Notes under the pieces: generated by a model
Seen by the model: the letters and a program-made list of their open reading frames with translations, nothing else
The model's database searches: none
What the model was told of the DNA's origin: nothing
Part shown: in pieces, positions 1 to 64,000 of the stretch
Numbering within the stretch: position 1 is the stretch's first letter
How the letters are laid out: every line of letters begins with the position of its first letter
Program-made: the position numbers and the translations under genes
Assembly: GCA_036346225.1 (NCBI GenBank)
Contig: JARFIW010001110.1
Span: forward strand, 682,001 to 746,000
Length of the DNA stretch: 64,000 bases
Reading direction: 5' to 3'
Origin: Platerodrilus igneus
Lineage: Eukaryota; Arthropoda; Insecta; Coleoptera; Lycidae

Positions 1-340
1 TACTCCTTTTTCCTATCTCTGCTTGTAATATATCCCATACTATTTCCCAAAAATACTTAGAGCGTATTCTGCCCTTTTATGTCTCCTGTTTTTTTCCACA
101 TATATCCTTCTTCCTCTACTATTTGTATAACCTATTTGTTATTAACTTTGTGTGTCCATGCTATCACCCTTGTACATCTGAAGCACAGCATTCCAAAAGA
201 TTCCTATCGTTTTTCTGTCTGTTTTTTACTGCCCCAATTTCATAGGCATACTGTGCTGTGCACCACACATATGCTTTCAACAATTTTCTTCTTGTTTCTA
301 TGTATCTTGTCTTTCATCATAGGCGCTGTTCTTTCTTGTT
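1..340 (-). pseudogene. LINE reverse transcriptase, C-terminal relic
   Basis: Read on the minus strand, this stretch aligns by eye with the C-terminal part of the LINE reverse transcriptase at about 16,600-16,860, including the segment that in the other copy reads like a YG-x-W region followed by a basic C-terminal region. No long frame survives. It runs off the window edge, and sits directly downstream, in the same orientation, of the internally deleted copy at 345-1245. The plus-strand 87-codon frame over the same bases is a shadow. Assignment rests on similarity between copies within this window. Confidence 0.5.
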
Positions 341-344
341 AGAA

Positions 345-1245
345 GCAGTTCGGTTCCTTCTATTGTTTTACAATTATATACTCTATTTCTCTGACATTCA
401 GTGGTTGTGAAGGGAGGTAAACAGCCCGTGGCTGCCAAGTTCCCACAGCACTTGAACATTTACAGATTCAATATTTTTTTCAAATATGTTTTCGCACAGT
501 CAACATTAGTTGCAGATATTCCATAACCAACACCTGTAGTTGTTTATAATAATCATCAGATTTATCTGCGCTTATTTTTTCGTTATTAGGTTTTCCGTCT
601 CAAAACAGGTTGGACACTGGACACGTACCTGCACTCATTTATATTGTGAATTAGCATACACAGTTCCATGAAATTCTCACACAGCCTGTATACAGCTCGG
701 TTCCCCTTTTCTAATTTTCTAATTTTATACCCTATTTCAGCGAGACTCAGTGAAGGGGTTTATATAATTTTATATAGGTTCTCTAGCTTACCTACTTGCT
801 TCTTGCTTCTAACATTCCACGCTCCGACTCGCAAAACGTTCCCGACTCTAATTCTGAACTTTCCGACCGCATCCTCCAAAGTAATCCCCTCCCGGAGATC
901 CGAATTTGAACTCCGGAATCTTTTGTCCCAAAGAATGCAATCATTTTATTATAATTTAGGTATGCTGTGTACTTGGGAGGTAATGTGGTGGTTTCCCGTT
1001 GCCTTCCACATCGCGGTAGCATGTCTTGGAATGCCATACCGACCTCTATAATCTCTGCCAATTTAAGTACCGAAAAAGCCGCTGCTTTCTTTCGGGGACC
1101 TGTCTTAGTCTGGTTCCTCACTTACGACCCAACTACTTTGGTTGGACCTGTAGTTTGGCTCTTTGGCTCATTAGAACAAGCAAGCCATTTCACCTGTTCT
1201 AGTAATCTAGAACTTCGGCAAGGTGCAATTCCGTTTGAAATGGAT
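345..1245 (-). pseudogene. internally deleted LINE copy (5' part fused to 3' end)
   Basis: On the minus strand, 1245 down to about 770 matches the plus-strand segment 9220-9660. That is the leader and the beginning of a non-LTR endonuclease domain, including the short motif GRQRETTTLPPK and then a WNVR-type start. Below about 765 the sequence instead matches the LINE 3' end seen at 17,010-17,120 (the ACCTGTTTTGAGAC-type segment and the AACAACTACAGGTGTTGG-like segment). The middle of the element (rest of endonuclease, all of RT) is missing. One 109-codon frame (792-1121) is open across the leader but is not a whole protein. Confidence 0.6.
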
Positions 1246-1249
1246 AGGT

Positions 1250-1744
1250 TTATTATGAAGCACTTAATGATTTAATGCCGATAACGAACACGGAATGCCC
1301 TTGGGCGAAGAATGTACCTTTATTGTAAAGGCGACGACGCGAAGATCTGTAACGTATGACTTGCTACGTGTACTGTTCAAGAACGACCCTTTCGGGTTAA
1401 GTGCGAACCAACGAAGTAAGTAGTGGTTTCGATTGATTCGTATGGTATCGTATAGCTTAGCCTTATTTTTTTGTACAGTTAATATGCAATTTATACATGT
1501 TACTCAAAAAGCATTCACAAAAATTATTCTGTAAAAGTTGTAATTAGATTGCAATTAGATTCGAAATTATGGATAAATAGATTATGGATAACAATTAAAA
1601 CAATTTCAAGCAATTTATGTTTTAAAATCGCCGTGAGTTAATATTACAACGTGTACCCCACTATAATAATTCACTCTTCTTTATAGTTTACTGATTTTAC
1701 AATTATATTAAAAAAAGGACTACATAAAGTAAATGCTAGTGTAC
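1250..1744. other. no gene recognised
   Basis: AT-rich non-coding sequence flanking the LINE relic. The first 150 bases (about 1,270-1,420) are more GC-rich than the surroundings and contain several CG-rich words, but I see no frame, repeat or RNA gene there. Confidence 0.5.
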
Positions 1745-2651
1745 TTAAAAAATTACGTAGCCTAATATTTCACTGTTGACGATATTTTTTTTTAATTGAA
1801 ATAATCTAATTAAAGTTTTATCAATAAACTCATTACTTGCAGTCTTTGGGAGTTCAACCAACTCAGATGCTACGTACTTAGCAAAATCTATGTATTCGTT
1901 ACTGTCTGTATGCTGACGTTTTGCAGCAGATGAAATTTTACCAAAGATTCCCATTATTGGATTTACATCTTCTGACAGCTTCCTTTTAGTCCTTTTAATA
2001 GAATTATATTTCATTAAAGTACTTGGTATATTCAAATAATTATCAATCTCACTTCTCTGGGATAGTTCAGACAATGTACAAGAACCTTCGTCAAATTTCT
2101 ATGGTTCTTGGTAATCTTACTCTGCAGTCGTACTTTCAGAAATATTTCCTATATTATCATGTGCTGCAGTCGTCACAGAATCTGTATCCACAAGAAGGTT
2201 TAACCAAGTTCTAAGTTTAATGTAAGCATTAATTATAATCAATGTAATTTTGGTCTTTACTTCCTTCCTAGGTGTTCTGTTTTCAAATATATAATGAACG
2301 AAAAACACGAATGGCCACATCGCGATTGGTATATTTCCAGCACCATTGTATTTTAATGCTGCTATTTTTTGTCTTTTTCTGTGATACTTTTCTCGAATAG
2401 ACATATATTTTATTTGCAATATTCAGCTAAAGTTATTAATTTTTAACTAATGTATATACTTACTATGTTGTTAATATATTACCTGATGAATGAACAGAAA
2501 GAAAAGTATTGTCCCAAGCACGATCAGTCGCTATCCTGTTGCTGTTACCTCTCGTTTCGGAATAATGTGCTGGATAATGTTTAAGCAGCAATTTTTCATT
2601 AATTACTGAACCCTTTGACGCATTTACGATCATATTGTACATAAGCTTCAA
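1745..2651 (-). pseudogene. MADF/BESS-like gene relic, possibly with introns
   Basis: Three minus-strand frames lie in order. 2463-2651 includes a DRAWDN segment like the start of a MADF (Myb/SANT-like) domain. 2117-2419 has IREKYHRKRQK followed by a WPF segment, as in the middle of MADF domains. 1745-2074 has a lysine-rich stretch and then FAKYVASELVELP with a following helix, which resembles a BESS protein-interaction motif. MADF-BESS proteins bind DNA and occur both as host transcription factors and as the second protein of PIF/Harbinger transposons. A possible GT...AG intron separates the first two pieces (GTAATA near 2,482; TTTAG near 2,426), but the spliced frame carries a stop, so the gene is probably decayed. 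No transposase was seen next to it. Confidence 0.4.
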
Positions 2652-2654
2652 ATT

Positions 2655-4360
2655 TTTAAGTAAATTCTATTCTTGATTGCTTTATACAAGCAGAATGCTT
2701 AAATTTAAAGTAGATTTAGAATTAAGCAATATGCAAATTTGTAATGTAAACGTCACTTCAGATTGCCAGATGTCATGCGTCGCAATTTTACTTTCATTCC
2801 AATTTCAAACTATAGGTGAATGTACAATTATCCCGCATATCTAAGTATTTTTGTTACATTTATGTACATTAATTGGTTATTAATTTTGTTTTAGGTACTG
2901 AAGATGTCTTGGTCAGCGTGTGCCATAATGAGGTCAATCAAACGAACCCCACAAAATTCTTAGGATATGTGACACAACTTGCAATGCCTTATCGTAGATA
3001 ACTAGCTGTATAAAATATTGCATTCTCATTTTATATTTCGCAAGTTAAAATATTGATGTACAATAAGACTTCAAGTTATTGATTGTAGATTGAGAGCAAC
3101 AATATAGCTTTTTCTGTGGGACGTTATTCAGCTATTGAACATAATATATTATCTGTACCTTGATACGTTTTATTATTATGTTTTTAAAAAGTGATGAACG
3201 TAATGTTGTTTAAACAGAGGGTATTCGTGTCAAGAATACTAATAAAACAACTATTAGTTTAAGCTTTTTGATTTTTGCTGAAAACTCACGAGCAGCACCA
3301 AATGCAGTCTAGGATACAGGTATTTTGTCACTTTAGCATAACGATGAGATTGGTTCTGGTACACCATAGCATTAAACGTACAATTTTTAACGTGCAAGAA
3401 CGATATGCTTTTGCGATTCTGGCAAACGAACTTTCCAGATAAAGTTCCGGCGGCCAGAATTCAATACACTACGTTTATAGACATTTAAGTCGTTCGTAGA
3501 ACTTTATAAGCAACAATGGCTCAATTGGCAATTGCACATTTAGTACTTATTCCTTGTCAGAACAAGTTCGGAGTATAAAGCGATTAAGGTACAGAAACTT
3601 TGATTGCTAAGCGATATCACGAATTTCCATGGCTTTCAACTATTTTACACTAAACAACGGTAGGTAATTTTCAAGAAAAGCTTATTTGAGTTCCCCAAGT
3701 GGCGATATTTTTCAAACTATCAACCACACCCGCAGTTTAATTTAAAAGTTGCAGATGAAGGTTGTTTCTTATAACCCACTCCTGCCAACTGTCATGTCGT
3801 ATAGTAGCAGCGTTCCTTATTTGTTGGAGGTAGACGTTGGTTTTTTCCAAATTGCATGTAAATGAATTACGACAGACATTATTTCATGTATTTATTAAGA
3901 AGAAATATAAAAGTATGACTCTGATCATTCTTGTTTTATTAAACTACAAACAATTCAGCTTCAATATGTATTGTGTATTTCACACAATTTCTACAATTTA
4001 TATATAGAATAAAATTTTTATCAAGATTTTTCTGTATTATTTTTACCATTCTTTATTAAAAAAGACAAAGATAGACTCTGCAAAAAACAAGAAATTTTTC
4101 TTGTACAATTTTTACGCTGTCTCCAAATTTTGTGAATACGATTATTAGATTCAAAATCTGAAGCTTCTGATTAAAATCAGTTGGTGTTGTAGAGTATGAA
4201 CCCTTATTAGCAAGTTGTCACCGCTGATGGTAAACCAGAAATAGAACGATAGGTAATTGGTCCCTGTTGTAACGATGGCAGAAGGGGAGGGTGGCTTGCT
4301 CAGCCAGGAGGTCGTGGGCTGACGGCTTCGACTAAGGACCAGAATGGCGAAGCTCGAAGA
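2655..4360. other. no gene recognised
   Basis: About 1.7 kb of AT-rich sequence without a convincing frame. The last ~230 bases (4,150-4,384) are GC-richer and form an open minus-strand frame of 77 codons. I read these as the leader downstream of a retrotransposon primer-binding site, not as a gene. Confidence 0.4.
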
Positions 4361-4364
4361 GTAA

Positions 4365-5990
4365 GGGCGCCAGTGTTTTGCCACAAAGAAAATATAGAAA
4401 TGTGACTCAAAGGTTCCAACTCATACACAAGTTCCCAAATACCATATCCAAGCAGCACAAATTGGCACAATCGTCAAGCGCTAACTCAAAACAATAATAA
4501 AAATAATAATCAAGGAACACGTATAATATTTACTTGGCACAAATACAGGTGACACAATGCACAAAAAAAAGAGACAATAAAGTGATGCGTGGAGACCCAC
4601 GAACGGTTCGGTACATACACATACCGCAAAATAGGCGAATGAATAAGTTGTAACTAACGCAAGTTAAAACGCGACGAAAGGCATGCCGCTCATCCGTTAT
4701 ATAAAGGCGCGGAAATATATAATCTCTAAAATTTATAAATATATCGCGTTCGTTGGTGGATCTTTTACAAAACAAAATATTGTAACATAAAAATAAACCT
4801 GAAAAATAAGGCAAAATACATAGCATATACATCTGGTGAAATTAATAGTAAAGCAGATCACAAAAAAAAAGTATAAACACACTGTAAGTCACAATTGTTA
4901 CTACAAAACTTCGGTATCTAAAGAAAAAGTACACACAATAGTTCGCCTGAATAGTGATTAAACATGTAAACACCGAGGGAAAAGCAAAAGAATTTATCAA
5001 ACGTTACTTCTAATTTCCAAAAATGTAAAAATATAACTTTCGTTGTAATAAAACTGGATTTTGTAATAATTAAAGCGTAACTAAATTTAGCTGATAACGT
5101 AGTTTAAATTGGTTGTTGAGGCGATACCAAAAAAAACAGGTATTAAAGTAAATATGTATACGACCTTCGAGATCCAGGTGTCCTAAGTACTCTTAGTAGT
5201 AGCAACACAGCTCTGGGCTCGATAATCGGCGGGGCGACTATTGCTTCCTTCCAGAACAGCCAATTTAAATTTGTAAACAAAAGCAAGGAACAAGCAGGAA
5301 CGTTGATCGAAAGCAAAAACAAAAGGTACTACTAAGAGTAGTACCGACGGCAGTCTAAAGCAGGTAGTACTAAAAGATGGTACAAAAAAAAGAAGGCCAC
5401 TAAAATGAGAGAAAAATAATTAGAATACAAATACTGTACCTAAATAATTATGTACGTTGGACGGCCTTATCGCAAAGGCGAAGAGTCGGAGACGCAAATA
5501 AATTCCACAAACGGAAGTGGACAAACGCCACTAACTTCTGTCGTATAATTACAGGTCCTCCTCAAGGAGATGCTAAAACAAATGCTCAATACGCACTTAT
5601 AAAATTATACAACAAAACCAAGAGCGTTCACTCTACTCTTTTACAAGCTTCAAACAAACAATCAAAATCAAAATCATGCATACTACACCTGCTAGATAAG
5701 ATAATCGATCCATTCAGAAATAGAAATAGACAAAGAGTTAAAGCGAGTTGGAAATTAATTTTGAGAACCGGATAAGATTATGCAGAAAACACAGAATAAC
5801 TTCAAAACTGGAAAGCTACACGTAACAAAGTATTCTTTATTTATATGCATAAAACAACAGTGAATAATTTGAGATTGAATATGTTTAATGCTACCCTTTA
5901 AACACATACCTATGTACCAATAAACATGCAGTATTATCTGAACAATTAGTGCTACATAGAAATTCTTAATTAAAACAATCTCACCAAATA
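4365..5990 (-). mobile_element. possible LTR with tRNA-Lys-type primer-binding site
   Basis: On the minus strand, TGGCGCCC (4365-4372) follows, one base after, a sequence ending AACA (4374). TGGCGCC is the usual start of a primer-binding site complementary to a tRNA-Lys 3' end, and LTRs end in CA. The ~1.6 kb upstream on the minus strand would then be the LTR, similar in length to the other LTR candidates here. I could not find the far end or a second LTR, so the upper limit is a guess. No gag or pol follows. Confidence 0.3.
5325..5345. repeat. short perfect palindrome with partial copy nearby
   Basis: Nine-base arms (GGTACTACT / AGTAGTACC) around AAG. The related reverse-oriented words TACTCTTAGTAGTAG occur at about 5187-5201 and GTAGTACTA at about 5362. 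This may be a regulatory repeat in an LTR; no function can be assigned. Confidence 0.45.
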
Positions 5991-6089
5991 TAGGCAGCTA
6001 CCATGTTCGCACCTTAGTGGATCTTGTAGAACACGTTATTCTTCAGTTGAAGCACTCACCTGACTCTCTTACTAATCCCGGTGCTACCA

Positions 6090-6098
6090 CATTTCCCC
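6090..6098 (+). repeat. 9-bp target duplication, left copy
   Basis: CATTTCCCC, directly before the foldback element; the right copy at 8910-8918 reads CACTTCCCC (8 of 9 identical). Confidence 0.65.
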
Positions 6099-8909
6099 AG
6101 GTGCGTGAAGTTAACGGAATATTGTCGGCAGGAATACTTTTAATTGATGTAATTGTGTGCTTCATTAGTGCTTTTTAGTGCCCCAACATAAAAGTCAGCG
6201 GACTATTCAAACAATTGTTATAAGCAGTTAAAGTTATTCCGCCAACTTCACGCCCGGCGGAAAAGTGTCAATAGGAATGATAGTAGCCGGTGTAATGGTT
6301 AGTGGTTCGTTAGTGCTTTTTAGTGCCCAAATATAAATGTCAGTGGACTACTCAAAAATATTTATACGCAGTTAAAGTTATTCCGCCAACTTCACGCCTA
6401 GCGGAAAAGTGTCGGCAAGAATAATTACAGCAAATGTAATTGTTAGTGCTTCATTAGTGCTTTTTAGTGCCCAAATATGAATGTCAACTGACTACTCAAA
6501 AATAGTTACATGCAGTTAAAGTTATTCCACCAACTTCACGCCTAGCGGAAAAGTGTCGGCAGGAATAGTTGTAGCAGGTGTAATGGTTAGTGCTTCGTTA
6601 CCGCCTTTTAGTGTCCACATATAAATGCCAGCGCACTACTCAAAAAATAGTTATATGCAATTAAAGTTGTTTCGCCAACATGATGCCTGGCGGAAAAGGG
6701 TTGGCAGGAATAATTTTAGCCGACATAATGGTTAGTGCTTTTTAGTGCCCAAACATAAACGTCAACAGACTACTAATAGTTATATGCAGTTAAAGTTATT
6801 CTGCGTGCTATACGCCTGACGGAAAGGTGTCGGCAGGAATAATTGTGTCATGTGTAATGGTTAGTCCTTTGTCAGTGGTTTCTTAGTGAATAAATGTGAA
6901 TGTCAGCAAACTACCCAAAAAACGCGCAGTTAAAGTTATTCCGCTAACTTGAAACTTGGCGGAAACGTGTTGGCAGGAATAATTGTAACCAGTGAAATGG
7001 TTAGTGATTCGTTAGTGCTTTTTAGTGCCCAAATATGAATGTCAGTGGACTACTCAAGCAATAGTTATAAGTAGTTACAGTTATCCCACCAACTTCACGC
7101 CTTGGGGAAAAGTGTCAGCAAAAATAATGGTATACGATGTAATGGTTAGTGCTTCGTTAGTACAGTTCACTGCAAAAATGTAAATGCCAGCAGACTACTC
7201 AAATGGAAGTTATACGCAGTCAAATTTGAATCTAATGAAAACTAAATCAAAATATAAACGACTAAAGTATCATAGAAGATGATATTGTAATATGAATTCA
7301 AATAAAAATTTGTCCTAAAAAATTATATTAGTTAAACTTTAGGCAAGTAAGTTTAACTAATAGAATTTTTTTCGACGCAAATTTGTATTTGAATTGATAT
7401 TACTATATCATCTTGAATGCTACCTTAGTCGTTTATATTTCGAGTTAGTTTTCATTAGATTCAAATTTTACTGCGTATAACTTCGATTTGAGTAGTCCGT
7501 TAGCATCCATATTTTTGCAGTATACTGTACTAACATAGCACTGACCATTACACCAGTTACCATTATTTTTGACGACACTTTTTCGCCAGGCGTGAAGTTG
7601 GCGGAATAACTTTAACTGCTCATATCTATTGTGTGAGTAGTCCACTGACATTTATATTTGGGCACTAAAAAGCACTAATGAAGCATTAACCATTACACTG
7701 GTTACAATCATTCGTGTCGACACTTTTCCGCCATGCGTAAAGTTAGCGGAATAACTGTAACTGCGTGCAATTATTTTTTGAGTAGTTTGCGGCCACTCAT
7801 GTTTGGGCATTAGAAAGCACAAACGACGTACTAACCTTTACACAGGTAACAATTATTTCCGACTTCACTTTTTTGCCAGACGAGAAGATGGCGGAATAAC
7901 TTTAACTGCATATAAGTATTTTTGAGTAGTCCGCTGACATTTATTTTTGGGCATTAAAGAGCACTAACAAAGCACTAACCATTACGTCGGCTATTCCTGT
8001 CGATACTTTTCCGCTAGGCTTCATGTCGGCGGAATAACTTTAACTACATATAACTATTATTCGAGTAGTCCGCTGACATTCATGTTTGGACACTAAAAAG
8101 CTCCAACGAATCAGTAGCGATTATACCTGCTACAATTATTCCTTTTGACACTATTCCGCTAGGCGTGAAGTTGGCAGAATAACCTTAGTTGCATATAACT
8201 ATTGTTTGAATAGTCCGCTAACATTCATATTTGGGCATTAAAAAGCACTAATGAAGCATTAACCATTACTTCGGCTAAAATTATTCATGCTCTCGCTTCT
8301 CCGCCAGGCGTGAAGTTGGCGGAATAACTTTAACTGCTTATAACTATTGTTTGAATAGTCCGTCGACATTCATATTTGGGCATTATAATGCACTAATGAA
8401 GCATTGACCATTACGTGAGGTAAAATTATTCCAGTCGACACTTTTCCGCTAGACATGGTTCTGGCGAGATAACTTTAACTGCATCTAAGTTTTATAGTAG
8501 TCCGATGACATTCATATTTGGGTACTAAAAAGCACTAACAAAAAGCACTAACGAAACACTAACCGTTACGGCGGCTACAATTATCCCCACCGACACTTTT
8601 CCGCCAGGCGTGAAAATGGCAGAATAACTTTAACTGCATGTAACTATTTTTTGAGTAGTCCACTGGCATTCATATTTGGGCACTAAAAAGCACTAACTAA
8701 GCACTAACCATTACACCGGCCACAATTATTCTTGCGTAGACTTTTTCGCCAAGCGTGAAGTTGGCGGGTTAACTTTAACTGCTTATAACTATTGTTTGAG
8801 TAGTCCGCTGACTTTTATATTAGGGTACTAAAAAGCACCAACAAAGCACTAACAATTACTCCAATTAAAATTATTCTTGCCGATGTTATTCCGCTAACTT
8901 CAAGCACCT
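6099..8909. mobile_element. foldback (FB-type) element, one 2.8-kb palindrome
   Basis: The element starts AGGTGCGTGAAGTT and ends in the near-complement CTTCAAGCACCT. The left arm (6099 to about 7340) holds about eight head-to-tail units of roughly 145 bp. Each has GTTAAAGTTATTCCGCCAAC, a GGAAAAGTGTCGGCAGGAAT-like block, AGTGCTTTTTAGTGCCCAAA and GACTACTCAAA. The right arm (about 7350-8909) carries about ten inverted units. The arms continue to the centre, where TTAGTTAAACTT and AAGTTTAACTAA face each other across a few bases near 7,343. Long inverted repeats built of tandem subunits plus a 9-bp target duplication match the Foldback class. It encodes nothing, so it depended on a transposase elsewhere. 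A 68-codon frame (7445-7651) falls in the repeats and is not a gene. Confidence 0.85.
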
Positions 8910-8918
8910 CACTTCCCC
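8910..8918 (+). repeat. 9-bp target duplication, right copy
   Basis: CACTTCCCC, directly after the foldback element; pairs with 6090-6098. Confidence 0.65.
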
Positions 8919-9215
8919 ACTACCTTAAATAACACCATATCCTACCCTTAACATAGATGGGCCTTTTACAGTGTGTTATCTTTCTGATAGGATTGCGACC
9001 TACTATTACATTTATTTTACTCAATTTATTTTACAGTTGTCTTAAGATTTAAAATAATAGTGACATATTAATCTCTAACAAATTTTTCTACATACAATTA
9101 CTTTATTTGATACTCTATTTTAGTGCTAGGTCGCATCACGAATTTAAATAGTCTTTCAGACTATAAATTTAGTAACAGAAATTTAATACAATGTAAATTA
9201 TGGCCATTCTGAACG
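8919..9215. other. no gene recognised
   Basis: AT-rich spacer between the foldback element and the LINE copy; nothing seen. Confidence 0.5.
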
Positions 9216-9219
9216 AAGC

Positions 9220-11009
9220 TGCACCTTAAAGAAGTTCTAAAATACTAGAACCGGTAGAATGGCTGGCGTGTTTCAGTGAACTAAAGAGCCGAACTATAGG
9301 TATAACCAAATTAGAGGGGTCTTTAGTGAGAAACCATACTAAGACATCTCCGAAAGAGGGCAGCAGCTCTTTTGGTACTTAGAGAGGTAAATACTAATGG
9401 TTTCGGTTTGGCATTCTAAGACACACTACTGCAAAGTGGAAGGCAACAGGAAACCACTACGTTTCCTTCCATGTACATAGCGCACTTAAAACTATTAAAA
9501 TAATGACATTCTCTGGAAGAAAAGATTTCCGAGCTAAAACAGTTTCACATACCGATCTTCGGAAGGGTACTTACTACTGGAGAAGACTCTGGAACATTTT
9601 ACAAATCGCAGTGTGGAATGTCGGAAGCTTGAAGCAGCAGGTAAGCTAGAGAATTTAAACATTAAAATGGAATTGTAAGCATTAGACATAGTAGAGGTTA
9701 GTGAAGCTTGGCGTCCACAGACGGTTGATTTTTGGAGCGGAGACTTTTGGTAATTTATACAGGATCAAAGGAAAAAAATTTGGGTGTGGGGATTGGTGTG
9801 CGGAAAAAGAACACTGAGTAGAAAGCTGTTTGCAAAACCTGTAAATACAGTAATAATACAAGTATACATACCCACCTTTAGCCAAAATAAGGAGCAGGTA
9901 GAAGTGATCTAAAAAGATATTGAAAGCATACTAAGATTCGTAAAAGGACTTGAAAATTTAATGATTACGGGAGATTTTAATGCAGCATCAGGCTAGGCCA
10001 AGGAAAAAGCAGTAGTAAATTTATTTGGTTTAAGCACGAGAAACGACAAAGAAAATAAGCTGGTAGAATATTGCGACAAAAATAATTTAACCATCACAAA
10101 CTCATTAATTGAACATCATGCTAGAAGACGATTCACGTGGAAGATGTCAGGAGATATCAAATAGATTACATTCTTGTTTGACGGCGGTTTAGAAATCAAG
10201 TTTAAGATTGTTGAAGCTACCTAGATGCATATATGGATACTGACCAAAGCATAGTAATGTTGTACGCCGCGCTCAAATTTCAAAATTTGAAAAGAAAAAA
10301 CGTAATAAAGCAATTGAGTTTGAGAAATTAAAAAATAAAGGTAGTTACAAAAGATTTGAGAAAAAATCGAACGAATTGCTGAAAGACATCGAAAATTTTT
10401 TTGATATTAACGAAGTAACAACAGAATGGATAACGTTATATCCAACAGACATGGCGACCAAAGATATCCGGAGGTATAAACAGAAAAAAAGATAAAAAAC
10501 CATGGGCAACAAGGATTATTCTGAATTTAATAAAAGAAAGGCTAAAATACAAAAACGGACCAGACGAAGCAGGAATGAGCAATTATTCGCAAATGCAGAA
10601 AAGCTAAAGAACAGTGAATTGATGAAAGGCGTAAAAAGGTACAAACTAAGATGGAAATAGGAAAGACAGACGAAGCATACAAACTAATTATGGTAAAACC
10701 TAGGGATAAAACACCGTATAACAAACATATATTGGGCGCAGGAGGAAACATCATTATTGAAAATATAGTGGAAATGGTTAGAAGGCAATAATATATTATG
10801 GGGATTTATTTGCAGTCCAGAAACTAGAAGCGCTAGAACAGAAGACGGACATTGAAAGGGATGATTTGAGATATTGTGCACTTAGAGATGATTTTCAACT
10901 AGCATTTAAGAGTCTGTAAAATAATAAGGCCCTGGGTATAGCAGAAACTCCAAAAGCTCCTGGATATCGGTAACAGAACGTTTTTTCCAATTTGTAAGCT
11001 ATACACTGA
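9220..11009 (+). pseudogene. LINE copy, 5' half: leader and endonuclease domain
   Basis: Leader (9220-9600) matches the minus-strand copy at 770-1245. From about 9615, broken frames read as an apurinic-type (APE) endonuclease of a non-LTR retrotransposon: NVRSLKQQGKLENL, then DIVEVSEAW, then MITGDFNAASG near 9,960-9,995, then GLSTRNDKENKLVEYC and RRRFTWKMSGD near 10,030-10,160. This is the usual order of endonuclease blocks before the reverse transcriptase. A basic linker follows (10,320-10,800), then LAFKSL and NNKA at about 10,900-10,935, which is the segment that precedes RT. Many stops and frameshifts. The copy is interrupted at 11,009 by a DNA transposon and resumes at 15,715. RTE- or CR1-like clades are plausible; I cannot decide. 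Confidence 0.7.
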
Positions 11010-12409
11010 GGAACAGCCAAATGGAATAAATTTATTATTTTAATAGCTTTGCATATTTACAGAAAATCCCTAAACATGTCAATTTTAGATTATGAATTGA
11101 CATCCTGCTACGGAAAAATTTGATCGCTATATTTAACAACCTTCGAGTAATAGTTACAACCCCCAATTTTTTAAATAGGAAATATGATCTCTTGCTATAT
11201 CGTTTGAAAGGTCTTTTCATTTTCTATTCAAAAATGTAATTGTTTTTACATTTATTGCAAAAATTTCCATAAAGAGTTACATCAAAAACTAATAAGTTAT
11301 ATTGTTTATGTCTGTTCCGTAACCGTTCATTATTTACAATTCTTCTTGTATATATCATAAAATACTCCTGCATACACAATCGATTTCTATACATTATTCC
11401 TACCAACATAAAACTAACCAAACACAACGGAACAGATAAGAAACAAGAGTGTTCGAGCAACCTTCAAGCAATCAAGACGCGTCCTCCGATATGCCGTGCA
11501 TATGGTCGCGATAAAGAGGCATAATCAGTTAAAACGTTACATTGAAGTGCGTGATAAGTGGACATTGAATCAACAGACAATTCATTATCAAGTGTAAGCC
11601 GTTTCACCACTTCAAACAACAAGATTATAGTCGAAACTACACCACATGTCAAATCAAGGTTAGTTATCCTATCATTTATACTAACAACCAATCTGTTATA
11701 TTTATTATCTGATTATCCACTATTTTGCTGGTCATTTAGACTATTAACCTTTTATTCAATAATCATACACAAGTCTACACCAAGCCTAGCATTGTTTTCA
11801 AATACGCATGCTACAACTTGGTATTTTATCATCTATACTTTAACCCCTAAACAACAACGCGTGTTTTCAAATACGCACGCGCCAATGTCTTCATAAATTA
11901 TGAAAAGGAAAAAAACATAAATGTCGTTGAAGTAGATGCTCAAAACGCTCGCCGCGAAGGTCTTGGCAACATACTAATCTTAAATAAAAATGTCTTCACT
12001 TTATTTAACATCTCAAGCGTCACCGATCTTATCGTCAAAGTTATTTATCTTCTTACGTCATCTAAATCAAGGGGTTTAGTTTTGTACACTGCTACGCGTT
12101 TCTTTTACGGTATGCTGTGCGGACAAGAAAGAAAGAACGCAGCACAGTAAGTAATAGAAAATTGCCTGCACCGAATACCGCAACAAAACACAGGGACAGA
12201 AACGTACTCAAAAAGAATCAGAGTTTGGGCTAGCTCAAAAACGTCAGAGAGTGGGCTTGGTGACCTAGAAAAAAAAGAATTGGAAACTTTAGTAACAAAG
12301 AAATTATACTACGAACATGTTACAGCGTTTTATACATATAGCGTCAACATACATATAATACAGTATGACTTAAACATGTAACGCCTATTTTTCGTTAATT
12401 ATTATTTTA

Positions 12410-12943
12410 GGGACTACAATTTCATTTTACTTGTATCTTGAAACGACAGCCAATGTCATTTATGCGCTACAATCATGTTTATGTTCGACTGGTTTTCGTA
12501 TTTAAAATTCATCAAAATGTTGATATCAAGTTGTTTGATAACCAGCTGTTTGTTATCTATTATTCTAATCGAACCTTGGAAGGCGTTGGATCAAGCTTTT
12601 GCTTCTATTTTGCAATATGCAGATTTGAACGGCGTCGATTTTATTTCGAGAGGCTACCTATTTTTGTATGTTTGGTTTGGAGATCTCTACCGTTTATTAC
12701 GGATTTTGAATCTTCCAAGAGACAGGTATGTGCATTTACGTTTATATTAATATTTCTTTCACGTGTCGTTTTAGGAGTACATTTTGTATTTGTGACCCTG
12801 AACCTAATAATTGTTGGGGGTCATATTTTAAATTTAGTTATCCCACCTGTGCGGTATTTATATTTAAAATAGCACGTTTCACCATGTTGCTTATTCAAAA
12901 TTTTTACGGAACTAACTTTAGGGATCAAATATACAAAGAGTAA
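12410..12943 (+). CDS. candidate two-exon small gene, unknown product
   Basis: A possible exon from the acceptor TTATTTTAG (ending near 12,409) to the donor CAG|GTATGT at about 12,725 holds an open frame from the ATG at 12,475. A very short intron (about 12,726-12,773, ending CGTTTTAG) would join it in frame to a second exon ending at 12,943. The spliced product would be about 140 aa, with hydrophobic stretches near residues 12-30 and 60-75 and a cysteine-containing segment FCICDPEPNNCW in exon 2. I do not recognise it. It lies inside the 4.7-kb transposon. The overlapping 144-codon frame starting at 12,438 is the alternative reading. This may be chance. Confidence 0.2.
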
Positions 12944-13049
12944 CTTATTATAGACTGAACTAGTAGCACCACAAGTGTTACCTTTAGCACTAATCACTAT
13001 CACGAGCATTAGTTTCACTAGTACGAGATCGAGATCTTCTCTATCTTTC

Positions 13050-15580
13050 ATATTGTACGTGGCAGAAATGGCTAAGAGCTAAACCTGGTACCTGTCTGTA
13101 CTACTGCACCTGGTGCATCGCTGTTACATCCAGCTACTGAAGATCTAGGAACAACTAGTACAGGTCGTATAATTGATTTATTGTTTGTGCATCTGTTGAG
13201 ATTTAAGTAACTTTTACATTATTTGAATTAACTTATTTTGTGTGTGGTTTAAATTTGAAGTGCACCCTCAGTGCGAAATCCATTATCTAGATTAATAGAA
13301 TTGCAACCTTTATGCAAGAGTTGCCGTTTGTTGTAATTTTGGTAAGTCTTTTGAGGTGTCCCAACTGTAACATAGCATGTACATTAATCTTGTTTTTCTT
13401 TACTTAGTAATTGCACTATATCCTGGCTAGAATATTTTCTACAGGTATTATTGATGTATTAAAATAATTATAGAGCTCACCAATATCCTAATATGCCCTC
13501 TTGAGTACTCAAAGTATCACATTATTTATGAATTATTGAATTGGAATTTATTCAATGTGTCTTACTATTATTGTATGAATAAGCGTTAGAAGCGGAAGAG
13601 ATATTTTATGTGCTATTAATAAAGTTTACTGTATTTGAGTTACTATTTCATTTACCGCATCATCCAGTTAGTATCGGTGGTGTAAGTTAGCCACGACTTG
13701 ATGACAGTTAGTTGTTGGCTTCCTATTCAATATATTTTGTCTTTAATATTGGTACCTTTCCGTACTGTTAGGACAAAGTTCGCGGTTCTTTGTCTCGCTC
13801 CAAGTAGTCCTTAATTATTCTGTTCAGTTCTGGATCCTTTGTGGCTTCTTATCATCCAGTCACTGCTACGAACCCACGAAATTATTCAAAACCCCAGAGC
13901 AGAGCCCGAGCACTTTAAAGTCACCGTATCAATAAGAAGCCTAGTTTATAATATTTCCAAAATACCGTGACAAACGTGTAAAAATATCAAGCATAAAAGC
14001 CAACTAGCTAAATACAAAAATTCCTACAATATGTTCGAACCAAAAATATGTACAAGAAATATCGAAAAAATTATATAGTAAGTAAAAAGTTTCTGTGGCA
14101 AATGCATCTCGAAACATTAAAATTTTAAACCGTCCGTTGTTGACGTTCACATTAATTTATACAGTAAAAATCAACCAGCGGAAAAGCGCTCTAAACGCTT
14201 TAAAATTTTTAACAGTAATTTATAAAATTAAATACATAATGGTTCGTGTGTGTGAGCGTGCGTTTATGTCAGCAGTTTATTGCGGAATCAATCAAAAGCA
14301 CATGTCTATCCTCAAAAACAGCAACACAAAATAAAGCAGTGAGAAAAATATATTGTACCTAGGGCTATCTTCCTCTTGATGCCATCTCAGGAAATGCAGC
14401 TGAGGCTGAAACAACTTAACTATACTGTACTAGTACAAACGCATTTTAAAAGCGCGATTTTACAACGCTCAAAGAAAATTGTATAACAGTAGTAAACCGA
14501 AGTCGAATAATAAAAAGAGGAGGCGAATCAATAAGAGGCTTTTTCAAAGTTAGACTTGTATTTATACAGTTTTGAAACCATAAAAAGAAAAAAAAACCAT
14601 TCACACCGATACTAATGTAGAATATTCTGAGAAGGCAATTGAAAATATATACAACTGCAAATCCTTTCTAGAATTAAGAAAACTAAATTACGATAATTAA
14701 TTCCATTGAATTTCGTTTTTCGAATGCGAAAGCAAACTACATTTTAGACTGCCCCTGTGATTGAGACAATTAAAACTACTGTCAAGCATACAGAGCGGCA
14801 TGACTTTTTAGAAAAAAATAGGGGTGTGCGTGATTATCGGTCCACGCTACAAATATTCCCGGAGTAACGGAACGTTATTATCCATAAAACTTGAACAACG
14901 AACACGTGTCGATATAACGAAATAGAGTTTCATAAAAGACGGGCAAATAACAAACACATTTAAGCATTTAATATTTCGACAAGTAACTATTTGAAAATAA
15001 CGAGCAGCATTTGCAAAGAATTGCAGAGGTGAGCTGATAGGGTTTATATGTGGTTTTCGGCAGCAAATGTAACCATGCTTCAACCTTTCGACGAATGACT
15101 ATTTGAAATAGTAAACTACCCAGCACGTATTTTAAGAAAAAGGATTTAGGAGAAGCAAATGTCTGTTTTTAACGAATTTCAAACCGGTTATAAATCTATT
15201 CCACGTACAGTGGAACATTTATACAGGACGGTTTTAATATTTGTATATTATATTGATATTGTTTGAGATTAACATAAAAGATTTAGATTGGCGTTTTCAG
15301 TTGGGGTCGTTATAATTTAATGCCGAATCGCTCTATTTCAGAAAGTTGTCATAACAACACAATACTTTTCACACAACCTCATAAATAGAAATCTAATAAC
15401 GTAATATTAGGTTAATGTGCTGGCTATTTTATCGATCTTTGCTTCCCTATCCACCGATTTAGAAATATTGCGTCAAGGTACTGCTGACATTGTGTTGGTA
15501 ACGTTGATTCATTTTGCTGTAACCATAATATATTACGAGCCCATATTTTCTATTTGAAAATTGCGGATTGCAACTTTCAC
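13050..15580. other. transposon interior, no gene recognised
   Basis: AT-rich interior of the 4.7-kb DNA transposon. Short frames occur (for example 14,095-14,334 plus and 14,847-15,083 minus), but none shows a motif I know. Confidence 0.4.
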
Positions 15581-15714
15581 TTGAAGGGGGTTCAATGTAG
15601 GGATCAAATTTTTTCGTTGCAGGATGTCCATTCATAATCTAATATGGACGTATTTAGGCAATTTCTTTAATGTACAGTTACCGAAATAATTAATTTATTC
15701 TATTTGGCTGTTCC

Positions 15715-17090
15715 ACGCGGTATGTATGAGACAGACGAAATACCTAAAAATTACAAACCTAACAACATAGTGCAGATAGATGTAAAAATTTTAGAACAAT
15801 TAGCTTGACAGCATACGTGTCAAACATATAAACTAGAAATGCACAAAATGGGATGGAAAAGCTTGATGAAGAAAACTAGGAGAAGATCAATTTGGATATA
15901 GGCGAAACAGGGTAACACTGCAAACAATTTAGCATTAAGGGTGATAGTAGAGAAATCAATAGAAAAAAGAGGAAGCATGTATATAAAGTTTGTAGATCTG
16001 GAAAAGGTATTCGACAACGTAAAATGGAAAAAAAAATTTCGAAATACTGAATAAGATATTAATGATTTATAAGGATATTATATAACTTACACAAAGAACA
16101 ACAGCTGTATATCGAATTAGAACAGCAACGTAGAAAAGTAAATAGTAAGAAAGGAATGAGACCGGGATGTGGTCTATTTCCGTTAATTTAGACTTGCATA
16201 TCTAAGAGCAAATAAATAATGTCAAGTGCAGAAAGACATTTAAAATTATTATGCTGTGACAGACGATTGATATGCTTAGACATGCAAATAATATAGCGTT
16301 ACTAGCATACATCAAAAAAAAGTTGGAAGCGGTTTTTAATGAAATGGCAACAGTGCTAGCAGAGAAATGCTGTATATAAATTAACAAAAATTAAATTAAA
16401 GTACTAGTATGTATAATAGGGTACATAGATCAAAAACCAGACTTCAAATCAAAAACGAGAACTTATAAAAGGTTAAGAATTTCTGCTCCTTAGGAAGTCA
16501 AATAAAACAAGATGAGCAAAGTACAAAAGTTATAAAACAAGGATTAGGAGACCATGCTACATTTAACAAGAAATCGCAACTACTATGTTCAAAAGTAATA
16601 AATATAGAAACAAGGAAAATACTGCTGAAAGCTATGTGTAAAGTACAGCATTGTACGGCTATGAAAAATGGACAGTAGGAGAAGTCGAAAAGAGAAAGGT
16701 TTTGAAATGTGGTACTATAAACATATGATGAAGATATCACGGACAGACAAAGTTAAGAAAAAAATAGGTTCTACAAATGGTATGGAAAGAAAGAAGTATG
16801 TGAAAAACTATAAAGAATAGTAGACATAATATGATAGGACACATACTAAGGCATGAAGGTATAGTGTGGAATTTACTAGAAGCAGAGAAAGGAAAAAAAG
16901 TAGAGGTAGACCTAGATTAGACTAGTGCACACAGATTGTGAAAAACGTAAGTTGTAAAAATTTCGGAGAATGAGTAGGTTTGCGCAGAATAGAATTCGAT
17001 AGAGCTAAGCGTCTAACCTGTTCCAAGACAGAAAACTTAAAGATTAAAAAAGTATTTGTAGCTAAACCTGACAATTGTAGTAAACAACTA
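15715..17090 (+). pseudogene. LINE copy, 3' half: reverse transcriptase relic
   Basis: Continuation of the copy begun at 9,220. Blocks in order: NYKPNN (near 15,750); QFGYRRN (near 15,890); EKSIEKRG followed by MYIKFVDLEKVFDNVKW at about 15,950-16,025, which is RT block A with its catalytic-type aspartate; GMRPGCGLFPL near 16,155; RHANNIALLAY near 16,275-16,310, where the usual catalytic A/V-DD box reads ANN, so the active site is lost; LGSQIKQDEQ near 16,495; then a C-terminal basic region to about 17,040. Stops and frameshifts are frequent. The 3' end lies near 17,090-17,120. Confidence 0.75.
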
Positions 17091-17202
17091 TAGGTGTCGG
17101 TTTTGCAATATTTTTATTAATTTTTTATTTATTTGTTTCAACGTTCAAATAGTCTGCTACCTAAAATTTAAGCAGACTGGGCTTCCCCCCTGAAAGTAAC
17201 GG

Positions 17203-17255
17203 TGAATATGGTGTGTGTATGTGTGTGTGTGTGTATGCGTGCGTGTTGTTGATAT
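17203..17255 (+). repeat. (GT)n-rich microsatellite
   Basis: GTGTGTGT-type runs with TATG and GCGT interruptions. A second GT-rich stretch lies at about 17,370-17,402. A longer unit containing GGACCAKCACCATCGGCAGC-like words occurs twice, near 17,277 and 17,435. Confidence 0.7.
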
Positions 17256-17484
17256 CCGTGTTACATTCCCCCTCAAGGACCAGCACCATCGGCAGCCGGA
17301 TATTCAGATGTTGAAAAGGCAATGTAAGTGTGTGAATAGGTGTTTGTACAGTCTTTGAGAGGTGTTTTGTGAGTTTGTGTGTGTATATGTGTATTTGTGT
17401 GTTATCTGCATCCGCTTTGCTATTCCCTCTAGTACTAGGACCATCGGCAGCCAGAAATCCAGTCTTCGGGAAGAATGCTTAGCA

Positions 17485-17825
17485 GATGTACTTAAAGTGT
17501 GTTTGAAATATTAATTTGTGTTTACGTTTACCCAGGTTACCAAAAGGTTGGATTGAATTGGTATAATTTCGTACATGTTTGAACTTATACTATTACATAA
17601 AAAACTAGGTTCTTATAGAGGAATGGATTTGTTTGTTGTATTATTTGCTTCAGGTATGTGTAAGCGTGGTTCTTAAAATTTATCGTTAGTAAAATGTTGT
17701 AATATACTTAACAAGTGTTGATTGCGTTAAAGGGGTAATTGGAAAACTATTGATTTGGCAAGTATGTAAATGGTGGGGATCTAGGTAACCGCCAAGTTGC
17801 TTAAATGCTTCGCGTATCGTTGAAT
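17485..17825. other. no gene recognised
   Basis: AT-rich spacer between two LINE copies; nothing seen. Confidence 0.5.
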
Positions 17826-17829
17826 ATAG

Positions 17830-18179
17830 GTGAAATAGGTTATATTTTTGAAAGCATTAGAAAGCTAATAGTGCAAAACATACAAAAACAAAAGATACGC
17901 ACAAAGCCGTACTGTATTTAACAAGTAGAAGCAGCTGCCATGTTCCAAGACAACAAATACAGAAACAAGGGAAGGATTGCTGAAACCTTGTGCATAGAGA
18001 ACAACTCTGTACGGCGGTGAAGTGTGGGCAGTAGGAGAATAGAACAAGAATGAGAAGCATTTGAAATGTGGTGCTACAGACGTACGATGAAGATATCACC
18101 GACTGACAAAGATAGGCACAAAGAATTACTAGAAATTGTAATAAAAGGAAGAAATTTGTGGAAAACAGTATAAACTAGG
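17830..18179 (+). pseudogene. second LINE copy, RT C-terminal fragment (left part)
   Basis: Matches 16,490-16,830 of the main LINE copy, with the same order of words (CAAGAAATCGCAACTACTATG-like, then TGGACAGTAGGAGAA-like, then GATGAAGATATCAC). Interrupted at 18,180 by a solo LTR and continued at 20,116. Confidence 0.65.
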
Positions 18180-18183
18180 AGAG
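18180..18183 (+). repeat. 4-bp target duplication AGAG, left copy
   Basis: Repeated at 20,112-20,115, exactly flanking the 1.9-kb LTR. Confidence 0.55.
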
Positions 18184-20111
18184 TGTAACGAATATATTTT
18201 CCGTAGCACTATTTTTGCAAGAATAACATCTGTACAATTTTAGTCTGTGGTATTTAATTCTCGTATTTAATACTGTTATATCTGAAAGAAACAATTCCAC
18301 AATGGAACAGGGAATCATGACCGTCTAAATAACTTAAATGCTTTACTCAGAAATATTTAATAATAATATGCGCTCACAAAACATATTTAAAAGGGAACGT
18401 GTCGTTTGTGTTGCCTAACTTACAGACGGATTATACCCTTTCTAGTCGTTAAAATTAGGATAGCGCTTGCGTAAATACGGTCACGGGGTGATGCGCCACG
18501 CAGATAAGCGGTGCCGTGCTTGCTCGGAAGGAAGAACAAAGCGGCCATTTGTATTTGAGAATGTAGCTTAGACAAGATCATCTACAGATGGGCTCCCAAA
18601 TTTTATATAAGTGGGGCCCCAGAGTAGGCGTGCCGGAGTAGAGGCAGGAGGGCTGGTCGTCTTGGGACACAGAGAGAAGATTTTTATTCCTGTGACACCG
18701 GCAATGCGCTTGATCACGCTTCTCCTTGAAATGGTTCGAGTCGGTATTTGTTAACGCGCATGATGTAGTAACATACATTTGAAGTACACATGAATTAACT
18801 GGATATACGTATAAAGAGACTGGGACAATGTTCGTTTGTTAAGAAACTACAGCTGTTGTTTGGTGTTTTGTTACAACCATTTAGTAAACAGATTTCAGAA
18901 AACGTGCATCGCTGTTTAATAACTAGGGAAGACGGCTTCATTAAATACAGGTATCAAACCTTTTTTGTTATGTTTGTGAGACCTTGAGTGTGTTCACATA
19001 AATTGTAGTCGAAAATTGCTTAGTTATACTAAATTTTGTGCATAAAGAACAGCGTGAAGGATTATTGTTACGAAATGCTATTTCAATAATTTTGTAAGAT
19101 ATGCAGAACATTCACATGTTAAAAATGATGAGATTCTAAAGTCCATTTCCTGTTGTCTAGAAAGTTCCTTACAGATGTCAAATTTTAATAAGCTCATTAT
19201 ACTTGAATAAATTGAAATGTTATTTATCCAATTTTACTACACGTGATTCAATTTTTTTTAGAAATAATTTAAACTCAATGTGAAACACTTGTAAGCCAAT
19301 AAAGAGATCTGAGTATTTGGTATCAGAAACTTGTTATAAAATATTAATAAACTTAAGGTCTTGTTATGTCAAGGCAGATGTATAAAAATTCCAATTTTAT
19401 TATTTCATTTTTGTAAACATATTTAGAAAAAAAAACGAAAAGAGAGAAACTATATTAAATTTCATTTTTAGACTCAAGTTTTTTATTCCATGCACAATTA
19501 ATTTTACTAAAATTTTTTTTAAAGAAAATAAATCTTTGAATAATGAAAGTAGACGAATGCTGAAGTAATTTAAAAAACACAGATATGCTACAACTGATTT
19601 GTTCTAGGTATTCATTCTTGATTCAAATATCTTTGGTGTAGTAATCTTAACATTATCCACCTGTAATTATTAGTATGATTTTTTATTAGAAAGCACAAAC
19701 GGTGTCTTTTTAATAGAAAGTTTGTTGTGTATTTTTTCTTTCAGGGTCTTCGAGATTGAAGAGGTTGTAAGTATGCCCCAGAGGTTTCCAGATGCATTAG
19801 TTCAGTAAGTTGTAAGTTTTTATGGTGCTTATATCCCATGAGTTTCTGTATCTTCTCATAGGAGTAATGAATTTCTAGTGTTATCGTCCATATAGATACA
19901 GTGGCGCTCAATCCCCTTTTTCTTTTTATGTTAGTTTATTGTAGAGTTTAGACCATCCCCACACCCTTTCTCATTGCTCACCCTTGGGGTAATTCCCAGA
20001 CTTAGCCGCGAACCAATAAGGCTTCCCTTGTATCCAACTAGTGGAGGTCCAAATAATAAAAAAAAAAGGTTTCACTGACGCCACTAACGAGTGGAAGCAA
20101 AAAATGGTACA
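18184..20111 (+). mobile_element. solo LTR, 1.9 kb
   Basis: Starts TGTAACGAAT, ends ATGGTACA (TG...CA), flanked by AGAG on both sides, and splits one LINE copy whose sequence resumes correctly after the insert. A GC-richer promoter-like zone lies at 18,480-18,730 with TATATAAG near 18,603. No gag, pol or second LTR, so this is most simply a solo LTR from recombination. A 4-bp duplication and a TGTAACG start fit Gypsy-type elements. Orientation is taken from the TATA-like word and is not certain. A short oligo(A) near 20,060-20,070 may mark another small insert. Confidence 0.6.
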
Positions 20112-20115
20112 AGAG
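20112..20115 (+). repeat. 4-bp target duplication AGAG, right copy
   Basis: Pairs with 18,180-18,183. Confidence 0.55.
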
Positions 20116-20320
20116 ATAGGATAATAGCACACATACTAAGGCATGAAGGACTATTAAAGGGTATAATAGAGGAAAAGAGAAGTAGATAGACCTAGATTAA
20201 AGTATTGCACACAGATAGTGAATGATGTAGTTTGTGAGAATTTCAGGTAAATGTGTAGGTTAGCGCAGAATAGAAAACATTGGAAGTACGGGTTTAACCA
20301 GTTCTAATACTGAAAACCTA
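20116..20320 (+). pseudogene. second LINE copy, 3' end (right part)
   Basis: Begins with ATAGGATAATAG and CACATACTAAGGCATGAAGG, the same segment found at 16,840-16,860 in the main copy, and runs through the 3' end (AACCAGTTCTAATACTGAAA). It continues the fragment at 17,830-18,179. Confidence 0.65.
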
Positions 20321-20371
20321 ATGATGATGACGATGATGATGATGATGATGATGATGATGCTGATGATGATA
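20321..20371 (+). repeat. (GAT)n microsatellite at the LINE 3' end
   Basis: Seventeen imperfect GAT/ATG triplets directly after the LINE 3' end. Short tandem tails of this kind are known for some LINE clades instead of poly(A). Confidence 0.85.
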
Positions 20372-20374
20372 ACT

Positions 20375-20877
20375 TTCTACATATAGTGATTATTCGATCA
20401 TTAACTTACGTTTATCGATATATATTACTCATATTTAGACCAGGGTAGAAAATTAATTAATTACATCAAATAATTTTAATCACCGTGTATAAGGAATTGT
20501 ATTAGATAATACGCTTTATTAAAAAAACCGTGGAGCACAAAAATTCATTCGTTTCATTAAAAATAAGGGACTTAAATTATTTACAAGACGCTTTCTATAA
20601 AAAGCGGCAGAATTAAAATGCTCAACGGGTAATTTAAGTATTCCAAGTAAAGAAACAATTGGAAATTACGTGCAAAATTTATATTAATTAATTCAAGTTT
20701 AAGTAACGAGTATTAATCGAAATGTACAAATAATAATTGAATATTTAATTAGAATTCACTAAAAATTAAAAGGGTATTATTTTAATTGGAGTTATTTGAA
20801 CCATTAGTAACATATAATAAGCATAAAAGCTTGTGAAAACCCAATAATAGTCAAATCGTAGAAGGGTTATTTAGAAA
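20375..20877. other. no gene recognised
   Basis: Very AT-rich spacer between the LINE 3' tail and the LTR candidate; nothing seen. Confidence 0.5.
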
Positions 20878-22592
20878 TGTTACGATTAAACACACCTGCG
20901 TATTTTTAAAAGGCAATTTCAGTTTAATTTGTTTAGATAAACATGTCGATTCTTCGGATATTGGAAACGGTCGGATGCTTTAGCACGAAATACAAAACAG
21001 CGTTTAGTTAAAAGTCACGTAATGCGTAAATTCTGCAGATAACGAATGGTTACAGAGAATCTTGGAGAAACCGTCGCTTAATATTCACGGGAAGGCTAGA
21101 TACGAGGTTATTTAACCCAGATAAGAATACACGTGGACTGAAATAATCGATAGTAAAGAATATCAATTTGCACCAATAAGAACAGGTCAGAAAAGGAAAG
21201 AGAAAATGCGTCAAGCAAAGACACTAATAATTAAAGGCGGGATTTGAGCAACATCACGAGGGTCACGATTGGTTGAAAATAAGATGCAAATATGAGAGGT
21301 AGAAACAACGATTTCTGTATAAAATTTAATTAGGTATTCTCAGACGTTGCGTGCCGTGTGGAAATTTTCTGAGATTTTCAACTGGCGCGTGTGCAAATTT
21401 TGTAGAACCGACGCACGGGCGGTCGAGATGGGAACAGAGAATGCGAAATTCTAAGAATTGTCCGTTTTGGGGACAAAAGCGGCGCACGGGCGAGCTATTA
21501 TATATACCAGTGTTAATATGAGTTTCGCTCTCTTAGATTTTGACTATTCGATGCTTTAAAAAGTGCTTTTAGATTTTGATTTAGTAATTTAAACAGTTTG
21601 CTCGTATATTTTGGTGATTATTAAATACTTTGAAACAGTTTGCTCTTTACGTGCTACGATACAAGGTAATAAAATTTAGTTATATGTGCGAGTATTACAT
21701 TACCAACTATCAAAATTGTAACGATAAATGAATAAACAAAAGTAGGCAGTTTTGGCGTATAGCGTGAAAGAAGTATGAATTTCTTTGCTATTTTTCCGGA
21801 GTGTTAATAATCAAATGTTATTCGTAATCGTGAGTGGACCCATAAAGCAAGTTTAGATATACATAGATGCGTTCCTGAAAAGCCCTGAAACAAGTTTAGA
21901 TGAATGGTGGTGTAGAGAAAATTTTTAAAAGCGACCAGTAATCCGAGGACCTAAATATAACCCAGTTGGAATGGTGAAATTAGCAAGGACGATGTACATT
22001 GGAGCCACGAGTGCATTAACCTTCAGGTAACTTATGCTTTGTTGTTCCATTTTTGATGTTTTGGTGTGTGTTGAATAACTTTATAATTGGTTTACTTAAA
22101 ATGGACAATAGTGAATTTGTACAAACAACAAAATTTTAATTTTAAGGTGAAATTTTCTTGTTTAGGTAGAAAGGAGTATTTAGTATTTATGTTCTTGATT
22201 ATGATGAAAATTTGGGTTTGTCTTTGAGCTCAATTAGACGAACCTGTTTAATTAAAGTAAAGGGGTGGTAGATGCTCCCTTTTATTCAGACTCAGGTCTG
22301 CTAATATTGTTAAATTAATTAGTAGGCATCCTACAAGGACTTTAATTCTGGATGCAAATTTAAAATGATGACAAATTTGATTTTGAAATTTTATGATACT
22401 GAAATTTATGCTGAAATTTAATTTTGGAAATTTTAATGTATTATAAATATTGATGTAAATAGAGTTAACGTTGATGTTTGTGGTAGGAATGTATTTGTTT
22501 TTTTTATGAATGAGGATGAAAGTTTTAATTAGGTGAGCAGCCGCGGCAGAAAGAGACAAGAGGCGAATATCCGAAGAGAATCAAAGCATACA
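20878..22592 (+). mobile_element. LTR candidate, 1.7 kb, followed by primer-binding site
   Basis: Starts TGTTACGATT and ends GCATACA, immediately before a primer-binding-like sequence. A promoter-like zone with TATATATA is seen near 21,500 followed by an AGTTTCGCTC initiator-like word. The internal region is cut off after about 150 bases, and a Gypsy-like relic in the opposite orientation follows, so the element is truncated. No target duplication can be tested because the right LTR is absent. The 103-codon minus frame inside (22,248-22,559) has no recognisable domain. Confidence 0.4.
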
Positions 22593-22754
22593 TGACGCCC
22601 AATCTGTGGGGCTCTAATGTTTTTTTTGAAAGGGCCAGCTCCTGTGACCAAAGGTGTCAGCAAAGGTTTCACAGCAAACATGACGCCCAATCTGCGGGGC
22701 TCGAATGTTTTTTTTGAAAGGGCCAGTTCCCGTTACCAAAGGTGAATCACAGCA

Positions 22755-22768
<14 letters not shown>
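22593..22768 (+). repeat. duplicated primer-binding region, two 88-bp units
   Basis: TGACGCCCAATCTGTGGGGC at 22,593 and its near-copy at 22,681 lie 88 bp apart, each followed by a run of T and then GAAAGGGCCAG. The word is close to the complement of a tRNA-Lys 3' end, so it reads as a retrotransposon primer-binding site duplicated in tandem. Confidence 0.5.

Positions 22769-22800
<32 letters not shown>
22755..22800 (+). repeat. (AT)n microsatellite
   Basis: About 45 bp of alternating AT with one interruption near its start. Confidence 0.9.
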
Positions 22801-22805
<5 letters not shown>

Positions 22806-22944
22806 TGCTATAATAAGAGGGTTGTTTATGGGTATATTGAGTCATAATGAAAACACAATACATGTAAATAGTACTAGGAGTTAGAAAACTATTCCCTGTC
22901 GCTGTGCATTTGTATAATAGATGAAAGAGGATAATAATACCTTT

Positions 22945-24776
22945 GTTTAATTTGGTCGCTATTGATTTTAATTTTGTTCTTCTAAATTTGTCCTACGCAA
23001 CTCTTTTAAATCATGCAAATCATTGGTAATACTTTCATTTAATTTGGTTTTTTACTCTGACGTCAAGTCTAAAGTCGATTTTAACACTGGTTATTTTTTT
23101 ACAATTTTCAGTTTCGCAAATGCAACTTCTTCTTTAAAAATATTGGGTCTAATCCCAATGTCTTCCCAAAGATTTATTCGGAGTACTACGGAATGTTGAA
23201 CCTCAGGTATAATTAATACGTCCAATACAACTAAAGTTTCTTTTAAATTTATGGGAAAAGAAACCGTTCCCAAAAGATTAGGATTTCTCCGTTTGCCAAC
23301 TGACATTGACTTGCTGTGTTTCTTTTTCATTTTCAAGCCTAATTTTGGTAAGATGTCTCAAGCATTATGTTCCAAAACTGTATTGGTTACTTATGAGTCC
23401 TAAAGCGCCAAAAATTCAAAACCTAGAATATTTATATTGACATACGGATAATCGTCCTCTTTCGATTGATCAATGACATAGTCAAACATTACTTTATTAT
23501 TTTGAAGAAACTTCTTTTTTGCCTTGTATTAGATGTTGCATTTTTATAGTCGAATTATAAAAAATGCAAGCTCCTTCTACTGGTTTTAAATGATTTTTCT
23601 CTAGATGGCAACGTGGGCGTCACTTAAATATCACGTTTTCTAAACCACATTTACAACAATAAAGATTCTTTCTCGGATTTATTGTTCTCGCTTTAGGCCA
23701 ACCTCACCAAACTGATAACAAATACGTCTAGTTTGGTCAGTGTTTTGGCTTTTGTGGTTGTTACAATTAATTAATGTCGAATTATTACTAACATTTTGCA
23801 TTTTCAAAAATTTGAGGTCTATTGGTGTTTTTAGTTTGTGAACCCGGCGGTTCCTATCGAGTTAAATTTATTCCTAACCTCTTTGCGTTCCTCTTTAAAG
23901 GAGCGAAATTTTCGATAAATTTTTAATGTTTCTCTAATCTTTATTCCAATTTAATTAATTACTTTATTAAATCTATTTCGACTAACCTTACTAATGTCAG
24001 ATAAAACGTCAAAAACTTTTTTGCAGAATTGTTAACTAGTTTCTCGAGCTTAACGGTTCTGTTAATAAAAAAAACATACTCGTTATTATTGCGCATATAA
24101 TCCAGTTGCTTCAGTTTGTCCCTGAGTACGTAATTTTATTTCGTTAGTAACTTTCGTTGTAGTGTTGTGCTAGAAATTCAAATTCACCCTTTAATGCTAT
24201 TCTCAACTCCTTCAATTATATACTAAAATAGTATTCGCACGATGCCAAATTAACGCTTTTCTCGGAAAAAAATAACAAGCTTCTGAAAATAATTGAAAAT
24301 CAGACATATTTCTGACAATCTTTACTACTCGTTCTACTCGTTATAAAAATGTAGCTATCGATGTATCCTCTTGAAATGTTATTCAGCATTTTCAGGCAGG
24401 TGTCGCTCTATACCTCAGAATTACTTAAACTTGTACGTGGATTTGGAATTTCCAAAAGTGTATTGTTTCAGATTCTACTAGACGACTTTCAATTTCACTT
24501 TTCCTTAAAATCTCCTAGGTAATGTTCTATTTCCTCTAAATATTATCTAGAGTATATTCAGCATCTACTTCCAAAATTAAATTTTTGTTATTCCTTAGTT
24601 TTTACCCTTTCCTAACTTTAATAATATTTTCCTTTTCCTCTTGATAACTCTCGATTAATTTTTCTAAATCTACTTGTAAACCACGGCTGTCAAATTTTTC
24701 ATTCGTATATTTCTAACGTGTAATTCAGAAACTAATTTTGTCTTTAGCAAATGATCCACGTTATAAGTAAAATCCA
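22945..24776 (-). pseudogene. Gypsy-type gag-protease relic
   Basis: Minus-strand reading from the ATG at 24,776 (MDFTYNVDHLLKTKLVSELH), which looks like the start of an insect Gypsy gag. Near 23,690 a CYQFGEVG segment resembles a decayed gag zinc knuckle. At 23,360-23,460 comes a retropepsin-like stretch in which the active-site triplet reads D-S-stop. At 23,091-23,336 an open frame follows (GTVSFPINLKETLVVLDVLIIPE, with a later LWEDIGI), the usual C-terminal half of the Gypsy protease. Coding similarity fades near 22,945, before any reverse transcriptase. Expected order gag, knuckle, protease is kept. Several stops are present; the protein is dead. Confidence 0.55.
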
Positions 24777-24799
24777 TTTTTAAAGTATAAAAATTTTCT

Positions 24800-25260
24800 T
24801 TATCCTTTTTTGTCACAATAGGTTAATTATTGTCCTAACATTTTTCAAGATGGTTTTTCTAATAAACAATCTTTTAAAATACTAAATCCCATTAAAAGGT
24901 TACAATTTTAGAATTAAACTATAATCCAAAGAGAGAGCTCACTCTTTGAGCACAAAATTCGTTTAACAACTAAATAACAAAAAAAATCTACCCCACACAT
25001 TGGGCGGAAAATCGTGTTAGCTGCTGATACGACGTTACGTTGCTTAGTTATTTTTACTCTACAGGGGAGAAGTGACAGCACAACAATGGTGTACCCCCCA
25101 AGTCTACAGCAGTGCAGAATGGGTTCTTTAAAAAATATGTAATACCTTAATGGTATAAAAGATATAACACTACTACCAAATACCTCAATATTTACCTTAA
25201 AAGGTCCTTGAAATCTCTTGTCATTGTTAAAGTCTTTGGATTCCAACAACCTGAAGAATA
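24800..25260 (-). mobile_element. possible LTR and integrase C-terminal tail of a Gypsy element
   Basis: A 111-codon minus frame (24,914-25,249) begins LESKDFNNDKRFQGPFKV, which resembles the C-terminal tail of a Gypsy integrase, and then runs into non-protein-like sequence. A GGGGGG purine run near 25,093-25,099, followed by TGTTGTGCTGTCAC, could be the polypurine tract and LTR start. If so, an LTR lies here between one element's integrase and the next element's gag at 24,776. No primer-binding site was identified, so this is tentative. Confidence 0.25.
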
Positions 25261-25269
25261 CAAAGTCTA

Positions 25270-27355
25270 ATCGGTAGGTTGATTTTGCAAACAGCTGTTA
25301 GGCGGTTCTTGCTGCCGATGGGTTGATGGAGTTTTGTTTGCATCTTGAAAAATGTTCACTTCCTCCAACTGGTTTAGAATAAAAGCCAACTCCACTTCGA
25401 GTGTACCCGGCCTATATTGTAAAATGTGATTTTAACGGTACAAGGACAAAGATAGGAAAAATACTAATTTCTATCTCTAATTGACCAAATACGCGTTTTA
25501 CTAAAAGAACAAAAGTTTATGTTACTTAAAATCCAGTTTGCTGGAAATTTAACCAACCAAATTTTGCGTGCTAATTCGTTTCTACAATAATGTTATTATC
25601 TTTACGAGAATCAAATATCTATAATAAACTTTAAAATGACCATCCCGTGCAACGGGTTAAATAAGCGTTCACAAGCATTTGTATTTCGCTTTAGTAAAAT
25701 TTACCATCAATCACAAATGTGCAATATTTTTTAATAAAACAAACGGTTTCTAATTTCTATAAGCTAAAGGAACAAAACTTTAATTGACTTACAGTTCTAT
25801 TGCATCCCAATTTTTGTGCTTTCAAAGCTCCATCGACAGCCAGATCAGAAAGCTGTTGCAGGTAAAAACCAACCTCAGTTAAACAAAATCTACTACTTGG
25901 CAATTTCTACGAGATCAATACTATTTTTACATACCCACCTTGCCGCGACCGGACACTTGTTTTCAATAACAGCTCCAGAGCTTTATATTATCACATTCTA
26001 CCACTTTAGACGGGGTTCATTGTCTTCCACACCACGATGAGCGCCCGCCTGTGGATCAAATTCCAGTACCTAATCGTTTGAAATTTGCTTTTTGATAAAT
26101 AATTTCTAATCTCTTCATTACTATCCAGAGATTTTTATAAGTGTTAAACTGCCTATGGTTATTGCACGATGCTGTGGTTTGTACCGGTTGTGTGTCCAAA
26201 TTGTTTTATTTTTCAGACCATTGTACATTCAGTCTATGTAAAACTTTAAGCCGTTCCTTTGATGCAATACGATAGCTTGCGTGATTCAAGTACTTTTCAG
26301 CACCTTTTTATCGGTGTTTTATTAGTATGTTGTTTTGGGATGTCGATTCTGTAGTTGCTTGAACTTGTGTGAATGTGTACAAATGACTTTAATGTTAACG
26401 TTTATTTTCCTGTTCAATTTGTAATTTTTTGAATTCAATACAAAGAGATGTAAATTATCGAAATTTACCAACGTTTGTATTTAATGAACCGGATACCTTC
26501 CCCATTTACATCTTAATCCTAATTTAGGATTACATTGAAGTAGCAAAGTTATTTAATGTAAACTACCAAAGGTTATTAATCTTACAGGGTGCTTTCTTGT
26601 TAAAAGCAACCTTATCAAATTTAAATCAATAACTCATTTCTACGATCTAATGCTTATTTAAGCAATGTACCAGCGTTACAAATCGGTTTTGTCGCATGAT
26701 CATCACTGTTATCAGATTTGGCATTTTTAGATGTTCTTGTGGGGCAACATAATAACTAAAATTTACGGAACGCCCGCTTGCGCATAAAATTACGTAAACA
26801 CATTATAAGCTTCTGTAATCACATGAAAAATGTTCCAGAAGGTGCGTCAACGCTTTGATGATGCCGCCAAATCTACTATTTAATGCAATAGTATTATTAA
26901 CTCAAATTTAATATTATAAACTTAAAACAACCATACTACCATAACTATTGGGTCAACTTTAAAAAATGGGACAATGTTGTAAAGATAATGTTATTCTCTT
27001 TAAAATAATATACATTTTGATCCTATTTGCAATTTCAAATTTTAAATGATCATTTTGCCACCCCTTAAGGGTTAAAGTGGAACTGTATAAATTTCACCAT
27101 TATAAAGTAAATTCATGGGTTCAAGTGATTTCTAAAAGTAAATAAAGGTGACTAATAACATACCCATTCCTTGTCACGACATTTAATTGCTTGCAGTTTT
27201 GTGTTTAACATATGGCGCGATATTTTGCTTTTGTATATTCGTATCTAATATTAGGTGTACAAAAAAGTTATGTGCTTTTCCTTGCAAAATTTAATATGTT
27301 TTTAAAAACAAACAAAAACATATTAATCAACGAAAGTAGATAGTTATTGGTTGAA
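25270..27355. other. no gene recognised
   Basis: AT-rich sequence with short frames only (for example 25,816-26,040 plus). No motif, inverted repeat or RNA gene seen. Confidence 0.4.
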
Positions 27356-27439
27356 TCAAAACCTCTTTCCCCCTGAATCCCTCATTCCCCCCACACATCT
27401 GGACCAAATAGTTTTCTTTGACTAGCCATTTTCATCTTT

Positions 27440-27735
27440 CGAGATAAATATATCTTGTTTGGTATCAATTAACAATAGATTTTTCTTAGCTACCCGAATC
27501 TCTAGGAATTTTTTAGTTTGCATCACCCCCAGGGAGCTACCCTCATTTTAAGATTTCTTTACCGCTAACATTCTGAACCAAACAATTTTCTTCGTCTAAC
27601 CAATGCGTCTTTTAAGCTAAACCTATCTTGTTTGGTATCAATTAACAATAGAATTTTCTCGGCTATCTGAATTTTTAGGAATTTTCAGATAGCATCATCC
27701 CCCAGGGAGCTACCCTGATTTTAAGATTTTTTACC
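27440..27735 (-). repeat. outer-end repeat units of element Z, copy 1
   Basis: Two head-to-tail partial units sharing TTGTTTGGTATCAATTAACA and AGGGAGCTACCCT. Related pieces lie at 27,770-27,870, 29,365-29,480 and 31,280-31,400. See also 59,075-59,935. Confidence 0.7.
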
Positions 27736-28544
27736 TGTTGCGATTTTTGAGCGTTCTTATAAATTTTTTTAACCACGTGATACATCAAATTAGTCGAAAA
27801 TTTTACGCAGAATTCGAATCTGCAAACAGATTTGCAATAGGATCACCCCTTACAAAGTTATACACCTTTAAAGTAAGACATATGCTTTAACCAAACACTT
27901 AGAGGTACTAACCCAAAGAAATTAAGCACGCAAAAATTTAATAATTTATTTTATCCGATTTACAGTTTAATAAACTAATTAGAATTCTTACAACGTATAA
28001 CATTATTTTCTTTGTTTAACCAAATCCAAGCAGGTTAAAGTAACCTGTAACAAAAAATAGAAATTAATGTGTTGTGTAAAAAAGACCTATAACAAAAAGA
28101 GATTAATGTACTGTTTAATAAGAGCGGAAAAGTGTTTTAGGTCAATAAGACATATTGTCGTTAATCTAACAATATGAGAATAATGTAAAAACATTACAAT
28201 GTAATGTGTTTTTAATATGGTTGACCTTAACGTCATCATCGCTCCGAACTACATGTGAAAGCTGTATATAATTTCTTTTTAAAAGTGTATATCTTCTCTA
28301 AACAAATACGTTAATTACAGGAAGAAAGTACGCTAAATGCGAGTTAATTAATAGCAATTTAATACAGCTTACTGACCTACCTTAATTGTTTGTACAAGGA
28401 AACACAATAAAATATATACAAATATAGCAACTATCTTATATATTTAAGCCCCATGCGTAGGTTGCTGTACTATTAGGAATGTACCTTTTATCGTCCTCGC
28501 CCGACAAACTAATTTTATTAATTAATTGGATATAAAGTTGGTGT

Positions 28545-29183
28545 TTACATGGTTTCGTTTACGACCTCGTACATATTTTCCAGATTACTAGAAGACGTTA
28601 TAACCATATTTTTTGTGTTAAAGTATTTCACATCGGTAGTCTTTTCCCCCATTTTGGTGTAAACACCGTAGAGTTCGCAATAGACTTTTATTGCTGTATG
28701 TTGTATTCTTTTTTAATTAATTAATCGAATAAATCACTCTTTCTGCTTCCATACGGTTGTTAAACGCAGTGCTAACAATTTCTACACCATCGTCGCTAGT
28801 AGCGGTAACTGATGCATTTTTATGTTTGTTGCTCCGTAGATAACCAGGGTATGCAGACTTTAACACCTCCATGTCGCACACTTACACATGATTCGTGGTT
28901 GTTTCGTACAGTTTCGTAAAGTCCCTTTAACAGCTGGCGGAGCTAAACGTTTACGGCTTAATGACATACGTTGCTGTTTTTTTTTGTGACGCTGTAAGCT
29001 GTCCAATCTCGTAAAAGCGATACCGGAAGACCCACAGTTTAAGTACTTTGCTGCGGACGGATTTATAAGCTTAACCGTCGACGATGTTACAACACGACAT
29101 TTGTTCTGGTGCAGCTTGAGAGCATTTTTCCAGGTATAGGAAGCACCGAAAAAGTTGCATTTAAAAACGTTTGCAGATACCAT
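28545..29183 (-). pseudogene. element Z zinc-finger/polymerase-N-like gene, copy 1
   Basis: Same gene as 60,608-61,312, in a more decayed state. The ATG at 29,183 follows a conserved upstream frame (GTG-initiated in the open frame). The first finger has lost its second cysteine (reads CNFFGAS). The second unit keeps CGSSGIAF and the LQRHKKKQQ helix. Downstream, shifted frames keep LRSNKHKNASVTAT, then ELYGVYTKMGE and YFNTKNMVITSSSNLENMYE, ending at a stop near 28,545. Frameshifts occur near 28,860 and 28,700. Confidence 0.55.
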
Positions 29184-29219
29184 TTTAGTACAAAGCAAAA
29201 TCCGCACTATAGGACTTTG

Positions 29220-30470
29220 GTTAAACTTGTAAGCGAACTACTTTATAACTAAAAAGTTTACTCCTGCGTACCTGCTTTATGTACCCTATAAAATGCAAAC
29301 CGAAGGTTTCCGAAGACGGCCGAACGATGTTGGGGATTCAGCGGGCAGCAATTTCCGACCTTCCTTAAAAATTTTTTTAGTTATGCAATACATCAAACTA
29401 GCCTAGAATTTTACGCAGAATTCGAATCTGTAAACAGATTTAAAATAGGACTACTCTTTACAAAGTTACACTTTAAAGCTCCCAAATCCCTTTAAAATTT
29501 TTGTTTATTTATGACATATGCTTTAACCAAACATGTCCAAAAGAATTAAAAACGCGAAAGTTTTAAAATGAGTCCTTTATGGCCCATAAGTGTTTAATTT
29601 TCAAAACCATGATTCTTAAAATTTTAAAAACAGTTATCAATTTTCTGGTTTAACATTTTTAATAACTATGCACCTCATAATTATATAGTCAATGCTTGGA
29701 AAATACAAGTAGTTCCGAATTAATTTCTTAACGATTATGGGCTACCTAAATTACATATGAAAGCTGTATATTATTTCTTTTCTTGGACTTTCTATTAATT
29801 ATGTTTGTGCATTAAAATTGATGTATAATTGCCGGGGATTCACACAAGGTACTTTCTAGCAACCATCCTCGACTACCTATTTAGGGAAATACAAATTTTA
29901 AATAAACACTTTAAACCTTTACTAAGGGAATACCAACTTGTTGTCTACAGGATACTTACTAATAAAGCAATTTAATTTTAAATAACTTCTATGTCATATT
30001 TTCGGAGAATGGTAGGCTTGAATATTTTCTTTGGAAACAATCAGAGATTGCCGAAGACACTCGAAGAGTGCACAAACGGGGTCACTAAACCAATTAGCAT
30101 TAATACCAAATATTCCGTACTTTCGTAGGTATGTTCATTTCCTAGAACTAAATCTTCCGCGTAGCGGTCGGTATCACGGAATGATTTCTAGAATCGGTAA
30201 GTACTCGATATTACCCAAATAGAGAATTAAATGCTCGATTTCTGTCAACTTCCGATTCCGTCGTAAAAGGTAGAAAAACTCGGTCAATCATTCATCTAAC
30301 TTAAACTTCGACCCGCTCCCGTTCTGATAATTTCCAAACATTTTTCAAACGACAATGGTTTCAGAATATTTAAACCTCCGAGGGATCTATAAGTCGTGAT
30401 CAATTACACGTTCGAGCTACCCGTAAACTAACAGTGTGCAGTATAATACATGCATACCCCTTCTCTGCGC
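29220..30470. other. element Z interior, mostly non-coding
   Basis: Inverted counterpart of roughly 39,180-39,880. Contains a partial outer-end repeat (29,365-29,480) and, near 30,180-30,285 on the minus strand, a degraded paralogue of the small ORF at 31,667-31,897 (words TESEVDRNRAFNSLFG). Confidence 0.45.
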
Positions 30471-30475
30471 TACTG

Positions 30476-30751
30476 TTATTCTTGTAGTTGCTTGAAAAAG
30501 TCAGTCGCCTTTTTTACTGTTAGGACCGCTGCAAAGCACCATTCTATACTTTCTTTAAAGGTATAGCACATCGCGCACTTTTTTTGCCTGACAACTAAAT
30601 TTTGCTTATGTAGGCTTTTACAGTTTCGAATAGTTAAACATCTAATACGATCAATTAACCACTTTCGATAATTCCACCGAGAACCACCATATATTCTGCT
30701 GCACCATTCTTTTTGAATCCAACGATCCGATGGGCTTCCACACACTAACAC
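30476..30751 (-). pseudogene. element Z unknown small ORF (CxxC), copy 1
   Basis: Open for 91 codons, ending QKKCAMCYTFKESIEWCFA, then VKKATDFFKQLQE. The CAMC pair with a later cysteine could bind metal. Homologous but broken copies lie at about 38,933-39,172 (plus), 62,525-62,780 (minus) and 62,045-62,200 (minus). Conservation of the same frame in several copies suggests it was once coding, perhaps as the C-terminal part of a longer protein. Function unknown. Confidence 0.4.
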
Positions 30752-31666
30752 CTAACGTATCTTTCCTACTATTTGTTAAACAAAAACTACCGGCATCGCC
30801 ATGTCCGTATACGGACGGAAGCAGATGTTGGTGGATGTGTACGAGAATATGTAACCATATACATTAATCAGTCTAAGCTATTTTATTTAGTTGAAGAAAA
30901 CTACTAATTTTCTAAAACCACAATAATAATAGCCTTTATAGGTTTAACATTTCTACCATTTCCCAATGACTGGTGCTACGTACATGGAAACTTTAATTTC
31001 TTATTGGAGAGAATCCTTATTCTCCCACGCACTGCTGCGTAGTTGCACGCCCACCCCTTTTGAAAATATATGCTCGTTATAGGTTGTAAGACCCTCGGCT
31101 TTACTTAACTACACTTTGTGGGACCCTTTAATCTTTTTTAATCGTCTTTTTTGCTTACAATACAATAGGACTTGGCTTTTGTACCAACGAATTCTAACAC
31201 TAGCACCCCATTAAATTCGTCTTTGAATTTCCCTACAACTTTTTTGTTGACAAGCGGTATATTGTATTTATTATCCGCGGGGTAGTCACTCTTTTAAGCT
31301 AAATATATCTTTTTTTGGTATCAATTAATACTAGATTTTTCTAGGGAGCTCAAATCAGCAAATAGATTTTAAATAAAACCACGCTTTACAAAGTCACGCC
31401 TTATAAAGACCCAAACCTCTAATTTTTACCCATCTTTATTTAACTCCATCTCTAAAACCCTTTTTTCGTTACCCAAGACATATGCTTTAACCAACCAGTT
31501 CCCTAGAAATTTAAAACCGATGTGTCCAGCAAACACCACGTGGAGATAACACGTATACTCTGACCACCTGGATGGAAGCAGGAAGGATTTGGAAGGTGGG
31601 CAAAGAAATTAAAAATTATGGAATTTAAAAACTAATATATACAATAGATTTACAAAATCAAAACAA

Positions 31667-31897
31667 CTATCTTAGATTTATTTCAGTATGCCCCTCATGC
31701 GTAGATTGATATGCTTCCAGGACGATGTTACGCTTGTCATCTTCGTTCGATAAACTAATTTTACTAATAATCTGTGTGTACAAATCGTGCTTTTTACTCC
31801 GGATACATACACCGGCAAGTATTCGATACCATCCAAATAAAGAATTAGATGCTTGGTGACTATTAACTTCCGCATCCCTCGTGTACGCCCCAGACAC
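31667..31897 (-). pseudogene. element Z unknown small ORF, copy 1
   Basis: 76 codons: begins MSGAYTRDAEVNSHQASNSL, has a FGWYRILAGVC segment and ends with LYTQIISKISLSNEDDKRN. The same frame is open in the right arm (37,785-38,000), and the last segment is related to sequence just downstream of the zinc-finger gene (for example near 28,500-28,540). A second frame over the same bases (31,678-31,917) is also open and partly conserved, so the true reading is uncertain. Confidence 0.35.
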
Positions 31898-32044
31898 TTC
31901 CCTGGTGGTGATGTCATAGCCTTTTATAAATAAAGAGCAATGTAATACTATTCTAAAATTTTTATTCTGACATTATACATAACAAATTTTAAAAAAAATG
32001 TAATGCCAAGCATGGAGCCATTTAAACTTAATTTTAATACAAAG

Positions 32045-34371
32045 CTATACACAGAAGACAGTCCTTTCTTTATGTTTGTTTGGGGCGGTTTTAATTTTAT
32101 CTAATTTTATTCGCAGCTTAAAATTTAAATCGACACCCAAGTCCTCTATCTCCTTTCCTAGCCAATAATTTGATACATAGAGACCGTCTAGGTTTTCGAA
32201 TTGCCAAATGTGCCGAAGTTTGCCTCTCTATATAAAGTCCTTGATTCCACCGACAACCAGATCCATTCCTTCGTGTAATTCTTGCAGCTTGTGACAATTT
32301 TTTAATCGCGGCTCTCCCACTATATCCTGCATACGTATCTGGTTAGCTTGATCGACTTTTTCTTGTTGAAATTGGAGGAAATCCTTATTCTCCCACTCAC
32401 TGTTGCATAATTGCATGTCCACCACTTTTGGAAATATATGGTTGTTATAGGTTTTAAATGAACTGAAAGGTTCTTTACTAGGCAAATATACAATGTTTAT
32501 CTGAACCCCTTTGCGTGTGGTGTACACCAAGGTTACGAAACCTGCATTCCTTAGTTCGTTTTTGTTATCTGCCATTTTGATAAATACGTTTTTAGAATAA
32601 CCTTTTAAAAAGTATACGGGTTTAGTATCATCTTTCTCCGCAAGAACGCCTACATAACTAAATGAGTCTTTCTTACTAACCGCAAATGCATATAGCTTGT
32701 AGATCCCGGATGTATTTAAGTCAGTCCATCGACACATAAAATAATCTTTTAATTCTTCCTCATTTTCTCTAATAAGATGTTCTTTGTCTAACACATCTTT
32801 GAATTGTTCGCGTATTGTCGCAGTGTTTTCCATGTAGTCCAACTTTCGCTTTTTTGCATCCATTTCCTCTAATTCCAGTTGTTCTTTTCTTCCACTTACA
32901 GTGTATGGTATGCATAATGAGGCAATTTCCTTTAGCGTAAACGGATAGAGTTTACTGCCAATACTTACGCGAGTTATGTATCCCTCAATTGTAGAATATG
33001 GTGTTGCAGATTGTGTAAAATATGTACTACCTGCTTTAATGTAGCACTTGTGTAAGATTTTTATTTTATCTTGGCTATCTTCCTCCTCTACTATCTCCAA
33101 ATAATTTACAGGTAAATAGTTAAAACTAAAAGCCGAAAGCACATACTTTATCAATTTTTTCCTTTCCTCTGGTTTTTCGGACAACCTAATTTGCAAGCAC
33201 GTCAATTTCTTTGTTTTGCCATTACCCCAATACACGTACTGTAGCAGGTTATTATACACTAAACAGCAGCTATTTTGTAGCTTGGCCGATACCTTATTCC
33301 ACATTTTCCAGTGGTACCGGTACATTGGCGCCTTTAGGAAGTATAACACTATCTTCCAATAAGGTTAAACAGTCTTTTAAGGTTTATACACCGTTCCACG
33401 ACATACTTCAATTGCCATCTAACTTGACTCACTTACTCAACAGTTGTATATTGTCGCTTCCAATCGTGTAATACCATGTTCTTTGGCCAAAGTAGACGCA
33501 AAGTTTCCCTTAAACGTACATCTGGACAACGTAAAAAATCTAGTATATGATTGCCAAGTTGTTTATTAACACCAGGACTTGTTATCTGACACACAAATTT
33601 GTTGTATATCTTAATACTTGCATTGATTGTTAGCCATGTTAAATAATCAATTCCCTCAGTTTTATCGTTGTCAAATATAATATTACACTTTTCTTCGTAT
33701 TCTCCCTTATAGCATTAGTTATGCTTTGTAGTTAAATAATTACACATCTCCATCTTGCTAAATATGCCAGCAAAATCTTGGGTTACATCCATGTCAAAAA
33801 TATAGAAATAATCTTTTTCGAGTTCGTCTAATATATCGGGTAGTTCCTCCAATAACGTTTCCAACTTAACATCTGCTAGTTCCACTTTGTATGGAACACA
33901 TATAGGATTTCGCAATTTTTTATTAATACAATGAAGGTCTTTTTTTCCGATAATTTCTTTTACTGCCTGACCCATCTTGTTAGCGCTTTCCAGAGAAAAC
34001 GGAAGCTTAGCTTTAACACCATGTCTAGCGGAAACAAATCGGTCGAACTTTCTTCGTAGATAGCTGTTAAATGCACCACAAATTTTTTTTTTTGGGATAA
34101 ACATCCTTTTGTTTGCAGATGTTTGTTCGGCGTCAGAAAGGTCGCAAATTTTAACCAACATTATATTGTCACAAAATGGTTCTGTAATTGGTGTGTGTAG
34201 TCCACCAGTCAGCATCTGTGCGCCTTCGACATAACAAATATTACCAATATCTGTCACCAGATTATTGTTGCACATATTTTCTGCCAACAGCCATAATCCA
34301 AATCGCTCATTTGTTGGTTTCACTTTATTGCCAAGAAGTTGAGAAACGTGAATCACTTTGGAGACGCTCAT
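32045..34371 (-). pseudogene. element Z Rep-like protein gene, copy 1
   Basis: From the ATG at 34,371 the first 218 codons are open (MSVSKVIHVSQLLGNK...), with DMDVTQDFAG at residues 193-202. A stop follows, then the same frame goes on through IKIYNKF (near 33,620). After a one-base shift comes GITRLEATIYN (near 33,455-33,475). A 373-codon frame (33,349-32,228) then carries a charged, coiled-coil-like stretch (MDAKKRKLDYMENTATIREQ) and the C-terminal region. A premature TAG at 32,228 precedes the expected end (32,045). Paired D-x-D, Y-N-K and R-x-E motifs recall Rep_trans-type rolling-circle initiators. I saw no clear HUH motif, so this is an inference. About 70 bp present in copy 2 are missing after TPYSTI. 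Confidence 0.5.
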
Positions 34372-34379
34372 GTTTACCG

Positions 34380-34592
34380 TTCTAGCTACTGTCGAATTCT
34401 AAATTCAATACGAAAAAATTGTTCTCTTATGTATCCTACAGAGTGGGGGCGTATATTGCCGAAGATAATCGAATATGTCGGACACCATCATATCGCTTAC
34501 ATTCTCTGGTTTAGGAACAGTTTTGTTATCCGACCTAGGCCGGCAGGGATGCGCATCGACATATGTCCGGATATATGTAGGATGTTAGGTTA
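34380..34592 (-). promoter_or_regulatory. upstream region of Rep-like gene, copy 1
   Basis: Conserved in all three terminal regions. Contains GATGCGCATC, a CCGACCTAGG palindrome core and CATATGTCCGGATATATG, which are short palindromes between the iteron array and the gene start. It likely holds the promoter and/or origin-proximal sites; this is inferred from position only. Confidence 0.4.
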
Positions 34593-34706
34593 GGGTGAAA
34601 TTGCACCATAGGGTGAAATTGCCCCATAAGGTGAAATTACCCCATAGGGTGAAATTGCCCCCATAGGCAATTGCCCCATGGGTGAAATTACCCATAGGGT
34701 TAAATT
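34593..34706 (-). repeat. iteron-like 18-bp tandem array, copy 1
   Basis: About six degenerate head-to-tail units of CACCCTATGGGGCAATTT (read on the minus strand), each with a CCCTATGGGG near-palindrome. Mirror image of 34,925-35,058. Confidence 0.8.
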
Positions 34707-34924
34707 GGCTCGATCTGGGTTGGAGGCGGACTTGTCAGGAGTTAGGTTAGCTGGTGTTGTCTGGTGTTAGGTTAGGGTTGGTTGGACTTGTGTGGACTTG
34801 GGTTAGATAAAGGGAAAATTTTTCTAACCAATTCCACAGCAAGTCCAACTAACTAACCTAAACAGACAACACTGGCTAACCTAACTCCTGACAAGTCCGC
34901 ATCCAACCTAGATCGGAGCCAAGT

Positions 34925-35058
34925 TCACCCTATGGGGTAATTTTACCCTATGGGGCAATTCCACCCTATGGGGGCAATTTCACCCTATGGGGTAATTTCA
35001 CCCTATGGGGCAATTTCACCCTATGGGGCAATTTCACACTATGGGGCAATTTCACCCT
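34925..35058 (+). repeat. iteron-like 18-bp tandem array, copy 2
   Basis: Seven units close to CACCCTATGGGGCAATTT at a steady 18-19 bp spacing, best preserved of the three arrays. Tandem sites of this length beside a Rep-like gene and a terminal hairpin resemble replication-initiator binding sites. Confidence 0.85.
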
Positions 35059-35072
35059 AACCTAACATCCTA

Positions 35073-35120
35073 CATATATCCGGACATATGTCGATGCGCA
35101 TCCCTGCCGACCTAGGTCGG
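35073..35120. promoter_or_regulatory. cluster of three palindromes beside the iterons
   Basis: CATATATCCGGACATATG (35,073-35,090, one mismatch pair), GATGCGCATC (35,093-35,102) and CCGACCTAGGTCGG (35,107-35,120, perfect). The same three lie, in mirror order, at about 34,530-34,580 and again at about 63,822-63,870. Conservation across arms points to function in replication or transcription. Confidence 0.6.
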
Positions 35121-35278
35121 ATAACAAAACTGTTACTAAACCAGAGAATGTAAGCGATATGGTGGTGTCCGACATATTCGACTATCTTCGGCAACATACA
35201 CCCCCACTCTGTAGGATACATAAGAGAACAATTTTTTCGTATTCAATTTAGTATTCGACAGTAGCTAGAACGGTAAAC

Positions 35279-37635
35279 ATAAGTGTCTCCAAAGTGATTA
35301 ACGTTTCTCAACTTCTTGGGAATAAAGTGATACCGACAAATGAGCGATTTGGATTATGGCTGTTGGCAGAAAATATGTGCAACAATAATTTGGTGACAGA
35401 TATTGTTACGTCGAAGGCGAACAGATGCTGACTGGTGGACTACACACACCAATTACAGAACCATTTTGTGACAATATAATGTTGGTTAAAATTTGCGACT
35501 TTTCTGACGCCGAGCAAACATCTGCAAGCAAAAGGATGTTTATCCTAAAAAAAGAAATTTGTGGTGCATTTAACAGCTATCTACGAAGAAAGTTTGATCG
35601 ATTTGTTTCCGCTAGGCATGTTGTTAAAGCTAAGCTCCCGTTTTCTCTGGAAAGCACTAACAAGATGGGTCAGAGAGTAAAAGAAATTATCGGAAAAGAA
35701 GACCTCGAATGCATTAATAAAAAATTCCAAAATCCTATATGTGTTCCATACAAAGTGGAACTAGCAGATGTTAAGTTGGAAACTTTATTGGAGGAACTAC
35801 CGGATATATTAGACGAACTCGAAAAGATTATTTCTATATTTTTGACATGGATGTAACCCAAGATTTTGCTGGCATATTTAGCAAGATGGAGATGTGTAAT
35901 TATTTAACTACAAAGCATAACTAATGCTATAAGGGAGAATACGAAGAAAAGTGTAATATTATAGTTGACAACGATAAAACTTCGGGAATTAATTATTTAA
36001 CATGGCTAACAACCAATGCAAGTATTAAGATATACAACAAATTTGTGTGTCAGATAACAAGTCCTGGTGTTAATAAACAACTTGGCAATCATATAGTAGA
36101 TTCTTTACGTTGCCCAGATGTACGCTTAAGGGAAACTTTTCGTCTACTTTGGCCAAAGAACATGGTATCACGCGATTGAAAGCGACAATATACAACTGTG
36201 CAATTGGAAGCTATGTCAGTGCGGAACGGATGTATAAACCCTTAAAAGACTGTTTAACTTCATTGGAAGATAGTATGTTATACTTCCTAAAGGCGCCAAT
36301 GTACTCGGTACCACTTGCGAAAATGTGGAGTAAGCTATCGGCCAAGCTACAAAATAGCTGCTGTTTAGTGTATAATAACCTGCTAAAGTACGTGTATTGG
36401 GGTAATGGCAATACAAAGAAATTGACGTGCTTGCAAATTAAGTTGTCCGAAAAACCAGAGGAAAGGAAAAATTGATAAAGTATGTGCTGGCTTTAGTTTT
36501 AACTATTTACCTGTAAATTATTTGGAGATAGTAGAGGAGGAAGATAGCCAAGATAAAATAAAAATCTTACACAAGTGCTACATTAAAGCAGGTAGTACAT
36601 ATTGTACACAATCTGCAACACCATATTCTACAATTCCAAAAGAAATAGTCATTTCGGAATTGGGGTTGATAGATACGCCTAACATTCGTCCAGAGGTTGT
36701 ACGACAACGCGTAAATATTGGCAGTAAACTCTATCCGTTTACGCTAAAGGAAATTGCCCCATTATGCATACCATACACTGTATGTGGAAGAAAAAGACAA
36801 CTGGAATTAGAGGAATTGGATGCAAAAAAGCGAAAGTTGGACTACATGGAAAACACTGCGACAATACGCGAACGATACAAAGATGTGGTAGACAAAGAAC
36901 ATCATATTAGAGAAAATGAGAAAGAATTAAAAGATTATTTTATGTGTCGATGGACTGACTTAAATGCATCCGGGATCTACAAGCTATATGCATTTGCGGT
37001 TAGTAAGAAAGACTCATTTAGTTATGTAGGCGTTCTTGCGGAAAAGGATGGTACTAAATTCGTATACTTTTTAAAAGGTTATTCTAAAAACGTATTTATC
37101 AAAATGGCAGATAACAAAAACGAACTAAGGAATGCAGGTTTCGTAACCTTGGCGTACACCACACGCAAAGGGGTTCAGATAAACATTGTATATTTGCCTA
37201 GTAAAGAACCTTTCAGTTCATTTAAAACCTATAACAACCATATATTTCCAAAAGTGGTGGACATGCAACTATGCAACAGTGAGTGGGAAGAATTAGGATT
37301 TCTTCCAATATCAACAAGAAGAAGTCGATCAAGCTAACAAGATACGTATGCAAGATATAGTGAGAGAGCCGCGATTAAAAGATTGTCACAAGCTGCAAGA
37401 ATTACACGAAGGAATGGATCTGGTTGTCGGTGGAATCAAGGACTTTATATATAGAGGCAAACTTCGGCACATTTTACATTTCAAAAACCTAGACGGTCTC
37501 TATGTATCAAACTATTGGCTAGAAAAGAAGATAGAGGACTTGGGTGTCGATTTAAATTTTAAGCTGCGAATAAAATTAGATAAAATTAACACCGCTCCAA
37601 ACAAACATAAAGAAAGGACTGTCTTCTGTGTATAA
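35279..37635 (+). pseudogene. element Z Rep-like protein gene, copy 2
   Basis: Counterpart of 34,371-32,045. The start codon reads ATA (35,279-35,281). A 10-bp deletion near 35,404 and a one-base loss in an A run near 35,825 break the first part. It shares with copy 1 the stop after the KHN segment (near 35,924) and the one-base frameshift near 36,135. In the R-x-E motif the glutamate is lysine (GITRLKATIYN, near 36,170). 36,522-37,337 is open and includes a segment missing from copy 1. After another shift, 37,348-37,635 carries the C-terminus ending TVFCV. Overall length would be about 780-800 codons. Confidence 0.5.
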
Positions 37636-37704
37636 CTTTGTACTAAAATTAAGTTTAAATGGCTCCATGCTTGGCATTACATTTTTTTTTTAAATTGTGT
37701 TATG

Positions 37705-37730
37705 TATAATGTCAGAATAAAAATTTTAGA
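37705..37730 (+). terminator. polyadenylation signal after the Rep-like gene
   Basis: AATAAA about 80 bp past the Rep-like stop codon; the mirror copy has it near 31,963 on the minus strand. Confidence 0.45.
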
Positions 37731-37784
37731 ATAGTATTACATTGCTCTTTATTTATAAAAGGTTATGACATCACCACCAGGGAT

Positions 37785-38000
37785 GTGTCTGGGGCGTACA
37801 CGAGGGAAGCGGAGGTTAATAGTTACCAAGCATCTAATTCTTCATTGTATCGAGTACTTGCCGGTGTATGTATCCGGAGTAAAAAACACGATTTGTACAC
37901 GCAAATTATTAGTAAAATTAGTTTATCGAGCGAAGATGACAGGCGTAACGTCATCCCTGGAAGGTTATCAACCCATGCACGGGGGGGCATAAAGATGTAA
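37785..38000 (+). pseudogene. element Z unknown small ORF, copy 2
   Basis: 71 codons, homologous in frame to 31,667-31,897 (MSGAYTREAEVNS, later KKHDLYTQIISKISLS). Two codons of the FGW segment are altered by a small deletion. An overlapping 75-codon frame (37,765-37,992) is also open. A TATAAAA word lies just upstream near 37,753. Confidence 0.35.
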
Positions 38001-38004
38001 ATCT

Positions 38005-39880
38005 AAGATAGTTGTTTGATTTTGTAAATCTATTGTATATATTAGTTTTAAGATTCCATAGTGTTTAAGTTCTTCTCCCACCTTCCAAATCCTTCCTGCT
38101 TCTATCGTGGTTGACAGAGTATACGTGTTATCTCCACGTGGTGTTCGCGGGGTACATCGGTTATAGATTTCTAGGGGAATGGTTGGTTAAAGCATATGTT
38201 TGGGTAGCGAAAAAAAGTTCTAAGGATGTAGTTAAATAAAGATGGTGCAAAAATTAGAGATTTGGGGTCTATATAGTGTAACTTTGTAAGAGGTGGTTCT
38301 ATTTAATATACATTTACAGGTTTGGGGTCCCTAGAAAAATCTAATATTAGTTGATACCAAAAAAAAGATATATTTATCTTAAAAGAGTGACTACCCCTCA
38401 GATAATAAACACAATATACCGCATGTCAACAAAAGTTGTATCGAAAATTAAAGACGAATTTAATGGGAATCTAGTATTATAACTTGTTGGTAGTAGGACT
38501 AAGCCCTACTCTACTGTAAGCGAGAAAGACACAATCAAAAAGATTAAAGGGGTCTCACAAAGTGTAGTTAAGTAAAACCGAGGGTCTTGCAACCTATAAC
38601 GAGCATATATCCCCAAAAGGGGTAGGCATGCATCTAAGCAGCAGTGCGTGGGAGAATAAGAATTCTCTCCAATAAGAAATTAAAGTTTAGCACTAGTCAT
38701 TGGGAAATGGTAAAAATGTTAAACCTATAAAGGCGATTATTAATTGTGGTTTATAAAAATAGTAGTTTTCGTGGACTAAATAAAATAGCTTAGACTGATT
38801 AATGTATATGGTTACATATTCCCGTACACATCCTCAAACATCTGCTTACGTCCACATACGGACATGGCGATGCCGGTAGTTTCTGTTTAACAAATAGTAG
38901 GAAAGATACGTTAGGTGCTAGTGTGTGGAAGCCCATAGGATCGTTGAATTCAAAAAGAACAGCGCGGCGGAATGTATGGCGGGTCCCGTTAGAATAATCG
39001 AAAGTGGTTAATCGATCGTATTAGATGTTTAAATATGCGAAAGTGTAAAAGCCAAAATTTAATTATCAGACAAAAAAGTGCGCGATGTGCTATACTTATA
39101 AATAAAGTATGAAATGGTGCTTTGCATCGGTTCTAGCAGTAAAAAAGGCGACTGACTTTTTCTAGCAACTATAAGAATAGCAGTAGCGCGGAGAAGGGGT
39201 ATGTATGTATTATATAGCGCACTGTTACGATAAAATATGTTAGTTTACGGGTATCTCAAACGTGAACAAATTAAATTTTAGTCTATAATTAACCGCGGTC
39301 GTAAAAATGAGAAATTAATGTTTAATTTTAATGCCGCTAAGCATATACTTGTGCTTGGTGATTTATTTAGAAAATATTCAAGCCTACCATTTCCTAAAAT
39401 ATGACATAGAAGTTATTTAAAGTTAAATTGTTTTATTAGTAAGTATTCTGTAGACAGCAATTTTGGTATTCCCTTAGTAAAGGTTTAAAGTGTTTTTATT
39501 AAGTTTTTGTTTATAGTAGCACTGCATCTTCTACAGCACGACTTGCATCCAATTTGGGCACGTGTGCTACCACCCTTTTGGATTTGTATTATGACACAAT
39601 GTGATTATTGATCCGTATAACATGGATGACGTTTTCGGTGTTTCTGCTAACTGCATTCGCAGCATGAACAAAGTGAACCGGGCGCATACATTTGTGCTAA
39701 ATGTACTGAACGAGCAGCAAGGATTGGCAAAAGATAACGTGATTTAGTTCCCCGCTGAATCCTCAACTTCGTTCGACTGTCTTCGAAAACCTTCGGTTTG
39801 CATTCTATAGGGTACATAAATCATGTACGCAAGAGTAAGCTTTTTAGTTATAAGTTAGTTCGCTTACAAGTTTCGCAAAA
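38005..39880 (+). other. element Z interior with remnant of the CxxC ORF
   Basis: Mostly non-coding. A partial outer-end repeat lies at 38,200-38,400. A broken copy of the CxxC ORF lies at about 38,933-39,172 (words KKCAMCYTYK, VKKATDFF with stops between). Confidence 0.4.
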
Positions 39881-39912
39881 GCCCTATAGTGCGGATTTTG
39901 TTTTGTACAAAA

Positions 39913-40440
39913 ATGGTACCTGCAAACGTTTCTAAATGCGAGCCCTGTCGCGTCTACTTTACCAGGAGGAATGCTCTCAAACGGCACCACAACAAATGTC
40001 GCGGTGTAACATCGTCCAGGGTTATACATCCATCAGCAGCAAAGTACTTAAACTGTGGGTCTTGCGGTATCGCTTTTACGAGAATGGACAGCTTACAGCG
40101 ACACTAGGAAAAACAGCACAGTATGTCATTAAGCCGTAAACGTTCAGCTCCGCCAGCAGTTGAAGAGCCTTCTCCAAAGCAGTCACGGATTCTGTGTAAA
40201 GTGTGCGACATGGAGGCGTTAAAGTCTGCATATCCTGATCATCTACGGAGCAACAAACATAAAAATGCATCAGTTACCGCTACTAGCGACGATGGTGTAT
40301 AAATGGTTAGCACTGCATTTAACAACCGTATGGCTAGCTATCGCATTAAGAACACCAGTGTCGACGATGCAGTGTCCAAGTTTCTTTGGAAGCAGAAAGT
40401 GCGATTTATTCGATTAATTAATTAAAAAAGAATACAACAT
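39913..40440 (+). pseudogene. element Z zinc-finger/polymerase-N-like gene, copy 2
   Basis: ATG at 39,913. First finger CEPCRVYFTRRNALKRHHNKC keeps C-x2-C and a histidine helix. The second unit keeps CGSCGIAFTRMDSLQRH, then a stop. Shifted frames continue with MCDME-like and LRSNKHKNASV segments. The region matching the polymerase-N-like block in copies 1 and 3 is deleted at about 40,452, where the sequence jumps to TTTGTCGGGCGACG. Confidence 0.5.
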
Positions 40441-41459
40441 ACAGCAATAAAAGTCTACGTTTGTCGGGCGACGACGACAAAAGGTACATCATTCCTAATA
40501 GTACAGTAACCTACGCATGGGGTATAAATATATAAGATAGTTACTATATTTTATTGTGTTTCCTTGTACAAACAATTAAGGTAGGTCAGTAAGCAGTATT
40601 AAATTGCTATTAATTGACTCACATTTAGCGTACTTTTCTACTGTAATTAGCGTATTTGTTTGGAGAAGATATACACTTTTAAAAAGAAATTATATACAGC
40701 TTTCACATGTAATTCGGAGGATGATTACGTTAAAGTCGACCTTCCCATTTACATATTAAAAACACATTACATTGGAATGTTTTTACATTATTCTCATATT
40801 GTTAGATTAGCGACAATATGTCTTATTGACCGAAAACACTTTTCCGCTCTTATTAAACAGTACATTAATCTCTTTTTGTTATAGGTCTTTTTTAAACAAC
40901 ACATTAATTTCTATTTTTTGTTACAGGTTACTTTAACCTGCTTGGATTCGGCTACACTAAGAACATAATGTTATACTTTGTAAAAATCGTAATTAGTTTA
41001 TTAAACTGTAAATCGGATAAAATAAATTAGTAAACTTTTGTGTGCTTATTTCTTTGAGTTGGTTAAAGCATATGTCATAGATGGGCAAAAAATTTAGAGG
41101 TTTGAGAGCTTTAAAGGGGTATAACTCTGCAGGGCGTGATCGGATATTAAATCTGTTTACAGAGTCGGATTCTGCGTAAAATTTTAGACTAATTTGATGT
41201 ATCGCTTGACTAAAAATATGTTTAAGGATTGTCAGGTAAGAAATATTAAAATGAGGGTAGTTCCCTAGGGGATGATGCTATCTGAAAAATTCCTAAAAAT
41301 TCAGATAGCTGAGAAAATTCTAATATTCATTAATACCAAACAAGATAGGTTTATCTCGAAAGATGCATTGGTTAGATGAAGAAAACTATTTGGTTCAGAT
41401 GTAGGAGGAAATGAGGTGCTCATTTATCTCGAAAGATGAAAATGGCTATTCGAAGAAAA

Positions 41460-41589
41460 CTGAGATTCATCTCCACATTTCCTCTTAGGAAATTCATCTC
41501 CACATTTCCTCCTTATGGGAATTTACATGTAAATTTGGTCCAGATGTGTGAGGAAATGTGGGATTCTGGAGGAAATGTGGCGGCAGGAT
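41460..41589 (+). repeat. outer end of element Z with inverted CCACATTTCCTC words
   Basis: Two copies of CTCCACATTTCCTC (near 41,470 and 41,501) face two copies of GAGGAAATGTGG (near 41,550 and 41,570), so the end can fold into a hairpin. Copy 3 has the same words at 58,960-59,000. Confidence 0.55.
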
Positions 41590-42054
41590 TGCCATATTCC
41601 TCCTACTGACCAATTTACTTTCCAGTCAGTTGGTTTCGTATAACTACATATCTGACAGGTGATTAATACTATGGCTCTAATTACTTACCTTTCAGTTATC
41701 AAATTGTTCAGTATTCCATAACAATAGCATTGCTGCGTCTTTTAGAAGAAAACAAAAAACGGTAGCTGTTATCATCTTTCATGAAGCTAATTGCAGTTGT
41801 CGCGTTACTTGACGAATATTCAATGAACGTTTTCCACAATGGCCAGCACGTGGAGCACTTTTCAAAAACTGTTGTCAAAATTTCTAACAATAAGGACTGT
41901 GAAAAACATGTAAAAACATGTAAAAAAATTCAGCATTGGAAATGGTGTATAAGCATAGGTCTCAGCTGAAATGAATGTTAATCTCCATCAATCTACAATG
42001 GAAGTATTGAATACATGTAATGCTTCTTGTTTGTTAGTAAAGAAACATTTCAAA
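41590..42054. other. flank between element Z and the mariner-like relic
   Basis: Short frames on both strands (41,708-41,890 minus; 41,781-41,969 plus) show no motif I know. Some of this may be the decayed N-terminal part of the transposase relic that follows. Confidence 0.35.
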
Positions 42055-42529
42055 AAAGAACAAATTTCAGTCATATCGAACGGAATTACTTAAAGAGGTA
42101 GCTGAGGATGATTGTGAAGAGCTAATTGAATTTCTCGAAGTTATGACAGAAAAGTACGCAACAAATCCTAATTGCGCACAGCATATTTGTTTTAGCTACA
42201 AATGTATTCAAACCTACAAGTATTGGTGTGATGCAAATCTTCATGAATTTCGTGAAGTACGCACCCAGTTTCTTCAAAAATTAAATGTTTGACGTAACCA
42301 CATCGTAGGAACCATATAGATAAAAATAAATTGAAGTGACTCGAAGTACCTCGAATTACTACAAGACACAATTGCCACTCTAATTAATGATACTATAGCC
42401 CTAACCCACACGAACGGTGTTTTCCTATAAGATGGTGCCCCGCTACCCGCATTATTTTACGTTGCTTAGAAATTATTTAAATGTTGCCAGTACGGATACT
42501 TGGATTGGTCGTCGAGGACATACGAAATA
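42055..42529 (+). pseudogene. Tc1/mariner-like DDE transposase relic, left part
   Basis: In-frame segments in the order expected of an IS630/Tc1/mariner-type transposase: SYRTELLKEVAEDD; HICFSYKC, where the family has its first aspartate region; YWCDANLHEFREVRTQFLQKLNV; IVGTI; YLELLQDTIATL; DGAP followed by HYFTLLRNYLNV, the second aspartate region; and DTWIGRRGHTK at the very end. The reading stops at 42,529, where a Polinton has inserted, and resumes at 57,472. One stop replaces the residue before DGAP, and there are frameshifts; it is a dead copy. Confidence 0.7.
42524..42529 (+). repeat. 6-bp Polinton target duplication, left copy
   Basis: GAAATA; the right copy at 57,472-57,477 is GAAATG (5 of 6). 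Confidence 0.7.
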
Positions 42530-42549
42530 AGTAGGTAAATAAGGCCGGT

Positions 42550-42615
42550 CCTAATTCAAAACGCGACAGACGTATTTTCCATGTGTAAAATACGTCTGTC
42601 ACATTTTGAATTAGG
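42550..42615. repeat. terminal hairpin of Polinton, left
   Basis: CCTAATTCAAAA-xxx-GACAGACGTATTTT pairs with AAAATACGTCTGTC-xxx-TTTTGAATTAGG across an 8-nt loop; 26 of 29 positions pair. Twenty bases in from the tip. Confidence 0.8.
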
Positions 42616-42843
42616 ATCGCCCCTATATAATTTCAATGTAAAATAGTTGTGAAAACATTTCAATGTAAAATAGTTGTGAAAACATGAATTCTTCTATACT
42701 TTCAATGTAAAATACGTTTGTCACGTTTTGAACTAGGACCGGCTTTATATTACTTTCAATGAAACACACGTATGTTGAAAAATGTAAGTGCAGAGAAAAA
42801 TGTGTGTAGCTGTTTTGAATTCGGTTTTTTAGCGAGAAATTAC

Positions 42844-43317
42844 ACGTGCACCGTTTTGAATTAGGATCGGCGTTATATACTTTTAATGTAAAATGTGAAA
42901 ACCTGAATTCTTATATACTTTCAAATGTAAAATACTTGTGGGCACGTTTTGAATTAGGATCGGTTTTATATTACTTTCAATGGAACATACATACTTCAAA
43001 ACACACGTATGTTGAAAAATGTAAGTGCAGAGAAGAATGTGTGTAGCTGTTTTGAATTCGGTTTTCTAGCGAGAAGTTACACGTGCACCGTTTTGAATTA
43101 GGATCGGCGTTATATACTTTTAATGTAAAATGTGAAAACCTGAATTCTTATATACTTTCAAATGTAAAATACTTGTGGGCACGTTTTGAATTAGGATCGG
43201 CTTTATATTACTTTCAATGGAACATACATACTTCAAAACACACGTATGTTGAAAAATGTAAGTGCAGAAAAAATGTGTGTAGATGTTTTGAATTTGGTTT
43301 TCTAGCTAGAAGTTATA
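42844..43317 (+). repeat. two 237-bp tandem units in Polinton left arm
   Basis: ACGTGCACCGTTTTGAATTA recurs at 42,844 and 43,081; the units are nearly identical over their length. Both are open by chance in one frame. Confidence 0.85.
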
Positions 43318-43383
43318 AAGTATGACAGATGCAAAAATATCGCATTCAAGTCAATTGTGTTTAATTAAAGTGGATTCTGATTT

Positions 43384-43575
43384 ATGTTTAGAGGCTGCAA
43401 ATACACATGGGCCGGTTTCAAATCAAAATGTGTTCACTCTTGTGATAGGTTGAAAAGTGGGTTGGCAAAGTACGCAGATGGTGGTAATCTGCTATATAAG
43501 GAGATTGCTCCTAATATTAATTTAATTAGTCGAAGTTTACTGCATATATTTACATACAAACATGTATATAATTGA
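43384..43575 (+). CDS. short Polinton arm ORF, 63 aa, unknown
   Basis: Begins MFRGCKYTWAGFKSKCVHSC. An identical-length frame with the same protein exists in the right arm at 56,881-57,072 (minus). It overlaps the start of the next ORF by 14 bases in another frame. Perfect preservation in two arms may reflect gene conversion rather than selection. No known domain. Confidence 0.3.
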   Translation: MFRGCKYTWAGFKSKCVHSCDRLKSGLAKYADGGNLLYKEIAPNINLISRSLLHIFTYKHVYN

Positions 43576-44128
43576 TATTCAGGGATTTAAATACAAAAAA
43601 AACGAGTTTGTGTGTAAAGAAATTGCGGTTTTGGACTTGTTGAAAGGTGTTGTTTGGCATCAAATTTTTAAACTACCAAGGCAGTCTAGTTGTTTGAGTC
43701 AAGATCATATAAAACATAACGACTGGGTGACAAAGAATATTCATGGTCTTTCTTGGGACGAATCTTCAACAGCTGGAATGGTGTTATCATATATAGCGCT
43801 TTATTTGAAGCAAATTATCCGACCCGGTGAAGAAGTATTTGTGAAGGGTCTAGAAAAGAAGAAATTGATTGAAACCTATCTAATGCAAAACGTTGTAACT
43901 GATATGCTTGCACGAGTTTGTCCTAAGCTATCGGAGTTAAAAATCAACAACCGTTTAAAATATAACATCCATTGTTGTAGACACAGTTGTCAATTGCAAA
44001 ACAAAAAAATTAAATTTTACCTAGAAATCATTTTGAAATATTTACTTTTTTCAGTACAACTGAAAGAACTTGACTTTTATACATTTTTTTTAATCGATAT
44101 CATAGACTTTTTTCTATACTGTTGGTAA
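43562..44128 (+). pseudogene. Polinton arm ORF, truncated left copy
   Basis: Identical in design to the intact right-arm copy (56,394-56,894) up to about residue 140 (CCRHS). A junction near 43,985 then replaces the C-terminal cysteine segment with unrelated sequence, giving a 188-codon chimera. See the right copy for the description. Confidence 0.55.
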
Positions 44129-45625
44129 AAATCTACGTGAAGTATTTATATTAAATAATAAACTGACCTGTTAGAAAAATTAAAATTTGCATAGTTTTCT
44201 GAAAAAAATTGCGTACTTTTTCAGTACAACTGAAAGAACTTGAGTTTATACATTTTTAATCGATTTCAGACTGTACAGAAACAGTAATGTTTAATTATAT
44301 CAGTCAAAACATAATGTGCTTACTATTAAACAAAACAAAATTGTTCTTAATCCAAGTGATGATAAAAGAATTCTTAGTACCTCAACCACTGATACATACG
44401 ACCAGCGAGTACTGTGTTAAAAATTGTTTTCGTTGCAGAAAGTAACATCAATTCCCTTCAATATTACTGTATTAGTCGATTAAGGCATTAGCTAATTTTT
44501 TTTACAACGTTTCTTTTTATTCGCTTAGGGCAATGCAGAGAAGAAGTTTGAATTGGCCACATTTTTTTATAATAAAATAAACCTTGATACAAAATTACAT
44601 TCCGTTTTACTGAAAAGTAAATCGGACGAGATTGCTAACTAAACGGTGTTATAATTTTCTTATATATCTGTGGGAATGAACTCACAAAGCGCCAAATAAG
44701 CGGTTTTGTCTGACTGATTTTTTTTCACTTAAAGCGATTGACATTCATTTCAAACAAGTATTTATTAAGGTCATATAAAAGACCAAAAGTTTTACCATTA
44801 TAAATAACGTTGTGTAATTTAAATTTCATTACGTAGCATTCGTTGAATTTTAAAAAATTATTTTTATACCTCCATCATGAGTTAATTTTACTACGTGCTG
44901 TAATTATGCTAAATATAGACGAAAATGAATTGCTTTAACAAAGTTTTTATGGAAAAATGTCATGCGTTGTACATTGCATATTCTATTTGCAGGACGACAT
45001 GTTGTATTATGATAAAAAAACTGCAGAATGTTTTTTCAGTGGTGCCTTTCAGTATGTAAATATTGGAAATGCTTGCTTAGCAAATTGTTTATAATAGTTA
45101 CGTCCTGAAGACAACTCTGCAATTTTTTTTTAGATCGCATGCACGATTCAAGCTTGAAAATCGTCTTGAATAGAAACGTAAATAAAGGCAATTTTTTTTA
45201 ACAATTGCATTCAAAGCACACTCAGAAATGACTTTGTAAAGCTTCAACCACTGGCTCGAATAAAGAATGCAATTTATTTTAGTTATAAAAACTTCAGTGT
45301 TATGTTTATACCTGCACAAGTACGCAGTTTTTCGTTTTGGATTTATCTAAAAAATAGGTTACCTTTCAAATCTACCCGAGTTGAACTATATTAGCATAAA
45401 TGTATTGTAGAGAAAAATAGTAGTAGTAACCGTTCTGTTTAAAAAATCGAGTTTGTTATTGCTTAAAGATGTGTTAGCATAAGGTTGATGAGTATGTTTT
45501 TTTCAATATTAACAATTTCATTGTCGAAGTAAACTTTTTTTACGCACGTTAAGTATTTCACTATTCATTTTACATTTTTTAATTAAATAAATGCAGTCCT
45601 AGCGATTGTAGAAACAACAGCTGGA

Positions 45626-45883
45626 ATGGTGTTATCATATATAGCGCTTTATTTGAAGCAAATTATCCGACCCGGTGAAGAAGTATTTGTGAAGGGTTTA
45701 GAAAATAAGAAATTGATTGAAACCTATATAATGCAAAACATTGTAACTGATATGCTTGCACTAGGTTGTCCTAAGCTATCGGAGTTAAAAATCAACAATC
45801 GTTTAAAATATAACATCCATTGTTATAGACACAACATTAATAATCTGCAGTGCGCAAAACAAAATACCTTTTTTTTTTATTAA
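45626..45883 (+). pseudogene. Polinton arm ORF, C-terminal fragment
   Basis: 85 codons matching the C-terminal half of the arm ORF (from AGMVLSYIALYLKQ to NLQCAKQN). Upstream sequence is unrelated. Same arrangement inverted at 50,824-51,078. Confidence 0.6.
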
Positions 45884-45999
45884 AGGAATGGCTTGATAAT
45901 AATAAAAAACAATAGAAAGATTTTGTCTGTATTATTAATTTTAATATAATTTTTTACAATGTTAGCCTTACTATCTATTATTATAACAACTTCTAGCAA

Positions 46000-46390
46000 A
46001 CATTATTTTTATCGATCCAGCTATTCTGTATGTTAGAGAAGCCTAATCATTTTACAAAGACTTTATTTCCACTCTTTCTTAGGACTTTTTCTACCAGGTA
46101 AATTCCTGGATGTTTAACCTCTTGCAACTCCATTTCATAAAATGCACCTTTGATTTCTTTTTCGTCTTGATCTTCTAATATATATGTTGTCAGATTGGTT
46201 ACGTTTACTTTTTTAATCTTAAAAATTTCATTTGACCAGTTTGGCGTGTAACCTTTCGTAAATGCTTCCCTGTGTTTACTAATCCTCACACTGTCTTTAA
46301 TTGAAAATTTTGGTATTTTGGTTGCAAGTTTGATGTGGGTAAATGATGATTTAAGAATAGCTTTTTCATTTGATTTATCAACTTTTACTA
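46000..46390 (-). pseudogene. integrase C-terminal part with chromodomain, left-arm copy
   Basis: Minus-strand copy of 50,327-50,717. 46,047-46,289 is open (MRISKHREAFTKGYTPNWSN ...). The tryptophan of the chromodomain KWLGF segment is a TGA stop, after which GFSN and SWIDKNNVC can still be read. Truncated at 46,395 where the inverted arm ends, so no catalytic domain. Confidence 0.7.
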
Positions 46391-46395
46391 AAAGT

Positions 46396-47065
46396 GCGTG
46401 TAAAAATTAATAAACAACATTGACGGTTTCAATCTGAGACGTTTTTTCAAAACTTGCTTTAATTTTTAATAAAAATTTTTATATGTAACCATAAAAAATA
46501 ACGCTGTAATGATGGCGTATTTTCTGTACACACAGCATAAATCAAAGGTAGTATAAAAAATATTTGATTACTATTTTGCAAGCAAGCAAATTTTTTCAGT
46601 AAACGCAGCTGAATGTGGTATATATTAAGGTCATATAAAAGACCAAAAGTTTTATAATATAAATAACGTTGTGTAATTTAAATTTCATTACGTAGCATTC
46701 GTTGAATTTTAAAAAATTATTTTTATACCTCCATCATGAGTTAGGTACTACGTGCTATAATTATGCTAAATAATAAAGAAATGAATTGCTTTAACAAAGT
46801 TTTATGGAAAATGTCATGCGTTGCACATTTCATATTCTATAGTGCGTGTAAATTAATAAACAACATTGACGGTTTAATCTGAGACATTTTTTCAAAACTT
46901 GCTTTAATTTTTATTAAAATTTTTTTATATGTAACCATAAAAAAAATAGCGCTGTAATGATAGTGTATTTTCTGTACACACAGCATAAATCAAAGGTCGT
47001 ATAAAAAACATTTAATTACTATACTGCAAGCGAACAAATTTTTTTCAGTAAACGCAGCTGAATGA
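46396..47065 (+). repeat. duplicated blocks in the Polinton centre
   Basis: A ~225-bp block (AATAAACAACATTGACGG ... GTAAACGCAGCTGAATG) occurs at about 46,396-46,618 and again at about 46,843-47,065. Between them lies a ~215-bp block (GGTCATATAAAAGACCAAAA) also present at 44,768 and inverted near 51,930. Confidence 0.75.
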
Positions 47066-47184
47066 AAAATGATGTTGTATGCTAATTCATTTACAGTTGT
47101 TTTGCTTTTGTCAGATGATATTATTGTAAAAATAGTAAATAAAGCTGTACATATATTAAGTAGTGTATTGATTTGTATAAAATC

Positions 47185-47641
47185 ATGAATTCTGAAACCG
47201 TGGCCGAGATTAGTAGCGCTATTCTGAAATTAACTGTGAAATGCGTGAATCTAATCAGATCAGGCGATGCAATAACAAAACACATTATAATTATCAAAGC
47301 AAATATTAGTATATTGAAGCTTGCTATTAGAAATAAGGTATACGAAGACAATCGTCAGGAAAATCCTAGTAGGCTGGAATCTAATTTGGCACATCTTAAA
47401 AGTTACCTTGTACGATTGAGGCACTTGAAACGCTCTTTGGGATATCAAGGTAAGGGTATTGATGCAACGCTTTCTAGAGGCCATATTCGAAAAAATCTGA
47501 TTTGGCATGATGTACAATCATGTTTTGGAAGTCGAATAATTACGGGACTTATTACCAATTTAAGTTATAGAGATCCTCTAGTGTTCTTAGACAAGGCGTT
47601 CGCTAGTTTTAAACGCAAGATTATTGCTTGCTTAAAAAAGT
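47185..47641 (+). pseudogene. Polinton polymerase-N-like protein, 5' part
   Basis: Open from the ATG at 47,185 (MNSETVAEIS) for about 150 codons. Has a lysine/arginine-rich middle and a HIRKNLIWHDVQSCFGSRII segment followed by FLDKAFASFKRK. This type of segment occurs in a large invertebrate protein family that I associate with Polinton polymerases; the link is from memory of the family and not from a search. The frame ends in a stop supplied by the solo LTR at 47,642 and resumes in register at 49,369 once the LTR and one AAGT are discounted. Confidence 0.55.
47638..47641 (+). repeat. 4-bp target duplication AAGT, left copy
   Basis: Repeated at 49,365-49,368 on the other side of the solo LTR. 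Confidence 0.7.
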
Positions 47642-49364
47642 TGTAACGGGCATTTTTAATATCTTTAACATTTTACGCTATCCTCTATTCATAAATAAAT
47701 TCCTACAAATTACTTGTTATATTTAATAATTATTAACTCGTTGACGAATACTCTCGCTAGAGTATATTATATTCCTGGCGGATAGCGTACCCGAAATACA
47801 TCGCTTCGAATAGCTGGTTGCATAAAGTTGGATTTACATTAATAAATAAATAATTATTCGTCGTATAGATTTGGTTCCTTATGCTATTTATCGAAGTCGA
47901 GATAAGACGCGCAGATGTTAGATATATAGCAAGGAGGTGAAGAAACCGAGAGTCGAGTTTTAGTTTGCTTTCCGCTCTTAAATATTGTTTGCGTGGATAA
48001 TACGGTGTCCTGGTTGCTTTACTAATTGGAATGTGAGTTTGTATTTCGGTTCCGATATTACGTTCCAGATGCTGTTTCCTTGTTGCTTTACGGGTTGTTT
48101 TTTTTGAGTTCGAGTTTGTCTTTTGTTCCGATATGTAAATTTCGTTCCTTATGAGGATTCTTCGTAACTTGCTTTTCAACTTAGTTGAAATTGTAAACCG
48201 CTTAAAATTTGTTATAAAGTGCTGATAATGGATATTTAAAGTGGTTTTGCGTATTAATAATATTTACTTGTGCGGAGTTTGAATTGGTAATCCTAACCTA
48301 TTCAATTATATCCCTAGGTGTTTAATTCTTGTATAATGTTGGACGAATAACATCTGACGTACTTACTGTAGTGTTTTACACGTGCTTTACTAAGAGTGTT
48401 TTGTTGATTCATCTTTTTATAATGGAACTGTTTGCACAAATTTCGTTATCCAAAAGCATTAGAGTTTTTCTTTGTTACCATAGGTAGCAAATATAAAACG
48501 CTTCGCGTTGCTGTTAGTTTAATGCAAGAACTTATCAGAGGACATGCATTACATCGTGCCTTGCAAGCCCGTGATCCTATATGCTAAATGTTTATTACAA
48601 TTTTTGCGATTTGTGTTACAAAATATTTCGAAGTTGTTTCCTCGGGAAATGGAACTGGCAGGAAATTTGTCAATGCCACATGGTTCCATTCAGTATGATA
48701 ATGTCTGGGGCCAACACCAGTGAAGTGTGGTGAAGTGCTTCGTTAGTGTAAAGTGTACTAAATTCTAACAACCCCATCACCATTATGTGTTTAGAAGTAC
48801 TCCGTTACTACAAGGCTTTCTGTAAGTGAACTTTTACTACTTGTCTTATTGCTTTAAATATCTATCCGTTGCTTACTATATCTTTGTCGTTCTGCTATCT
48901 GTTACAAAAGACTTGCATGCTATTCTAAAACATAGAAAAAAAGACTCATACTACTGAATTACTCGTCAAAGGTGCTTACCTACCTACCTTTTGTTAAAAA
49001 TTTTGTCTTGATTTATGTTAAATTGGTGTGTGAGGAAACGTTTCTGCTGCTCCCCAATATTACCTCACTTTGTATTAAAAGTTTTGTACTGCTATTACCG
49101 TTGTCATATTATATAGATTATTCAAACGTTTTACCTTCTTTTACATTCTTTTACATTCTTTTTTTGCAGGTTTACTTAACTAATTTTTTTTCTTTCAGGT
49201 TTGCTTAACGATTTTTATTGCAGGTATTGCCTCTGATTTCTTACAGCCGCGTACATTCTATGTTAGTCTACTTTCTACAACCCCCCCCCCCCTAATCTCC
49301 GACTGAGCCCGGTCATTCCGTGATCCTTTTTGTGTGTTACGCCCGGCCCAAAAATTACGTAACA
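47642..49364 (+). mobile_element. solo LTR, 1.7 kb, inside the Polinton
   Basis: TGTAACGGGC ... TTACGTAACA, TG...CA ends with inverted TGTWACG tips, flanked by AAGT. It sits within a coding region whose two parts are in register without it. No internal retrotransposon genes. A (C)13 run lies at 49,281-49,293. The 140-codon minus frame 47,757-48,179 is compositionally odd (K/R/T/S rich) and is probably not a gene. Strand is arbitrary. Confidence 0.75.
49281..49293 (+). repeat. (C)13 homopolymer
   Basis: Run of thirteen C inside the solo LTR; a (G)11 run lies at 53,311-53,321 in the right-arm insert. Confidence 0.9.
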
Positions 49365-49368
49365 AAGT
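49365..49368 (+). repeat. 4-bp target duplication AAGT, right copy
   Basis: Pairs with 47,638-47,641. Confidence 0.7.
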
Positions 49369-49658
49369 CAATGTTGAAAGTTAATGTAATATTGACCGCT
49401 AACTTTGTTAAGCCTACATCTGGTGAAATAGATTTGAAGACGTTTCCTACTGCAAATCGTCACATCGATATAAATACCAATCTCAAGCGGTGGTATAAGG
49501 AGAACGTATTAGACAAGATTTCGAAGCGATTAGAGGAATTTAGCGAAAAGGATTCAGGTTGGGCAATCCATGAAGTTTTACACTTGAAGGTAAATATAAA
49601 CAGTCATGATCCACTTAAAGGAGGGTGTTCAACGTTTGTTCCGGTTCCGGACTTATAA
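49369..49658 (+). pseudogene. Polinton polymerase-N-like protein, 3' remaining part
   Basis: Continues the gene at 47,185: KVNVILTANFV, then TFPTANRHIDINTNLKRWY, then RLEEFSEKDSGWAIHE and LKVNINSHDPLKGGCSTFVP. The K-V-N and F-x-T-x-N words are also present in the element Z zinc-finger gene (60,608-61,312), which ties the two families together. The protein stops at 49,658, where a full gene would continue into the polymerase proper; that part is deleted, and integrase follows 125 bp later. Confidence 0.55.
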
Positions 49659-49783
49659 ACAATACCACAATGTTTCTTGATTTTATGTTAAAAGTTCCTT
49701 TCAAAGCAAGTGGAGCTCACGACATTCAAACATGGAAGTATTTATTAATTGTATTTAATAAATCCTGATTAGAAAAAAGTATT

Positions 49784-50717
49784 ATGATAGTTGCTCAATC
49801 AAAAGTGAAAGAGGATATAGTAAATGAACTTCATAAACCAGCAAGAATAAATTTCAAGAGACGCAAAGTGATAGTAAAAGGTTTAAATGACCTTCTTCAG
49901 ACCGATTTGATTGAAATGCTACCATATTCGCAAACAAACAAAGGATTTAAATACATTTTAGTAGTTATTGATTGTTTCTCCAAATACGTATGGGCTGTAC
50001 CACTTAAAAGTAAAACGGGTATTGATGTTACTGCTGCAATGAAAACAATTTTAAATAAATTAAAAAATCCACCAAGAAATTTGCAGTCTGATTTTGGTAA
50101 AGAATATTATAACAAACACTTTCAATCCTTAATGCAGACATATGGCATAAACCATTATAGTGTTTTTTCTACAAAGAAAGCATGCATTGTGGAACGTGTA
50201 ATTAGAACTTTAAAGGGAAAAATGTGGCGCTTGTTTAACCTGAACGGTTCTTACAATTGGATAAAAAATTTAAGCGATATTGTGAAACAATACAGTTCAC
50301 AATACTATCGGAGTCAAACCTGTAAAAGTTGATAAATCAAATGAAAAAACTATTCTTAAATCATCATTTACCCACATCAAACTTGCAACCAAAATACCAA
50401 AATTTTCAATTAAAGACAGTGTGAGGATTAGTAAACACAGGGAAGCATTTACGAAAGGTTACACGCCAAACTGGTCAAATGAAATTTTTAAGATTAAAAA
50501 AGTAAACGTAACCAATCCTACAACATATATATTAGAAGATCAAGATGAGAAAGAAATCAAAGGTGCATTTTATGAAATGGAGTTGCAAAAGGTTAAACAT
50601 CCAGGAATTTACCTAGTAGAAAAAGTCCTAAGAAAGAGTGGAAATAAAGTCTTTGTAAAATGGTTAGGCTTCTCTAACGTACACAATAGCTGGATCGATA
50701 AAAATAATGTTTGCTAG
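49784..50717 (+). pseudogene. Polinton integrase (rve) with C-terminal chromodomain
   Basis: Retroviral-type DDE integrase that cuts and joins the element ends to host DNA. The first frame (182 codons) has HKPARINFKRR, the first catalytic aspartate in LLQTDLIEM (D41), the IDCFSK block, the second aspartate in LQSDFGKEY (D103) and the glutamate in KACIVERVIRTLK (E137). A small deletion near 50,310 shifts the frame. 50,327-50,717 then carries the C-terminal region and a chromodomain-like end (YLVEKVLRKSGNKVFVKWLG, then SWIDKNNV). The N-terminal zinc-binding part is missing or truncated at 49,784. All three catalytic residues are kept, but the gene is broken once. Confidence 0.85.
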
Positions 50718-50823
50718 AAGTTGTTATAATAATAGATAGTAAGGCTAACATTGTAAAATTATATTAAAATAAATAATACAGACAAAATCTTTCTATTGTT
50801 TTTATTATTATCAAGCCATTCCT

Positions 50824-51078
50824 TTAATAAAAAAAAAAGGTATTTTGTTTTGCGCACTGCAGATTATTATTGTTGTGTCTATAACAATGGATGTTATATT
50901 TTAAACGATTGTTGATTTTTAACTCCGATAGCTTAGGATAACCTAGTGCAAGCATATCAGTTACAATGTTTTGCATTATATAGGTTTCAATCAATTTCTT
51001 ATTTTCTAAACCCTTCACAAATACTTCTTCACCGGGTCGGATAATTTGCTTCAAATAAAGCGCTATATATGATAACAC
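50824..51078 (-). pseudogene. Polinton arm ORF, C-terminal fragment, right arm
   Basis: 84 codons, inverted counterpart of 45,626-45,883, with a few substitutions. Confidence 0.6.
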
Positions 51079-51079
51079 T

Positions 51080-52724
51080 ATTCCAGCCGTTGTTTCTACA
51101 ATCGTTAGGACTGCATTTATTTAATTAAAATGTAAAATGAATAGTGAAATACTGAACGTGCGTGAAAAAGTTTACTTCGACAATGTAATTGTTAATATTG
51201 AAAACATACTCATCAACCTTATGCTAACACATCTTTAAACAATAACAAACTGGATTTTTTTAAACAGAAAGGTTACAACTACTATTTTTTCTCTGCATTA
51301 CATTTATGCTAATATAGTTCAACTCGGGTAGATTTGAAAGGTAAACTATTTTTAGATAAATCCAAAACGAAAAACTGCGTACTTGTGCAGGTATGAACAT
51401 AACACTAAAGTTTTTATAACTAAAATAAATTGCATTCTTTATTTGAGCCAGTGGTTGAAGCTTTACAAAGTCATTTCTGAGTGTGCTTTGAATGCAATTG
51501 TTAAAAAAAATCGCCTTTATTTACGTTTTTATTCAAGACGATTTTCAAGCTTGAATCGTGCATGCGGTCTAAAAAAAAATTGCAGAGTTGTCTTCAGTAC
51601 GTAACTATTATAAACAATTTGCTAAGCAAGCATTTCCAATATTTACATACTGAAAGGCACCACTGAAAAAACACTCTGCAGTTTTTTTTATCATAATACA
51701 ACATGTCGTCCTGCAAATAGAATATGCAATGTGCATCGCATGACATTTTTCCATAAAAACTTTGTTAAAGCAATTCATTTTCGTCATTATTTAGCATAAT
51801 TACAGCACGTAGTAAAATTAACTCATGATGGAGGTATAAAAATAATTTTTTAAAATTCAACGAATGCTACGTAATGAAATTTAAACTACACAACGTTATT
51901 TATAATGGTAAAACTTTTGGTCTTTTATATGACCTTAATAAATACTTGTTTGAAATGAATGTCAATCGCTTTAAGTGAAAAAAAATCAGTTAGACAAAAC
52001 CGCTTATTTGGCGCTTTGTGAGTTTATTCCCACAGATATATAAGAATATTATAACACCGTTTAGTTAGCAATCTCGTCCGATTTACTTTTCAGTAAAACG
52101 GAATGTGATTTTGTATCAAGGTTTATTTTATAATAAAAAAATGTGGCCAATTCAAACTTCTTCTCTGCATTGCCCTAAGCGAATAAAAAGAAACGTTGTA
52201 AAAAAATTAGCTCATGCCTTAATCGACTAATACAGTAATATTGAAGGGAATTGATGTTACTTTCTGCAACGAAAACAATTTTTAAGACAGTACTCGCTGG
52301 TCGTATGTATCAGTGGTTGAGGTACTAAGGAATTCTTTTATCATCACTTGGATTAAGAACAATTTTGTTTTGTTTAATAGTAAGCACATCATGTTTTTGA
52401 CTGATATAATTAAACATTACTGTTTCTGTACAGTCTGAAATCGATTAAAAAATGTATAAACTCAAGTTCTTTCAGTTGTACTGAAAAAGTACGCAATTTT
52501 TTTCAGAAAACGATGCAAATTTTAATTTTTTCTAACAGGTCAGTTTATTATTTAATATAAATACTTCACGTAGATTTTTACCAACTGTAGAGAAAAAAGT
52601 CTATGATATTGATTAAAAAATGTATAAAAGTCAAGTTCTTTCAGTTGTACTGAAAAAAAGTAAATATTTCAAAATGACTTCTAGGTAAAATTTAATTTTT
52701 TTGTTTTGCAATTGACAACTTTAA
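51080..52724. other. Polinton right arm, non-coding
   Basis: Inverted counterpart of about 43,985-45,620. Short frames (for example 51,383-51,604 plus) have conserved mirror copies (45,098-45,319 minus) but no known domain. Paired words TCAGTTGTACTGA occur at about 52,468 and 52,640 and their mirrors. Confidence 0.45.
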
Positions 52725-55700
52725 TTTTAAAATATGGTATATACGCGTTCACAGTTTCGAAGCCAGACCGGTCTTCCATTAATGCTGACTAAGTTGATTT
52801 ATTTATTATTCTGTTGATGTTAGCATTAAATTTCTCGCTTTTTATTTTTCCTGTGGATGTCAGTATTAAAAAAAATTTATTCATGACTGGCTTTATTAAA
52901 TTTTCTATAGATTTCATATTTTCTACAATTGCTATCTAGACAATACCTTAGCATTAAATTCTTGCTTACATGAGTTGAATTTTCTGCTGTTCTTGTTGTT
53001 TAATATCCTTATATACTCAAGATATGTGTGTGTGATAATCGTTCAATCTTTATTGTCAAGTTGTAGTTGTGTGTTCTATAGAACAAATCAAAAATGAAAA
53101 CCTTTTTTTTTTAAAAAAAAAAAATTGTCCTTGTCAGGAAAGAATAATGATAGTGATTGGGTTAAAATTATTGAGTAGTTTATAGTCAATCCAAATTAAG
53201 TACTGGTGAAAAAATCGTTGACGCCGTGAGCAGATCCACCAATTGCAACGTACGACCTAATGACACCAATACAGAGTATGTATTCGTTAGCTTAATATAT
53301 TATTGTGTAAGGGGGGGGGGGTTATAAGGTTTCTAAAGGTATATTAGTATTAATAGGGGTGTATGCCAAGCGATAGGGTCAATATTTCAGATTTAATAAT
53401 TTAAAAAACTATAAATTTTGTTATACTTTACATACGTTAAAGTATGTACCTTTTCAGATTGAAACTTAGATGCCAAAAGGTAGTAACATGACTTTATGAC
53501 GTTGATATAATGCACGGTACTTGAGGTTCTATACTGAGTTGATATTTCATGAGCCAGTTGAGAGTACATTTGCCGTCGGAAAGCCGGACGCATTTATGGA
53601 TATCTGCAATATAACAAAGCGTCCAGGTCGTGTATAAATTATTTGGCTTTTCTTTTTTATAGAATCAAACTTTTAGACGAATTGTAAATCAAAATTTAAA
53701 GTGAATCAAAATGTAAAAGGTTATTGGGGTTTAGTGAAATGTTTTGGACCAATGGTAGAAATTTAAAATTTTTATAAAGACTATAGCGAGGGTATGTTGG
53801 ACACTGAAAGATAAGTGATTTGTTATTGGATGTTATATGTTAAAAAATGTTATTGTAGTAAGCTATGTTTGTTGATTTAATAACTAGGCAAAGTAAATAA
53901 AGGACTTCTTATTCAATTTTGTTCAGATAAAGACCTATTTGTAAAACCTGCGTTAAAATTGTAAAAGTGTTTTGAAAATAAAAGTTTAATTTTGAATCAT
54001 CGAGTATTATTTAATCCAAGTGTAATAGAAATGAGAAGCTTCGAGTAAATAAAGGCTACGAATATTTTGAAAGAGTGGTAAAAGTGTTTAGAAGTGAAAA
54101 GGGAAAGTCAGCGTGTAGTTACAGAAGATTTTGGAAGTGGTTATTGGTGCAAAGGAGAAAGCGACGGTATATTTATTTGAGAAGAGTAGTGTTGGTTTTG
54201 GGATAGATTTGGGTATTACGGCAGCAGGATATTTGAGTGGTTTAAGAAGGCATCGTCGACATAAATAATTTTGGATTGATTTGAGAAGATATAACGGCAG
54301 TAAGGACATCGCATGGATAATTGGTATAGCAGGATTAGGAGTGATTGGTATTAAGACAGCGGGATTGATTTGGTTGTGTGTGAAGAGCGATTTAAGTGGG
54401 ACACGGAGCAGAGGAACAGGAGATCGAGATACGGCGAGGAAGAATTGACGCAGGGGAAGTAGATAAAGGTTTTTTACTAAATTTTAAAGTGGGGTAACAT
54501 TATTTCAGGTTTGGGTCATCAAAATTGTTTTGCAAATACCTGGAGGCAGTACGCAAGAGGACAAATTTGGAGAATCCGTTGTGAAAGTGCGTACGGCTAT
54601 TTTCAAACTTGAGCCAGCAGTAAAAGGAGGCCTTCAAGCGCAGTATATTTCTGGTAAGTACCGTGAAAATATATTAGAACGTCAGAATTTAAAGTCATAA
54701 AAGTTACATAAATTAATTTGACATCAGGCATCTTTGATTTATTAAGATTTGGCATACAAAAGTAAATTCAGTTTATTAAAAAGTGGTAAAACAAACGAGG
54801 GTGCAGTTTGGTTGGGTAGTGCACATCTACTCACGATTGAACCCACGGTGAGTAGGTAAGAAAACCCTGAGATTAAAGTTTCAAATAGTCGAGGCATATA
54901 AAATATAGTAAATAGTAAAAGAAAAACCAACCAAACGTTTGCTAAAGCCCCTCGATTTAAAATCAGGCATTAAGTAGTAAATTTGTGACGACGACAAAAG
55001 TCGTGTAGCAAAGAAATAAAAAGGGGGAGTTCAAGAAGGTGACGCCCAAGGTTGGGCTAAGTAAGTTGAAAGGCTAAAAAATAAAAAGGGAGAGATTAAG
55101 AATATAGATTTAATTTTCTTAATGCATTTACTTGATATAATATTCATTTGAATCTTTTTTTTAGTTAACACGAAGAAGAACAACCAGAAACGACCGCGTG
55201 TCAAAGATGAAGAAGACAGCCCTCATAGAATTGATAATGCAATATTTTTTTAACCGTTCAGAGTTGGAGTGAGTCAGAACTGTTCTTTTATATTTGGGAA
55301 CTTAAGTGAATTATAGTATGTTTATTCTAGAGTACATAACATTATATATATGTATTTTATTGATTACAATAAAGAAATATACATTTTGTGTTTCATTTCA
55401 CATTACTCCCGATTTAATAACTACGTAATCTCAGTTTACAGAACGGTGTAAAACAATTTTTGACTTTTAATCTGAGTGCATATTTCGAATAGATGCTCTC
55501 ATTTTTTTTGCGATTAAAGTTAGAAATGCATTTCAAATAGATGCTTTCATATTTTTTGTAATTGAAATTAGAAATGCATGTGATCTAAAATTGCAGAGTT
55601 GCCTTCAGTACGTAAATATGGAAATGCAAATGCTGAAGAAGCATTAGACTAGACTATCGTTGACAAGAAAAAAGCTGTCTGACATGGGTTGAATTTTCTG

Positions 55701-56470
55701 CTGTTCTTATTGTTTAATATCTTTATATACATACTCAAGATATGTGTGTGATAATCGCTCAATCTTTATTGTCAAGTTGTAGTTGTGTTCTATAGAACAA
55801 ATCAAAAATGAAAACTTTTGTTAAAATTACCCTTGTCAGGAAAGAATAATGATAGTGGCTTTTTTTAAAGTTGGAGCATTTCATAAATTTCCACGTTTAT
55901 ATATTTCTTGCAGATAAACTGAGTTCGCGATTTAAATAACTACGACTTGTTATTCTTTAAAAGCGAGAGTGAGAAAATTGGTGCAGTCAGTCTGCCTATC
56001 TGTTTGTCTGTCTTTGGCAAATTTTTCGAGATATCTGTACAATTTGTTAAATGTTGTAAAACCAGTAAAGAGCTATTGAGTTGATCAATTATAATTGCTT
56101 TCAGGGTTGAGAGTCCCATTCGTGCTGTCTGAGTTTAATTGTTTTTTCTGCAGACATCAGCATTAAAGATTTCTTACTGACTACAATAATAATACATACA
56201 CAATCTTTTCTATTGTTTTTTATTATTATCAAACCATTCTTTAATAACAAAGTATTTTGTTTTGCAATAGATAGGTTTCCATCCATTTCTTCTTTTCTAT
56301 ACCCTTCACACATACTTCTTCACCGGGTCGGATAATTTGCTTCGGCTAACATTGTAAAATTATATTAAAATAAATAATACAGACACAATCTTTCTATTGT
56401 TTTTTATTATTATCAAGCCATTCTTTTAATAACAAGGTATTTTGTTTTGCACATTGCAGATTATTATTGC
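52725..56470. mobile_element. insert/rearranged block in Polinton right arm
   Basis: Absent from the left arm, where 43,985 joins directly. Contains direct repeats of ~175 bp (52,975-53,155 and 55,683-55,858), a (G)11 run at 53,311, fragments of Polinton arm sequence (about 55,440-55,620 and 56,200-56,345) and ~2.3 kb of sequence I cannot identify. TGACGCCCAAGG near 55,041 resembles a primer-binding site, so part may be an LTR retrotransposon remnant. Confidence 0.45.
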
Positions 56471-56894
56471 TGTGTCTACAACAGTGGATGTTATATTTTA
56501 AACGGTTGTTGATTTTTAACTCCGATAGCTTAGGACAACCTCGTGCAAGCATATCAGTTACAACGTTCTGCATTAGATAGGTTTCAATCAATTTCTTCTT
56601 TTCTAGACCCTTCACAAATACTTCTTCACCGGGTCGGATAATTTGCTTCAAATAAAGCGCTATATATGATAACACCATTCCAGCTGTTGAAGATTCGTCC
56701 CAAGAAAGACCATGAATATTCTTTGTAACCCAGTCGTTATGTTTTATATGATCTTGACTCAAATAACTAGACTGCATTGGTAGTTTAAAAATTTGATGCC
56801 AAACAACACCTTCCAACAAGTCCAAAACCGCAATTTCTTTGCACACAAACTCGTTTTTCTTGTATTTAAATCCCTGAATATCAATTATATACAT
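56394..56894 (-). CDS. Polinton arm ORF, intact 166-aa copy
   Basis: Begins MYIIDIQGFKYKKNEFVCKE, has VVWHQIFKLP, then HGLSWDES, then EEVFVKGLEKKKLIETYL, then CPKLSELK, and ends with a Cys/His segment (IHCCRHSNNNLQCAKQN) and a final LLLKEWLDNN. The D-I-Q-x-F opening followed by K-E recalls the first block of RNase H-fold exonucleases, and the VKG-x-EK word plus Cys/His tail suggest an enzyme or nucleic-acid-binding protein; this is a guess. Found in both arms, so carried in two copies by the complete element. The ATG at 56,894 overlaps the upstream 63-aa ORF. I think this family recurs in invertebrate Polinton-like elements. Confidence 0.55.
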   Translation of the reverse strand: MYIIDIQGFKYKKNEFVCKEIAVLDLLEGVVWHQIFKLPMQSSYLSQDHIKHNDWVTKNIHGLSWDESSTAGMVLSYIALYLKQIIRPGEEVFVKGLEKKKLIETYLMQNVVTDMLARGCPKLSELKINNRLKYNIHCCRHSNNNLQCAKQNTLLLKEWLDNNKKQ

Positions 56895-57072
56895 GTTTGT
56901 ATGTAAATATATGCAGTAAACTTCGACTAATTAAATTAATATTAGGAGCAATCTCCTTATATAGCAGATTACCACCATCTGCGTACTTTGCCAACCCACT
57001 TTTCAACCTATCACAAGAGTGAACACATTTTGATTTGAAACCGGCCCATGTGTATTTGCAGCCTCTAAACAT
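56881..57072 (-). CDS. short Polinton arm ORF, 63 aa, right-arm copy
   Basis: Same protein as 43,384-43,575; overlaps the following ORF by 14 bases. Confidence 0.3.
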   Translation of the reverse strand: MFRGCKYTWAGFKSKCVHSCDRLKSGLAKYADGGNLLYKEIAPNINLISRSLLHIFTYKHVYN

Positions 57073-57385
57073 AAATCAGAATCCACTTTAATTAAACACA
57101 ATTGACTTGAATGCGATATTTTTGCATCTGTCATACTTTATAACTTCTAGCTAGAAAACCAAATTCAAAACATCTACACACATTTTCTCTGCACTTACAT
57201 TTTTCAACATACGTGTGTTTTGAAGTATGTATGTTCCATTGAAAGTAATATACAGCCGATCCTAATTCAAAACGTGCCCACAAGTATTTTACATTGAAAG
57301 TATATAAGAATTCATGTTTTCACAACTATTTTTTATATTGAAATGTTTTCACAACTATTTTACATTGAAATTATATAGGGCCGAT

Positions 57386-57451
57386 CCTAGTTCAAAACGT
57401 GACAGACGTATTTTACACATGGAAAATACGTCTGTCGCGTTTTGAATTAGG
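57386..57451. repeat. terminal hairpin of Polinton, right
   Basis: Mirror of 42,550-42,615 with the same 8-nt loop (inverted). Confidence 0.8.
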
Positions 57452-57471
57452 ACCGGCCTTATTTACCTACT

Positions 57472-57477
57472 GAAATG
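57472..57477 (+). repeat. 6-bp Polinton target duplication, right copy
   Basis: GAAATG; pairs with GAAATA at 42,524-42,529. Confidence 0.7.
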
Positions 57478-57693
57478 GCCGCCGCGATTGCCGGTTTTCT
57501 CATTATTAGATATTTTCGGTGGGGTTATCTAAAATTTAAAGATTACGAAACGACTTCAGAGTTCTTGCATAAACTTTGTGAACGCATTATTGATGTTTAT
57601 GCGAAAGTATTCCCAGAAATGCTTTGTTGTGTTACAGAAGAATTTTCAAATAGGATATACATTTCTCAAAACGTGCTAGGTGAACATTCGTAA
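57472..57693 (+). pseudogene. Tc1/mariner-like transposase relic, right part
   Basis: Begins with the second copy of the target duplication. Read in the frame set by the left part it gives WPPRLPV directly after the RGHTK segment at 42,529, then LLDIFGG, where the third acidic residue region of such transposases lies. After a shift, GYLKFKDYETTSEFLHKLCE, PEMLCCVTEEF and NRIYISQNVLGEHS run to a stop at 57,693. The order and spacing fit the C-terminal part of the transposase. Confidence 0.75.
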
Positions 57694-57865
57694 ATCTTTG
57701 AAAATAAGAAATTATTGTCATGTGTTACATTTTTCAAATTTTTTGTTATTACATTTTTTCACCTTTGTCCAAATTATTTTCTGTCATGTGAAAACAACTC
57801 GATCAAATGTGATCAATTTGATAAGTTAAATTAATAAGAAAACTAGCTTCAAATTGGTGTATGAC

Positions 57866-58953
57866 TTAACCCTCAATTTCATAAGAAAAAATTAAAAATG
57901 GCGTCCAGTATCAATCTGAAACATTCAACTGTTATATTCCTACTAAGAAATAGTAATTTTACTCTTATTAAACATCCCAAATTACACGGGAAGGGCTTTA
58001 GCCGTTCTAAAATTAGGGGGCTTTTGATCTTCACTGTATAGTTAGAACTAATTTTTCCAGAAGTATTTAAGCCCGGCATCAGTCGCTATATGATTTCTTG
58101 CAGCGTTAATCACGTGTTGACACTTTATGCCAAACTGCATTTTTCTAACAATGAGACTATTTTAGCAACGTATCGTGCTTGTTAATAACGAATTTTGATT
58201 ATTTAATCAAACTTTTTTTATATAGAAAATAATATAGGATTAACTGATCAAAAAATTATAATTTAAAAAAACAATGCGTACTTACAAATCAACAATTACC
58301 TATAGTTCAATACTACATAATTATATTATTTATATACTATTCTTTTTATTATTAGTTGTCCGAATTTCTGAAACTGACACTTAATTAGAGCAGGAATATG
58401 CTACATGATATTCTGAGGTTTTTTCTTCGAGGACACAAATAGCAAATATTCACTGAAATTTCTGATGGATGTTGTGAGCTTTCTGCGAATTGTTCTCTAA
58501 CAATTTTTCCAATGGAAGTACGTAATGATAATGACAAATTTCTTATATGTGCTCGATATATAAGGTGAGGTTTCATGAGCGAAAGAACCCATTGTTTAAG
58601 GAATATAGGGTTTTCTTGATGTGGTCCTTATTATTAGTTTTGTTTACCAATATTCAACATTGAAAAGTACACTGTCAGTGGCCATCTACAATTATTCTAG
58701 ACACTGAATACAGGTTAATTATTTCGTCAACAACATTTACTCCACCTTTTGTCAAATTGTAGAATGTAATAATCCCAGATTTTGTTTGTTTCGTTGAATC
58801 TTCAACAATCGCGTCGATGTTGTGCATAGTAGACAAAAGTAAAACATTTTTCGCTTTTCTAGGCACATGTGATACAGGTACGGCATCTTTAAAAAAAACA
58901 AATATACTACTATGTCACGGTTGGTGAGTGATGTTAGTAGTGCATTTTTACAG
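57866..58953 (-). pseudogene. piggyBac transposase relic and 3' end
   Basis: Minus-strand blocks: VPRKAKNVLLLSTMHNIDA, then IITFYNLTKGGVNVVDEI and NLYSVSR (58,675-58,866), which is the part of the piggyBac catalytic core holding its last aspartate. Then LIYRAHIRNLSLSL and a cysteine-containing tail CYLCPRRKN (58,385-58,576) in place of the usual C-terminal Cys-rich domain. At the outer end TTAA (57,866-57,869) is followed by CCCTCAATTTCATAAG, as expected for a TTAA target and a CCC-start terminal repeat. The N-terminal half is absent because element Z copy 3 begins at 58,954. Frames are broken by stops. Confidence 0.75.
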
Positions 58954-59074
58954 ATCCTGTCGCCACATTTCCTCCAGCATCCACATTTCCTCACACATTC
59001 TGGAACAAATTTACATGTAAAATTGCACTATAAAGTCTTATTTTAAAGAAATCTCCGCCTTGCTCTCCGCCTTG

Positions 59075-59935
59075 CTCGGATCTCAGCTACCCGAATTTCT
59101 AGGAATTTTTTAGATAGCATCACCCCCCAGGGAGCTACCCCAAATATTAAAATTTTTGTACCGCTAACTTTCTGAACCAAATAGCTTTTTTCGCCAAGCC
59201 ATTTCCACCGACGAGATAAATATATCTTGTTTGATATCAATTAATATAAGATTTTCTCAGCTACCAAAATCTTTAAGAATTTTTTAGATAGCACCATCCC
59301 CCAGAGAGCTACCCTCATTTTAAGATTTTCTACCGGAAACGATTTCTGACAATCCTTAAACATTTTTTAAACATGCGACATATCAAATTAGTCTAGAATT
59401 TTACGCAGAATTTGAATCTGCAAACAGATTTAAAATAGGACCACCCCTTACAAAGTTACACATATACCCTCTGCGAGATAAATCTTTCTCCACATTTCCA
59501 CCCACGAGATAAATCTATATTGTTTGGTATCAATTAATATTAGAATTTTCTCAGCTACCCGAACCTTTAGGAATTTTTTAGATAGCATCATCTTCCAGGG
59601 AGAATCTCTCATTTTAAGATTTTTACCGGAAGCGATTTCTGACAATCCTAAAACATTTTTTAAACATGCGACATATCAAATTAGTCTAGAATTTTACGCA
59701 GAATTTGAATCTGCTAACAGATTTAAAATAGAATCACCCCTTACAAAGTTACACATATACCCTTTGCGAGATAAATCTTTCTCCACATTTCCACCCACGA
59801 AATAAATCTATATTGTTTGGTATCAATTAATATTAGATTTTTCTCAGCTACCCTAATCTCTGAGAATTTTTTAGATAGCATCATCCCCCAGGGAGCTACT
59901 CTCATTTTAAGATTTTTTACTGGCAGCGATTTCTA
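59075..59935 (-). repeat. 293-bp tandem repeat at element Z outer end
   Basis: Three to four units; the word TTGTTTGRTATCAATTAATA starts at 59,227, 59,520 and 59,813, an exact 293-bp period. Each unit includes AGGGAGCTACC-like and ATTTTACGCAGAATTTGAAT words. Confidence 0.85.
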
Positions 59936-60607
59936 ATCATCTCTCCTTTCTAATATCTAGAATCCTTTAACCAAACACTTAACGGTATAAACACAATTAA
60001 ATTAAGCACGCAAAAGTTTAATAATTTATTTTATCCGATTTACAGTTTAATAAACTAATAGAATACAATTTTTACAAAGTACAACATTATCTTCTTAGTG
60101 TAGCCGAATCCAAGCAGGTTAAAGTAACCTGTAACAAAAAAGGCAGTAATGTGTTTAAAAATACCTATAACAAAAAAGAGATTAATGTGCTGTTTAAAAA
60201 GAGAGGAAACGTGTTTCGGTCAATAAGACATATTGTCGTTAATCTAACAATATGAGAATAATGTAAAACATTCTAATGTAATGTGTTCTTAATATGTAAA
60301 TGGGAAGGTCAAGTTTAAAGTAATCATCGCGCGAATTACATGTGAAAGTGGTGTATAATTTCTTTTTAAAGGTGTATATCTTCTCCAAACAAATACGTTA
60401 ATTACATGAGGAAAGTACGCTGAACACAAGTTAATTAATAGCAATTTAATACTGCTTATTGACCTACCTTAATTGTTTGTACAAGGAAACACAATAAAAT
60501 ATATACAAATATAGCCACTATCTTATATATTTATGTCCTATGCGTAGGTTGCTGTACTATTAGGAATGATGTACCTTTTGCCGTCCTTGCCCGACAAACT
60601 AATTTTA

Positions 60608-61312
60608 TTAAGTAATTGGGTATAAAGTTGATGTATACATGGTTTCGTTTAAGACCTCGTACATATTTTCCAGATTACTAGAAGACGTTATAACCATATT
60701 TTTTGTGTTAAAGAATTTCACATTGGTAATCTCTTCTCCCATTTTTGTGTAAACGCCGTAGAGTTCGCAATTAACTTTTATTGCTGTATGTTGTATTCTT
60801 TTTTCATTAAGTAATCGAAAAAACCGCTCTTTCTGCTTCCAAAGACACTCCGACACTCCATCGTCGACACTGGCGTTCTTTATGCTATAGCTAGCCATAC
60901 GGTTGTTAAACGCTGCGCTAACCATTTCTACGCCATTTTTGCCAGTAGCGGTAACTGTGGCATTTTTATGTCTGTTGCTTCTCAAGTGTGCGGCATAGGT
61001 AGTCTTTTCCATTTCGAAATCGCATACTTTACACATAATTCGTGGTTGTTTCGTACAAGACTCTTTAACAGCTGGCGGAGCTGAACGTTTACGGCTTAAT
61101 GACATACCATGCTGTTTTTCCTTGTGTCGCAGTAAAAGCGTAAAAGCGATACCGCAAGACATACAGTTAAAGTACTTTGCTGCTGACGGATGTATACGCT
61201 TAACCCTGAAGGATGTTACACCATGACATTTGTTCTGGTGTCGTTTCAGAGAATTTTTCCAGGTATAGGAAGCACTGCAAGAGTTGCATTTAAAAGCGTT
61301 TGCAGGTACCAT
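60608..61312 (-). CDS. element Z zinc-finger/polymerase-N-like protein, best copy
   Basis: Open from the ATG at 61,312 for about 234 codons (the open frame extends 8 codons upstream to a GTG). Order: C2H2-like finger CNSCSASYTWKNSLKRHQNKC; second unit CMSCGIAFTLLLRHKEKQH; basic stretch SRKRSAPPAVKE; third unit CKVCDFEMEKTTYAAHLRSNRHK, a full C-x2-C with HX5H; AAFNNRMASYSIKN; then KVNCELYGVYTKMGEEI and VKFFNTKNMVITSSSNLENM. The last block resembles that in the Polinton gene at 49,369-49,658. Here the protein stops early (TLYPIT), without a polymerase domain. Probably a truncated DNA-binding front of a polymerase protein, or a stand-alone derivative of it. Confidence 0.6.
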   Translation of the reverse strand: MVPANAFKCNSCSASYTWKNSLKRHQNKCHGVTSFRVKRIHPSAAKYFNCMSCGIAFTLLLRHKEKQHGMSLSRKRSAPPAVKESCTKQPRIMCKVCDFEMEKTTYAAHLRSNRHKNATVTATGKNGVEMVSAAFNNRMASYSIKNASVDDGVSECLWKQKERFFRLLNEKRIQHTAIKVNCELYGVYTKMGEEITNVKFFNTKNMVITSSSNLENMYEVLNETMYTSTLYPIT

Positions 61313-61449
61313 TTTAGTACAAAACAAAATCCGCACTATAGGACTTTGGTTAAACTTGTAAGCGAACTAACTTATAACTAAAGAGTTTACTTTAGCGTAC
61401 CTGATTTATGTACCCTATAGAATGCAAACCGAAGGTTTCCGAAGACAGC

Positions 61450-63340
61450 CGAACAAAGTTGAGGATTAAGCGGAGAATTAAATCACGTCATTGCCAATCC
61501 TTACTACTCGTCCAGTACATTTAGCACCAATGTATGCGCCCGATTCGCTTCGTCCATGCTGCGAATGCAGTTAGTAGAAACATCGGAAACGTCTTCCATG
61601 TTATACGAATCAGCAATCGCATCGCGTGCATATTAAAAATCCAAAAGGGTGGTAGCACACGCACACAAATTGGTTGCAAGTCGTGCGGTGGAACATGCAG
61701 TGCTACTGTACGCAAAAACTTAATAAAACACTTAAAACCTTTACTAAGGGAACACCAAACTTGTGGTCTACAGAATATTTACTAATAAAGCAATTTAATT
61801 TTAAATAACCTCTACGTCATATTTTCGGAAATGGTAGGCTTGAATATTTTCTAAATGAATCGCTAAGCGAAAGTATATGCTTAGCGGCATTAAAATTAAC
61901 CATTAATTTCCCATTTTTCGACCGCGGTTAATTATAGATTAAAATTTAATTTGTTCACGTTTGAGCAACCCGTAAACTGACATATTTTATACTAACAGTG
62001 CGCTGTATAATACATGCATACACCTTCTCCGCGCTACTACTATTCTTGTAGTTGCTAGAAAAAGTCAGTCGCCTTTTATACTGCTAGGACCGACGCAAAA
62101 TACCATTTTATACTTTCTTTATAAGTACAGCACATCGCGCACTTTTTTGTCTGATAATTAAATTTTGCTTATGTAGGCTTTTACCCTTTCGCATAGCGGT
62201 CGGTAGCACGTAATGATTTCTAGAACCGGTAAATACTCGACATTGCCAAATAAAGAATTAGATGCTCGATGTCTGTCAACTTCCGATTCCCTTGTAAAAG
62301 GTAGAAAAAAACTCGGTCAATCATCCATCTAACTTAAACTTCGACCCGCTCCCGTTCTGATAATTTCCAAACATTTTTCAAACGACAATGGGCTCAGAAT
62401 TTTTAAACCTTCGAGGGATCTATAAATCGTAATCAATTACACGTTCGAGCTACCCGTAAACTAACAATGCGCTGTATAATACATGCATACCTCTTCTCTG
62501 CGCTACTGACATTCTTGTAGTTGCTTGAAAAGTCAGTCGCCTTTTTTACTGTCAGGACCGCTGCAAAGCACCATTCTATACTTTCTTTAAAGGTATTGCA
62601 TATCGCGCACTTTTTTGTCTGATAATTAAATTTTGCTTATGTAGGCTTTTACACTTTCGCATATTTAAACATCTAATACGATCGATTAACCACTTTCGAT
62701 TATTCTAACGGGCATCAGCATACATTGCGCCACACCGTTCTTTTTGAATACAACGATCCGATGAACTTCCACACACTAACACCTAGCGTATCTTTCCTAC
62801 TATTTGTTAAACAAAAACTACCGGCATCGCCATGTCCGTATACGGACGTAAGCAGATGTTTGTGGATGTGTACGATAATATGTAACCATATACATTAATC
62901 AGTCTAAGCTATTTTATTTAGTCCACGAAAACTACTATTTTTTAAATCACAATTAATAATCGCCTTTATAGGTTTAACATTTCTACCATTTCCCAAAGAC
63001 TGGTGCTACGTACATGGAAACTTTAATTTCTTATTGGAGAGAATCCTTATTCTCCCACGCACTGCTGCGTAGTTGCATGCCCACCCCTTTTGGGGATATA
63101 TGCTCGTTATAGGTTGTAAGACCCTCGGTTTTACCTAACTGCACTTTGTGAGACCCCTTTAATCTTTTTAATCGTATCTTTCTCGAAAACTTAAAAATTA
63201 TGGAATTTAAAAACTAATATATACAATAGATTTACAAAATCAAACAACTATCTTAGATTTATATCTTTATGCCCCCATGCATGGGTTAATATACTTCCAA
63301 GGATGACGTTACGCTTGTAATCTCCCTTTCTAGTCAATAG
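61450..63340 (-). other. element Z copy 3 interior with ORF remnants
   Basis: Broken remnants of the small ORF (words TRESEVDRHRASNSLFG near 62,230-62,300 minus) and of the CxxC ORF (about 62,045-62,200 and 62,525-62,780 minus). A plus-strand frame of 83 codons (61,534-61,785) overlaps them and is probably chance. Confidence 0.4.
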
Positions 63341-63344
63341 TTTG

Positions 63345-63545
63345 ATACATAGAGAGGTCTAGGTTTTCAAATTGCAAAATGTACCAAAGTTTGTCTCTAT
63401 ATATAAAGTATTTGATTCCACCGACAACCATATCCATTCCTTCGTGTAATTCTTGCAGCTTGTGACAATCTATTAATCGCAGCTTTCCCATTATATCCTG
63501 CATACGTATCTTGTTAGCTTGATCGACTTCTTCTTGTCGGTATTG
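63345..63545 (-). pseudogene. element Z Rep-like gene, 3' remnant, copy 3
   Basis: Minus strand matches 37,330-37,500 of copy 2 (RMQDI, KLQELHEGMDMVVGGIK-type segment). Cut at about 63,545, next to the terminal hairpin. Confidence 0.6.
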
Positions 63546-63557
63546 AAGAGGGCCCTT

Positions 63558-63627
63558 ATAAAAGGAAACATTGATAGGTTAGGTCAGCGACGCCGCGCTG
63601 ACCTAACCTATCAATTTTTCCTTTTAT
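63558..63627. repeat. element Z terminal hairpin
   Basis: Arms of 32 bp (63,558-63,589 and 63,596-63,627) with a single mismatch, loop ACGCCG. Inner arm TTGATAGGTTAGGTCAGCG. Sits exactly where two element arms meet head to head, so it reads as a dimer junction formed from a hairpin end. Confidence 0.85.
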
Positions 63628-64000
63628 CTAACCTAAGTCCACACAAGACCAACTAACCTAACCTAACTCCGGACAACACTAGCTAACCTAACTCCTGACA
63701 AGTCTACATCCAACCTAGTTCGGAGACAATTTCACCCTATAGGGTAATTTCACCCTATGGGGCAATTTCACCGTATGGAGCAATTTCACCTTATGGAGCA
63801 ATTTCACCCTAGCCTAACATCCTACATATATCCGGACATATGTCGATGCGCATCCCTGCCGACCTAGGACGGATAACAAAACAGTTCCTAAACCAGAGAA
63901 TGTAAGCGATATGGCGGTGTCCGACATATTCGACTATCTTCGGTAATATACGCCCCCATTCTGTAGGATACATAGGTGAACAATTTTCTCGTATTCAATT
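63596..64000 (+). mobile_element. element Z, start of a fourth arm, runs off window
   Basis: Matches 34,819-35,255 in the same orientation: terminal region, iteron array (63,727-63,812), palindrome cluster and upstream region of the Rep-like gene. The gene start would lie about 20 bases beyond the window edge. Confidence 0.8.
63727..63812 (+). repeat. iteron-like 18-bp array, copy 3
   Basis: About five units of the CACCCTATGGGGCAATTT type, some with GGAGC in place of GGGGC. Confidence 0.8.

What the first reader, a model, noticed from the sequence alone, without database searches (positions are those of the whole stretch)
27358..41589. Head-to-head inverted dimer of an unrecognised virus-like element (element Z)
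Two ~7-kb copies meet at 34.82 kb with their iteron ends touching. They carry an ~800-codon Rep-like gene, small conserved ORFs and a zinc-finger protein with a polymerase-N-like block. I know no described element with this gene set and a hairpin tip. Head-to-head dimers are the usual product of copying through a covalently closed hairpin end.
Basis: partly seen in the sequence, partly recalled or inferred. Interest (0 to 1): 0.9.

Follow-up and report, generated by a model that had tools for sequence, protein, structure and literature searches.

The report
Insect mobile element with hairpin tip
A high-copy, probably insect, mobile DNA element ends in a hairpin and seems to carry a replication enzyme of a type so far described from bacteria and archaea, which may be why its copies often lie head to head.

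Summary
Two arms of about 7 kb meet head to head at 34.83 kb; a second head-to-head pair starts at 58.94 kb and runs past the window end. The arms are diverged and carry indels, so this is no trivial assembly duplicate. The Rep-like gene matches 109 scored places in the 2.7-Gb genome, 13 of them in an open frame of 803-804 codons. Beside the iterons lies a palindromic hairpin tip (GGTTAGGTCAGC-8 nt-GCTGACCTAACC). Its far half persists in 25 of 34 tips fetched, also in 11 of the 14 with no element sequence beyond. Two loop sequences occur in both orientations. In 22 of 40 scored tips an inverted, usually truncated second arm follows.

The Rep-like protein matches no Pfam model. A confident model of its core (pLDDT 93) has the bacterial Rep_trans initiators RepDE and RepSTK1 as Foldseek's five best PDB hits, and conserved Tyr, Arg/Lys and acidic residues fall on the corresponding strands; fold scores are modest. 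Relatives occur in aphids, a psyllid, a planthopper, a mealybug and a grasshopper. A zinc-finger protein resembles the N-terminal part of polinton polymerase, without a polymerase.

Best reading: a new class of eukaryotic hairpin-ended mobile element using a Rep_trans-like nickase. Virus status is not shown.

The parts
27358..34828 (+). Arm 1 of head-to-head pair 1, tail (27358) to tip (34828); genes on the minus strand
   Evidence: self-BLAST; alignment
34829..41607 (-). Arm 2 of head-to-head pair 1, tip to tail end
   Evidence: tail end shared with other copies
34757..34902 (.). Central palindrome of pair 1 (innermost hairpin lost; arms meet at ...GGGAAAA|TTTTTC...)
   Evidence: fold, z -9.1; sequence
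34591..34707 (-). 18-bp iterons, arm 1
34920..35059 (+). 18-bp iterons, arm 2
33718..34398 (-). Rep-like gene piece with CDNI and DxDxTQDF motifs (P0002)
33436..33714 (-). Rep-like gene piece with LTW...SIKIYNK motif
32231..33364 (-). Rep-like gene piece (P0003), 378 codons open
35389..37635 (+). Rep-like gene of arm 2, broken into several frames
28860..29237 (-). C2H2 zinc-finger protein, arm 1 (truncated)
39859..40107 (+). C2H2 zinc-finger protein, arm 2 (truncated); Pfam zf-C2H2 E 2.1e-5
27398..27864 (+). Tail repeat block, arm 1
58937..63556 (+). Left arm of head-to-head pair 2 (tip-proximal part deleted)
60608..61366 (-). Zinc-finger / polymerase-N-like ORF (P0001, 252 codons)
63558..63627 (.). 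Intact tip hairpin, 32-nt arms, 6-nt loop
63613..64000 (-). Start of right arm of pair 2; continues outside the window to equivalent 66859
63722..63811 (+). 18-bp iterons of pair 2

Best explanation
[not shown]
For: Core model pLDDT 93.4, pTM 0.90. Foldseek's five best PDB hits of 474 at E<=10 are RepDE 4cwc/4cwe and RepSTK1 4cij (three chains), prob 0.92-0.97, E 1.3e-3 to 5.7e-3. In BFVD the second hit is an Inoviridae G2P (E 1.3e-4, prob 0.99), after an unnamed protein. Strands S1, S6, S9, S10, S11 carry D61, D183/D185/D189, CLTW, R242-K244-Y246-K248 and E295. Conserved among sequences with a residue there: D61 33/34, D183 34/36, D185 35/36, D189 36/36, R242 37/38, K244 37/38, Y246 37/39, K248 37/39, E295 34/35. 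The published RepDE residues D46, D142, R189, Y191, K193, E214 sit on corresponding strands (PMC4797284 passages). Two genomic copies with a 795-residue frame keep these. Tip: at least 8 nt of the far half of the hairpin in 25 of 34 short tip loci, and in 11 of the 14 with no element sequence outside. Loops GTCGTCGC x4 and its reverse complement GCGACGAC x1; ACCGCCGC x3 and GCGGCGGT x1. Inverted element sequence beyond the tip in 22 of 40 tips, other orientation 3, none 14, unclear 1. dN/dS 0.41 among 17 open copies, median dS 0.073.
Confidence: 0.6

Rival explanations
1. [not shown]
For: L033/34 and L035/36 have near-identical TIRs (1.47 kb at 98.4%; about 4 kb at 98.7%, the outer 212 bp at 99.5%) with tails outermost. 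Short possible target duplications flank both (TCAGAAT, TATAAAA, each offset by 1-2 nt). Tails share a terminal sequence. Six of 8 larger copies have an inverted second arm of some length, a seventh possibly.
Against: L043/44 is a single arm whose 44-nt tip palindrome joins unrelated DNA, with no arm match of 120 columns or more in the 7.6 kb beyond; 14 of 40 tips show no element sequence beyond. One breakpoint lies at or within the hairpin in many copies while the other varies along the arm.
Confidence: 0.25
2. [not shown]
For: Hairpin terminus and head-to-head forms as in parvoviruses (PMC3087758, start of abstract seen in listing). A polymerase-N-like domain, as bidnavirus and polinton PolB share one (PMC4061559 passages). 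Multi-segment bidna-like viruses of flies exist (PMC8363768 passages). Full-length Rep relatives lie on short contigs (2.4-4.0 kb) tagged jgi, lgn or ena.
Against: No parvovirus NS1, helicase or polymerase core among Pfam matches of the pieces, relatives and ORFs scanned. No relative in IMG/VR viral contigs in 4 pattern-based scans. No capsid-sized conserved ORF besides Rep and the zinc-finger protein in four copies.
Confidence: 0.1
3. The palindromes are chance nested inverted insertions, local inverted duplications or assembly artefacts.
For: The window is rich in other inverted structures, for example 6.1-8.9 kb and 42.5-57.5 kb. L037/38 shows that other elements do nest in Z copies.
Against: Copies on many contigs share the same tip junction. 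Inverted against other orientation is 22 to 3 (binomial p 1.6e-4). Window arms are diverged with indels.
Confidence: 0.05

Closest known systems
Rep_trans (PF02486) rolling-circle initiators: pT181-family RepD/RepDE, RepSTK1, MOBT relaxases
   Same: TBP-like curved sheet with 11 strands in the model; putative Tyr in [R/K]-x-Y-x-K on strand 10; acidic residues on strands 1, 6 and 11
   Different: No profile match; about 795 residues with a long C-terminal half whose fold was not tested; found in insects; acts (inferred) at a hairpin end of a mobile element, not at a plasmid origin
Rep-Arvir of archaeal viruses (PMC13107129)
   Same: Also linked to Rep_trans only by predicted structure, with Tyr and acidic residues in place (passages)
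   Different: Archaeal; motif KHYYM, whereas here RxKIYNK is closer to the canonical YxxK context
Parvoviridae
   Same: Hairpin terminus, loop in two orientations (recalled for parvoviruses), head-to-head forms
   Different: Parvovirus NS1 has a rolling-circle endonuclease domain (HUH, recalled) and an SF3 helicase (PMC4061559 passages); neither found here, no capsid recognised, no shared tail hairpin
Polinton/Maverick and Bidnaviridae
   Same: A domain like the N-terminal part of polinton PolB (identified from recall) with C2H2 fingers
   Different: No PolB core, integrase or capsid recognised in what was scanned; bidnavirus ITRs do not form hairpins (PMC4061559 passages)
Helitrons (recalled, not compared by sequence)
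   Same: Eukaryotic element with a rolling-circle-type Rep
   Different: HUH Rep fused to a helicase; no such Pfam domains found here

Membership tests
Rep_trans (PF02486) | Match to the Pfam profile | tested here: not met
   no PF02486 row at E<=10 for 8 relatives, nor for 6 further relatives and 2 genomic Reps; window pieces at E<=1
Rep_trans (PF02486) | TBP-like catalytic fold | tested here: met
   [not shown]
Rep_trans (PF02486) | Catalytic Tyr in R-x-Y-x-K on strand 10 | tested here: met
   K244-I-Y246-N-K248 with R242, at model strand 241-247; position inferred from strand order, no residue superposition was computed
Rep_trans (PF02486) | Three acidic metal ligands on strands 1, 6, 11 | tested here: met
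   D61, D183/D185/D189, E295; same caveat
Rep_trans (PF02486) | Nicking with covalent Tyr-DNA link | not testable with these tools
   bench assay needed
Parvoviridae | NS1 with endonuclease and SF3 helicase domains | tested here: not met
   no such Pfam match in the pieces, relatives and Reps scanned
Parvoviridae | Hairpins at both termini | tested here: inconclusive
   tip yes; tail not shared
Parvoviridae | Jelly-roll capsid gene | tested here: inconclusive
   no further capsid-sized conserved ORF in four copies; no structure search on small ORFs, introns not considered
Bidnaviridae | Complete protein-primed PolB | tested here: not met
   only an N-terminal-like domain; the L045 ORF ends at ININKYKPI; no polymerase Pfam match
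Polinton/Maverick | PolB core, rve integrase, DJR capsid | tested here: inconclusive
   integrase found in the neighbouring Maverick-like element, not in the Z pieces and ORFs scanned; not every ORF was scanned
Helitron | HUH Rep plus helicase | tested here: not met
   no such Pfam match in the pieces, relatives and Reps scanned

The most novel reading that the evidence does not exclude
A new class of eukaryotic mobile element, spread through Hemiptera and Orthoptera, that replicates from a hairpin telomere with a Rep_trans-type (TBP-fold) nickase. It would be the first of that enzyme superfamily in eukaryotes, working with a stand-alone PolB N-terminal (terminal-protein-like) factor, and would be a rolling-hairpin replicon independent of the HUH nucleases.
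Probability: 0.55. Interest if true: 0.92.

Novelty: categorically new. Interest (0 to 1): 0.86.

Why it matters
[quoted passage not shown] A eukaryotic branch would show that two unrelated nickase folds (HUH and TBP-like) both gave rise to hairpin-ended replicons, and would add a class to the eukaryotic mobile-element catalogue. It also gives many intact and broken genomic copies in which hairpin replication and integration can be read from junctions, and a reason to re-examine 'uncharacterized' insect proteins.

Tried and rejected
Tail hairpin: arm 2's outer end folds (z -2.0, 6 of 200 shuffles as good), but other tails do not share it; dropped. Coding test by codon position between window arms: no clear overall signal. 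First structure job (P0009, 15 sequences): pLDDT 49.6, only weak ferredoxin-like matches; superseded. P0001 homologue search: none. Viral contig scans and prokaryote genome scans: none. Rfam: none. Target duplications: suggestive in two copies, not settled. Assembly artefact and chance inversion: disfavoured on arm divergence and repeated junctions. Paper searches; the listings showed no Rep_trans protein in a eukaryotic element, but the library lacks most subscription journals, Repbase was not searched, and two of the searches returned thousands of papers of which 20 and 10 were listed. A genome-wide pattern count of the tip palindrome, a P0001 genome search and a PF02486 genome search did not complete (tool busy). 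Failed scripts without result: error; wrong input; one search was a first dN/dS run that used 8 of 29 loci because minus-strand loci were not turned, replaced.
Full report
OBSERVATION. The window is a 64-kb piece (34% G+C) of a 2.71-Gb assembly with 1,723 contigs. Two inverted arms meet at ~34,828: 6,357 aligned columns at 89.9% plus outer pieces. Block by block the arms agree at 91-100% over most of the Rep half and mostly 75-99% towards the tail, with two poorly aligned stretches and indels; a simple duplicate made by the assembler should be near-identical. At the centre 18-bp iterons face each other. A second head-to-head pair starts at 58,937; its left arm has lost its tip-proximal part, its right arm begins at 63,613 and continues to window-equivalent 66,859. 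Between them stands an intact hairpin, 63558-63627, 32-nt arms, no shuffle as stable in 200.

COPIES ELSEWHERE. A window piece of the Rep-like gene (P0003) has 191 matches; 109 of 26,654 first-look candidates were scored, each with a match, the window's own included, so counts are lower bounds. Thirteen of the 109 places lie in an open frame of 803-804 residues, two of them flagged with a stop inside the match. I fetched eight larger copies, 8 of the 29 non-window loci, chosen for rank and open frames. Six of the eight show an inverted second arm of varying extent beyond the tip: L033/34 (1.47-kb inverted repeat, 98.4%), L035/36 (about 4 kb, 98.7%), L039/40 (112-nt palindrome, then inverted inner pieces), L041/42 (only the tip end of the second arm), L045/46, L047/48. 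In L037/38 an inverted tail block lies about 3.5 kb beyond the tip but within the span of another element's inverted repeats, so its belonging is uncertain. L043/44 is a single arm whose 44-nt tip palindrome joins unrelated DNA, with no arm match of 120 columns or more in the 7.6 kb beyond. Of four copies checked for ATG-started frames, two have a Rep of 795 residues (L033/34, L035/36) and in two it is in two pieces; zinc-finger ORFs run to 228, 200 and 260 residues in three, and a ~78-residue ORF downstream of Rep recurs in two.

THE TIP. A search with the window's half-tip scored 40 of 2,422 candidates. I fetched 321 bases around 34 of them; the other six were read and from copies already held. 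Beyond the hairpin centre, 25 of 34 keep at least 8 nt of the complementary half, up to 60 nt. Outside that, element sequence (recognised against five arms) continues in inverted orientation in 16 of 34, in another orientation in 3, none is found within about 260 nt in 14, and 1 is unclear. With the six others (inverted) this is 22 of 40. Eleven of the 14 without element sequence still carry the far half of the hairpin, so the hairpin is not merely a by-product of two arms meeting. The point where the second arm breaks off is spread along the arm, about 0.4 to 6.9 kb in 14 values on slightly different arm scales. A fixed pattern found an 8-nt loop in 27 of 39 tips (it missed L045, whose palindrome is visible). 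Nine loops are self-complementary; of the 18 others, two loops occur in both orientations (4 and 1; 3 and 1). This is what flip/flop would give if a hairpin is copied and re-formed, though the numbers are small. The 9-mer CTAACCTAA, like the insect telomere repeat TTAGG (recalled), occurs 10 times in the window, each at a Z tip, 0.74 expected.

SELECTION AND AGE. Among 17 copies with an open frame over the whole matched stretch (of 29 loci), dN/dS is 0.41 and median dS 0.073, lowest 0.004. The frame seems to have been used while the family spread, and some copies are young.

THE ZINC-FINGER PROTEIN. The version in L045 matches the ORF at 49296-49655 inside the Maverick-like element of this window (33% over 86 residues, E 6e-12); the window version P0001 matches weakly (E 0.008). 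That ORF has no Pfam hit; naming it the N-terminal part of PolB is from recall, helped by the rve integrase and chromodomain beside it. Bidnavirus and polinton PolB are described with a conserved N-terminal domain, proposed to act as terminal protein (PMC4061559 passages). In Z it stands alone, with C2H2 fingers.

HOW IT MAY WORK. Rep binds the iterons and nicks beside the hairpin; copying through the hairpin yields head-to-head DNA; molecules with a full, partial or no second arm enter chromosomes. The main rival is a transposon bounded by tails whose left inverted repeat changes length. It explains tail-to-tail copies well, but less well the single-arm copy and the hairpins that abut unrelated DNA.

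STANDING. It works like a hairpin-ended replicon; it is not filed as a parvovirus, bidnavirus, polinton or Helitron, since defining genes were not found in what was scanned. Its Rep is Rep_trans-like by fold and motif, and is not filed as PF02486, whose profile it does not match. Eight paper searches listed no report of such an element.

Noticed in passing
window 42530-57471: Maverick/polinton-like element with long inverted repeats, rve integrase (PF00665, E 9.2e-16), a weak chromodomain match and a PolB-N-like ORF; lies between the two Z pairs
   Followed up: partly
window 6115-8896: Inverted pair of tandem arrays with units of 144-145 bp, arms about 80% alike
   Followed up: no
window 34585-35065 and 63628-63691: CTAACCTAA, resembling the insect telomere repeat, occurs 10 times in the window and only at Z tips
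   Followed up: partly
P0013, P0015, P0030: Planococcus citri LOC135836840, 843 and 844, three Rep relatives with near-consecutive numbers on contigs of the same length, perhaps a cluster or inverted copies
   Followed up: no
P0045: Aphis glycines Rep relative with a precomputed PF13843 domain (piggyBac-type, recalled), perhaps an insertion or gene-model fusion
   Followed up: no
P0027: Rep relative of 785 residues on a 60-kb contig of a Baumannia MAG; probably insect DNA in the bin
   Followed up: partly
L045 around 7600-7680: Repeated ATTAATAGGTT units on the far side of the tip hairpin, as if the end had been copied several times
   Followed up: no
L037+L038, joined positions 9114-19789: Another element with 1.2-kb inverted repeats (99.9%) begins right at the Z tip hairpin and encloses a Z tail block
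   Followed up: no
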